Below are positions 1 through 64,000 of a DNA stretch of 64,000 nucleotides, one piece after another. The notes under the pieces were generated by a model, which saw only the letters and a list, made by a program, of their open reading frames with translations, was not told where the DNA came from and did no database searches. The DNA is from Amphibalanus amphitrite (taxonomy: Eukaryota; Arthropoda; Thecostraca; Balanomorpha; Balanidae). The stretch covers positions 589,001 through 653,000 of the forward strand of contig NW_024881587.1 of assembly GCF_019059575.1 (NCBI RefSeq), read 5' to 3'. Every line of letters starts with the position of its first letter. Position 1 is the first letter of the stretch. Made by a program: the position numbers and the translations under genes.

Positions 1-363
1 GCATTATCTGCTTTTCTGTCGCACTTGTAGCTTAGTAAAATACATTAGGTGACGGGAGTCAATTCTTTAATAAGAGGTCTGGGCACCGGGGAAGAAAATG
101 GGGAATGGGTATATGTTAGGGGAATCGAGGGGAGAGCACTGGAACACCGGGCTGAAGACGACGTACACGCTCAGAGACACCTTAGTATAAAACACACACC
201 GCAAGGCCATCTGACGTTCGACCCGGCCTGGGGCGAACTGAAAAACGGAAATCACACCAGTAACCTTGGTCGGTAGATAGGCACATGAGCATTATGCATA
301 TAAAAGTTGCGTAATTTTGACGCAAATAATTAGCACCCAATTTTCAGCACAAATCATGTAGAA

Positions 364-537
364 ATTTCAGCACAAACCCGTGGACACAGGTACAAAGCAT
401 TTCTCCCTGCCGTCAACACAGATGTGCGTAAAAGGTCGTTTGCAATTAGGTGTATACATGTTTGGAACTCTCTGTCTGACGCCACGGTGTGCGCTCCTAC
501 TATTTCGTCATTCAAGCAGGGCCTACACAGAGATATA
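364..537 (+). mobile_element. LINE 3' fragment (end of reverse transcriptase ORF)
   Basis: Reading + strand, the translation contains TRGHRYKAF, then VRKRSFAIRCIHVWNSL and APTISSFKQGL. This is the familiar C-terminal tail of CR1/L2/RTE-type LINE ORF2 proteins (TRGH...FR..WNSLP...AP....FK..L). Only the tail is left, so the copy is strongly 5' truncated. The coding sequence stops abruptly at the TA-flanked element starting at 538, and AT-rich sequence resembling a LINE 3' end resumes after 2613, to roughly 2860. The LINE was therefore there before the DNA element inserted. Seen: the peptide motifs. Inferred: clade and continuity across the insertion. Confidence 0.6.
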
Positions 538-2611
538 GGGGAGAGTGGGGCACATTCGTGCAAAAAATGGATAAACCCATATATCTGTTCTTTGGTTAGT
601 GCAATGGCAAAATTGTTGATTGTAGTATGGAAAGGAACTATTGCAGATAGTTTTCCTCTTTAAAAGTTATCCTCTAAAATTATTGCTTCCATTAGAAAAA
701 ATGACTTTTAATAACTCTGAACATTTGCACGAAACTGCCCCACCTATGGGGCACATTCGTTCAAGAGGTGGGGCACTTCCGTTCACCCTGCAAAGTTCGA
801 GAAATTACCGGGCATTACTAGAAATTTACCAAAGGAAATTGGCAGGGGGTCATTTCACTTGATTCCTTTCGACAAGAATGCATTGCACAACATATGTAGA
901 AAGAATGGGCTGGCCAACAAGAATGTGCCAACTGCCGGCCTCCGTGACCTCGCCAAGTTCGCGTGAATTGCTCGTCACGACGTCGCAAGCAGTCGAGACT
1001 GAGTCAGGCGAACGTCATTAGAGAAACCTACTACCGTAAAATGGGGTGTTAAGGGACAGTTTTGAGGTGTTTTGTTATATAACTCAAGAAGGGTTGGAGA
1101 TAGAAGCATCAAATTGTCAGCATTTTATGTGGAATTTGGTGCTTTACATGCCTGCCACATTAAAGTTTTTAAGATTTTTACCTGCATATTATTTTTTATT
1201 ATTTTTCATCACTGTCCCTTAGCACCCCAATGTGGGGTGTTAAGGGACACCTATATTATTCCAAGAAATGGTCATCAAATGCCCACAATTGGGGTGTGGA
1301 AGGGCACACAATTTATTTATTGAAATGTTTTGCATATTCTGTCACAAAACAAGTCAGGTTCATTCACCACTAATGACCTTTTTAGCCAATTACGTGTAAT
1401 GCTGTTTACGCTTGTGGAAAATGTGCTAATTATAAGGTAAACAGAACCAAAAAGCAATCTTCTGTCATCATTAAAAACCAATGTTGAAGCTAGTCACTTG
1501 TCATTATGTTGCCCTCTTTGTTTTGGCCTTCTTATGATGACATCACATTTACATACATCAGTCTCCAATGACCCATCATTGTAAAAGAGAGTGTTGAGAT
1601 GTTTTGTTACATAACTTAAGATGTGTTAGAGATAAAAGCATGAACTTGCCAGCATTTTATGTGGAATTTGGTGTTTTCCATGCCTACTGAAAGAAAACTT
1701 GATTAAATTATATTTAGATTTTATTTTTTATTTTTCTTCCCTGTCCCTTAGCACCCCACATCCACCTCAAAATATGCATGCATCCGGAAAAGAGGAAGAG
1801 GATGATGAATGAATGGGTGGATTTGCACAAGTTGTTCAGGAAACATGTGCAATACATGTGACAATACACCTATGCATTCATTTTCCCTGTACACCCACTA
1901 GTTTATGAGGTACACACAGAGTTTTGGAGATGTTTCAATTTTGTGAAAATGTAGCATGATTTTGAAATCCATTTTTGAACCAAATCACTTGCATGAAAAA
2001 CCATAGCATTTTGTCCTATGGTCAAGAGCAAAACAGTGTCAACTACCACACTGAAGTTTTTATTGAACCTTCTCAAATTAGGAAGTTAATATGACTCAAA
2101 GTTTTTCCCATGCAACTGTCCCTTAACACCCCACTGTCCCTTAACACCCCATTTTACGGTACAGATAAAGTCATAAATCGCAAAAACTAAAAAAAAATAT
2201 GCACGAATGTGCCCCCAGGCAGTGCGTACACGAACCTGCCCCACAACGTTATTAGTAATATATTTCAAAATTTCTTTTTGAAAAAATGACACTTTTTCAA
2301 CAAACAAGTTTGCAGCAGTTCCATGAATAGAGTGAGCTTCTTCACCCCCAATTTTGAAAAGCTGAACCACATTTCCGAGTCAGGATCACGAAAATGGATG
2401 ATATGAGAAAAGTTTGGAAAGCTCACGAATGTTACAAATTTGCGTTTTTATCAAGCATGACAGCAGGTACAGTGTTGTCTTCTACGGTGAACAAAGGGCG
2501 GCAATGGTAGACATATTTCCATAATTTACCTTGAGCTCGTGCAGTCACTCGTGTTCCCATAAACTGCTGAAAATGAATGTGCCCCATGCACGAATGTGCC
2601 CCACTCTCCCC
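538..2611. mobile_element. TA-flanked DNA transposon with GGGGAGAGTGGGGC termini, non-autonomous
   Basis: The ends are inverted repeats of at least 25 bp: GGGGAGAGTGGGGCACATTC at the left and its complement at the right. Each end is flanked by the dinucleotide TA (536-537 and 2612-2613), as expected for Tc1/mariner-like insertion. No transposase reading frame is visible, so this is a non-autonomous element. It sits inside a LINE fragment and itself contains another TA-flanked element (1034-2159). Short internal echoes of the terminal motif (GCACGAATGTGCCCC near 2200 and GGGGCACATTCGT near 750) suggest subterminal repeats. Superfamily assignment rests on TSD and TIR only. Confidence 0.7.
1034..2159. 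mobile_element. Nested TA-flanked DNA transposon (CCGTAAAATGGGGTG termini)
   Basis: Inverted termini CCGTAAAATGGGGTGTTAAG (left) and their complement (right) are bordered by TA at 1032-1033 and 2160-2161. The element lies inside the 538-2611 element and so is younger than it. The terminal phrase GGGGTGTTAAGGGACA recurs internally in both orientations (near 1230, 1740 and 2110), giving it a repetitive inside. No coding potential for a transposase is seen. It is probably a mariner/pogo-type MITE relative. Confidence 0.7.
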
Positions 2612-2860
2612 TACATGATTTGCTGTATGCATATGTTTGATGTCGTCTATCTTATGCTACCTTCTTGTTAACTATTCCACACAACGAATGTACAACTGTT
2701 TAACACTTATGTATTCATGCCTTAACATTCAGCTGTAATCTCACAGACGGGACGCAACTTTCCAGCCGCCCACTTTCCATGATAGGTGTCTTTTGTATAG
2801 CTTTGCAAGGCTGGCACGTCCCTTGTGTACAGGGTTCCTAAATTCCTCTTCTTGACTCTC

Positions 2861-3191
2861 CTACTCTATCCTACTGGACATTGTTGGAACCCAACCAGGT
2901 AAGTGAACCAGGTAAGCTTGCGCTGGATTTCGGCGCATGAGTCTCACGGGCGTCCGGCGTAGTGTATGGATATTTTCCAGTTTGGCCGGGCGGGCTCCAT
3001 CCAACACTACGGTAGTGTGCAACAAGTTTGAAACCAAAAGCGCCAACAGCGCTCCGTGAAACACGGCCGGGAACTCTGTGTAGAAGAATAAGGAAAGACA
3101 AGCAACTGTAGGGATCATCACTGCGATTAGTATGAGCCTTGGCCGCCTCAGCCTTGGCCTTGGGACGTACCTTGTTGTACGCTGAAAAATG
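2861..3191 (-). CDS. Possible 3' exon of an unknown membrane protein
   Basis: An open minus-strand frame runs about 110 codons from 3191 to a stop at 2861. Two hydrophobic stretches (RLILIAVMIPTVACLSLFF and VFHGALLALLVSNLL) suggest two membrane segments, followed by a basic tail ending GWVPTMSSRIE. A pyrimidine-rich ACATTTTTCAG precedes the frame and could be a splice acceptor, making this a last exon. Upstream of it the frame runs into the 3202-3653 transposon, so the methionine there is not a credible start. I recognise no family. It could equally be a chance open frame. Confidence 0.2.
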
Positions 3192-3201
3192 TCATGACTC
3201 A

Positions 3202-3653
3202 GGGCCTGTTCCAGCGCCTCCAGAAGAAATTCTTGACTGGAGGCTCTACCAGAGGTTTTACTGGAGGCGCTGGAACGCAACCTGGAGATTTCTGGAGATT
3301 GGCGTCATAGATACCAAAAGAATGACGATTGTTCTCTCTTGAAATGCAAAATTTGTTTTCAATTTCAGTTAAAAAGATAAATAAAATTATAGCAATGTAA
3401 TTTTCTTTACATTCAAGTTGTAAAATAATCAAATGTCTTTTGTTTACATTCGTGATTGTCACATGTGCGCCATAATTGTAGACCAGAGCCTCCAGAGAAA
3501 TTTGGACCTCTCAACTCTCTGGAGGCTACTGGAGGTTTCTGGAGCTTTGGCGAGAGCTTTCTGGAGCTTTCTGGAGGCGCTGGAACGCTCTCTGGAGGAT
3601 TCTAGAGCTTTCTGGAGGTTTCTGGAGGTTTCTGGAGGCGCTGGAACAGGCCC
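3202..3653. mobile_element. Harbinger-like MITE, CTGGAG-rich family (copy 1)
   Basis: This 452-bp element has GGGCCTGTTCCAGCGCCTCC at the left and its inverted copy at the right, with TCA on both sides (199-201 of the 3-kb block and 3654-3656). A 3-bp duplication and GGG-starting termini fit PIF/Harbinger. Both subterminal zones are packed with CTCCAGAAA / TTTCTGGAG repeats around an AT-rich core, like multiple transposase binding sites. Other copies lie at 16998-17367, 17440-17578, 18032-26915 (split) and 27637-28541 (split). No transposase is present. Confidence 0.75.
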
Positions 3654-4204
3654 TCATTCTGCCTCCAGGCCATTGAAGCCCTTGATTGAAGCCAGGGTAT
3701 ATAATAGAACAACAGGATTGAAGCGATTGAAGCCATGTGGAAGACACGCACATGGCTTCATGCGCCATAGATAGCCTTGCTTGCGCCAATTATTTATAAT
3801 GAGATTAAAGTTGAGTCCACTAAATTATTGAATAGATTGCTTGCAATCTATTCATGCGAGCAACCATCGAGCAGCTGTTTTTTATCCCCGTATAGGTGAA
3901 AATCAGTAGATCGGGTTAGGTCAGGTTTTTTTTACTTCTGATTAGGCCATGTTTTATTTTCAATATATTTATTTTTTCGATTTTATGGAATTCTGGGAAT
4001 TCTAGAGAGTTTTGTTACGTTACAATTCTGCCGCACTTCGCACACATGGCGCGTAAACATCGAAATTGAAATGGCGGCGGCGGTAGCGGCGGTGGGGGTG
4101 ACATTCATAAGTACCAGAGTACCATTGTACCCAGGTTACACCGGGACCAAGGTTACACCGGGGCCCAGATTACGTTCGGCCCCAGGATTTGAAGGGACCA
4201 TGAA

Positions 4205-4345
4205 GACGCAAGTACCATACTGTGATTGGTCGTTGGCAGACGGGAATGACGTAATGCATCCATGTGGCGGCCGTGACGTTGACCAATAGGAGGGGCGGAT
4301 ACAAATTTGGACCGCCTTGGTACACTACTTGGCAGTGTGCTTGGG
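4205..4345 (+). promoter_or_regulatory. Promoter-like cluster (CCAAT, CRE, GC box)
   Basis: In 120 bp there is an inverted CCAAT box (GATTGGT, about 4224), a CRE-like TGACGTAA (about 4247), a second TGACGTT (about 4275), a direct GACCAAT (about 4281) and a GC box GGAGGGGCGG just after it. A GC-rich stretch follows to about 4470. The spacing resembles a metazoan housekeeping promoter. No open reading frame that I can name lies downstream, and neighbouring sequence (4070-4200) has repeated GTACC/GGTTACACCGGG motifs that suggest a repeat family, so it may be a transposon-borne promoter or coincidence. Confidence 0.25.
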
Positions 4346-4439
4346 ATTGATTTTCTCGAGATTGAATTGAGGTAGCGCCGTCCATCGCCCGCCGCGGCGG
4401 CGCCCAGGCCCGAGGGTCATCCGGCGCGGCGGGAGGTAG

Positions 4440-5643
4440 CGTCCCTCGGACCCCCGCGCGGCGGTATAGCGTACCTACTGCGGCGTCAAGAAGTGAAAAT
4501 GACCCCTTGCACGAATTAGTGTTCGCAGCGGCTAACTTAAATTGCAGGAGGGGGAGGAGGCAGTGGCGTAGCCACGGATTTTTTAGTGTGTGGGGGGGGG
4601 GGGGTCGGGTTTCCGTTCTTCGTCTTGATGGGTAGAGGTGTTTTTAGCCACACTTCGACTCCCGGTTTTTTCATGTGTTGAGAAAAACCTCGGCGCGCAG
4701 TGCCACGAAAGCAGCGGTATATCTTATTGTACATCACTATTGCATCGTGCATAAAAATCAAGCACAGGCCACCTGAGGTCAGGTCACAATGTCATGTTCA
4801 GTTCAGTTCTAATGCCTCTAAAAGCTGCAATCTTGTCATTCCTATAGATTATCTCCTATAAGTCTGAAATTTGGTGTAATGAATGGGATTATAAGTGCCA
4901 ACAGTTCATGAATCTGGGATTTTACATATGAAAAGTGAAGTCAGGTCAAATATGTGACCTCACCAATCATGATAAGATATGGGAAAATGCACGAATGCCC
5001 TCTGCTTTGAACGAATATGCTAAAAACGCTATAAGACAGGTACTTTTGTAGCCATGGCACCTCTGCTCATTTTAGAGACAAGGTGCAGCTAATGACCAGT
5101 GGTGACTCGAATGGTCAGTCATTAGGTCATCAAAGGTCTCTAACACATTTTCGACAACAACTTTTGATGGAGACGCTGTAGAGCGATGACAGCACCTGGA
5201 GTGTGTTCAGTGTGTGTTCAGTGTTCAGCACCAGTGTTCAGTGCTGGAGTGTCAAGTGTGTTCAGCTCAGCAACACAGATCGATCGCACATTTTTGCAGC
5301 AGGTTCTTTTCCGGTCAGGACATGACCATTGATTGACCTTTACCTGATGTCAAGTTTTCTAGTTAAGTTCTTAAGTTCAAATTGTAAGCCATGCGACGTG
5401 TTTCGACGAAACAAACACGATGGTGATACCTAACATGAATATCATACACATTCACTGAATCATAGGTTGTTACAGAACAAATGTTTCGGCAAATTCCGTC
5501 CGTTTAACTGTTTGGCCTCTGTTTAACTATTTGGCCATAGACCCGAAGTCATATCTGAGGCGAAGTTGGCGAAAGAGCTTTAAAAAAGCTATCGAGTACG
5601 CTTTCTGTGTCGCTATAACTCTTATTCGTGTTTTACGGGTCGC
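4440..5643. other. Non-genic stretch, no gene recognised
   Basis: No credible exon is seen. A CAGTGGCGTAGCCACGG sequence at about 4561 looks like one end of a hAT-type element, but I could not find its partner. Around 4770-5340 the sequence has scattered AGGTCA/TGACCT motifs, and around 5200 a short imprecise GTGTTCAG repeat. Confidence 0.4.
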
Positions 5644-5796
5644 CATAGGCGGCGGAACGGGGAGGACACCGGGGCACCGTGCCCCCCCCCTTTGATTTTG
5701 GCATTTTAACATTAGCCCTATGGGCGTTGCATGGAAAGAATGGGACCAAAAGTCGGCAGTGCCCCCCTTAATTGAATTGGTGTTCCGCCGCTACTG
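5644..5796. mobile_element. hAT-type MITE, 153 bp, with 8-bp TSD
   Basis: Left end CATAGGCGGCGGAAC and right end, read inward on the complement, CAGTAGCGGCGGAAC form imperfect inverted repeats. The perfect 8-bp duplication CGGGTCGC flanks the element at 5636-5643 and 5797-5804. Eight-base duplications and CA-G-GGCGG termini are typical of hAT. It shares its termini with the larger element at 12036-14069, of which it may be a deletion derivative. It is entirely non-coding. Confidence 0.8.
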
Positions 5797-5804
5797 CGGG
5801 TCGC

Positions 5805-7800
5805 ATAAGGTAAAATGTTTACCAACGTAACGCTAAAGGTATGCTTTCGGCCCCTGATCGAGGTAGAGCTTCGCAGAAAAGCGAGGATGCTGCCCGTGAT
5901 GAGAGAAAGCCGATGATGCCCAATTTCAAGGTCTTGGCCGAGTCATCTTAGGTCAACGCCCAAAAGTAGAAAAAAGCTGGCCTGCTAGAACTTTGTGAGC
6001 CGTAGCTGTTATCGGGGTTCCGGGTACGAGTTCGACGTTAGTTTTGGACAAAGATGATGGCTCCATGCATTTGGGGTAGATCGGGTCGGGTCAGGTCAGG
6101 TCGACCAGCAGGCTTCCTGCCGGCCATCTAGAGTGCAGGTGACAACCACCAACGATAGCTTCGTAACATGTTACTACATAACCACCATTTATCAAAACTA
6201 CCTCTTAAGTTCAAACGGGCGCTAAACTCGAAATCAGTTCCAAAAACTTCACTTGTAAGTTGAAGCAAATAAAACTAAAGAAAGTGAACCAAGGTCAGCT
6301 TTATTCGAATCAGGGCCAATAAATTTTTAGAGTAGGTGTAAAATTGATTAACTCGAGGTCACAGGAAGTTTCGTTGCAATAGGCTCCTTTTTGCGCGTCT
6401 TATTGGGAAAGCCCGAGAGGGGTCAACCATCTGACCCCATTTCCCTTACCTACAGGCAGGTCCGATGGTAGTCAGGGCTGAGACTAGTTAGGTACCTACC
6501 TCGTAGTTACTGTCTATCAAGTTATTGTCCAAATCCTACTGGAGTCCTTTTATGACCTGAGATGACCTCAGTAGCATAAAAGTGGTCACATCACGAGTGA
6601 AATTTTCCGAGTAAATGTGCCATGTTTATCTGTCCCGATATTTAAGGGTGTTTTCGTTCTTCAGAGGAAGAGCATTTCAATTTTCTCCCATAAACCCGCG
6701 CCGTGCAAGAAAAAACTGAAGAAGGCTGCTGCGTCAAAACCTGTTTTTATGTATGCATATTGCATGCTATTTAAAAAGTAGGCACTTATTTGCAACATTG
6801 GCCTTGGAACGCGCAAAAGGTCGCTTCAGGCAAGATAAAAAGATCTCCGAAAATAAATTTTATTTCATTATATGGACTTGCTGGGCATTGCCCGGAGTCG
6901 GAGTTGGAGTCGATTTTTGAAGCCGCATATTTTTTTGGCCGTAGTCAGAGTCTGAGTCTGAGTCGGAGTCACCTTAAAATCCATCGTCTCCGCAGCTTCA
7001 TGTGACCTTGACACCCACCCTATCAACAAGTAAACACAGGTAGTTAGTTTATCACAAAGAAGTGTGGAGATGACAAGATAATAGCCATTTTTAGAACGGT
7101 TATCTGGAACACATTTTGTGACATTCTGTGCGATCTGGTTAAATTAGGTTTATAACTGATTCTTAGTAGTTTTCATCTTGGGCTGCACCAGTTGCTCAAT
7201 TCATGGATGACTGAGTGTCGCCACAGGAGGTCCCCTGGCGCGGTGGGCCGGGGCAGCGCAGGGGACGGGCCCCGCCACTGGCCGACCATCGGATGTGCCA
7301 TAGAGGTCAATGGATGTGCCCATTGTAAGAGCGTACCGGGCAGCGGAGCAAATCTCGGACCCACCTCAAGGGTATCCTCATCAATCAGCTTCCCACCCCT
7401 GCTGTCTCATGACAGGGGGAGTATGTGAACGGTAGTGGCAGCGGTGACCGTTAGGCGAGCCGGGCCTGCGCTGTGAATAGGGGTGCGCGCCACCTCCCAG
7501 ACGGTCTGGCGCTCCTGCACCCCGCCCTCCCGGCTGCGGCCGGGCTCCCGGTGCTGGACCGCAAAGCGCTGGCCTGGCCGTACATGTGTCCACTGTTGAC
7601 ATAATCAAGTCGCTTTACATGACCTTGTTTATAACGTGTACCTATAGTTTGTGCACAGTGTGACATTATCTCTCACGTGACTACGATGTAGGGGTTGACG
7701 GTAAAGTATTGACATTAATAGAATCAGTCTCTATTAATTTATGTTTAAATCGGGGCAGTGCGGGGCCCTCAGAGGCATTTAAAAGCTAGTCTTGGGACTC
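5805..7800. other. Non-genic stretch, no gene recognised
   Basis: Nothing here reads as an exon. It contains a GGGTCGGGTCAGGTCAGGTC run near 6085, a GAGTCGGAGT/GAGTCTGAGT microsatellite near 6896-6970, and a GC-rich island at about 7210-7580 without a convincing reading frame. Confidence 0.4.
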
Positions 7801-8085
<285 letters not shown>

Positions 8086-10575
8086 ATTTATTCAATAACA
8101 AACTGATGAATATAACAAATCAAGTAGGCAATTGGCGCAAAAGTGCTACGCACTTAAATCATGGAGCCGCATGCTAAACGAGAAGTACTCAATGTATTTA
8201 GCAACAATAATAATGATGAAACACAATGGAACAAGAAGAACGGAATAAAAATATTTATGTTGCAAAACATGTCAAAGTGATCGACCGCCCAAGCCCGGTA
8301 ACGCTCCACGACCCCAGCGGCACTGCAAGGCTGCTCCGCACCGCGCCCGCTCGTCCGACCACGGTAGTGGTGAAGATTGGGACTGGGATGTTGTATTATA
8401 AGCGATGGGTATGGATGATGAAGGATTGGACAGCGGTGGCAACCACACGGCCCTCCTCACGACTCAGGTCTGTACCGTGGATAAGGATATCGAGTTGTTT
8501 GGAGGAAGGGAGAGTGGAAAAGTCAGTGCGGATGACGGGCGACACGGTGTTGTAAAGAATGTTTCGCTGAGTATGATAAAGTGGACAGTAAAGTAGGAAA
8601 TGTTGTGTGTTTTCAGAATTATAGCCGCAAGTGCAAGAGGGTGAAATAGCTTGTTGTATGGAGAAAAGATGAGCATTAAGTCTTGAAGTATTCAGTCGTA
8701 GTTTTGTGTATAAAATGTTGCCTGTTTTTGTGCCTAGGAAATAATGCAGAGGTGGACGGGGTTGTGTAATCAGTTCTTTTAGGTGTTTTTTGAAAGTAAA
8801 GTAGTTATTGTTTGTGCGTGCCGTAGATGTTCGGGTAATGTGTTCCAGAGGCTTGTAGAGGATGGGACGAAGGATCGGTAATAGGATGTGGTTCTGGCCA
8901 ATGGTATTGTTTGAGCTGAAATATTTCGTAAAGTTCGTGTTGTGTTTTGCTGTCTTGTGTTAGGAATAATGGTCTTAATAAATACGGGAACTATAGGATT
9001 GAATATTAATTTGTGATAAAACTGAAGTTTGTGGATTTTCCGTCTGTCGGTCAAAGAAGTCCATCCTAGTTCTCGTCGCAGTCCGTTAGTCGATGTCCGA
9101 GGTTCAGTCCCAGTGATCAGTCGTGCTGCTCTGTTTTGTGCTTTTTCTAGTCGCATGCCGTCAGTCGTTGTGATGTGTCCGTCGTAAGTGATGTCACAAT
9201 AGTCGAGGAAAGGTTGAACGTAAGTAATATAGAGTGATAGAAGCATTCCTTTAGGTATGTGTTTTGCTATTGGGTATAAAGGGCCCATAGAACGATTAAA
9301 TTTTAGAAGGACGTCATTAATGTGTGTGTGAAAGCGTAGAGCTCCGGATAGTGTGAGGCCGAGATGTGTATGGTCATTTACTATTGGAATGGGGTTACCG
9401 CCGAAAGTAAGGGTTGGTCGATTAGTTTGTTGTCGATGTGAGAAAGTTTGTTGTGTGGTTTTCGTTGCATTGAATGTTAAAGCCCATGTTTGTCCGTAGT
9501 TGTGTGTGATGTCTAGGTCTTTCTGTAGTGTCATTTGTGCGTCGTGAAAGTTATCAGTTGGAGAGTAAGACGAGTATAAAGAGCAGTCATCGGCATAAAA
9601 AACATTTTGTTTGTGGTTTTGTCACATAGTCCGTTTAAATATAAAATCGCCAGAAGTGGCCCTAAAACCGATCCTTGCGGTACCCCAGCGTCAAGTGTCA
9701 GTGTCTGTGATGTAATATTATTAATGTCAACTGTCTGCTGTCGGTCCGTCAGGATTCAAGCCACGTCAGTAAGTTGTCCGTTATTCCAAACTCCTTTTTA
9801 CACTTAATAAGAAGACCCTTGTGCCAAATCTTTTCAAAATATCGAGAAATGTCTAAGTATATTATGGTGAAGTCGCGTCCGTTGTCGAGAGATTTGTACA
9901 GTAAGTCTGTTATGTATGTAAGTTGCAGTTGAGTGTTGTGTCCTGGTCGGTATCCACTTTGTCTGTCGGTTAGAAGCGAAAATTCAGTAATGTGTTGATA
10001 TATATGAGCGAATACATTTTTTTTCAAAAACTTTTGATATGCACGGAAGTAAACTGATTGGGCGATAATTATTTAATTCAGACGCTTAAATATCCTTTTC
10101 GCTTAAATATTGGTCGAACATTAGCCTTTTTCCAAGATGTGGGGTATATTCCGGTAGTGAGAGATTTGTTAAAAAGTTGTGTCAAAGGTTCGTAAATCAG
10201 TAATGCTGTCATTTTTAAAATTTTCGTAGGTAATCTGTCTGAACCACAAGCTTTATTAGCGTCTAAGCTGTTCAGGGTTCGAAGGACTTTACCAGGGGTG
10301 ATGTCAATGCTGCTGAGAGTGGGTACTGGTTCAGTGTTTCTTGCTGTGTATGTTTGAAGTTGTGCAATGTGTGCGTTTGTGATGTCAAGTTGTGCTTGTG
10401 AGGCAAAGTATGTATTCAGCATGGTGGCTTTGTCAGTGTCAGTTGTCGCTGTTGTGCCGTCGTGTTGTATAAGTGTCGGTATGGAATGGTTTTGTTTATG
10501 ACCTGTTATGTCTCGTAAAATTTTATGATATTTGTGAGGGTCGTGTTTGTTCTGAAGTAGAAGTGATACTTTATT

Positions 10576-11432
10576 ACGAGCGAGCGAGCGCAGCGAGCGA
10601 AGCGAGTCTTTTCAATATAACGGAAAAATCTCAGTATGAGCGGCCCGGCCCGGCCCGGCCTGTAACGCTTTTGAGAGGCTTATATCTCAGCAACCGCTGG
10701 ACCGATTGGCCTGCGGTCTTTTTTGCTGGGTAGCCCCATCTCTTCTACCCCGTAATTGACTACTTTTGATACATCTCAGTGACCGTCGTGGCACGTGCCA
10801 CGTGAAAAGTCAAGGGTGTTCAAGCAGTTTTGCAAAAGTAATGATTTTGAGAGGCCCATATCTCAGCAGCGGCTTGAGCGATTGTCTTGCGGTAATTTTT
10901 ATAGGGTAGCTGCATACCTTCTACCAAAGGTCGGATACTCTTGATCTATGTCAGTGACCCCCACTGCACGTGCAAAATACAAAAAGAAGAGGTACCAAAT
11001 TTGTTCCCATTTCAGTAACTCGGTAATTACTGGGGCGATTTCGCTGAAACTTGGCATACAGGTAGGCACCCACCAGGCAATGCATTGCCATGTGTTGCGG
11101 TTAGGGTGCTACTGCACGTGCGCACGTGCAGGGGGCGTTTCCAGATCTCGAGAACGGCTGGGCCGATTGCGCTCAAATTTGGTACACGGTTGGGGACCGG
11201 TTAGTAGGGTGCCGTGCAAAAGTCATTTTGGACCCCGCTTGCACGTGCGCACGTGCAGAATGCCGCTTCCAGATCTCAGGAACGGCTGGGCCGATTGCGT
11301 TCAAATTTGGCACACCGCTAGCGACCGGTTAGAAGGGTGCTTTGCACAAGCCTGTTGGAAGTACCCTCTCGCCCTTCCGCACGTGCAGGGCTCACTATCT
11401 CGCTCGCTCGTTCTTCGCCCAAAAGGCGTTTT
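10576..11432. mobile_element. Helentron/HINE-like insert in the LINE
   Basis: This 857-bp segment sits exactly between LINE codons; the flanking LINE frame (DELVKK...NKVSLLLQ) joins across it. The left end begins ACGAGCGAGCGAG. An inverted copy CTCGCTCGCTCGT occurs about 25 bp before the right end, followed by a small hairpin CGCCCAAAAGGCG. Asymmetric terminal inverted repeats plus a 3' hairpin and no obvious target duplication match the Helentron-associated (HINE) pattern. Inside are monomers with TGCACGTGCGCACGTGCA, the same monomer as in the 18-27 kb array, although the ends differ. An open frame through it (10948-11769) is not credible as a gene. Confidence 0.6.
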
Positions 11433-12219
11433 ACTGTTTTTTTACAAGTTCGTCGTAAAGTTGTCTATTCAAATTTGTCACGAAGTTGCGTTGGGTTTCC
11501 ATTTTGCCCACGCTTATTTATCGGTTTTTCGTTTTCGGGCAGCATTAAATAAACGTTCACGTTTCCTAATTTCCTTCAGAAGTTCTGGTGTCACCCAAGG
11601 TTTGTCATGTCTTGGTTTGCTTTGTTTTATCGGTATGCACTCTCTGGCTGCGTCAATTATACGTTTAGTAAAATCAGTCGCTGCGTCATCAGTGTCCTTG
11701 TTAAGAATAGATGTCCAGTCTGTTTGTTGTAAAATGTGTGTTAATTTATCGGCGTCTGTATTTGCATAGTCCCAGTACTCGGTTACATAATTGTCATCAT
11801 TCCTTTCTTCCTGGATTGATAGCGTCACAAATACAGGAAAGTGGTCAAGTGTTGAAAATGAAGCTAGAGAAGTCCGCTATCAATGATAATTTAGTATTGG
11901 ATGTGAAGAAGAGGTCTCGTAGGTTGTGTGTGTCATTTTTAATACGAGTAGGTTGGTCGATGAGTTGCGTTAGTCCAATGGTGTCAGTTGCGTCTCTTAA
12001 TTTTCGGTCGAAAGCTGTCAGTCCACTATGTTGATCATAGGCGGCGGAACGATTTGAGACAAGGGGGGGCACCATGGCTCAAGGAGCCAAACCTAGGGTA
12101 CCCCCAAATCCTGTTTTCTCATCGGATTTAGGCCACTTATTTTTCGTCACAGCCCTGACACGATGATTTTTTTTTTGATTTTTTTTTACTAAACGAAAAT
12201 GGCAGTTCACCCCCGTATG

Positions 12220-13085
12220 CAGGGGTGTAATTTTAATCTCTTTGTGGGGGCATATGCACCCACAATCCTGAATTATGTATGCCCACACAATGATGAAAAT
12301 GCACCCACAAGTCTTTTACAAGGCTGCAAGCGTCCTTTCGAGAGTACGGTGCCCTTCGCATGCTCTAACGGCGTCCTCCTGACCGTCTCGCGTTCATGGA
12401 TAATATAGCGTTTTTAATCACTCGGCGCCCTTCTGGGAGAATGGCGCACTTTTGACAGCACCGCGCCATTCTCATGGTCTAACGGCGCCCTCCTGACCGT
12501 CTCGCGTCCTTAGGTCTCTGTTCACCGTGCATCCCTCGACTGTTCGGCGCCCTTCTGGCCTCTCAGCGCCCCTGAACCACATTTAGCGTTTTCAATCACT
12601 CGGCACCCTTTTACGAGAATGGCGCCCTTTTCATGATCTCAATGCGCCCTCGTAACCATCTGGCGTCCCCACGTCTCCACCAACGTAGCACTACTGACTG
12701 TGCGGCGCCCTTCTGGCCTCTTAGCGCCCCTGGACCACATAGCGTTTTCAATCACTCGGCGCCCTCCCAAGAGAATGGCGCCCTTTTCATCGTCTCACGG
12801 CGCCCTCGTAAGTCGTAACCGTCTGGTGCCTCCACATTTGGTGCCCCTCCTACTGGATGGCGCCCTTTACAGCTTTTTACGTCCTTCCGGTCAGTTTCCA
12901 CTTTTAAGCGTGTATTTGCTTAGTCAGACACGTCACTTGAAGTGCCATTCGGTTAGCAATGTTATCAAATTCGGTGTTAATTTAGGCTCCCACATAAAGA
13001 ATATCTATCGCGCCCCAAAACGGCCTGGCGCCGGGCGCCCCTACAGCTGGGCACCCACAATCATTTTAGGAAAATTACACCCCTG
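12220..13085. mobile_element. Nested hAT-like element with 8-bp TSD
   Basis: It starts CAGGGGTGTAATTTT and ends AAAATTACACCCCTG, perfect inverted repeats. CCCGTATG is present on both sides (12212-12219 and 13086-13093). The interior is a degenerate tandem array of phrases such as GGCGCCCTTCTGG and CTAACGGCGCCCTCCTGACC. There is no transposase. It is inserted in the 12036-14069 element. Confidence 0.8.
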
Positions 13086-13215
13086 CCCGTATGTGTGGTT
13101 AACTTTAAGCTGATCCCCAAGTACCTATGTGTTTGTCTCTTCCTTATTCTCGTTTGATAAATTCCATTAATCCTACATGTAACAAATTACCAAGAAGCCA
13201 TCGCATGGTACTAAT

Positions 13216-13963
13216 CAGTGGCGAATCCCAGGGTGGAGGTCACATGGGTCATGACTTAGGGCCTGGGGTCACCACATGCCTGCCAGGAGCACCACAGGCC
13301 TGACAGCCGACAGGGGCACCACAGGCCCGCCAGGGGTACCATAGGCCTAGCAGGGGCACCACGGGCCTGTCAGTGGCACCACAGGCCTGTCAGGAGCACC
13401 ATCGGCCTAGCAAAAGCACTACAGGTCTTCCAGGGGCACCACAGACCTGCCAGGGGCACCAGAGGCCTGCCAGGGGCACTATCGGATTCGCAGGGGAACC
13501 ACCGGCCTCGCAAGGGCACCATGGGCCTGTCAAGGGCACCACAAGCCTGTCGTTGGCAATTTAGGATTGTCAGAGGCACCACAAACCTGTCAAGGGTACC
13601 TGCGTTCTAACAGGGGCACCACAAACCTGCCAAGACCCAGGGACACCACAGGCTTAGCAAGGACACCACAGGCCTGTCAGGGCCCATGGGCACCTAAGTC
13701 ATGTCAGGGCCCACCGTAGGCTTGTCAGGGGGCAGGGTAGGTAGGTACCACAGTCTTTCCAGGGGCATCAGCGGCCTAGCAGGTGCAGGGGCACCAGTCA
13801 TCACATGACTAACCAAAAATAAAGAAAATAAAAAAAAACTGAAAATAGGGCACCACCAAAATTAAGTGGCCGAAATCCGTTGAGGTTTTAATTTTGGGCA
13901 TAGGTAGGGGCACCACTTCGATTCATGGCCCTCCCCTTGGAGTTTTCCCCGAATCTGCCCCTA
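13216..13963. mobile_element. Nested hAT-like element with minisatellite core
   Basis: GTACTAAT is perfectly duplicated at 13208-13215 and 13964-13971. The left end CAGTGGCGAATCCC is a classical hAT-type terminus; the right end read inward is TAGGGGCAGATTC, an imperfect partner. Most of the interior is a minisatellite. No coding sequence is seen. Confidence 0.75.
13258..13800. repeat. Minisatellite of about 20-21 bp (GGGGCACCACAGGCCTGCCA)
   Basis: About twenty imperfect copies of a unit reading AGGGGCACCACAGGCCTGCC/GTC run head to tail. It lies wholly within the 13216-13963 hAT-like element and so moved or expanded with it. Confidence 0.85.
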
Positions 13964-14682
13964 GTACTAATACATCAAATTTAAGGGGGCACCTTGCTAT
14001 TGGTGCCCCCCTTGCAGAATTCAAGGGGGCACGGTGCCCCGGTGCCCCCCCCCCGTTCCGCCGCCTATGATGTTGATAGGTATCTGGAGGGAGTAATAGG
14101 TTGCCAACATTTAAGTCACCTGTCAATAATACATTTGGGGAGTAGAGATGTGCACGAGTCAAACTGTCGGTTAGTCTGTCTATAAACTCTTCTTGTCGAT
14201 GTGCTGGAATATTGGGTGGGAGATAGATTAAGCACAGTAGAAATGTAGAGTCTTTTGTTTTTATTTTTATCCAAATCCATTCTTCACCAGGCAATTCGAG
14301 TGAGGAAATTCTGGAAAATGTGAGTGAGCTGTGAATGCATACTGCCGTGCCTCCTCCGTGTCTGTCTCTGTGTCTTGTAATGGGTGGATGAAAATTGTCA
14401 ATAGTATAAAGGTTCGGGTTAATGGAGTCGTCCAATTTAGTTTCAGTGAGAGCGAGAATTGTGATTTTATTAACGTCGACAAAATTTGTTAGCTCTTGGA
14501 CTTTGCCAGTGGCCGTTATACTGTTTATATTTACATGGACTATCGTAATACCTATTATTCGATAATTTCTTGTTATTTATTGGCCCAGGGTTCGATTCAG
14601 TTCCTCCGATAATCAAAAGAATACGCATGTCTGGAGGATATTTAAATAGTTTCAATGATGCATGGTTTGAGAGACATAAATG

Positions 14683-14880
14683 AGGCCACCAGAGGCCGGT
14701 GTGGGGCCCTCAGCCGCCGGTTGGGACCCTGAGGCCGGTTTAGGGGCCCTTAAAGGCCAGTAGAGGGCCCTCAGTGGTCAAGGTGGGCGCTTGACCGCCA
14801 CTGAAGGGCCCTCAGAGGTCAGTGTAGGACCCTCAAAGACCGGTATGGGAGCTGTTAATAGCTGGCGTGGGTTTCTCGAG
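14683..14880. repeat. Degenerate tandem repeat, GGCCGGT...GGGGCCCTCAG
   Basis: Four to five imperfect units of roughly 35-40 bp (GAGGCCGGTTTAGGGGCCCT and variants) lie just beyond the 5' end of the LINE. GC-rich unique-looking sequence follows to about 15025, ending CGACCGCCACTG, which could be one end of a hAT element whose partner I cannot see. Confidence 0.6.
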
Positions 14881-15342
14881 CCTCGCGACAATCGAATACG
14901 GGCCAGGGCCCCATACGCCTATGGGGGCCCATCGGTTGTTTGGGGGCAAAGAATATGATGGCCCCCCTGATTTGCCTTTGGGGGGCATGGCCCTGATGCC
15001 CGCCCCCCCCCTGCGACCGCCACTGGATAGGCGAGACGTTTAAAAGATTTTTCTACCTACGAGCGGTTTAATAATTTTATCCCGTGCCGCCAACGTATTT
15101 CATGTAATGTCTACTAGACGTTTAACAGTTTGTTAATCGTCAAAGTAGACGTTTAACAACTGTTAAACGTCTAAAACCTGTTAAACAAATCAATTACTCA
15201 ACATCTGATAATTTTCTCTCTTAGCACGTGAAGCAATTGTAAACACTGACTACGGTGCGGGATAAATGACAGATACATATAAGATATACCGCTACAAACA
15301 AGCATTGTAAAATTCACAAAACGCACCGGCATGGTTTCTAAT

Positions 15343-15526
15343 AAGGCTGAAACAGACTTTCTCCGCAGTCAGGAAATCGCATGCGAGAGCCTATTCAAAT
15401 ATATTAAATCACGCTCGCATCAATCGTACGCACTTCCCGCATGCGTTTGATGCGGGAAGGATTGTAATGTATTTGAATAGGCTCTCGCATGCGATTTCCT
15501 GACTGCGGAAAGTCTGTTTCAGCCTT
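15343..15526. mobile_element. Foldback MITE with about 58-bp near-perfect inverted arms
   Basis: The arm starting AAGGCTGAAACAGACTTTCT and running through ATCGCATGCGAGAGCCTATT is repeated in reverse complement at the other end with one or two differences. The loop contains a second small palindrome around GCATGCG. The 184-bp unit could fold into a long hairpin. No target duplication is clear, so its superfamily is unknown. Confidence 0.75.
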
Positions 15527-16695
15527 GATCATTTTATTTGCTTAAATGCCACAAATCACAATCCACTGAAACGACTAGGTATATTGTGATGCATTGTTGC
15601 TGATTGGGGTAAATAGATAACAAAGACATTGAAAACAGTGATTTTTTGCAATGGGTGAATTTATTGAGCTAGGTAGCTTTGCTTGCAAATGCTGAAGTAT
15701 TGTTTTTTTTTTAACGGTTCTCCATCCAATCATATTCTCCGAAAACACGTTACGTTACTGACGTTAATACCTTTCTGCTTACCTAAACAATAGAGTAGTA
15801 CCGCCGAAACTGGAATATCATATGCATTATCTATACAAACGGAACTCTATAACTCATACTCATAACCAGGTGACAACCAAAGCTGGGGCGTTTTACCATA
15901 CCCGTAATGTAAAACGCCCCGTTTTCAAAGGTCTTGCAAAAGCTCATTCATGCTGGAATGTAGCATTCCAGTGCTTTACATATTATTTTGTTCAATAGTC
16001 TAAAGATGACGCCTATAAGCATATGGTCCAATAACTAGCCTAGCGGTGACACACTTTCTTAAGGGGGCGTTTTGCACGGTTCACCTCTACGTAAGAAATT
16101 GCTAAGATCCACAATCATAAAACATGGCTCACAGCAGGGCTGAAGCATGAAATACGCAAGCATGACCGGTTATTCAGGCTTGCTCAGCGCCACGACTCAG
16201 AAAGCCATGCAGTTCAGTTCGCCGCCGATGACGACAGCATGGTCGGGTGGTTCGTTCCGCGACAGGGTCCGGCTGTTTTGTGCGGCTCGGCGGGGCGGGA
16301 GGGGGGAGGCAGGCGACGCGTCTGACAGGCGACACTTCAGCGTCCCGGGAATCGGCACCGTGTGGCGCGGCGGACCGTCCCTCCGACCCTTCCCATTGTT
16401 ACCTGACTGTGGGCGCCGGCCGCCGGTCCTCCGGAAGGGTCACTTTGGTATGCGAAATCTTCACCGCACTTGCCCACTGTCAGAGAGTGCACTGAGGTAC
16501 AGTAGTTTCTAACAGCTCGTTCGATTGGTCTGCCTGCTCAGCCAATCATATTCTGGCATCCTTGAACCTTGGGACCCAACGTCGCTATGGTACTTCCGTA
16601 TAGCCTGAGGCACCTGGGTACTTATGAATCTTGGGTCCCGTTGGATCTTGGGTCCGACTGTACTTGGGTACATTTGATACACACCCGGCGGTGGT
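15527..16695. other. Non-genic stretch, no gene recognised
   Basis: There is no convincing exon. A small palindrome GGGGCGTTTTAC...GTAAAACGCCCC sits at about 15886-15922, and the phrase GGGGGCGTTTTGCACGGTTCACC recurs near 16063. At 16160-16500 is a GC-rich block. Two inverted/direct CCAAT boxes occur near 16525-16550, followed by degenerate GGGTACTT/CTTGGGTCC repeats related to those near 4100. Confidence 0.4.
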
Positions 16696-16867
16696 GTAAT
16701 TTCGGGACGACGGTGAAAACAGGGCGCCTGGGGCGATTTGATCAAGGTTCGTGAAATTTACACGTGACGTTTGGTATATAGAAGGCCCTTGGAGCGGGAG
16801 AAGTTCCAAATGTCACGTGACTAATATGCCTTCCGGCGCCCTGTTTTCACCGGCGTCCTAATTTCGT
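16696..16867. repeat. Inverted repeat, about 172 bp, MITE-like
   Basis: A left arm TAATTTCGGGACG-ACGGTGA and AAACAGGGCGCC are mirrored at the right by GGCGCCCTGTTTTCACCGG and CGTCCTAATTTCG. An inner pair ACGTGACGTTTGG / CCAAATGTCACGTGA is also palindromic. It has the look of a small foldback transposon, with no clear target duplication. Confidence 0.6.
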
Positions 16868-16997
16868 TGTACGAAAAAATTATCGTCCATTTCAGTGTTT
16901 TCATGATGGTTTCCACGTTATTCAGCATGGAGAAGTAGATTCTGATCATAGAAAATGTGTGATTTGATAGGGAAAGGACTCTCTGAACATTTGCCAT

Positions 16998-17367
16998 GGG
17001 CCTGTTCCAGCGCTTCCGGAAACCTCCAGAAAGCTCCAGAGGGCATTCCAGCGCCTCCAGAAAGATTCAGAAACTTCCAGTAGCCTCCAGAGTTGGGAGA
17101 TCCACATTTCCCTGGAGGCTCTGGTCTACGATCATGGTGCGCATGTTAGTTGTTACAAGCACAAATGTAAACATTAATTTTACAACTTGAATGTCAAGAA
17201 AATTCATTGGTATTGTTATTATCATTTGTTAAATCTTCCTTACTAAAATTAACAACAAATTATTTGTTAAAAAAAGAAGAAATCTCCAGATTGCATTCCA
17301 GCACCTCCAGTTAAACCTCTGGTAGAGTCCAGTCAAGGAATTTCTACTGAAGATGTTGGAACAGGCC
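16998..17367. mobile_element. Harbinger-like MITE, CTGGAG-rich family (copy 2)
   Basis: It begins GGGCCTGTTCCAGCGCTTCC and ends in the degraded inverted copy TTGGAACAGGCC. The CTCCAGAAA subterminal repeats and AT-rich core match the element at 3202-3653. Flanks CAT and TAT are only an approximate 3-bp duplication, so this copy is older. Confidence 0.65.
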
Positions 17368-17439
17368 TATAGTTCACTCGTGGAATAGGCCAATTGGTGC
17401 ACAGTTGGTGTGAATTAGGTAATATACCTACTCAATATA

Positions 17440-17578
17440 GAAGCCACTGGAAAGTTCGAAAAAGCTCTAGAAGTCTCCAGAGGGTGTTCCAGCTCCTCCA
17501 GAAAGCTCCAGAAAGGTCTCTCCAAAGCTTCAAAACCTCCAGTAGCATCCAGAGAGTTGCAAGGTCCACATTTCGGCA
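17440..17578. mobile_element. Fragment of the CTGGAG-rich Harbinger-like family
   Basis: Repeated CTCCAGAAAGCTCCAGAAA phrases, followed by CTCCAGTAGCATCCAGAGAG and GGTCCACATTTC, match one half of the 3202-3653 element. It is cut off at the MITE that begins at 17579. Confidence 0.6.
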
Positions 17579-17808
17579 TTAGTAGAGCAGACGTCACACG
17601 AAGGTTTTCCAACCAAGGAGAGGCGCTGTAGGTTTGTAGGTTGTAGGTCTAGGGTAGGTTTGTAGGTTGTAGGTTGTAGGTTTTTAGGCTGTAGGTTTGT
17701 AGGTTGTAGGTTAGGTTAGGTTTGTTTAGGTTTTGTTAGAAAGAAGTACCTCCAGGCATAGCGCCTCTCCTTGGTAGGAAAATCTTCGTGTGACGTCTGC
17801 TCTACTAA
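17579..17808. mobile_element. MITE with about 47-bp TIRs
   Basis: The arm TTAGTAGAGCAGACGTCACA, continuing through CCAAGGAGAGGCGCT, is mirrored at the right end (AGCGCCTCTCCTTGG ... GTCTGCTCTACTAA). The 230-bp element has a centre of GTAGGTTTGTAGGTTGTAGG tandem units. Because the arms begin TTAG, a TA or TTA duplication cannot be told from the repeat itself. It is inserted in a Harbinger-like fragment. Confidence 0.75.
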
Positions 17809-18375
17809 TACCCACATTTCTCGGTAAATATTTACTTTAGGACCGGCACACTTTTTCAAAGGGAAATTTTCGACAATCTTCCATTATTTGACATCCTAAA
17901 TCAAGAAATGATACTTACATGTTACCAAAACTGCAAAAAGTCACACAAAAACTTGATAAAATCCAGCCATCTCACCCCGCGTTACGTAACGTACACCGAC
18001 GAAATTATACGAATGCGGCGATTACGATATAGGGCCTGTTCCAGCGCCTCCAGAAACCTCCAGAAAGCTCCAGAAAGCTCTAGAATCCTCCAGAGAGCGT
18101 TCCAGCGCCTCCAGAAAGCTCCAGAAAGCTCTCGCCAAAGCTCCAGAAACCTCCAGTAGCCTCCAGAGAGTTGGGAGGTCCCAATTTCTCTGGAGGCTCT
18201 GGTCTACAATTATGGCGCACATGTGACAATCACGGATGTAAACAAAGGACTTTTGACTGATTATTTTACAACTTGAATGTTAAGAAAATTACATTGCTAT
18301 AATTTTGTTAATCTTTCTTAATAAAATTAAAAACAAATTTTGCGTTTCAAGAGAGAACATTTGTCATTCGTTTGG

Positions 18376-21096
18376 TAACCGCAGGTTGTTTGAAAAGACA
18401 AACACTATTCGTTAGAATTGTGTTTTTCTATTGAAAAACAACCGGAGCGGTCCTTCTCCGGGCTATGTTTTGCAAGTCTGGCCGCGAATTGGGGCAACTT
18501 GGGTCAGGCCTAGACGAATCGCTCAATCTTCGTAAAAAGTTCAGGGTATGGGCTCCCGGGGGCGATCTACCTGATGGCACCGGTCGCTACTCGCTTAAAA
18601 CCTCGTGGCACGTGGCACGTGCGATTCCATTTTCCCCATGTTAAGTCAACGGGGTTTTGGACACTTTTTGCGCGATCGCCAATGGCGGGAAAACGAGCCA
18701 AGGAAGAGGTGGTTTTCTTCCCAGCATTTTATGGCAAACACGTTTGGGTACATGCTGGTGTGCGCCGTATACCCCTCAGAACTTCGTAACGTGTCTTTGC
18801 ACGAGGTCAAAGTTGAATTTTTTTCGCTCCCCATGTTAAGTCAATGGGCGTTTTTGCAGAGACTTTTTCATTCGCTCATTGTACAAAATTATATGATACG
18901 ATTTTGTTTAAACTTTTAGGACTTGTTGAGAAAAGACCATAGAATATGTTGTTATGCTTCGTTAAGCTGTCAGAATTCGTTTGTTCTTTTTGAGCTCGTT
19001 TAAAGAAGAATTTTTTTAACATGCAAAGTCAATGGGAGCGTCTTTGCTGCTTTATAACTTTTTACGTTATAGATATATTTAAGTGAAAAGTTGATAGGTT
19101 ATACAACTTTTGATGCTCTTTCCAATGATATATACAACTTTATTGCACGTGGTGCCGTTGTTGAGAAATATAGTAAAAAAGCACGACATTACCGAGATTT
19201 GAGCTCAGACCTATATCGTTACGGTGTCAGGCGGACACCAGGACAGGTGGCGCCGCCGCCGCCCGCATAGCGGCGGGAATGTGAACTAACCTGTTTACCA
19301 CCTATGGTATGGTACCATCGGGGGACCGGCCGCCGTCGGCACCATTTCGGGACTTTGCATCGCAATAAAAGGCTTATTTACAATTGAAAATGGACTAGCG
19401 AGAGTCGTTATGGAATCAGAATTTGATGCTCTACAAAACTAGGCTATTTTCATTGTGATGGCACCACAGACTACACCGCTAACCCCAATAAAGCAGATTT
19501 ATGTCGCGTCATCGATGATTACATATAATGTTTCTTTGATATATATGTAGTCGGGTCTTTCAGCTGCGTCCCTCCCCTCCCTCGCCGCGCCGGCGGGTCG
19601 GCCATCCGCGGCTTGCCGCCCGCCGGCTGCTGGCCGGTCAGCTGGCCGGTCAGCTGGTCGCCCGCGGCTGTCGGTGCAGTGCGGGATGCCTACTTGCGGG
19701 GGGCCGTCGTGGCGGCGCGGCCCGGGTGGACTGGGCGAGCAGTGAGTTGGGGAGCGCTGCGCTGTCGGTGCTCTAGTTTTTATTGCGTTCGCATGATACG
19801 GCTTGAGCCAATACAGAGTGAACTGATTGAGCTGAGCAAGTCTTTATATACATTGAAAAGTAAAGCACTTTTTACTGCATCTACGGTGAGATGCTAGATA
19901 AAATTTATGGTCTACCTAATGGTACCCATTACTTAACAATTAAGTGAATCATTTCGTCGCTAAACTCTCGTAAATTCGTATGTCCGCCTCACTATGGAGT
20001 TTGGACCGTAACGTATGGCTTTTGCTCAGACAGTATACGAACAGGTGACGGGGATACCTCCCATAGAAGGATGCGACACGATTTTACTGCTAAATAGCGG
20101 CCGGCCGCCGTGGGGACGTTTTTGTACGACTTATACCTCGGCAACCACTGGGCTGATACACGTGCGGTTTTTTGTGTGGGGTAGCTTTTTCCCTTCTTTC
20201 ACATAGTGTGCTACTCTCGATGCATATGGGTGACCCCTAACGCACGTTCCACGTACAAAGCCAAGAGGTGCCTGTTTTGTAATAAGTGCAATAGCTCGCG
20301 GTAATTACTGAACCGATTGCGCTAAAACTTGGCATGGAGGTAGACACTTTCCAGGCGATGCATTTCCATGTGTCTTGGTAGGGGTGCAACTGCACGTGCG
20401 CACGTGCAGGGTGACGCTTCCAGATCTCGAGAACGGCTGGACCGGTTGTGTTCAAATTTGGCATAACGCTTGATACCGATCAGTAGGTTGCAGTCATTTA
20501 GTATGTATTTCCATGTGCCACGATTGGGATGCAACTGCACGTGCGCACGTGCAGGATGACGCTTCCAGATCTCGAGAACGGCCGGGCCAATTGTGCTCAG
20601 ATTTGGCACACCGCTAGAGATCGCGTAGTAGGGTGTCTTGCACAGGTCTGCTGGGCCCCAGGTTGCACGTGCGCACGTGCAGGGTGACGCTTCCAGATCT
20701 CAGGAACGGCTGGGCCGATTGCATTCAAATTCGGCACACCTTTAGAGACCGGTTAGTAGGGTGCTGTGCACAAGTCAGTTAGTATGTATACTCATGTGTC
20801 TCGGTTGGGGTGCAACTGCACGTGCGCACGTGTAGGGGTCGCTTCCAGATCTTGAAAACGGCTGGGCCGATTGAGCTTAAATTCGGTACACCGCTAGAGA
20901 CCGGCAACTAGGGTGCCGTCCACAAGTCATTTGGGACCCAGCTTGCACGTGCGCACGTGCAGGGTGAGGCTTTCAGATCTCAGAAACGGCTGGGCTGATT
21001 GCATTCAAATTCGGCACACCTTTAGCGGCGTTACAGAGGTGCTTGCTCAAACAACCTGCGGTCCCGCGATGCGGAGCCCAGCATCGCAGATGCTGG
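18376..21096. mobile_element. Helentron/HINE-like element, copy 1 (full length)
   Basis: This 2721-bp unit starts TAACCGCAGGTTGTTTGA. It ends with the inverted partner TCAAACAACCTGCGGT (about 21046), then about 35 bp containing two potential hairpins (CGCGATGCGG region and CAGCATCGCAGATGCTG) and the final CTGG. These asymmetric terminal inverted repeats with a 3' hairpin resemble Helentron-associated elements. The inside has a conserved 1.2-kb block, a GC-rich block at 19560-19770 and five to six tandem monomers at 20390-21040. There is no Rep/helicase frame; short open frames here are not preserved by any evident constraint. Confidence 0.65.
20390..21040. repeat. Tandem monomers of about 130-145 bp with double E-box palindrome (copy 1)
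   Basis: Each monomer holds TGCACGTGCGCACGTGCA (or a near variant), then a phrase reading CTTCCAGATCTCGAGAACGG, then GCCGATTG and CAAATTTGGCACACC, then a GACCGGTTAGTAGGGTGC phrase. Five monomers are visible here. The same monomer recurs at 23470-23870, 26095-26745 and 11110-11400. Confidence 0.85.
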
Positions 21097-22261
21097 TAAC
21101 CGCAGGTTGTTTGAAAAGACAAACACTATTCGTTAGAATTGTGTTTTTCTATTGAAAAACAACCGGAGCGGTCCTTCTCCGGGCTATGTTTTGCAAGTCT
21201 GGCAGCGAATCGAGACATCTTGATTGGGGCCTAGAGTTTTGCGTTTAGGATCGTAAAAATTTCAGGGTATAGACTTTTGCAGGTGATCTACCTGATGGTA
21301 CCGGTCGCTACTCGCAACAAAAATCATTGCGCGTGCCACGTGCAATTGCATTTTCCCCATGTTAAGTCAACGGGGTTTCGGACACTTTTTGCGCGATCGC
21401 CAATAGCGGGAAAACGAGCCAAGGAAGAGGTGATTTTCTTCCACGCATTTTATGGCAAACACGTTCTGGTACACGCCAGTGTGCGCCGTATACCCGTCAG
21501 AATTCGTTAACTTGAGTTGCACGAGTTTGAAGTTGAACTTTTTTCGCTCCCCATGTTAAGTCAATGGGCGTTTTTGCAGAGACATTTTCATTCGCTCATT
21601 GTACAAAATTATATGATACGATTTTGCTTTAACTTTCAGGACTTGTTGAGAAAAGACCATAGAACATGTTGTTATGCTTCGTTAAGCTGTCAGAATTCGT
21701 TTGCTCTTTTGAAGCTCGTTTAAAAATGAAAAATTTTAACATGGAAAGTCAATGGGAGCGTCTTTGCTGCTTAATAACTTTTTACGTTTAAGATATGTTT
21801 AAGTCAAAAGTTGATATTTTATACAACTTTTGATGCTCTTTCCAATGATATATACAACGTTATTGCACGTGCTGCCGTTTTTGAGAAATATAGTAAAAAA
21901 GCACGACATTACCGAGATTTGAGCTCAGACCTATATCGTTACGCTGTCAGGCGGACACGAGGACAGGTGGCGCCGCCGCCGCCCGCATAGCGGCGGGAAT
22001 GTGAACTAACCTGTTTACCATCTATGGTATGGTACCATCGGGGGACCGGCCGCCGTCGGCACCATTTCGGGACTTTGCATCGCAATAAAAGGCTTATTTA
22101 CAATTGAAAATGGACTAGCGAGAGTCGTTATGGAATCAGAATTTGATGCTCTACAAAACTAGGCTATTTTCATTGTGATGGCATCACAGACTACACCGCT
22201 AACCCCAATAAAGCAGATTTATGTCGCGTCATCGATGATTACATATAATGTTTCTTTGATA
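21097..22261. mobile_element. Helentron/HINE-like element, copy 2 (5' part)
   Basis: It follows copy 1 head to tail with no spacer, begins TAACCGCAGGTTGTTTGA and tracks copy 1 closely until TTTGATA, where copy 3 interrupts. It resumes at 24005 (TATATGTAGTCGG), where it runs only to 24084 before copy 4 begins. Its remaining 3' part is not found, so recombination with copy 4 may have removed it. Confidence 0.65.
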
Positions 22262-24004
22262 TAACCGCAGGTTGTTTGAAAAGACAAACACTATTCGTTA
22301 GAATTGTGTTTTTCTATTGAAAAACAACCGGAGCGGTCCTTCTCCGGGCTATGTTTTGCAAAGTTTGCCGCGAATCAGTACAACTTGATTGGGGCCTAGA
22401 CGAATCTATCAATCTTCGTAAAAAGTTCAGTGTATGGGCTCCCGCAGGCGATCTACCTGATGGCATCGGTCGCTACTCGCTTAAAACCTCGTGGCACGTG
22501 GCACGTGCGATTCCATTTTCCCCATGTTAAGTCTACGGGGTTTTGGACACTTTTTGCGCGATCGCGAATGGCGGGAAAACGAGCCAAGGAAGAGGTGGTT
22601 TTCTTCCCAGCATTTTATGGGAAACACGTTCCGGTACACGCCAGCGTGCGCGGTATACACGTCAGAATTTCGTAACGTGTCTTTGCACGAGGTCAAAGTT
22701 GAATTTTTTTCGCTCCCCATGTTAAGTCAATGGGCGTTTTTGCAGAGACATTTTCATTCGCTCATTGAACAAAATAATATGATACGATTTTGTTTAAACT
22801 TTCAGGACTTGTTGAGAAACGACCATAGAAAATGTTGTTATGCTTCGTTAAGCTCTCAGAATTCGTTTGGTCTTTTTAAGCTCGTTTAAGATTGATAATT
22901 TTTAACATGGAAAGTCAATGGGTGCGTCTTTGGTGCTTAATAACTTTGTACGTTGAAGATCTATTTAAGTGAAAAGTTGTTAGGATATACAACTTTTGAT
23001 GCTCTTTCCAATGATATATAGAGCGTTATTGCACGTTGTGCCGTTTTTGAGAAATTTAGGAAAAAAGCACGACTCTATCGAGATTTGAGCTCAGACCTAT
23101 ATATGGCCTTGGCTCAGACAGTATACGAACAGGTGACGGGGATACCTCCCATTGAAGGATGCAATTTAATGCTAAATATTTGCGGCCGGCCTCCGTGGGG
23201 ACATTTTGTACGACTTCTATCTCCGCAACCAGTGGACCGATACACTTGTGGTTTTGTGTGTGGGGTAGCGTATACCCTTCTTACAAGTATTTTATTATGG
23301 ACGATGCATGCGGGTGACCCCTACTGCACGTGACACGTGTAAAACGAAGAGGTGTCAGTTTTGTAATAAGTGCAATAACTCGGTAATTACTGGGCCGATT
23401 GCGCTGAAACTTGGCATGGAGGTAGTCACCTACCAGGCGATCCATTTTCATGTGCCACAGTAGGGGTGCCGCTGCACGTGCGCGCGTGCAGGGTGACGCT
23501 TCCAGATCTCGAGAACGACTGGGTCGATTGAGTTCAAATTTGGTACACCGCTAGAGACCGGTTAGTAGAGTGCCTTCCACAGGTCAGTTGGGACCCATTT
23601 GGCACGTGCGCACGTGCAGGGTGAGGCTTTCAGATCTCAGGAACGGCCTTGCCGATTGCACTCAAATTCGGCACACTTCTAGAGACCGATCAGTAGGGTG
23701 CCGTGCACAAGTCAGTTAGTATGTATTTCCATGTGCCCCGGCTGGGGTGCAGCTGCACGTGCGTTCGTGCAGGGTGACGCTTTCAGATCTCGAGAACGGC
23801 CAGGCCGATTGAGCTCAAATTTGGTACACCGCTAGAGACCGGCGTAGAGTGTCGTGCACGTCAGTTTGTAGCACACCCACTCCGGTCTGCACGTGCAATG
23901 CTTGTTCTCTCGTTTGGCGGCGGGCGTTTTTGCTGCGTTTACAAAGGTGCTTGCTCAAACAACCTGCGGTCCCGCGATGCGGAGCCCAGCATCGCAGATG
24001 CTGG
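22262..24004. mobile_element. Helentron/HINE-like element, copy 3 (short form, nested in copy 2)
   Basis: This 1743-bp copy has the same ends as copies 1 and 4 but lacks about 1 kb of the middle (it goes from GAGCTCAGACCTATAT straight to GGCCTTGGCTCAGACAG). It carries three monomers with diverged palindromes. Its insertion point in copy 2 is exact: TTTGATA at the left plus TATATGTAG at the right recreate the uninterrupted sequence in copies 1 and 4 with nothing gained or lost. Confidence 0.65.
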
Positions 24005-24084
24005 TATATGTAGTCGGATCTTTCAGCTGCGTCCCTCCCCTCCCTCGCCGCGCTGGCGGGTCGGCCATCCGCGGCTTGCCGCCC

Positions 24085-26802
24085 TAACCGCAGGTTGTTT
24101 GAAAAGACAAACACTATTCGTTAGAATTGTGTTTTTCTATTGAAAAACAACCGGAGCGGTCGTTCTCCGGGGTATGTTTTGCAAAGTTGGCCTGAGATTG
24201 GGGCAACTTGGTCGCAGCCTAGAGTTTTGCGTTTAGGATCGTAAAAATTTCAGGGTATAGACTTTTGCAGGTGATCTACCTGATGGTACCGGTCGCTACT
24301 CGCAACAAAAATCATTGCGCGTGCCACGTGCAATTGCATTTTCCCCATGTTAAGTCAACGGGGTTTTGGACACTTTTTGCGCGATCGCCAATGGCGGGAA
24401 AACGAGCCAAGAAGGAGGTGGTTTTCTTCCCAGCATTTTATGGCAAACACGTTCTGCTACACGCCAGTGTGCGCCGTATACCCGTCAGAATTCGTTAACT
24501 TGAGTTGCACGTGTTTGAAGTTGAACTTTTTTCGCTCCCCATGTTAAGTCAATGGGCGTTTTTGCAGAGGCATTTTCATTCGCTCATTGTACAAAATTAT
24601 ATGATACGATTTTGTTTAAACTTTCAGGACTTGTTGAGAAAAGACCATAGAATATGTTGTTATGCTTCGTTAAGCTGTCAGAATTCGTTTGTTCTTTTTA
24701 AGCTCGTTTAAAAATGAAAAATTTTAACATGGAAAGTCAATGGGAGCGTCTTTGGTGCTTTATAACTTTTTACGTTAAAGATATGTTTAAGTCAAAAGTT
24801 GATATTTGATACAACTTTTGATGCTCTTTCCAATGATATATACAACTTTATTGCACGTGGTGCCGTTTTTGAGAAATATAGTAAAAAAGCACGACATTAC
24901 CGAGATTTGAGCTCAGACCTATATCGTTACAGTGTCAGGCGGACACGAGGACAGGTGGCGCCGCCGCCGCCCGCATAGCGGCGGGAATGTGAACTAACCT
25001 GTTTACCATCTATGGTATGGTACCATCGGGGGACCGGCCGCCGTCGGCACCATTTCGGGACTTTGCATCGCAATAAAAGGCTTATTTACAATTGAAAATG
25101 GACTAGCGAGAGTCGTTATGGAATCAGAATTTGATGCTCTACAAAACTAGGCTATTTTCATTGTGATGGCATCACAGACTACACCGCTAACCCCAATAAA
25201 GTAGATTTATGTCGCGTCATCGATGATTACATATAATGTTTCTTTGATATATATGTAGTCGGGTCTTTCAGCTGCGTCCCTCCCCTCCCTCGCCGCGCCG
25301 GCGGGTCGGCCATCCGCGGCTTGCCGCCCGCCGGCTGCTGGCCGGTCAGCTGGCCGGTCAGCTGGTCGCCCGCGGCTGTCGGTGCAGTGCGGGATGCCTA
25401 CTTGCGGGGGGCCGTCGTGGCGGCGGCCCGGGTGGACTGGGCGAGCAGTGAGTTGGGGAGCGCTGCGCTGTCGGTGCTCTAGTTTGTATTGCGTTCGCAT
25501 GATACGGCTTGAGCCAATACAGAGTGAACTGATTGAGCTGAGCAAGTCTTTATATACATTGAAAAGTAAAGCACTTTTTACTGCATCTACGGTGAGATGC
25601 TAGATAAAATTTATGGTCTACCTAATGGTACCCATTACTTAACAATTAAGTGAATCATTTCGTCGCTAAACTCTCGTAAATTCGTATGTCCGCCTCACTA
25701 TGGAGTTTGGACCGTAACGTATGGCCTTTGCTCAGACAGTATACGAACAGGTGACGGGGATACCTCCCATAGAAGGATGCGACACGATTTTACTGCTAAA
25801 TAGCGGCCGGCCGCCGTGGGGACGTTTTTGTACGACTTATATCTCGGCAACCACTGGGCTGATACACGTGCGGTTTTTTCTGTGGGGTAGCTTTTTCCCT
25901 TCTTTCACATAGTGTGCTACTCTCGATGCATATGGGTGACCCCTAACGCACGTTCCACGTGCAAAGCCAAGAGGTGCCTGTTTTGTAATAAGCGCAATAG
26001 CTCGCGGTAATTACTGAGCCGATTGCGCTAAAACTTGGCATGGAGGTAGACACTTTCCAGGCGATGCATTTCCATGTGTCTTGGTAGGGGTGCAACTGCA
26101 CGTGCGCACGTGCAGGGTGACGCTTCCAGATCTCGAGAACGACTGGACCGATTGTGTTCAAATTTGGCATAACGATTGATACCGATCAGTAGGTTGCAGT
26201 CATTTAGTATGTATTTCCATGTGCCACGATTGGGGTGCAACTGCACGTGCGCACGTGCAGGGTGACGCTTCCAGATCTCGAGAACGGCCGGGCCAATTGT
26301 GCTCAGATTTGGCACACCGCTAGAGATCGCGTAGTAGGGTGTCTTGCACAGGTCTGCTGGGCCCCAGGTTGCACGTGCGCACGTGCAGGGTGACGCTTCC
26401 AGATCTCAGGAACGGCTGGGCCGATTGCATTCAAATTCGGCATACCTTTAGAGACCGGTTAGTAGGGTGCTGTGCACAAGTCAGTTAGTATGTATACTCA
26501 TGTGTCTCGGTTGGGGTGCAACTGCACGTGCGCACGTGTAGGGGTCGCTTCCAGATCTTGAAAACGGCTGGGCCGATTGAGCATAAATTCGGTACACCGC
26601 TAGAGACCGGCAACTAGGGTGCCGTCCACAAGTCATTTGGGACCCAGCTTGCACGTGCGCACGTGCAGGGTGAGGCTTTCAGATCTCAGAAACGGCTGGG
26701 CTGATTGCATTCAAATTCGGCACACCTTTAGCGGCGTTACAGAGGTGCTTGCTCAAACAACCTGCGGTCCCGCGATGCGGAGCCCAGCATCGCAGATGCT
26801 GG
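24085..26802. mobile_element. Helentron/HINE-like element, copy 4 (full length)
   Basis: This 2718-bp copy has the same terminal structure as copy 1 and aligns to it along almost its whole length. It begins after CTTGCCGCCC of copy 2 and ends CAGATGCTGG, directly against the right half of the Harbinger-like host. It has five monomers (26095-26745). The near identity of copies 1 and 4 suggests recent duplication or gene conversion. Confidence 0.65.
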
Positions 26803-27176
26803 GTATCTGTGATGCCAATCTCCAGAAATCTCCAGATTGCGTTCCAGCGCCTCCAGTGAAACCTCTGGTAGAGCCTCCAGTCAAGAATTTCTACTGGAGG
26901 CGCTGGAACAGGCCCATAAACAACGTGTTTGCGCCGTTGCCATTTGCGAAAAGGAAAAATATATGCATGTTAAATTCAATGAAAATGACGTCATAATACC
27001 AAAAAAAATACATATTGGCGAAATTTAGATGGTTAAAAATTGGGTGATATGGGGCAGGATAGCAAATTAAACACGGAAAAAATTATCAGAACATAACCTA
27101 ACCTTACCTAACCTGACCTACTGATATTTGCCTACCCGGGGATAAGGAAAAAGTTGCTCGCATGAATAGATTGCAA

Positions 27177-27305
27177 GCAATGGTAGGTCAAATATTTTTA
27201 GGTTAAGTGATTGTGCATTAGGCTTCAGGCCGATTAGGCTTCAGGCCTTCGGCCTGAAGCCAAATACACAACCACTTAACCTAAAAATATTTGACCTACC
27301 ATTGC
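27177..27305. repeat. Foldback repeat with about 33-bp arms
   Basis: Arms GCAATGGTAGGTCAAATATT and TTTAGGTTAAGTG are mirrored at the right end, ending CCATTGC. The loop contains GGCTTCAGGCC repeats that are themselves palindromic (GGCTTCAGGCCTTCGGCCTGAAGCC-like). The flanking TGAATAGATTGCAAG and TAACCTGACC sequences also occur, inverted, near 3830-3930, so this is part of a wider repeat family. Confidence 0.7.
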
Positions 27306-27636
27306 CTGTAATCTCTCCTAAGGCATTGCCTTCGGCACTGCCGCTGCTTCGCGACGAGAAATTTCATGACGTCACTTTCCTCACAGTTGAATAGCATCGT
27401 TAATATGTATTCACTAAACCTTGGAGCGCAGTGCGTGGCCGGCGGAGTACGCAGTCGGTGGGATCTACGGCGGTGACGGTAAATATTGTATTGGTGCATT
27501 TTAACTTGTTTGTGCCATGAATGACTATCAGCTATGAAATCAAAAGGTCAAATTATGTCATGCGATATGCTTCTTACTATCACTTGGGGTTCGTGACGAA
27601 AGTAATGGCTGCCGGTCCTAAAGTAAATAAATACCC

Positions 27637-28541
27637 ATTTCTCTGGAGGTTCACTGGAGGCTCTGAACTACAATGGTACACATGTGACAATTGTGAATGT
27701 GAACAAAGGAGCTTTGGCCATTAAAGGGACTATCCCACCTTCAAAAAAGTACCGTTTAGGATTTGGAAATGTTACCTACTCATGATATTTTGACTAATTT
27801 TGTTAGTTTTTACGCGTTTTCATCTGATACTTTTTGAGATATTGCGACTCCTATTTCATCGTGACGTCATTTATATCGAATCTGTGACGTAATGAAGGAT
27901 TTACTTCATGTCAATGTGAGGGGAAATTTGGCAGCAAATATATTTTCTCTTAAATATGACGCAGCTCATGCAATAACAAGAGTGTCTCTGATTGGCTTAT
28001 TCGTAAATCAAGTGATACTTCACTTGAATGTGTGACAGGCGTTCAAAAGGCAAATGACGTCATCAGATTGCCGTTAATGGTTAAGAGATTGGGACTTGCG
28101 CAGGGAACATTTTCAAATGAAGGGAACAAATTTCTTCAACACCATGAGGCTGCGGGGGTTGCGACCAAGATAGAAAGTGGTTTCTGAACCTCGCCGCAAA
28201 CTTGGCTATCTCAACTCAAACCTAGTGTAAAGGTGGGAATTGGGATAGTCCCTTTAATTTTACAAATCAAGGTAAAGGAAATTACATTTTTATAATTATT
28301 TAATCTTTTTTACTAAAATCTAACACAAATTTCGTTTTTCAAGACTGAACCATCGCCATTCTTTTCTTTTGATGATTGGTATCCCTGACACTAACCTCCA
28401 GAAATCTCCAGATTGCATTCCTGCACCTCCAGTGAAACCTCTGGTAGAGCCTCCAGTCAAGAATTTCCACTGGAGGCACCAGAACAAGTAGTAAAGTAAT
28501 ATTGGTTCATGGCTGGAACAGGCCCACAGTTGGTCAATGCA
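27637..28541. mobile_element. Harbinger-like MITE (copy 4), degraded and split
   Basis: CATTTCTCTGGAGG at the left and CTCCAGTCAAGAATTTCCAC with a terminal GGCTGGAACAGGCCC at the right match the two halves of the family. The left terminus is missing and about 40 bp of extra sequence precedes the right terminus. A TTAA-flanked element interrupts it at 27725. Confidence 0.6.
27725..28253. mobile_element. TTAA-flanked MITE (piggyBac or Kolobok type)
   Basis: The ends AGGGACTATCCCACCTT and GGGATAGTCCCT are inverted repeats, and TTAA lies directly outside both (27721-27724 and 28254-28257). A TTAA duplication points to piggyBac or Kolobok; the AGGG terminus cannot decide between them. It is non-coding and nested in a Harbinger-like copy, hence younger. 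Confidence 0.75.
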
Positions 28542-29069
28542 GTTTACATAGCCATGGTCAATGCATAATTAGCTGATCCCAAGGCCATGCTGATTCTGCA
28601 AACATCTAGCCATTCTAACCTCCACCAAAGATAGAAAATTAACCCATATGCCAAACAAAGTGTTGCCAGTCACCCTCAATCACCATAAAAAAGCATCTGG
28701 ACTGCTCTGGACCACAGTCCATATTGATATTTTTCGCACTGTTCTTTTCTCATCAGGTTTGCGTTTTGAAGATACATGCAGAGCATATAAAATATTTGTA
28801 TGATAAAGGGAAAGGCAAGCTGCAATGATTTCTACCTTTCTAGATAAATAAAAATATATTTTTGAGATCCTCTATATTCATCATTTTCATTCCTGTTCAT
28901 TTCAAGCATGAAATATCATGAAACTGTAGCAAAGAATGATAAATTGAGGAAAGTGGTGTATTCCATTTAAAGACCAAGCTATCCCTTTTTGTGCTTGTCC
29001 AGACCCCTATGTTGATGTTGGGAAATGCTGAGAATATCCCTTCACTAGTACTTTTTTCATTTCATTCAG
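28542..29069 (+). other. Upstream region of SKI3, AT-rich
   Basis: No exon is recognised. The segment ends at a strong acceptor TTTTTTCATTTCATTCAG (29069), so the SKI3 transcript has at least one upstream non-coding exon. That exon and the promoter are not identified here. Confidence 0.4.
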
Positions 29070-29116
29070 GTCTGGCTGTAAGTAGTAAACAAGCATCAGC
29101 TCAACAGCTAGCTGAA

Positions 29117-32100
29117 ATGGACAAGCACACAAAAGCCCTGCTGAAGTCTGCAAAAGAATTGATTAAGGGAAAAGACCATGGAGGTGCCCTAGAGAAGTGC
29201 AAAGAAGTGTTAGCTGGGGACAAGAACAACTATATGGCTCTTGTATTCAGTGGTGCTTGCTACCAAGAACTGGGTGATGCTGAAAAAACAGTAGAGGCTT
29301 TTCAGGCTGCCACCAAAGTATCACCAGAGCTGCCACTAGCTTGGCAGGGACTGGGGTCATTTTATGAAAAATCGGGTTCTACAAAACATCAAGAGAGTCT
29401 CACTGAAATATATATGAGGCTGTTAAATCTTCTTTCCAGTGACAAAGCGAAGACAGCTGAAATATGTTCCAAGCTGTCTTGGATACTGGTCCACGCTGAT
29501 AAATATGATGAATGCATTGATATATTATATCAATGGAAGGATGCTAGTGGAAGCAACTTTGATCCATCCCGAATCACCTCGATCTTGAAAGAGAAGACAG
29601 TTTCAGACTCTCAGGCTGACAGGGTTAGCAAGCTGTTATCTCCATTGATAACAGAGGATGCATCGAGCAAAAACAAAGAGTTTATTGCCTTCCGAGTGCA
29701 ATTACTGCATCAGCTCAAAGATTGGAAAGAGATGCAAGAATGTGCACAGCATATGTGCACTCTATTTCCAGACAGCGTGGTGGCCATCGAGTGGCTCCTG
29801 CGTGTGTTTGTACTATCAGATGAGAATGTCTCCGATCTGGAAGATCGTCTTGCTTTCATGAACGCCCAGGAACCGGACAACGTGTGGGCCCGTGCCTGCC
29901 GTGGTAAGCTGCTGGCGCAGTCTGGTGACTGGCTGGCGGCGCTAGGGCAGCTTGTGCCGGCCGCGCTGGGTGCCGCCGGAGAGACGGCTGCCGTGCTGGC
30001 GCTCCGCGGCGGTATCGAGCTGCTCGTGCACGGCTACCCGGCAGCCGAGCGCACTCTCCGGGAGGCGCTGCGCCGCTCGTCGGCGGCGGCAAGCGGCCGT
30101 CTCCGGCTGCAGCTGGCGGAGGCGCTGGTGCGACAGGGCGCCGACCGCGCCGCCGAGGCCGAGGCACTGCTCGCAGAGGCCGCTGGCTCGCCGGAGAGAG
30201 ACGCGCTGCTGGCCGAGGCCCGGCTGCGACGGGGAGCTCTGACCGAGGTGGAGGCGGTCACCGCGCCGCTGGAGGTGCGCGCGGCGTGGCTGGTGGCCGA
30301 GCGACGGGCGGATGAGGCGGTGGCACTGCTGGACGGCACAGGTGAGCACTCGCCGCGCAGGCTCCGGCAGCTGGCTGCGGCGCTCTGGGCCGCTGGACGG
30401 CGCGAGGAGAGCGCTGCGCGTTTCCTGGAGGCAGCCAAACTGGACCCGAACCACCCAGAGCCGTTTTACTACCTGGGCCAGTACTACCAGGAGCGCTCTG
30501 ACCAGACTCGCGCGCTGCGCTGCTACCAGAAGGCGTGCCGCCTGAACCCTGGCGAGCCGCGCTGCAGCGCTGCGCTCAGCGACCTGTACCGGGCGCGCGG
30601 CGAGCACGAGCAGAACGTGCGCCTGCTGACGGCCGTCACCGAGAGCCGTCCCGACGCGTCCGTCAGCCGCTGGGCCTGGTTCCGGCTGGGCCTGCACCAC
30701 CTGCAGGCGGGCGAGCCGCAGCGCGCCGTCGTCTGCCTGCAGACGGCCGTCAAGGCGGCGCCCGACGACGCCGTGGCGCTCGAGTGCCTGGGCGACGCGT
30801 ACCGGCTGCGCGGCGCGTACACCTCGGCGGTGCAGGCGTACAGCCGGTCGGCGGCGCTCAGCGAGCAGCCCGTGTACGCGCAGCTGCAGATGGCCGACAT
30901 CCGGCAGCTGCTCGGACAACTGGACGAGGCAGAGGCCGGCTACCAGCAGACGCTCGCCGCTCGGCCCGGCTTCGTGCCCGCTCTGAAGGGGCTCGGCGAG
31001 ACGCACCTGCGGCGAGCGCAGCAGCTGGTGTCCCGCCAGCTGCACGGGCTCGCCCGGGACAGCTGCCAGCTGGCAGCCGACACGCTAACCGCCGCCGTGC
31101 TCGACCAGAGCCGACTCAGTTGTCTGTGGAAGCAGCTCGGCGACGTGCTATGCATGACGGCGGGCCTGCCGCCGCGCTACCGGCGCCTACAGGTGGCCGC
31201 TCAGCTGCTGCCGTGTCCGCCGGCTGACGGCGGAGCGTGCGGCCCGCTCGCCGGCCCGCTGCTGGTCGACGTGGCCATCCGCTGCTACTCACAGGCAGTG
31301 GCCATCGAGAATCTGGGCGGTCTGTGGCACGACCTGGCGCTCAGCTACCGGCTCCGGGCGGGCCTGTATGCCGCCGGCGAGTCGGAGCAGGCGGCGGTGG
31401 CGCTGCGCCGCGCACTCCAGTGTGCTCACAAGGCGACTGGCCTGTTGCCCGGCGACGCCGCCATCTGGAACACACTCGGAGTGATTGCGTGCGAGAGGCC
31501 GGTGGAGGACCGCCGGCTGGCGCAGCACGCCTTCATCAAGTCGCTGCGCTTGCGGGAGACGGCCATGGGCTGGACCAACCTGGCCTGTCTGTACATGGTA
31601 AACGGTCAGCTGAAGCTGGCCAACGAGGCGCTCACCAAAGCGCAGAGCGTCGAGCCGGCGTACGGCGCCGCCTGGACGGGCCAGGCGCTGATCGCCGAGC
31701 AGCTGTCGCCTGAGCAGGCCACCGACCTGTTCCGACACGCCGTGCACCTGCAGCCGCTGGCGCCGGCCGCGCTCGGCTACGGCCGCTGGGTGTGCCGCGC
31801 CCTGCGCGACCCCTCCGTCTGGCACACGGCCCAGTACCGGTTCAACATCGAGCGCATGCAGGCGGTCACTGTGGCCGGCGAGGCGCTCGAGCTGTACACG
31901 ACCGGCGCGCCGGACGACGCGGCCGGCTGGAACATGCTCGGTCTGCTGGCGGAGCGGCAGGGCCGGCACGGCGCCGCCCTGCACGCCTACCAGCGCGCCG
32001 CCGAACTGCTGGCGGGTGCGGACGAGCCCGACTGGGCGGCCGTGGACGCAGCGCGCACCAACAGCGCGCGCCTGCTGACCGCCGCCGGCCGCTACGACGA

Positions 32101-33590
32101 GGCGGTGGCCGAGTACCGCCGGCTGCACGAGGCCAGCTTCCACTCGCAGTGCGGCCTGGCGCTGGCGCTGCAGCGCGCCGGACACGATGAGGAAGCGTAC
32201 TCGGCCTACGAGGCGGCGCTGCACTGGCTCTCGCCCGACGACGCCAACAAGTCACACACGCTGGTGGCCGTGGCGCAGCTGCTGTACCGCTTCGACCGGG
32301 TCAGCGAGGCGCGCACCGAGCTGCTCAAGAGCTTCCAGCTGGAGCCGGCCTCGGAGCAGGGCCTGCTGGCGCTGACGGCTCTGGCGCTGCGCCAGGGCGA
32401 CTCGGCGCTGGCGCTGGCCTGCGAGAGCGAGCTGGCGCAGCGGCGCACCCAGCCGGAGCTGGCCGCTGAGCGGGCGCTGCTAGAGGCGTGCCTGCGGCTG
32501 GCGCGCGACGACTCGACCGGCGCCGTGCGCGCCGTCCAGGCGGCGGTGCACCGCCACCCGCAGCAGGGCGGCCTGTGGCGCCTGTTAGCGGCGGCGCTGC
32601 TGCAGCTGCGGCCGGCGGCCGGCGCTGCCGTCACGGCCGCCACCGCTGCCCGGCGGGTGGCAGCCGCTGGCGCAGAGAGGGACCAGGTGAGTTAGTCAGT
32701 CCCGGAGAGAGGGACGCGCGGACAGGTGATAGTCGCTAAGTCAGTCGGTGTCAAGTCTGGTTGGAATTGTGTGCTACTGCCGAATCTTGTTTTCGGTGAT
32801 GTCATTGTCTGGTCATTAACATCGGATAAAACGAGAGTGGTGTTTTTGACGTGCTTGCCACCAGCGTCTGTGGTGTCGTGCCTTGTGTCACCGACCCCTG
32901 TGCCTCTCCGTCAGATGGTCGGGTGTTTCCCGGGCCCTTAACCTGTCAGGCGGTGTAATTTCTTACTGACCCCCCACCCCCACCTCGTCAGTCGGTGTGC
33001 TGTGTCACTGACCCCCCCCCCCCCCCCACCGTCAGATGGTGTGCTGTGTCACTGACCCCCCACCCCCACCCGGCAGATGGTGTGCTGTGCCACTGACCCC
33101 CCCGTCAGATGGTGTGCTGTGCCACTGACCCCCCCCCCCCCGTCAGTCGGTGTGGTGTGCCACTGACCCCCCCCCCCCCCATCAGATGGTGTGCTGTGTC
33201 ACTGACCCCCCCCCCGTCAGATGGTGTGCTCCCCCCCCCCCGTCAGATGGTGTGCTGTGCCACTGACCCGCCCCCCCCCCCCCCCACCGTCAGGCGGTGT
33301 TGGACCTGGTGTGTCAGGCACAGCTGCAGGCCGGGGACGTGTCGGGAGCGCTGCGCTCCGCCCAGCGCGCCGTGCTGTGGCGGCCCGACTCGCCGTCCGC
33401 CTGGTGCGACCTGGTGGCCGCGCGGCTGGCTGGCCTGCAGTGGGCGCCGGCCGACGGGCGCGGCGCGGCGCTCTGCTGGCTGCGCGCCGCCGTCAGCCGA
33501 CTGCGGCGCGGCCACCGGCTGGCCCGGCCGCTGCACGGCTGGCTCAGCACGGTCGACAGGCGCGTGGAGATGCTGCTCGCCCAGGGCTAG
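29117..33590 (+). CDS. SKIC3: SKI complex subunit 3 (TTC37) homologue
   Basis: SKI3 is the TPR scaffold of the cytoplasmic SKI complex, which with SKI2 helicase and SKI8 feeds RNA to the exosome in 3'-5' mRNA decay. Two coding exons are called: 29117-32686 and 33294-33590, joined in phase 0, giving 1288 residues (human TTC37 is longer, about 1560; insect forms are nearer this length). The start MDKHTKALLKSAKEL, about 47 bases after a splice acceptor at 29069, matches the family N-terminus; KNNYMALVFSGACYQELG and LAWQGLGSFYEKSG are hallmark TPR helices. Later TPRs include PEPFYYLGQYYQERSD (about residues 450-465) and AMGWTNLACLYMVNGQLKLA (about 815-835). The C-terminal exon has a TPR-like ALRSAQRAVLWRPDSPSAW. 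Oddities: a single 3.6-kb exon and an abrupt GC rise at about 29865. It converges with the dynein gene. Confidence 0.88.
32687..33293 (+). repeat. SKI3 intron made of splice-acceptor-like tandem repeats
   Basis: After the donor CAG|GTGAGT, the second half of the intron (about 32905-33293) is roughly ten imperfect copies of a 30-45 bp unit: a C-rich run of 6-17, then GTCAG, then ATGGTGTGCTGTGCCACTGAC. Each unit therefore contains a pyrimidine tract followed by CAG. The true acceptor is the last copy, ACCGTCAG|GCGGTGTTGGAC, whose exon side (GCGGTGT) resembles the repeat. Confidence 0.85.
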
Positions 33591-34600
33591 GGAGGCGGGT
33601 GGCGGTCCGGCCGAGCGGTGTGCGACCACAGGACAGAGACAGTGGCCGCCGGGTGGCGAGCGTGATACGGCACCGTAGAGTGTTCGCATGAACTGTTCGT
33701 TGTGCCCGTGATATGAAGGAGGAAGGGGGTTATCCGCTATCATGGCTATGGACCGATTCGTTTTAAGTGTTACGATTGATAAGTTAATGGAAATTATCAA
33801 CTAAACGTGAAGCCTCGGTTCTCGACCAGCAAAATATTATCTGTTGTTCAGAGGTTACTGGTTTTAATCCTACCTATCATCTCATTCTTACTATGCGGTA
33901 TGGTCGAGTTACGTGCAAAGCTTGGTGTGTGATTCTCAGACATTGTAACCGCGTCATTATTGCGCAAGCTGCTTATCAACTTGTTAATCCAGCCTATATT
34001 GTCCCGCTCTGATGGCTTTGTTCCACTGCCGGTGGTGGCACTCAGGACGTGTGAGGTCTGTCTGTCTGTCTACACGTTTGTCTGTAACGTCCTACCGGGC
34101 GATGTCTTAGTAGCGTTACGAATGGCAGGGGAACGGGCTGCTGTGCTGGTGCTGTGATTTGTGATCGGGATCGAATACACCCGGTATTTGGCACTTGGCT
34201 CGCGTTGTTGATGGAAGGCAAAGAATCCCTCCCCTCACAAATATCGGCACCTCACTGACCTTATAGTTTACTAGGACTTAAGGGCGCGTCGAATGCAGTG
34301 GTTATTTTGTGCCCACTGACCTTACATAACCTGTCGAGCAAGCGGTCTCTGTATGTAGTATGCCATGCAATACAGGGACAACCTCCTCCGTAGCTTCCAT
34401 ACCGCCCGCTGTCACCTTGGTAAACTTGGTGGACAGTTAATATACGTATATTATATATGTATAATGCATTCATCATCCACAGATCATCCATCACAAGCCG
34501 CCGTCGTGTCCGTCCACGCGGCTGGAATGCGCCGGCGGGCGGTCACTGACCCGCCGCCGCCGGCAGCCGCGACCCTCGGGCCCCGGCTAAAGCGCTACTA
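33591..34600. other. SKI3 3' flank, no gene recognised
   Basis: It holds the presumed SKI3 3' UTR and ordinary intergenic sequence up to the mariner-like element. No clear AATAAA is seen on the + strand before the transposon, where one occurs at about 34625. A GC-rich patch at 34500-34590 is not obviously coding. Confidence 0.4.
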
Positions 34601-35749
34601 CAGGGTGGGGCAGCATAATCGGGAATAAATATCAAACGGGATTATTTGGTCATTAATTTAAAAATATAGCTCCAAGCACTATTTTAACAACATCCCATCA
34701 ATCGGTCACCTTTTACCTATCCCTCATCCTATTTGACCGCCCTTCGCGTCGATGACCTTCTCAAGGCGGGTCCAAAAGCACGCGCATGCACGTGCAACCT
34801 CCTGCTTGTCCATGATCGCCCATCAGCTTCGTACCTTGCACTGAAGACCGTTTTTACTGATGATAAGTTGTTCATTAAACTTCTACCAAAAAACGCTCCA
34901 TATAAAGAATTTGGTCGGATTTAAATCGGCGGAGTTGAAGGACCAGAAGTTTTTGGTTCATCTCAGGTGGAGGTGCCCTACACAATAACATGTCGTCCTC
35001 ACTGCAGTACCAGCACGGACAGAGTCCTCGTAAGACGTGATCTGGACCGTCAGTGATCCTCTCTTCCGACGACTCCACGTGTGTCTGCCAGAGTGTGGAT
35101 GTATTTACCAGAGGTGCTCGTTTTATCCGGGCTCGATGAAGTAGGGTGCACCACGTGCACCTCCCTTGAAGACCACCCATAGGTCCATCACCTCAACAGG
35201 ATGTTTACTTTGCATGACCGCTGCAATATTCTCGATACAATCCCCCATATGGCATGCCATTCTTTTTTATCGTATTCCAGTCGGTGATAAGATTTTTGGT
35301 CGCTGAAGTTTTGAACATTGTTTCTTTTTATATGCTCAAGAGCTTCTTCCTTATATTCAAGTGAGTCATCTTGTATGTCCTCTGCTAAGAGTTATTTTAC
35401 GACGATTACGTTAACTTTTTGTCCTAAGTATCCCCACACAATCCTTATCGTCCGTGATAACACGTTGACCTGTCCAGCAACCTTTACGTGGAATGGCATT
35501 GTTTTAAACAAAATGTTCTTGTTTTACTCGTTTAACATTAGTGTCTATGGGCGCGCGCAAAGCACTTGGAGCACCGTCGAACTATTTTGCTGCTCTTTTC
35601 CAGGAAGTTGCATGCTCATGGATGTAGTCCTGTCAGATGATGCACAACTTTTGGGCGTTTCATTGCCATGATATAATTTATCAAAATAATGCCATGCCTA
35701 CTCATGACCAGAGCCCAAAAAGCATTCCCGATTATGCTGCCCCACCCTG
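34601..35749 (-). mobile_element. Tc1/mariner-like element, decayed transposase
   Basis: TIRs CAGGGTGGGGCAGCATAATC and the complement at the right are flanked by TA (34599-34600 and 35750-35751); TACAGGGTG is a common mariner-type terminus. Minus-strand translation contains GGAPYFIEPG and, further on, FWSFNSADLNPTKFFIWSVF, a degraded form of the SPDLNP..F.W motif near the third catalytic acidic residue. Stops and frame changes are frequent, so the transposase is inactive. It lies between the convergent 3' ends of SKI3 and the dynein gene. Confidence 0.75.
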
Positions 35750-36308
35750 TACATAGCTGCACAGGGAGGTGTCAGTAGTTAAAGCATGATCCCAGATCGG
35801 TCAGTCGGCAAACTATACCGGTAATACCTACAGCTCGGCGACCCAGCTGCGGTGACTCGCGCCGCAAATAAATAAACTCATCAGAAAACTTAACAAGCCC
35901 GATCCGCCGCCACGATAGCACCATCTCAGTCGGTCCGCCGCCGGCCTCCGCAGGTCCAGCCTAGAAAAATACGGCGCCGCGCGGCGCTCGGCCTGCATCA
36001 CAACTGCGCCGCCCCGTGACTGGCGGCCGCCCGCGCCTCCCCGCCGCCACGGCACGGCCGGGAAGGCGCTCACACAGTTGGCACTTGACGCACACACCCA
36101 GACAATTTTCCACCAAACGGATTGGTAACGCACTGAAGATACGATTAATGGAAGTCCTAAAATGCAACATAACGTCTATGACGTTCTCCATTGAATACAA
36201 ACAATATCAAAGTTTTCAGACCGTAAAAACGCATCCCCGATCTGTGTGCCAGCTGCGGCGGCCGCCCCTCTCCGTTCCTGCTCGGCTCCCGGGCAGTCGG
36301 CCGGGCGC

Positions 36309-39300
36309 TCAGCGGCTGGGCGTGCCCAGGCTGGCCCGGTCGTACTCGTCCTCAGCGTTGTTAGACTTCATCTCCTGTAGCGTGTGCGCCAGCCGTGTCC
36401 ACTCGTCCTGGCGCGGCTGGGCCAGCTGCTCGCCCACGTCGTACACCCAGACGCGGCCGCGGTCGTCGCCGGCCGTGATGTGCAGTCCGGACGGCGTCCA
36501 CGAGACCCGGTTGAGCGCCGGACCGCCCTCGACCTGCGCGCTGGCCGCCGGCACCTCCGTCTCCGAGTTGATGTTCCACACGTCCAGTCGGCCGGTGCCG
36601 TCGACGGCGGCGAACAGCGCCGGGTGGAGCGGCGACCAGGCCACGTCGTACACGTAGTCCGAGTTGTCCTCGAACGAGTAGAGCGGCTTCGGATCCTGCC
36701 GGGACGCCGAGTGTGGGAGGTCAGGGGGCCGCGGGGATCGGGATGGCATGGCTGGTTGTCAGTTGGGTTAATCAGCCTAAGGTAAGCACCAAAGTTGTGC
36801 CAAATGATTGTTGGATTGACGAGTGAAGAATGCAAGTAGCTCGGCTTCATGACGCTAGGTTAAATAAATATCCACGCATCCTATACCAATCACAAAAGCA
36901 ACCCCTTAGTGTCGTGCCCGCGCCTCTCTGCTCAGGTTGCGCGGCGCCGTACCTTGGCGTTCCACAGTTTGACGGTCCAGTCGATGGACGAGCTGATGAA
37001 GAGGTGTGAGAAGTCGAGCGGCCCGGGCGCCGTGTGCGCGCTGACGCCCGTCACCGGCCCCCAGTGGCCCTCGTACACCTCCTGGATGCCCGAGCGACTA
37101 CCGTGCCGGCACGCTGAAACACACGGCCCGCGTCAGCCGCTGGAGACGCCCGCACGGCGGTGACGATAGTGAACTGTGAGCATGACTTCAGAAAGCAGGA
37201 GCGATAGGTCAACTAAAAATAAAATCCGATTTCAGGTGATGGAGCCGAGCTCACCCGTGTAGAGGTTGCCCTCCTCGCTACCCAGGATGAAGTTGTTGAC
37301 CTCGGCTTGCGGGAAGGCCAGGGCCGTCACGGCCACCGCCTTGCTCTGCTTGAACTGCAGTTCCATCGTCTCCTGTGAGCGCGGCACAAAGTTAGGCGCC
37401 GATACTGGGGATGCTGCGTCATGTGTAATGGGACACGAAAGTACGTGCTCATATTAAGTAGAAACTGATCAGTGATCAGCATCAAATAACATAATACGCC
37501 TCAGTTAAACATTCCCACCGATCTACGAGACAGTCCGCAATGTGAGAGTGAAACAGATGCCTCACCTGCGGTTGTGAGAGCATGTCCAGACTCCAGGAGC
37601 ACATCTTGCCGTCAGTGGAGACCGAGATGAGATTGTGTGCGTTCTGCGTACCCACGACACGCATACAGTACACCGGGTGCTGGAAACAAACAGTAAAACT
37701 ACCTCAGACTTCAGAGCGTGAACATGAGCAATGTTCGTAACAAACAATTGGCAGAAACACGCACATGTAAATAACAGGACCAAACAGTGGTTACCGACAG
37801 GAAAATTGATCTCAATTCTAAACTTTTCTTGACTGGCGTCTGGCAACCAGCGTAACTTTTGGTAAAATCTATCAGCTACCACTGTGAGACCAAAGATCGC
37901 CACCCGGCGCTCCGCCATCCCTCCGGTCCGCCCTGCCACCACCGTCGGTGACCGGTACTAACCGTGTGTGCGGCGGCCGAGAGCGGCGAGCGCTGCACCG
38001 GTGTGCGCTTCTGCGTCCGGTTGTCCCAGAGCACCACCTGGCCCGAGTACGTGCCGCCCACGATCAGGTTCGGGTGGAAGCGCGCGAACGTGGCGCACAT
38101 CACCGGCGACTGGCAGTGGAAGATGTACTCGGGCGTGGTCTTTTTGAACTTTGTGTTCCACACCAGGCACACGCCGTCCGGGTCGTGCGGCGCCTCCTCG
38201 TTGTTGTTGTAGCTGCGTGGGGAGGACGGGAGGGCGGTGAATTCGAAGGATATGAAAGGTTTACTCGATTATAATTCTCGACCATAGATAACATGATTCA
38301 TGTTATCTATGTCTCGACACATTTCTAAGTGGCATCTCAGAAACAACGATACATAAGCAACACCGAGCAGCGCATGACGGTTAGTCAGAGTGCAAAATTA
38401 ATTGTTAATATCGATGAGATGTTCTGAGCCGCTATGCACAATCGTTGACATGAAACTATTCAAAGCGTGGTCGACCAGTGTGTCGACTGTCGACCCTCTC
38501 TGCCAGCTGGCAGCACCACAGCGGTGGATGATGCCTGAATACGACGTCCCACAGAGGCCGGCCGGTCGGAGTTCGGACCGGATGACCCACCTGGCGACCA
38601 GCAGCTCGGGGAACTGCGGCGACCAGTCCATCGACGTCACGGTCCGGTTCTTGGACCACCGCTCGTCGCAAAACACCCGGTTCAGGCTCAGACGCATGCC
38701 AGACTTCTCATCCCTGCAAGAAGACGACAACGGTTCAGACGGCAAGACAGACTAGACATCAGAGAACTCGGGGAAATATTGACATCCGACAGACAAAGAT
38801 ATACTCAGCGTAACAGGTGCTCTGTCCCCCGAGTTTATCTTACTAATCGCAGCATCAAGACATCATCAAACGGCACTCACAGCGCCTCGTCGTCGTCGTA
38901 GTTTCGGCTGTAGTCGGCGAAGATGTTCCACTCCTCGCACAGTGCGCGCTCCACCACGCACGCTTGTCGGGTGAAGAACTCGATGAACTCGGGCGACATC
39001 ATGAGTAGCTGCTTCTCCTCCTCGCTCAGTTCTCGCGCTGGAACGGCCGCACCGGCTCGTCACGCTAGGAGAGACCGACGTGCACGACCGGCCAGCCTCA
39101 CGGCCATTCCCACATCAACAGTTCAACCGCTACCAATGCATGGGATGATCACCGAGGAGAAAGCTAACCATAATAATGCTGCATTCTACAGCGGTTCAAA
39201 CGTTGCGATATATCTGAATGGTGTTTTAACTCAGGAATGGAATACAGGTGTTTTAACTCAGATCACTGCTATTGCGCTTGCACTGTCTACCTTTCGTTCA

Positions 39301-42300
39301 TTTCACACAAATCTCAGCTCGCACCGCACTGCATTATTACGCTATTATTTATCAATCTGATTGCAAACCACTGTCACGCCAAACTGATAGTGCACTGGAC
39401 GTCATAATAGCATTCCCGGCCACACAGCCACCCCGCCGCGGTCGGCAGTGGCCGTCAGTAGGGACGGGGGCGGCCGCGGCCGGACTCACGCTGCGGCCTG
39501 GCGTCGGCCGGCGGCTGGTCGGCCGGCTGCACGGTGGCCGGCTGCACGTCCGTCACCGTCGGCATGCCGTGGTGCAGGATGCCCGGCGGCAGCTTGTGGC
39601 CCTCCAGCGCCGTCAGACTGTGCTCCTCCTCCTCCGCTTGGGAGTCATCGTACGTCAACACTGCACGGTTAATAAGCACGCGGCGGCACGCATCGCACAT
39701 GGGCCGGCCAGTACTGACAGTCAAAGGACTTGATTTTTACGCAGCTGCATGTCCATTAAATAATTGCTTATTATCATTCAATATACATATTATAATAAAC
39801 TGATAACGAATTGATTCATTGCTCAGGAATTGATCATAAGAATACTTATGCTAGTCGTATTACAATTAGCAAAACAAAACTTCAAAAGGCTTTTACGTTA
39901 TAATAAAATTATTAATTAACGTTCGCAAAACACAGCAGCTCTAACAAAACCATGGCAAGTTGCAAACAACAGCTCGTTGGCGGTTGAGCCGAGCAGAGCT
40001 CAATAACCAACCGATGGTGCAAGCGTGGTCGTGCCGACGGGAGAGACGAGGGTGCGGGGAGACGTGGACGGCCGGAGAGACGGCCAGGGGACAGGAGACC
40101 GGGGGGGGGGGGGGGTGACAGACGAACGGAGACATTGGGAGAGGGTGAGAGGGAGAAGGCAGAGAACCAGAGGACCAGAACGGACGGTAAGCGATAGGGG
40201 TGTGATGGGGACAGGAGTCGGTTGACAGCGAGCACACAGGACTGCCAAGCGAGCAGCGGGCCTTCACCGTCCGATCCGGCAGCGCGCCGGCCACCAATCC
40301 GTCCATGCGAGGTTAGAGCGCGCGGCGCGCGCGACATGCGGCCAGCCCGGCGGAGCGGCCGGCCCGCCGGCGCCGGCGGCCGCGGCGGGCCGGCCGGCGA
40401 CAGCGCGCGCCGCCTGCCTACCTGAGAACTCGTCGTCCCATTCCAGAGGTGTGCTCCCGAACTCGTCTGGCGCGCAGAGAAAGAGAGAACAACCGGTCAG
40501 CCGGCGCGCGCGCGTGCTGCCCGGCCCGGTCCGTGCTGGCCCCATGCAGCCGTCAGCCGCCACACGACCCCACCCAGCCCGCACCCGACCGCTTACGGGA
40601 AGCAGTGTACAGCCCGCTCCCAGGTAGTCACTACCGAGACCATTTACAGCCCGGCCAGACATGAAACTTGGCGTTATTGATGCGGTTTATGCCAACACGA
40701 AATGCTATGGCAGCCTGGTTATGGTTAACATGTTTTGTGATGTGTGGTTATTATGTTATCGACCCGACTCCGTTCTCATAAGATTTGGGTTCCCATTAGC
40801 TCAGCCCCACAACCCCTCCCAGCCCCCCACCGTAACAACAGCCGCCTTCACTTTTTGACACAGATGACTAATCGGCCCACACCCTACAGATGACAAGCCT
40901 TCTGTCCTCTACCCCGGACCGTGTCAACCACCCGGACCGCGGCCGGGCCAGCACGCGCGCCCGCGTTCGCGCCGGCGGGACCGGGCCTTCCTCTTCCACC
41001 GGCGGACCGCGCCGCGTCTTGCAAAGTACGCTGCACAGGCCGGGCTGAGCGGCACGTGCCGTCAGGGGGTAGGTAAGGTACCGACACGCACTGGTGAAAG
41101 GGAAACGGTCGAGAGACGGCGAGCGGCACCGCTCTGCTGACCGAGCTCTGTCGACAACAGAGCTACGAGCCCTGGGCGGGTACTTTGCAAGACGACACCC
41201 TGAGACGATGAACAGACGGCGAATACGGCGAGAAGGGCCAAATAGTTTCTAGACCAGAACAAATTGAGGCTCAACGACTCACCAAGATTCAGTAAAGCAT
41301 TTACTTTATCAATCAAGATCGTATCATCGTATTTTGGTAAATTTGGTTCACAATGATGGAAATGTGAATGTACTGGGCTCGTTATTCTGACCCTCTGTTC
41401 ACGTCCCAGAAACTATTTAGCCTTTCTTACCTTTTGGGGTTCGAAAGTAGGTACATGTCCACGACCGAACGTTTCGAGCACCAGTACCGCAACCAAAAGC
41501 TCAGGCCTACCTTGTACAGAGGCGTTAAGTACAAGACAAGGAGTGAAAAGTAGCTGGCCATCCCAGCTGATGGTAGGTAACCACTGGCCACTATATTAGT
41601 GTGCTACAAACAAACTGACAGCCAATTGAAGACACCAGTGTATGGATGACTTCACTCACCGTAATAATCAAACCCTCGGGCTAGAAACAAGGGGAAAGAG
41701 AAAATCTATCAGTTTTGCGATCTTTTCAAAGTCAACAAACAGGTCTGCATCTGCATTGCAAATCATTGGCAAAGCATTGTTGACAGTGACGAAAGCTGAT
41801 GCCTGTGCTTGTGCTAAAAAAAAAGCGAAAACGACCAACCTTTTACAGGAGTCCAATCATCAAAGATAGCTTTAAGAGAGAAAACGACAACTTCAAGAGG
41901 TGTCCTGCATAAGTGACGCGATAAGTTACGTCACGGTACCATAGATGGCATCTGTCTCAACGTGACGCCTTACTGGTGCTCGCACATTTCCCTTTCACCA
42001 GCGTCGGGCCGGGCTGAGGCATTGGCGCCGCGCGGCCGGCGCACCCGGCCCGTTACGAGTGCCGACTTTGGCCGCCGGCCGGCCGGTTCGGTGCCCGAGC
42101 ACAAAACACACGCACACACAGACACAGACTGAGAGTCATACAGGGCCGAGTTAGATAGCCGAGAGAGAGACAGAGAGATAGTGCACGCCCGGTGTGCGCC
42201 CGTCGCGTTACCCGTCTCGCCCCACCCGGTTAGAGCGCGTCCCGGAGCGCGGCCGGCGGCGGCGCGGCCACTCACAGTGGTGGTGCTCCGGCCCGGAGAC

Positions 42301-43532
42301 GGTCGTCTGCGTCTGCTTGGCGTACGTGACGTTCTCCCGCGGCGGGATACACGTGGAGTGGACGTTCACCACCGACAGCTCTGGCTTCTTCTTCCTGACA
42401 AACAGATGGCAATGATGAGTGATGATAATTGGCTGGTTTTGAGGTTACATATATTCAGTCCCACACACTGCTGAGATGAGAGTGACCAAACAAACATGCT
42501 CAAATAAATAAACAAAAACACTAGCAATTGTATTCCTTTTAAAATAAAATCCTACCATGATCACTGATTGACATTCTGGAATGAGAAGCAAAATGTCTAA
42601 GACAAGGACATGCCTGATCTTTGCTGGACTTGGTGTTTGCAGTAGGCTGGAGTCATTGGCACCACTGTCAGAGAGAGTGAGAGATGATGCCTGACTTGAA
42701 AGGCTGCCCAGGACATCTGAAATGAATGTTCCAGTCACCCTTCAGCCAAGCCTTTTCTTCACCCTCCCCCCCCCAGGTAGTCTTTCTGCTCTGCACTCAA
42801 CATTTTTAAAGCTAGAAGCCTGATTTTTGGTATAGCTGCTCCAACCAGTTATCAGAAATCACCTACTTTTTAGTAGCATTACCAACACAAGATATTGCAG
42901 TATTGGTCCATAATGTCTTTACTCTTTGTGCAGAATGTAGGCACTGCTGACAGGATTGCCAGATGCAGCCACATTGTCCATTAATGATTGAAGGTAAATT
43001 GACAGGGTTGAATTTCTAACTGCATGAGTAATGAGGCGATCACATACAAACTGGAAAGAGTAAATCACATGTTCTGACACCTGTTGTTGTTGTTGTTTGT
43101 CCCCTGTGTTCTGATACCTACCAGAGACAGGCGTCACTCCCACAGCACTGAGCATCTTGTCCAAGTCAGTGTGACTAGCCATGCTGGATGTGGCTGACTT
43201 GACAGATCCGAGCAGCTGCACAAACACAAACATGATCTGCTCAGCTCACACTCATAAGAACTTGAGTGCAACACAGTTAACCACACTATTTAGAATACAG
43301 ATATAAGGGCAATACATGCTAAAATGGTTACTGTTGTTGAAGCATGTACTCAAGCATTGGCAATGTTATTGATAATTGCAAAAAAAAAAAAATACTGAAG
43401 CATAGCATTAAAAGACAAAGCAAATACCTCCTTCTTCTCCTTTTCCTTTCTACGTTTCTCCTTTTCTTCTTTCAGAAGTTGAAGCCTGGCCTTCTTCTTC
43501 TCCAACTCAGCTTTTCTGTCTGACATACTCAT
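36309..43532 (-). CDS. DYNC1I: Cytoplasmic dynein 1 intermediate chain
   Basis: This WD40 subunit links the dynein heavy chain to light chains and to p150Glued/NDEL1. Thirteen coding exons join in frame to 648 residues (family about 640-660): 43532-43428, 43215-43122, 42716-42614, 42394-42276, 40466-40422, 39660-39490, 39037-38881, 38713-38591, 38212-37963, 37679-37566, 37372-37255, 37113-36953, 36695-36309. The N-terminal coiled coil is [27 protein letters not shown] (about 126-132) is the LC8/Tctex-binding region. [10 protein letters not shown] begins the conserved linker. [15 protein letters not shown] leads into the WD propeller, with [19 protein letters not shown] and [20 protein letters not shown] near the C-terminus. 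The start is the first ATG after an acceptor at 43541, so a 5' non-coding exon exists upstream. Intron 3 uses a GC donor. Its neighbours are unrelated. Confidence 0.95.
38284..38311. repeat. Short perfect palindrome in a dynein IC intron
   Basis: ATAGATAACATGA is followed at once by its complement TCATGTTATCTAT, giving a 26-28 bp hairpin in the intron between exons 8 and 9. It may be a remnant of a foldback repeat. Confidence 0.6.
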
Positions 43533-43540
43533 GATTGCAC

Positions 43541-45880
43541 CTGAAATGAGAATCACTGACATATTCAGTCAATCAGCATTATCAATGTCATCAACAGTTT
43601 TCAATCACGATATCATATTCTATGTGTTTAGTTTATATATTTTTTTTTCTATGCCGCCACCCATTATCAGGTGACCAGGAGTGCCCCCTCCCTCTATCCC
43701 AGCGACACACAGAACCTTACGTTAACACCATAATAACTTAAAATTGCAAGTCGCGGCACTCCCTGCTAAGAAATGAAATGTAGCATAAAAAAGCAGAAGG
43801 GAGAAAGCCATACGAATTAGGGGAACAAAAAAGAAGCAAAGTAGTCAACACTGCAATCAGTGGTGACTGCCCACTACTGAAAGCCCCCAATTTATCAGCA
43901 CACTCACACATCCATCACACTCACAACACCCACACACGCCGGGGAAAGTGTCAAAGTCCACTGGGGCAGGTTAGTTAGAGGGGGATCCACAGTCATAGCC
44001 AAGTCATCATCAAACTCTGGTCAAATTCAGCGCATGTCAGCAGCGAGGTAGCCCGGGCTCCCAGAGCACCCAACGAAGCGAGGCTTGTTGCCGGGCACTC
44101 CAAGGTCCCAGGCCGCCAAACAGATGGGGTGGCATATTACAGTATCATGCACACATCACACTTACACACTCATTTACACAAATAAATGATATCATGCAAC
44201 CCAGCCAATGTAGGTATGCGCCCTAGTTTAGGCACATATTCTTACACACTTGTGTGTACTCAATTCAAACATGACAAAATGCCATGATGCACACCCAACA
44301 GTGTAGGTGTGCAACAAGGTCCATTCTCATTCTCTTACACACTTGTGTGTACTTAGTTCAACATAATTAAATGCCATTATGCACAAGAGTAGGCATGAAC
44401 AGAATGTCATACACTTACTCATTACACACTTGTGTGTACTTCTGTCACACTTGTCAATTGTCACAATGTACACTGCACGGGGCGTACCTAATCAATGTAG
44501 GTACGCACCTAAGATCATTTATTAGTTGGCATTAGTTTATTAGTTTATTAGTTAAGTAGTTTATCAGTAGTTGAGATTATAAGTTGGCAAAGCAAATCAT
44601 TCAAATAGATTGAAATTTGATTTGAAATGAAGCAAATTGAGTTCATAAAGCTGATGATCATTGATCACGTATCTACCTACCTTCCTACTTATCATTATGT
44701 AGGTTTATAAAACCTTGCTTATGTAGGTAAAGTCTGATTTGTTAAAGCCTGTCTGATCACTTTAAATGCACAAATAACTTTAGTAAGTCACAAGTCAAGC
44801 TATTGCAATGAATACAGTCGAAAGAAAAATCAAGATTTAAATGAAATTTTGAGCTGGCCAGTGGCTAAGGCATGGAGGTTTCATGTGAGCATTTCCTTAA
44901 AGCGTTTTTAACGATTAGACAGGCTAAAAAATAGGAATATAAGTACTGAATACCAACCCCACCCATCACGAGTCATCCCAGATTTGCTGCCAACCCACGT
45001 TTGCATGGCAGCCCGATCCCTTCTTTCTTACCTCGCTATTATGAAATCTGTACACCTAACACAACGCTGAATAAATAAAAGAAAACACTTCAAGATCACG
45101 ACCACGCCCAACTCGAGCATTCAATTCACAAAACGAACGTCCCTGCGAACGTCTGCTGAAAGTCAGCCATCGATTGTTGACAAAATGGTAGCACAACAGC
45201 TGATGCTTTTTGAGAGCTACCAAATCAGGGAAAGGAATTTCTTCAAGCAGTGCAGTTATTTTCTCACTTTTGCGGCAGCCAACTAGAACGCAAGTCCTTC
45301 TCCCTTCTCCCGTAGTCTTTTGGATAACCGGACTGTAAAAACATTATTGGCTTATCTATAGAGCTCTTGTACCTAATCGAAGTCCTTTTCGCCGCCTGTC
45401 GGTCACGTGATGCTATATCCTAGATAAAGCTAGTACCTACCTTAGCCTACAGATCGCCAGTGACCCGCGACATGACATAGTTCCGAAGAAGTGAAATATG
45501 ACACTTTTGAACAACCCCGTGGATAAATTTTAACGGTCCCCGGCCGCCGGCTCATTAGATGAATGTGTCAAACGCGAATATGGACATTGGACATTCATTT
45601 ATAGGGTCTTGGGGGGCGAGCTCCATGCGTCCACAGAGCACCAAAACCTGCATGGACGTACCCTTTCAGACTATACACCAGACATCTCCCAGCTCCCTCG
45701 AACTTACGAGCACGTCACGTGCGAATTGATGTTACAGGCAATGTTCCGCCATTTGGAGGCATGATGCCATTTGTCACAGGAAATGACGTCTCGGGGAACA
45801 ACGCCTAAATCCGCACCTTCCGACACGAACGTCGTTTAGTCAAAACAGCGTCAAAACAGATGGAAACGGTGACATCACAA
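43541..45880. other. Dynein IC upstream / P5CS downstream region
   Basis: No exon is recognised. It should hold the dynein 5' non-coding exon and promoter; a plausible but unproven zone is about 45000-45320, just before the TATAGAGCTCTTGTACC area. At 44120-44520 there is a degenerate tandem repeat. Confidence 0.35.
44120..44520. repeat. Degenerate repeat with CTTACACACTTGTGTGTACT
   Basis: The phrase TTACACACTTGTGTGTACT, itself palindromic around ACACACTTGTGTGT, occurs three times at intervals of about 100 bp. Between copies lie AAATGCCATGATGCACAC and GTGTAGGTGTGC variants. Three to four degenerate units are present. Confidence 0.7.
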
Positions 45881-45882
45881 TA

Positions 45883-45888
45883 TTTATT
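45883..45888 (-). terminator. Candidate P5CS polyadenylation signal
   Basis: TTTATT on the + strand reads AATAAA on the minus strand, about 650 bases past the P5CS stop. It is the only canonical hexamer I noticed in that interval. No transcript evidence is available. Confidence 0.3.
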
Positions 45889-46538
45889 ACCAGTACAAAA
45901 CACGACCCAGCACTCCCCAGTCTGCATGGCTCGTGAGCACGACCAAACAGTGATCCTCTCCTTACTAAACTAAGCATTGAAACAAGAGCACGAATCGCCA
46001 CTGGAGTAGTTGGACATTGGACAATGGACACACACTTGGTCCTGTGGTGATGTGCACCGCACCAGACCAGCCACCTTGTGCTCAGTTTAAGACCTGTGGG
46101 AAAGCCACTGGTGACGTCATCTCGAAGTCCCAGCACCACTTGTCTCTTAACACCACAGCCTCCTCCGTACAGATGAAGCGGACACGGTAGGAAAACACCA
46201 CATTTTACCACACACTGCCAGAAGTGATAAAGCACGGCGCTTACCGATCAACATCTGCCATTCAGAGCCAATAGAATAAGCAACATCACCCAAGAGCAAA
46301 GGCACTTGTATTTATAAGACTTTCAGCTCTGTGCGCCGACCCTGCGTCGTCCATCAGTTACGCGGCGCGGACAGTTTGAACTTTGGATCCATACACATAA
46401 GTTGGCCCCATCCGATGAACAGTTCACAAACCGCATTGCCGCGTCAAGGAGCGGCGACGCAGCAGCCGGCGGTGGTCAGCTGTGCCACCTGCCGAGCGCC
46501 GCCACAGACCGCAGTGCGCGGCTCGCCTCCCGGTGCAG

Positions 46539-49500
46539 TCATTCCAGCACAGACTCCAGCTTCTCGCCGTCCTGCGCGGAGCGCTGGGCGCCGCCGTCCT
46601 CGATGGCCAGCTGCTCGTGCACGTACACCTTCTCGCCGGTCTTGAAATGCTCCACCGTGTCTCCGGAGCCGTGCAGCACCCACTTCGTGGTGAGCAGACC
46701 CTCCACGCCGACGGGCCCGCGCGCGTGGATCCGGCCCGTGCTGATGCCCACCTCGGCGCCCAGCCCGAACCGGTAGCCGTCAGCGAACCTGGTGCTGGCG
46801 TTGTGGAAGACGCAGGCGCTGTCGACGGCGTTCAAGAACTTCTCGGCGGAGGCGGCGTCTTCTGTGACGATCGAGTCCGTGTGCGCCGAGCCGAACTCGT
46901 GGATGTGCTCGATGGCAGCGTCCACGTCGTCGACGATCTCGATGCAGCAGGCGAGGTCGCCGTACTCTGTCCGCATAGAGGGCGCTGGCGGCGGCCCGAA
47001 GGTGAGCTGCTTGTGCAGACGCGGACCGGCATACAGCCGCACGCCGTTGTCCTTCAGCAGCTGGCAGACGTTGTTGAAGAGGTTGGGCACCTCCATCAGG
47101 TCCTTGTGCAGCAGCAGGGTCTCCATGGCGTTGCAGGCGGCCGGGTAGTCGCACTTGCTGTCCTTGACTGAAATGACGGGAGACGGGCTGGTTAGACAGA
47201 TAACGAAAAATGCGAGGTAAATTATTTCTTACAGTATGCAGAACACCGATAATTGCAAGGCGAATTATTACTATAAAGACCTGAGACCATTAATCGTTAT
47301 AAACTGTTCTGCTTCCGGTGACGTTATACAAACGTAATAGGCAAAGTGAATAGTAATAATGAAGCAAATTACACATAAGACGGAAAAAAATTAACGTTCT
47401 CGACGTCTCGATCAAATTATATAAGCGCTCTTACTAGTGATGTCAATTACGGAAAATCGGAATACAGATACCAAACCAAATACCAGCCAAAACCACGGGA
47501 AAATACCGAAACCAAACCAACTTGGGGAACTGAGGGAAATACCAACTTTTTACCGATTTCTTAGCCTCTTATACATTAGTGAGGGCTTATGATACCAACA
47601 AAATACCAAACACATTACGATTGAAATACCAAATACCAAGTTGGTATCGGTTTGGTATCGGTATACCAAAATGTTGGTATCCGATTGACATCTCTAGTTC
47701 TTACCGATTTCCAGGGCCTTGTTCATGTCGGCGTTCTTGTCAATGTAGACGTGGCAGACGCCCTCACTGTGTCCCAGCACGGGGATGTGCCTGCTCTGGT
47801 CCTGGATGTGGCGCACCAGCTCGCCGCTGCCGCGCGGGATCACCAGGTCGACGCAGTCGTCCAGCTGCAGCAGGTCCGAGATCTCCTCGCGCCCGCTCAC
47901 CTGCCGCAGGTGGAACGAAAGGCGTCAGCAGCGCGCCTCTGGCGCCCAAACAGAACATTAGGTAAAATCGAGATGACCCTGAATACAGTCAAAAGAACGG
48001 ACAGCGTAACGCCAGCCATGGATCGACACGGGTATCGGCGAAAATCGGGGAGCCCATTAGACGGATATCACATTTCAGCGGCAGTAGATGCCGGGTACAC
48101 GCACCAGGCCGACGGCGCTAGTGGCTCCGACGGTCGAGAGCGCCTCCTTGACCAGCGACATCAGGTACTCGTTGCTGTGCTTGGCCTCGCGTCCGCCCTT
48201 CAGCAGCAGCCCGTTGCCGGTGCTGATGGCCAGGGACGCCACCTGGCGGCGGGAAACGGTCAGCTAATGCATCGGATGGTGGGACACGGGAGGGGGAGCC
48301 GGCAATCACACGGCAAATACAGCATCAACTAGTTTAGTAGTTATTTTATCGATATTTAAAATTGATTCATTACGAAGACGGCGAATACCAGCAGGACCGG
48401 GCTGCAAATCACTCAGTTTCCCACAGTGCCGACACGGGTGAGGTGCGCACCTGGGGCAGGCAGTCGGGCCGCGACTCGAAGATGACGAGCAGCACGCCGA
48501 GCGGCACGGTGACCTGGCGCAGCTCCATGCCGGAGGCCAGCTGCGTACGGCGCAGCACGCGGCCCAGCTGGCGGCGCCCGTCGGCGGCGATCTGGCGCAG
48601 CCCGGTGGCCAGGTCGGCCAGCTTGGCCGGCGTCAGCTTCAGACGCGCCTGCATCGCCTCGCTGAGGTTCTCGGCCTTGGCCTTCTTCAGGTCCACCTCG
48701 TTGGCGGCGATGATGTCTGCGCAGCGCGACTCGAGCAGCGAGGCGAGCGTGTTGATGACGTTGGCCCGCTCCTGCCAGCTGAGGGACTGCAGCACCCGGC
48801 TACCGCGGCGGGCTGCAGCACAGATGACGGAGATTAGCTCAGTTACACATGTATCGGCGCTACAGGTCGAGCAGCATTGCAAACGTCAAACGAGAACACC
48901 AGACTTGACCAGACTGACCACAACACTGCATCAATGAGTGCCATCTACGATACGATGTGGAAATTTGGCGCCCATTCATTTGCTGTGAAAATAGAACACT
49001 AGCTAAAAGGTACCAAATCGAACCAAACAGGGACTTGCATCGTCTGCTGCTATCGCCGGGCAGGCACACCACATGCAGCGAATTCACTCACCTCCCTTGG
49101 CGAGTACCTCCACGGCCATGCCGCCGGGGTTCGTCTTGGCGATGAAGGTGCCGACCCTCCTGCCGGCCACGATGTCCTTGATGGCGTTGTCCTTGAGGCC
49201 GTTGCAGATGACCACCGAGACGCCGTGGTCCAGCGCCCAGACGGCCGCCTTCGACTTGGAGTCCATGCCGCCGGTGCCGACGCGCGACTTGCCGCCGAAC
49301 TGGATCTCGTCGTGCGAGCTGGGCACGAATGTGTCGATGAGCCGGGCGCCGTCCTGGTCGGGCGGCCGGTTGTACAGGCCGTCCACGTCCGTCATCAGGA
49401 TCAGCAGGTCGGCGTGCAGCTGGGCGGCCAGCCGCGCCGCCAGGCTGTCGTTGTCCTTGATGCTGATCACCTGAAGTAAAGCGCCGACACATATTAGGCG

Positions 49501-52500
49501 GCCGAGTGCGCATCGGCTCGGTCGAGAAGCTTTGGGTGACCTCAAGTCTATAAAACGACGTAATAAGGCGCAAAACGATATAGCCGAATACGGCAAATCT
49601 TAGCAGCCTTACAAAAGGAAAGACAAATTTTATAACTACCCTCCTAGATAAGACTACTCGTATGATCACCGATGAAGTGCCGCGAAGACATTTTCAACGT
49701 AACGTCGCCCAGTTTCGGTCCGACCTAAGATACGCGCAATCCGACTGAACTAAGGATCATAAATGGGCTTTGGCACCCGTCTCCTAGACCATCGAGTAAC
49801 GGGTGTGAGACGTTACTGAAGATTCGGCACTTACTGGTCGGGTCGGTGGCTTGACCGGCTTTCCGAGGCCCTGTAAGAGCAGAGCGGTCGAGGGTGAGTG
49901 CAGGGTCATGCTGGAGCCATGGAACTGGGATGCTGTACGCGACATACCTATAATGTGCCGCCGGGTGCGACATCTCACATGCAGACATGCTGGCAGGTGC
50001 ACCCACCAAACGGCCAGGGATGATCGCCGTTGAGCAAACAGAAGCAAAACGAACGCCTAAGGCCATGGCATGGCAATGAGAGCCTCGTGTGGCAAAAAAG
50101 TGCATATGCGAGTGCAATAAAACACCGTTCCTCACTCGAAAGCAACGTAGGTAACGCTCAGGCGGATCCAGTCTATGTCTTCGGTCTATGTATGACGGAT
50201 GAACGCAAAAATATGGCACGCGTTCCTTTGTGCGCTGCGATAGGAGCAGCGAGAAGGGTCAAATGATGAACCGTTCATCCCTGGATGTTGGATCCGCGAG
50301 AGATATATAAGCAGGGCAAATACTCCAATGTAGGTATCTAAAAGCATGTGCGCAGAGGCGAAATATTGGTGCATATAGGGCAAACTAGCGCTGCGTTCGG
50401 TAGCGAATAACGGGGCATGCCATCCGGGGCATCTCTGGTGCTCTCAGAGGGGCAAACCGCGCGTGCTCGTCACGGGAGGTCCACTCACGCCGGCCAGGTC
50501 CTCGTCGATCTGCGGCGGGGGTGACACGGCGTCGTTTGTGTTGATGATGGGCACGATGTTGAGGGAGATCAGCTCCTGCATAGTCTCGAACAGGTTCTGT
50601 TTGATTTCGTCAGAGTAGAAGTCGGCGGTGGTGATGAGAATCTGAAACAGAAATCATTTACATAAAGTCGACAAACTCATTCCTCATCTTGTCTTCGTAT
50701 AGCACCAGCAATAAGCGTAGGCGACCGATAACAGTTCACCGGCCGCAACAAAGCTGTTTGAGCCAAGACGGTGACATTTGGGCCGCAGCGAACATCCCTC
50801 GGCGTGCACACAGGTGACAGATGACGTGCAACGCGCGTCGCCTGGCACGTGTCCGGACCCGTGCGTAACCGCTCACACCCGGATACGGGCAGCTCGTGCA
50901 TTTCCATATAAGACTCGCCATCCAGCTCCCGCGCCGGATAAGGCCGGACTCTGCGTGGGCCAAACCCAAGCCGGTTTTTGCTCCGTACTCGGCGAGCCCA
51001 CACCGGTTTGTTTTTCGCGGCGCCCGACCGCCAGGTATGGCAGTCTGGCGCCGGCCGGACTCAGAGGACGACGCCGCCGGCGGATGGCAACGTCTCGTGG
51101 CGCGCCGCGCATGGCAACAGCACGGAGGGCGATAAGGCGGCGCCACGAGGTCGCCTCGTGCGCCGGCCGGGCCGTGACTGGGCACGATGGCGTCACACGG
51201 ATGCCCCCCCCCCCCCACCACCTGAAGCCACCTGCTTGCCTTATGCAACCAATGTCACGGCCGATCTCACCCACTGCCGACAAATATTTCAGCGCCGTCT
51301 TATCGATCAAAGTCCGCGGCGATACCTCGCCCCCCGCGGACGGGACAGGCAGGTAAGCTTTCACACGTGATTTGGCTTTTTCCACACCGCGACCGATAAG
51401 TGGACTTTGTTCCATATGAATGGTTCACATGTAGAGACTTGGAAAGAGACCTGAGAGCTACATTCGAAATTTCACGGAGACGACTGTCACTGGACTGCGA
51501 GATGCAACAAAAGGCTCCTTGCACACTACTTTGACTGGCCAACTCGCATCAGCCAGTCTGAAAAAAATATGGGGTACCTATTGCTCGTTCAATGCTCGAT
51601 AGTTTTTGGCAACCCGAAACAACCCTCGCCGGACCTATTGGTTTTCTACATACGCGCCGGCCGAGGGGGGGGGGGGGGCGGGTACGACCCCCCCCCTCGC
51701 CGTTTCGCCCCTGGTGGAGCTAGCGCGTCGCGGAAAAAACGAGCGTGTGCGCCGTTACGAGACGCAGAGATTGGTACCCGATTTTAAGGTCCTAGGTCAA
51801 CCGGTGACCTCTGAGGTCAGGTCAAGTGCCCCAAGGTACGGTTCAGTTTTTGGTGAATAACTTCGCAAAAAACGGCCGCAGAGCGCCGATTTTGGCAGCA
51901 TCGTGTTCGTCTCGCTCAGGCGCGTCGAATGATATACTTTTTGTCCGGGTCAGGTCAACTTGGGGTGTTGATCTCAGGTCAAGGTCAGGTCAGCACCCCC
52001 AGGTCACGAAGTTGGTCGAAAGAGGTCATGTCGCATATCATTCGATTCGGCAGGTCTTCCTGAGTCCATTGGTGGCTTTCCCGACTCGCTAGCTCAATTT
52101 GATCAAGAGTTATTGACGAAAAACTAATATGACCTTGATGACGTCATAAATGACGTCACGCAAGGTCAACATTGCAAAAGTGACGCATCTAACCTTGCAA
52201 GGAGTGCATAAAATTACGATTCTGTGTGCTTGAGATAGTTGGAGATCGTTCCCGGCGCCAGAATAGCAGTTTTCATTTTTCCCCATTGACTTATAATGGT
52301 GAGGTCACGAAAATAACCTGACCTCATATGACCTTTAGGAAAAATCCGAGATATACAAGTTGTGGGACTCATAATGGATACTAGATCCTGCAAGTTTCAT
52401 TTCCCTGTGACATCTCCTCTGGCAGTGAGGGCGTTGCGAAGTTGCGACATCTGAAGACCGTGCAGAGGTTCACTTATGACGTCATAGGTCAGTGACCTGA

Positions 52501-55500
52501 CCTGACCCAAAAATGCGGTTGGTGTCAAAAGATGCGGCTTGGATCAAAGGTCAGGTATGCCAAGTTTCAGCTCTCTATCGCCAGCGTGTTCGGAGCTATC
52601 GCGAAAAAAACCCTATGGGGGGGGGGCGGCACCCGCCCCCCCCCCCTCGGCCGGCGAGGGTTAAGCATACGTATTACATAGCATACCCGGTATGTCCTAA
52701 ACATATAAATAAACACGTCGTAACCCCATTCTCACGTTTCTCGGGCCCCTTCCGTTGTGACCACAGAAATGTTCCCCTTCTACCGCTCCCTTGCCGGCCC
52801 CCTCTCATGGCGGTCCCGTTACGACACGGGAGTGGCGCCGCTGACAGAGAGGTGAGAACTGTGCCACCCCAGCATTCACAGAGCTGCCACCAAACCATTG
52901 CGCAAGCCGTGAGACATGGGCTACTGAGCGAGGGCTTGAGGCTTCTGGTCCGACGAATAGAGCACGCATAAAATGCGATACGTTTATCGTCCAAACCGGT
53001 GAAATAAACTAATCAATGGGCAAACAAATACGTTCGTTTGCACGTGTGCCAGTGTCGAACAGTTGTTTTGGAAAGGTAACAAAACGTTCACAATTCATGC
53101 AAATTGGACGCAGTATTTTTGTCGGTTTCTGACTAAGCGCCACTGCCGAGCAAATACACGGTTGATATACCGGGATAACCGCTACTTTCCCGTTCTCCCC
53201 TGTTCTCAGTGGAAGTCCAGTGCCTTGCCGTCTTACCTGGGCTATTCTGACGCCGTACTGGGCGAACATGGCGTCATAGAGCGACATGAGGCCAGACTGG
53301 CCGACGGCGGCTGCCGCTCGTGGCTCCAGAGTGTAGACGCCGCTCTTCTGCAACAGCGGCCACCAGCCCGGTCAGACGCCCGCCCGGCCACCCGGACCAG
53401 CAGTTCCGGAATGTTTAAAACAACGGACACAAATTAACACTAAGCAATTTAAATCACGTATTTAAAGTTTAATTTTTATCGCAACATGCGATACACTTAG
53501 CTTACGATGCCGAATGCCGAAGGAAATAGTGAAGTTATTGGTTAAATCGCAGACACCAACGGTCAGCTGTTTTTACCTTGGCCCGGATGCCGTTGTTCTT
53601 GGACAGGGTCTCCCTCATGCTGAGCGACATCACCAGCTCCTCGGTGAGCTTCTGCTTGCCGAAGGCCACCGAGCCGGAGGTCACCATCAGACACTCGCGG
53701 CCCTGGTTCTGCAGTTCAGCCACCTGGGGAGAACGGCACGCCGTCAGCGGGTCAGGTCAAAGGGCTCGGCCACTTGGCCTTAAAGGGGTATACAATCCCC
53801 GTGTTGGATCAGTTCCGATTGTTAGTGTTGTGTCGTGAATTTAGTTGCGCTGTTCAGTGTTCGTATCAGCTGCGCCAGAATTGTGCGAGGTTGCTTTGTT
53901 ATTTTTAGGGAAGACCCAAGTCGTGTCAGCTGATTGCAAATTCCGAACCGGCGCCAAGGTGATTTGTAAAATGTAGACGTTTCATGCCCACGCGTTGTAG
54001 TCGTGCTTAGTTTCTTATTTGATAGGCACTACGATTGTAAGAACGCTCACCGCCCTCTCGTCTCGTGTTTAGTCACCGGCATCGGCCCACTACTAAGTCC
54101 GGGGTGGACTTCCGGTAATGGCGGCGTAGGCGTTGGTCACGTGGGTTTTTGGCATCTTGTTGTGCGGCGGCCAGAATACATGTCCGGCAGTTCCGGTGAT
54201 TGTTTTCGGCCGCCCGCCTCTCACGAGGCCGCAGTGAAGAGGCAACACAACAGAGTGGCGACTGAGGACTTCGAACAGTGATTTTTCACCATGGATTTCG
54301 CGGCGGCTCCCGCGCCGTTTTTGCCCACCGCTGGAGCTGAGCCGGCGATTCCCTGGCCTCGGTGGGTCAGGATGTTTGAGAACTTTTTGTGTGCGGTCGG
54401 AGGTGACGCTTTCCCTCCCGCACGTCGCCAAGCTGTCCTCCTGACTTGTCTAGGGACGGAGGGGCAGCGGGTGTTTGAGAATCTGCCACCCATGGAGAAG
54501 CTGGAAAGCGAGGACGACTTCCAATGGTGCCTGCGCCGCCTCGAGGCCCATTTCGCTCCCAAACAGAATGTTTGTGTTGAGCGCTACCGCTTTCGCAGCC
54601 GGGGGCAGCAACCAGGTGAGACCACCAGCCAGTGGGTCTCCGTGCTGCGCCAGTTGGCCAGCACGTGTGAGTACGGTGCCCAGATGGACGAGTTTATCAG
54701 GGACCAGGTGATTGAGAAGACCGTGAGCTCTAAGCTGAGGCAGCGGCTTCTCATGGAAGGGTCAGGTCTGACTCTGGAGAAGACCCTGACTCTGGCCGAC
54801 ACCCTGGAGTCTGCTGAACGAGAAGCAAGGGTGATCGAGGGACCAGCCGTGCCTGTGCCTGTCCAGGCCCTGCAGCCACAGAAGTTTCAGCGAGGGGGGT
54901 CCAGACGCCGACGCTCCGGCCCGGTCCCAGCCCAGCAGCAGGAAGGACGGCAGCAGCTTCCGCAGGGGAGGCAGCAGCAGCCGAGACGGCAGCAACCACA
55001 GCAGCAGACAGCAGGCCCTGAGTGCTGGGGCTGCGGGCGCCCTGGACATCGCAGAGGTGACCGCAGCTGCCCAGCGTTCGGTAGGAAGTGCTCCAAGTGC
55101 GGTAAGACCAACCACTTTGCCCAGCACTGCGGTGCTAGTGTGGTTTCTAGTGTCCAGGTGCTAGCTGTTGGGGCTAGTGCCGTGCCGCTGACCCTTGATG
55201 CTGAGGTAGAGGGGCTCAAGGTAACTTTCACTGTGGACTCAGGGTCTCCAGTTTCCATCCTGCCGAGGGACTCTGTGCAGGGTGATCTCGGGGCAGCCGA
55301 GGAGAGCCTTTGTGCCTACGGGGGGAGCGTGCTAAATGTGCTGGGGGTGAAAAGTGTTCATGTGTCATGCCGGGGGAAAACCGAGTTGGTCAAAGTGTAT
55401 GTTGTGCCGTCAGGACGCGCTCTGATGGGCCTTGACCTGATGGAAGCGTTTGATGTTTGTATTGTGGGCAACCGTGTGTGCAGTGTGTCCACCAACCCCA

Positions 55501-58500
55501 CCTGTGTGTCCTCTCCTGAGCCTGCCCAACCCACCAGCCCTCCTGACGAGCTACCAGCCTCTCCGGGGGCCCAACCCGCTATCCTTGGGTACCAGCACCG
55601 AGTGACAGTTGACCCAGGGGTACCACCAGTGCGCCAGCCACTGCGCCGCCCGCCTTTGGCTGTGCTGGACGCAGTGAGTGCCCGGATTGATGAGCTGGAG
55701 GCCCAGGGCGTGATTGAGAAGGTGAGCGCGTCTCCCTGGATCTCACCACTGGTCGTTGGCAGGAAACGGGACGGTGCCATCCGCCTCTGCGTTGACATGA
55801 GGAGGGTGAACCAGGCGGTTATCACGGATGGTCATCCTCTCCCGAGGATTGAGGACGTTCTCGATCGGCTCCGTGGTTCGCTGATGTTCTCCAGGCTGGA
55901 CCTGAAGGACGCGTACCACCAGCTGGAGCTGCATCCTGACAGCCAGAACCTGACCACGTTTGTCAGTCACAAGGGTTTGTACCGGTTCCGTCGAGTAAAC
56001 TTTGGTCTGGCGAGTGCCGGCCCTTGTTTTCAGAGGGTGATGACGTCGATGCTGGAGGGCATCCCCGGGGTGGAGGTGTACCTCGACGACATCATCATCC
56101 ACGCACCGTCCCAGGCGGAGCATGACGCTCGCCTGAAGCAGGTGCTGCGGCGGTTGGAGGACCACCGTGTGAAAGTGAACTGGTCCAAGAGTGCCACCGG
56201 CTGCCGTGACATTGATTTCCTCGGTTACAGGATCTCAGCGGCCGGTGTGCAGATCGACCCAGAGCGGATCAGTCCGCTGCTGGAGGCTCCAGAGCCACAG
56301 GACGAGAAGGGCCTCCGCGCCTTCCTGGGAGCCACGGGCTACCACGCCCGTTTCATGCCGCGGTACTCGGACCTGGTCGAGCCGCTGCGAGCTGCGCTGC
56401 GCGCTGACAAGTTCGAGTGGTCGCCGGCGCTGTCCAGCGCCGTCCAGCGCGTCAAGGACGCCATCCGTCAGTCACCGGCGCTGGGTATGTTCGACCCCGC
56501 GCTCGCCACGGTGCTGACGACCGACGCCAGCGACGTCGGAGCAGGCGCGTGTGTGACGCAGATCGACGCCTCGGGGTCGCCCAGGGTCATCGCGTACGCG
56601 TCTAAGTCGTTCTCTCCGGCCGAGCGTAACTACTCCACTGTGGAGAAGGAGGCGCTGGCCGTGGTGTGGGCCTGTGAGAAGTTTCGCCACTATCTCTGGG
56701 GGCGGAAATTCACTCTGCGCACGGATCATCAGGCTCTGTGTACTATTTTCGGTCCCAAGGGTTCCACGCGCGTCGGCCGGCGTGTCGCGCGGTGGGAGGC
56801 CCGCCTGCTCGAGTTTTCTTTCGACGTTGAGTACGTCCGCTCGGAGCGGAACACCGTGGCCGACGGCCTGTCACGGCTGCCGGTAGCCGAGACCTGGTGG
56901 CCGGATGATGACGATCTCCAGATTGCAGCTCTGACGGTGGCAGCAGCCATCTCTGAGGAGGAGCTCAGTGACGCCTCGGCGGCCGACGAGTGTCTCAGCG
57001 TCGTCCGTGGGTACGTGTCCGGGCAGTGGCCCCGCCAGAGGGACGTTGACCCCCGAGCAGCTGGTTTCTTTCAGGTACGGGACGAGCTGTCCGTACATGG
57101 CCAGCTGCTGCTCCGCGGTGACCGGCTGGTGGTGCCAGCGGCGCTGCGCGAGCGCGTTCTGACTAACGCGCACGCGGGCCACCAGGGGGTGGTCCGCACA
57201 AAACAGCGGCTTCGTGAGCGTTTCTGGTGGCCGCGCCTGGACCGGCAGGTGCGTGACCTGCTGAAGAGCTGTGAGGTCTGCTCTCAGCACGATGGGCACG
57301 TGCGGAGGGAGAGGCCGCCCCTCCAGCCCATCCCACTCCCAGATGGACCGTGGCAGCGCCTCATGGTGGACGTGATCGGTCCCATGAGAGGTCCGTCGTC
57401 TGAGCGCTACGGCATTGTGCTCGTCGATATGTACAGCCGGTGGCCGGAGGTCGCGCTCTGCCAGGACGCGACGGCAGACAGTATCTGCCAGTTCCTGGAG
57501 ACAGTGTTCGCTCGCGAAGGTGTGCCGCTGGAGCTACTGTCAGATAACGGCCCTGCGTTTCGGTCGGGCCGACTCGCCGAGTTTTTGGGTCGCATGGGCG
57601 TCAAACAGACGTTTAGTTCGCCCTATTCGCCGCAGACCAACGGCATGGTCGAGCGGCTGAACCGGACGGTTAAGGAAGCCATCCAGTCGGCTCGCCTGGC
57701 GAGGGAGCCGCGCTCGACGTTTGTCAGAAAGTTCCTGGGTGAGTACCGGGTCACGGTCCACCCGGCGACCGGAGTGTCGCCCTTTGTTTTGATGAGGGGG
57801 CGGGAGGCGCGGACGATTCTCGATGTGACCCCGTCCGGCCGTGCTGCCGAGGATCGAGCTGTCCGGCAGCATCACCAGTCGTACCAGGAGACCTACAGGG
57901 CCCGGTATGACCGCACCGCCACGGCCGCCCCGCGATGGGAAGCTGGCGACTGGGTGCGAGTACGGAAGCCCGGGACGGGCCGGGTCGAGGGGCAGCGCTC
58001 TGTGCAGGTGAGCCGCAGGACCGGTCCGGTCAGCTACAGGCTGGCCACAGGTGAGCGGGTGCATGCCAGGCGCCTAGTACCGGGCCGCCCGGGGGAAGCT
58101 GATCGCGAGGTGCCGGTGACCTTTTACCCAGTCGGGGGCGAGCCCGAGCTTACTGACCCAGCCCCTGTGACCGTGGACCCCGCTCCTACCGATGATGTGT
58201 GTCCCGAGCCGCCCAGGGGTACCAGTCCTGTCCCAGCGGCGCCAGTCGGTGCCGCCCCTGACGAGCATGCGGCCCCGCGCCGCAGCCGTAGGGTGCGTAG
58301 GCCGCGGAAGCGTTTCTCGCCGTAGGTTAGGCGAGTTTGCGCGTGTACAGTTTAGCTCAGCACCGTACCTGTGCCTGGGTGTTTTCATAGGGTGTGTTTT
58401 CCCTCAGAGAGGGGTGGTGTTGTGTCGTGAATTTAGTTGCGCTGTTCAGTGTTCGTATCAGCTGCGCCAGAATTGTGCGAGGTTGCTTTGTTATTTTTAG

Positions 58501-59250
58501 GGAAGACCCAAGTCGTGTCAGCTGATTGCAAATTCCGAACCGGCGCCAAGGTGATTTGTAAAATGTAGACGTTTCATGCCCACGCGTTGTAGTCGTGCTT
58601 AGTTTCTTATTTGATAGGCACTACGATTGTAAGAACGCTCACCGCCCTCTCGTCTCGTGTTTAGTCACCGGCATCGGCCCACTACTAAGTCCGGGGTGGA
58701 CTTCCGGTAATGGCGGCGTAGGCGTTGGTCACGTGGGTTTTTGGCATCTTGTTGTGCGGCGGCCAGAATACATGTCCGGCAGTTCCGGTGATTGTTTTCG
58801 GCCGCCCGCCTCTCACGAGGCCACAGTGAAGAGGCAACACAACAGTTAGGCAACGTCATGCGAAACCAAAGCATTGGTTACAGTCCCATCGTCACTACAC
58901 TGTATCGGATGGTACTACGCCAGAGTGAAACGCCGATTTATAGTAGGTATTAATGACGGTAATTGGAATCGATCGCCGGCGGCAGCCCGGGCACGGGAGT
59001 ACACCGGGCACACACTTGGTTCCACGCCCCCCTCCCCCCACACACACAGTCGGTCGTCGCCGCCGACACCCACCTGCTCGACGATGGAGGCCAGGCGGCC
59101 GAGCGCCAGGCCACACTCATCCTCGCGCGTGATGACGGCCGAGCCCATCTTGATGACGATTCGGCGCGAGGTCTTGAGCTGACTGCGGTCCTTGAACGGA
59201 GACCAATTGGTCTCGGCCGTCTGCATGGTCCGCCCGTTGACACCATAGCC
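46539..59250 (-). CDS. ALDH18A1: Delta-1-pyrroline-5-carboxylate synthase (5' incomplete)
   Basis: This bifunctional mitochondrial enzyme converts glutamate to pyrroline-5-carboxylate for proline and ornithine. Nine exons are found: 59250-59074, 53723-53577, 53347-53237, 50641-50489, 49470-49092, 48812-48451, 48242-48105, 47900-47705, 47167-46539, all joining in frame (763 residues, human 795). The kinase half has [55 protein letters not shown] and [19 protein letters not shown]. The reductase half has [33 protein letters not shown], the catalytic cysteine in [12 protein letters not shown], and [18 protein letters not shown]. The first exon found starts in phase 0 after an acceptor at 59251, so 30-60 N-terminal residues, including the transit peptide, lie in an exon I could not identify. 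The largest intron houses a Ty3/gypsy element. Confidence 0.95.
47435..47696. mobile_element. hAT-like MITE adjoining a P5CS splice donor
   Basis: Ends TAGTGATGTCAAT and, read inward from the other side, TAGAGATGTCAAT are 13-bp inverted repeats with one mismatch. The flanks GCTCTTAC (47427-47434) and GTTCTTAC (47697-47704) form an 8-bp duplication with one difference. The interior is a run of ATACCAAACCAAATACC phrases and their complement. Read on the gene strand, the proximal flank is GTAAGAAC, the donor of P5CS exon 47900-47705. Confidence 0.85.
51621..52662. mobile_element. DNA element with CCCTCGCCGG termini, probable TTAA type
   Basis: The left AACCCTCGCCGG and right CCGGCGAGGGTT are inverted, each followed inward by GCCGAGGGGGGGGG-type G runs and a CCCCCC stretch. 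The right outer flank is TTAA; the left is altered (ACAA), so the TTAA duplication is only half visible. It lies in the P5CS intron 50642-53236. The interior is non-coding and full of AGGTCA motifs. Confidence 0.5.
53826..54252 (+). repeat. 5' LTR of the Ty3/gypsy element
   Basis: This 427-bp LTR starts TGTTGTGTCG and ends GGCAACACAACA. It is followed by GAGTGGCGAC, where TGGCGAC could be a tRNA primer-binding site (a tRNA-Ser type match is a guess). Confidence 0.95.
58418..58844 (+). repeat. 3' LTR of the Ty3/gypsy element
   Basis: It is the same length as the 5' LTR and nearly identical to it. It is preceded by a purine-rich AGAGAGGGGTGG (58406-58417), the likely polypurine tract. Confidence 0.95.

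Positions 59251-64000
<4,750 letters not shown>

Follow-up and report, generated by a model that had tools for sequence, protein, structure and literature searches.

Background

The closest described systems are the HINE/DINE-1 elements, which are non-autonomous Helentrons (Thomas et al. 2014, PMC4067079), the FoHeli elements of Fusarium oxysporum (PMC5148889) and Helibat/Helraiser (PMC4778049, PMC5876387). In HINEs, the subterminal repeats lie 2 to 4 nt from the 5' end and about 38 to 60 bp from the 3' end (PMC4067079). The FoHeli target is placed between TNAT and A in the text, one legend printing T; short duplicated 5' heads (31, 65, 73 and 85 nt) share one 3' end, one element lies 2 bp before the 5' end of another, and circular forms are evidenced (PMC5148889). 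The papers on Helibat/Helraiser cite tandem arrays in both plants and bats and describe circular intermediates whose junctions are precise; the donor site is reused repeatedly after DNA synthesis (PMC4778049, PMC5876387). Centromeric Helitron arrays have been reported from plants (cited in PMC5148889), and Helentron-type elements have been discussed, in the parts of the literature accessible to us, as carriers and sources of satellite-like DNA. How Helitrons and Helentrons integrate, and how tandem arrays and multi-headed copies originate, is not settled.

Results

An array of four copies within a MITE

The window (the whole stretch analysed, 64,000 nucleotides of the Amphibalanus amphitrite genome) holds exactly four occurrences of the start motif TAACCGCAGGTTGTTTGA, at positions 18376, 21097, 22262 and 24085, all on the + strand, and three of the inverted motif, at 21047, 23955 and 26753. 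With up to 3 mismatches allowed, 0.08 motif matches are expected by chance in all, and the total of 7 was reached in 0 of 100 shuffles. Four copies with a common start, as proposed by the first-pass annotation, are therefore present. The inverted 3' motif, which had been attributed to all of them, was found in copies 1, 3 and 4, but not in copy 2, which has no 3' end.

Copy 1 (18376..21096, + strand) is complete, running from TAACC to GATGCTGG over 2721 bp, and has a twin of 100% identity over these 2721 bp on another contig (C6:2299971-2302691). Copy 2 follows head to tail, as had been claimed: its 5' part (21097..22261, + strand; 92.4% identity to copy 1 over 1170 aligned positions) starts directly after the last base of copy 1. 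The claim that copy 3 lies inside copy 2 also proved right. This complete copy of a short subtype (22262..24004, + strand, 1743 bp) interrupts copy 2 at a TA, and no target bases are duplicated (...GATA|TAACC...GCTGG|TATATGTAG...), while copy 1 carries an uninterrupted GATATATATGTAG at the matching position. Copy 2 continues past the insertion with element positions 1167-1246 (24005..24084, + strand) and stops without its 3' terminus; its remainder was sought downstream within the window and was not found. Copy 4 (24085..26802, + strand), complete with 2718 bp, begins exactly at this break. Copies 1 and 4, said to be near identical, share only 96.2% identity over 2723 aligned positions, the truly identical partner of copy 1 being that on the other contig. 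Likewise, the term 'nested array' applies to copy 3 only; more often, whole or 3'-truncated copies abut, head to tail, the precise 5' end of the copy that follows. The array was described as lacking a Rep/helicase, in agreement with a Pfam scan of 9 copy-derived open reading frames (the region lists 27), in which no family exceeded its cut-off. Rfam gave no match over the window.

The array splits a host MITE (18032..26915, no strand assigned) into two parts, whose arms at 18032-18053 and 26894-26915 form a 22-bp perfect terminal inverted repeat (TIR), flanked by ATA at 18029-18031 and 26916-26918. A second MITE copy (3202..3654, - strand; 93.9% identity over 458 positions) contains no array and provides the empty site. 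A TIR and a 3-bp target duplication (ATA here; TGA at the 3202-3654 copy) are hallmarks of PIF/Harbinger MITEs, and support the assignment of the host as Harbinger-like. Compared with the empty site (CTTTTGG|TATCTATG), the filled site (GTTTGG|TAACC...GCTGG-G-TATCTGTG) has one G extra. Apart from this G, the two sites examined, at copy 3 and in the MITE, show no target-site duplication, a trait shared with HINEs; a consistent duplication was what the first-pass annotation had named beforehand as speaking against its reading.

Termini and class assignment

The 5' terminus (18376..18460, + strand) consists of the subterminal repeat AACCGCAGGTTGTTTGA and a long imperfect hairpin (element positions 3-76), the 5' inverted repeat lying partly inside the subterminal repeat, as in HINEs. 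Folded as DNA, the hairpin reaches -17.4 kcal/mol (z -4.39), which was equalled in 0 of 200 shuffles, and 91% of the cells of its 29-pair structure are paired, compared to 40 to 56% when the structure is slid. Covariation in this hairpin lacked significance, its level being reached in 71 of 500 shuffles. At the 3' terminus (21047..21096, + strand), TCAAACAACCTGCGGT is followed by the terminal hairpin CCAGCATC-GCA-GATGCTGG, with an 8-bp terminal stem and a 3-nt loop. In folding, the 54-nt stretch at 21043-21096 has only a moderate advantage over shuffles (z -1.76; 12 of 200 as good); 3' ends with CCGG/CCGG in place of CCAG/CTGG preserve the pairing. The repeat AACC-GCA-GGTT begins 1 nt from the 5' end and its inverse leaves 34 nt to the 3' end; both lie a little nearer the ends than the published HINE ranges, and we counted this trait as present. 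Tandem repeats occupy the 3' half (20391..21025, + strand; units of 145, 128 and 280 bp with CACGTGCGCACGTG), and the number of G at the 3' end varies (TG, TGG, TGGG).

Among 11 sampled 3' ends without a 5' end after them, TA comes next in 6, G plus TA in 2, and other letters in 3, so that the apparent landing site is X|TA and not TT. Insertion within TT with a variable number of T at the ends, a HINE trait, was not observed. The hallmarks of Helitron1 (5' TC, 3' CTRR, a hairpin 10-12 nt before the end, an A|T target) were also absent, the present elements having TAACC...GCTGG ends, a hairpin at the very end and an X|TA-like target. By its anatomy, the family fits non-autonomous elements of putative rolling-circle type with a HINE/Helitron2-like layout. 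The HINE/Helentron class of the first-pass annotation is thus supported by the subterminal inverted repeats, the 3' and 5' hairpins and the lack of target duplication, but not by the target.

Head-to-tail joining across the genome

The arrangement seen in the window recurs across the genome. The genome contains 3416 exact 5' termini, and in 3407 of them T precedes AACC. A neighbour within 3.5 kb was found for 91 of the first 100 copies listed, every one on the same strand, and all 75 consecutive pairs up to 3.5 kb apart in the first 100 listed places lie on one strand. Head-to-tail joints (GCTG, 0-3 bases, TAACC) number 928, tail-to-tail joints 0, and head-to-head joints occur at 3 places; the latter two kinds would be palindromes, and may have been lost in cloning or assembly. 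Subtypes of different length alternate within arrays.

In sampled arrays, 97 matches were classified by what precedes them: an internal point of a same-strand copy (35), a 3' end (30), other or unassigned DNA (29), and a copy scored on the opposite strand (3). These last three were rejected, each being a reverse-strand reading of the 3' repeat; one of the 30 full 3' ends (C6 52637) is really a truncated copy whose library entry is itself truncated. Conversely, 38 sampled 3' ends are followed by 5' ends (25), same-strand remainders (4) or other DNA (9), and 2 of these 9 are 5' ends of a sister family.

Many copies in the sampled arrays thus lack their 3' part and abut the copy that follows precisely at its 5' end. 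Counting three repeats of one junction once, and dropping flanks that could not be aligned to the last base, 29 distinct truncated junctions were retained. The remainder was located for only 2 of them, searching downstream within the fetched stretch. Beyond the break, the interrupted element would have continued with T in 16 of the 29 (P = 0.003) and with TA in 9 (P = 6e-5), both above expectation; some truncations may therefore correspond to insertion of the downstream copy at a TA, with the remainder lost or outside the stretch.

A second 5' end 21-82 nt beyond the first was found at 62 + 93 places. The spacing is 51 nt in 36 of the 62, a tally into which the first 54 of 100 listed 3' ends were entered; the letters were compared for six of these 36, and five agree. 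A single composite that spread, and not a recurring event, may account for the equal spacings. Of 14 short heads, five match the copy that follows without a mismatch (gaps uncounted), random copies being nearly as close for one of the five, and in C7 and C9 host flank and head are duplicated together. Some short duplicated heads look like aborted in-place replication.

Similarity between neighbours was measured on the first 700 nt of each unit, leaving out units below 70 nt. When compared over up to 700 nt with the copy that follows, none of the long truncated units (n = 27) reached 99% identity, and their mean rank percentile relative to random copies was 0.60. Complete neighbours were closer than random (mean percentile 0.69, z 3.15). 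Identity was below 95% in 18 of 27 long truncated pairs and 17 of 22 complete pairs. Since neighbours are on average only slightly more alike than random copies, many arrived independently, and copy 1 has its identical twin on another contig; the closer complete neighbours, together with three 2055-bp units of a C9 array that are 99.9% alike across these 700 nt, indicate that local duplication contributes too. Pure in-place duplication as the sole process is disfavoured, as the copy closest to a given one is in most cases not its neighbour.

The sister family is mostly dispersed, only 5 of its first 100 listed copies having a neighbour within 3.5 kb. At 34 places, a 3' end of the array type (GCYG) stands 0-3 bases before a sister 5' end. 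In four of these, at C5, C9, C16 and C42, a sister copy forms the last unit of the array downstream among the matches listed; at C12 and C13 the sister 5' end lies about 80 bp away, without a joint.

The genome holds 148 Helitron_like_N matches. For 16 of these Rep matches (L029-L038, L041-L046), about 2-7 kb of upstream flank were read, a range that would miss termini farther out; no 5' terminus was present within 4 mismatches, and the sister 5' and 3' motifs (up to 3-4 mismatches) gave only chance-like weak matches. When the lists, of up to 100 entries for the element termini, were compared by eye, none of the Rep matches listed on C1-C16 was near a listed 5' terminus of the array family, and none was seen near the listed 3' ends or sister 5' ends. 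A family at C2217 was rejected as partner, the same ends being absent from the 7 kb read. Stretches upstream of its Rep gene resemble the tandem repeats of the element's 3' half, and the L035 flank carries 3' repeats 71-79% similar to those of the element.

Discussion

The 5' joints of these arrays are exact, the 3' breaks variable, the direction uniform and the remainders rare in the sampled stretches, with sister 5' ends also serving as acceptors; from this pattern we infer an enzyme, a nick and an order of events. At about even odds (probability near 0.5), the site at the 5' boundary where Rep nicks doubles as landing and rejoining site, which would yield polar arrays, with local heads as a second route. 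The elements would be mobilised in trans by a Rep-helicase encoded elsewhere, which would recognise the 5' terminus and nick ahead of its first base, at X|TAACC; this position is suggested by the near-constancy of the 5' joint across copies. In resident copies, the X|TAACC boundary would also be an acceptor, and incoming strands, complete or 3'-truncated, would join directly ahead of the resident 5' end in the same direction, so that head-to-tail arrays would grow on their 5' side. In the local route, the free 3' end left by the nick would copy k bases and stop early, and Rep would rejoin the displaced 5' end to the early stop, giving [1..k][1..N] in place; such double-headed units may then move as one. 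We suggest more tentatively that the family prefers its own 5' origin and that of its diverged sister as landing site, and that the one-way arrays record successive as well as aborted replication. If so, the arrays amount to a naturally occurring run-off assay for the Rep enzyme.

Part of the data would also be explained by self-insertion at TA sites, the remainder of the older copy being deleted later by recombination between the two tails. Multi-headed FoHeli elements have been interpreted as self-insertion (PMC5148889), copy 3 within copy 2 is exactly such a case, another nest closes at C6:2311235, and there is the TA that follows 9 of 29 breaks. We nevertheless consider this account rather unlikely for the arrays as a whole: 0 of 35 truncated junctions are opposite-strand, 13 of 29 breaks have no T next, and remainders, known for 2 of 29 junctions in the fetched stretches, are missing even at breaks 2667, 2697 and 2794, where about 20-50 bp are left and recombination is unlikely. 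Nesting as the sole process is disfavoured by the same counts of remainders and of opposite-strand insertions. Uniform direction would equally result if a single head-to-tail pair had been multiplied in satellite fashion, by unequal crossing-over or by insertion of a multi-copy circle. The 2055-bp units of C9, the repeated blocks of the array at C6 (over 700 nt, units 10-11 are the same as units 1-2) and the closeness of complete neighbours point that way, but the identity below 95% of most neighbours and the alternation of subtypes of different length make it improbable as a general explanation.

In the bacterial single-strand transposon IS608, orientation is set by insertion into the lagging-strand template. 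IS608 relies on replication for single-stranded DNA (PMC5876387). By this precedent, the present elements might insert only into single-stranded lagging-strand template, in one direction per replicon. Such an origin is very doubtful, as it leaves the exact landing on 5' ends unexplained, and consecutive sister copies 20-200 kb apart have the same direction in 4 pairs but opposite directions in 8 (first 100 listed). There is similarly little to recommend a cut-and-paste DNA transposon with long subterminal repeats: the inverted repeats are close to both ends, and no same-ended Rep was seen in the 16 flanks, but the nested copy lacks a target duplication, the ends are asymmetric with a terminal hairpin, and precise 5' ends contrast with variable 3' ends.

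Thousands of joints in this one genome, with the largely dispersed sister family serving as a control, allow self-insertion, concatemers and origin-targeted joining to be compared in numbers and thereby tested. Genome-wide joining before the 5' end of residents was not found in the accessible parts of the literature searched, which left subscription journals mostly outside; 'nested' and 'orientation' were not found in a silkworm Helitron paper and a 12-Drosophila DINE-1 paper.

As far as the accessible parts of the papers describe them, HINE/DINE-1 elements (PMC4067079) resemble the present family in their palindromic subterminal inverted repeats, 3' hairpin, internal tandem repeats, lack of coding capacity and high copy number. 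They differ in having TT as target, as opposed to an X|TA-like one here, and a variable number of T, rather than of G, at the 3' end; the present elements moreover stand mostly in head-to-tail arrays, with no same-ended partner in the 16 sampled flanks. Helibat/Helraiser, in the sections consulted, has canonical Helitron ends and an A|T target, and adjacent insertions are one of three sources of its 39 unusual ends (395 copies; PMC4778049, PMC5876387). FoHeli shares a target with T and A and short duplicated 5' heads; in the portions seen, multiple heads concern some copies and are ascribed to self-insertion, whereas here there are 155 places with a second 5' end, 928 head-to-tail joints and truncations of many lengths (PMC5148889).

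An array of four copies within a MITE

Exactly four copies of the element (family 1) lie at 18376-26802 of the window (C90:589001-653000, in a genome of 807.6 Mb and 2644 contigs), all on the + strand and all starting with TAACCGCAGGTTGTTTGA, as the first-pass annotation had claimed. The inverted motif TCAAACAACCTGCGGT and the terminal hairpin ending in GATGCTGG, which it had ascribed to all of them, occur in three. Copy 1 (18376-21096, +) is followed by copy 2 (21097-22261 and 24005-24084, +), copy 3 (22262-24004, +) and copy 4 (24085-26802, +). The proposed nesting was borne out: copy 3 splits copy 2 between A and TA, and nothing is duplicated. Copy 2 lacks its 3' end, and its break point is the exact start of copy 4. 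Copies 1 and 4, described as near identical, are alike, yet their identity is 96.2%.

The whole array interrupts a host MITE, also as predicted; this MITE has 22-bp terminal repeats with ATA at either flank, and a second copy of it (3202-3654) supplies the empty site. A comparison of filled and empty sites had been suggested, and here it reads TTTGG/TATC when empty and TTTGG/TAACC...GCTGG-G-TATC when filled, that is, with one extra G.

Elsewhere in the window, a fragment at 10888-11390 resembles the element's 3' half (positions 1788-2669 of copy 1) with 73-84% similarity, which indicates a related older element 7 kb upstream of the array. More pieces of the CTCCAG-rich host MITE family (66-85% identity) are found at 16998-17367, 17439-17574 and 28257-28486, and an inverted repeat at 27168-27314 has 66-nt arms, 92% complementary and spaced by 15 nt. 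The long ORFs at 28943-32695 (+), 46539-47228 (-) and 54282-58325 (+) are, judging by eye, presumably a TPR-repeat SKI3/TTC37-type protein, a 4-hydroxyphenylpyruvate dioxygenase and a Gypsy-type gag-pol, respectively.

One-way arrays across the genome

The whole-genome search with both termini that had been recommended returned 3416 exact 5' termini (1895 + 1521; 0 for the reversed-pattern control), 3407 of them preceded by T, and 1657 exact 3' ends; because the 3'-end pattern is longer and stricter, this twofold ratio is only a hint. Among the matches listed, 91 of the first 100 of the 3416 5' termini had a neighbour within 3.5 kb, and all 75 consecutive pairs at most 3.5 kb apart among them pointed the same way. 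In the sister family, a diverged relative with 585 exact copies, 5 of the first 100 listed had such a neighbour. Head-to-tail joints (GCTG, 0-3 bases, TAACC) numbered 928 genome-wide, tail-to-tail joints 0, and head-to-head joints were found at only three places; a 5' end directly followed the 3' end in 32 of the first 54 of the 1657 3' ends among the matches listed. We conclude that this rolling-circle-type element really forms polar arrays, and that the case is an unusually clear one.

The three head-to-head joints (C291:297019, C1512:84433 and C1634:30714) are one identical perfect 34-bp palindrome. On contig C1, two arrays face each other (C1:1636403-1636433, +, and C1:1674646-1674676, -), each 3' end being followed by the identical flank GCTTACTGCAGAACAATTA; this is possibly an inverted duplication.

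Element boundaries and terminal hairpins

Thirteen sampled 3' ends had no family-1 5' end behind them. Two were followed by a sister-family 5' end, and the other 11 by TA (6), G and TA (2) or other letters (3). At head-to-tail joints the number of G varies (TG, TGG, TGGG). Together with the MITE and copy 3 sites, these flanks lead us to write the element as TAACC...GCTGG, landing mostly before TA and with a variable 3' G number.

The first 76 bases form a long imperfect hairpin (predicted fold, z -4.39), kept in most of 24 distinct sampled heads; its core is also kept in two heads of the sister family, whose 5' end is TAACCGAAGGTTTGTTG. A two-sided change was seen at one pair of this hairpin, and covariation overall was not significant. 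The stem of the 3' terminal hairpin measures 8 bp (predicted fold, z -1.76). At the 3' ends 21096, 24004 and 26802, this hairpin, CCAGCATC-GCA-GATGCTGG, overlaps an alternative one, GCGATGC...GCATCGC, just upstream, read off the sequence (the predicted fold contains the terminal hairpin only); the 3' end could thus switch between two folds.

Truncated copies and the origin of array members

The array sample comprised 200 kb in seven stretches, picked for holding clusters, together with three short loci and the window itself. Among its 97 matches to the 5' motif, 30 followed a complete 3' end (one being an artefact, really truncated), 35 came after a point within a copy on the same strand, 29 lay behind other or unassigned DNA, and 3 were a misread 3' repeat. 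Were the truncations due to plain nesting, the rest of each interrupted copy should lie behind the nested one. A remainder directly followed 4 of 38 sampled 3' ends, and within the fetched stretches a matching one was found downstream for 2 of 29 distinct truncated junctions, both at TA sites. Nesting with later loss of remainders is nevertheless a live explanation: TA follows the break in 9 of the 29 junctions against about 2 expected, so that a part of the truncations are likely true nesting, with remainders lost or unseen. The next element base after the break is not T in 13 of the 29, so there the T is supplied by the downstream copy.

Local duplication is the other live rival, and arrays grown in this way would have closest relatives as neighbours. 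We compared up to 700 nt per unit, short heads being those below 320 nt. None of the 27 pairs of long truncated units was at least 99% identical (mean rank percentile 0.60), and identity was below 95% in 18 of these 27 and in 17 of 22 complete pairs, which argues against duplication for most. In its favour, complete units ranked above chance (0.69), with two pairs at least 99% identical, five of 14 short-head pairs had no mismatch (0.76), and in the C7 and C9 arrays host flank and head were copied as one, a sign of copying on the spot. The window's copy 1 and a unit of an array on contig C6 are identical across 2721 bp. Taken with the neighbour identities, this indicates that many units are of outside origin, and that some short heads, with a few whole units, arose locally.

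Double heads recur at fixed spacings. A second 5' end follows the first by 21-51 nt at 62 places genome-wide (51 nt in 36), and by 52-82 nt at 93 places known from their spacings only (69 nt in 17, 72 nt in 10; spacings of 69-72 nt would end close to the base of the 5' hairpin). Letters were seen for six of the 36 heads with 51-nt spacing, and five share the same break. The recurrence of equal spacings from contig to contig suggests that a double-headed unit is also mobilised as a whole.

Proposed acceptor and mechanism

At 34 places a family-1-type 3' end lies 0-3 bases (after GCYG) before a sister-family 5' end. Among the matches listed, no unit lies downstream of the sister copy in the arrays on C5, C9, C16 and C42. 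These four cases, though few, suggest that the 5' edge of the resident serves as acceptor and that new units are added to the array there. At another of the 34 places, on C40, a sister copy may also form the upstream unit; on C12 and C13 about 80 bp separate the two families, with no joint.

We propose that the Rep of a putative partner element would cut before the T of TAACC, in donors and residents alike, and that strands, whether their 3' end is complete or stopped early, would be joined ahead of a resident 5' end. An early stop might also be reconnected, in place, with the 5' end that had been displaced. The array pattern is a strong one; the mechanism that we put forward stands beside two live rivals, nesting with loss and local duplication.

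Relation to known elements

Family 1 behaves and is built like a HINE/Helitron2-type non-autonomous element. Its ends were not found at the 16 Rep loci (Helitron_like_N matches) sampled of 148 in the genome; at the C2217 Rep locus, 3' repeats are 71-79% similar to its own. Upstream of the Rep gene there (L035:3143-6197, in a sampled stretch), two 1.5-kb repeats, 88% alike, contain stretches resembling the CACGTGCGCACGTG repeats of the element and adjoin a long (TAGGG)n tract. C173:3165-29388 and C2217:7200-34954 each hold three Rep loci on one strand, spaced by 11-13 kb and on C2217 by about 13 kb, and autonomous relatives seem likewise to occur in one-way series.

According to the passages cited, Helentrons have a TT target and a variable number of T (PMC4067079), whereas family 1 has neither. 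Helraiser is described, in the portion cited, as giving precise junctions and double-stranded DNA circles, its donor being reused repeatedly after DNA synthesis (PMC5876387), and bat Helitron copies, in a similar extract, abut other copies (PMC4778049). For FoHeli elements, the section cited reports a target containing T and A, and duplicated heads of 31-85 nt that it attributes to self-insertion (PMC5148889).
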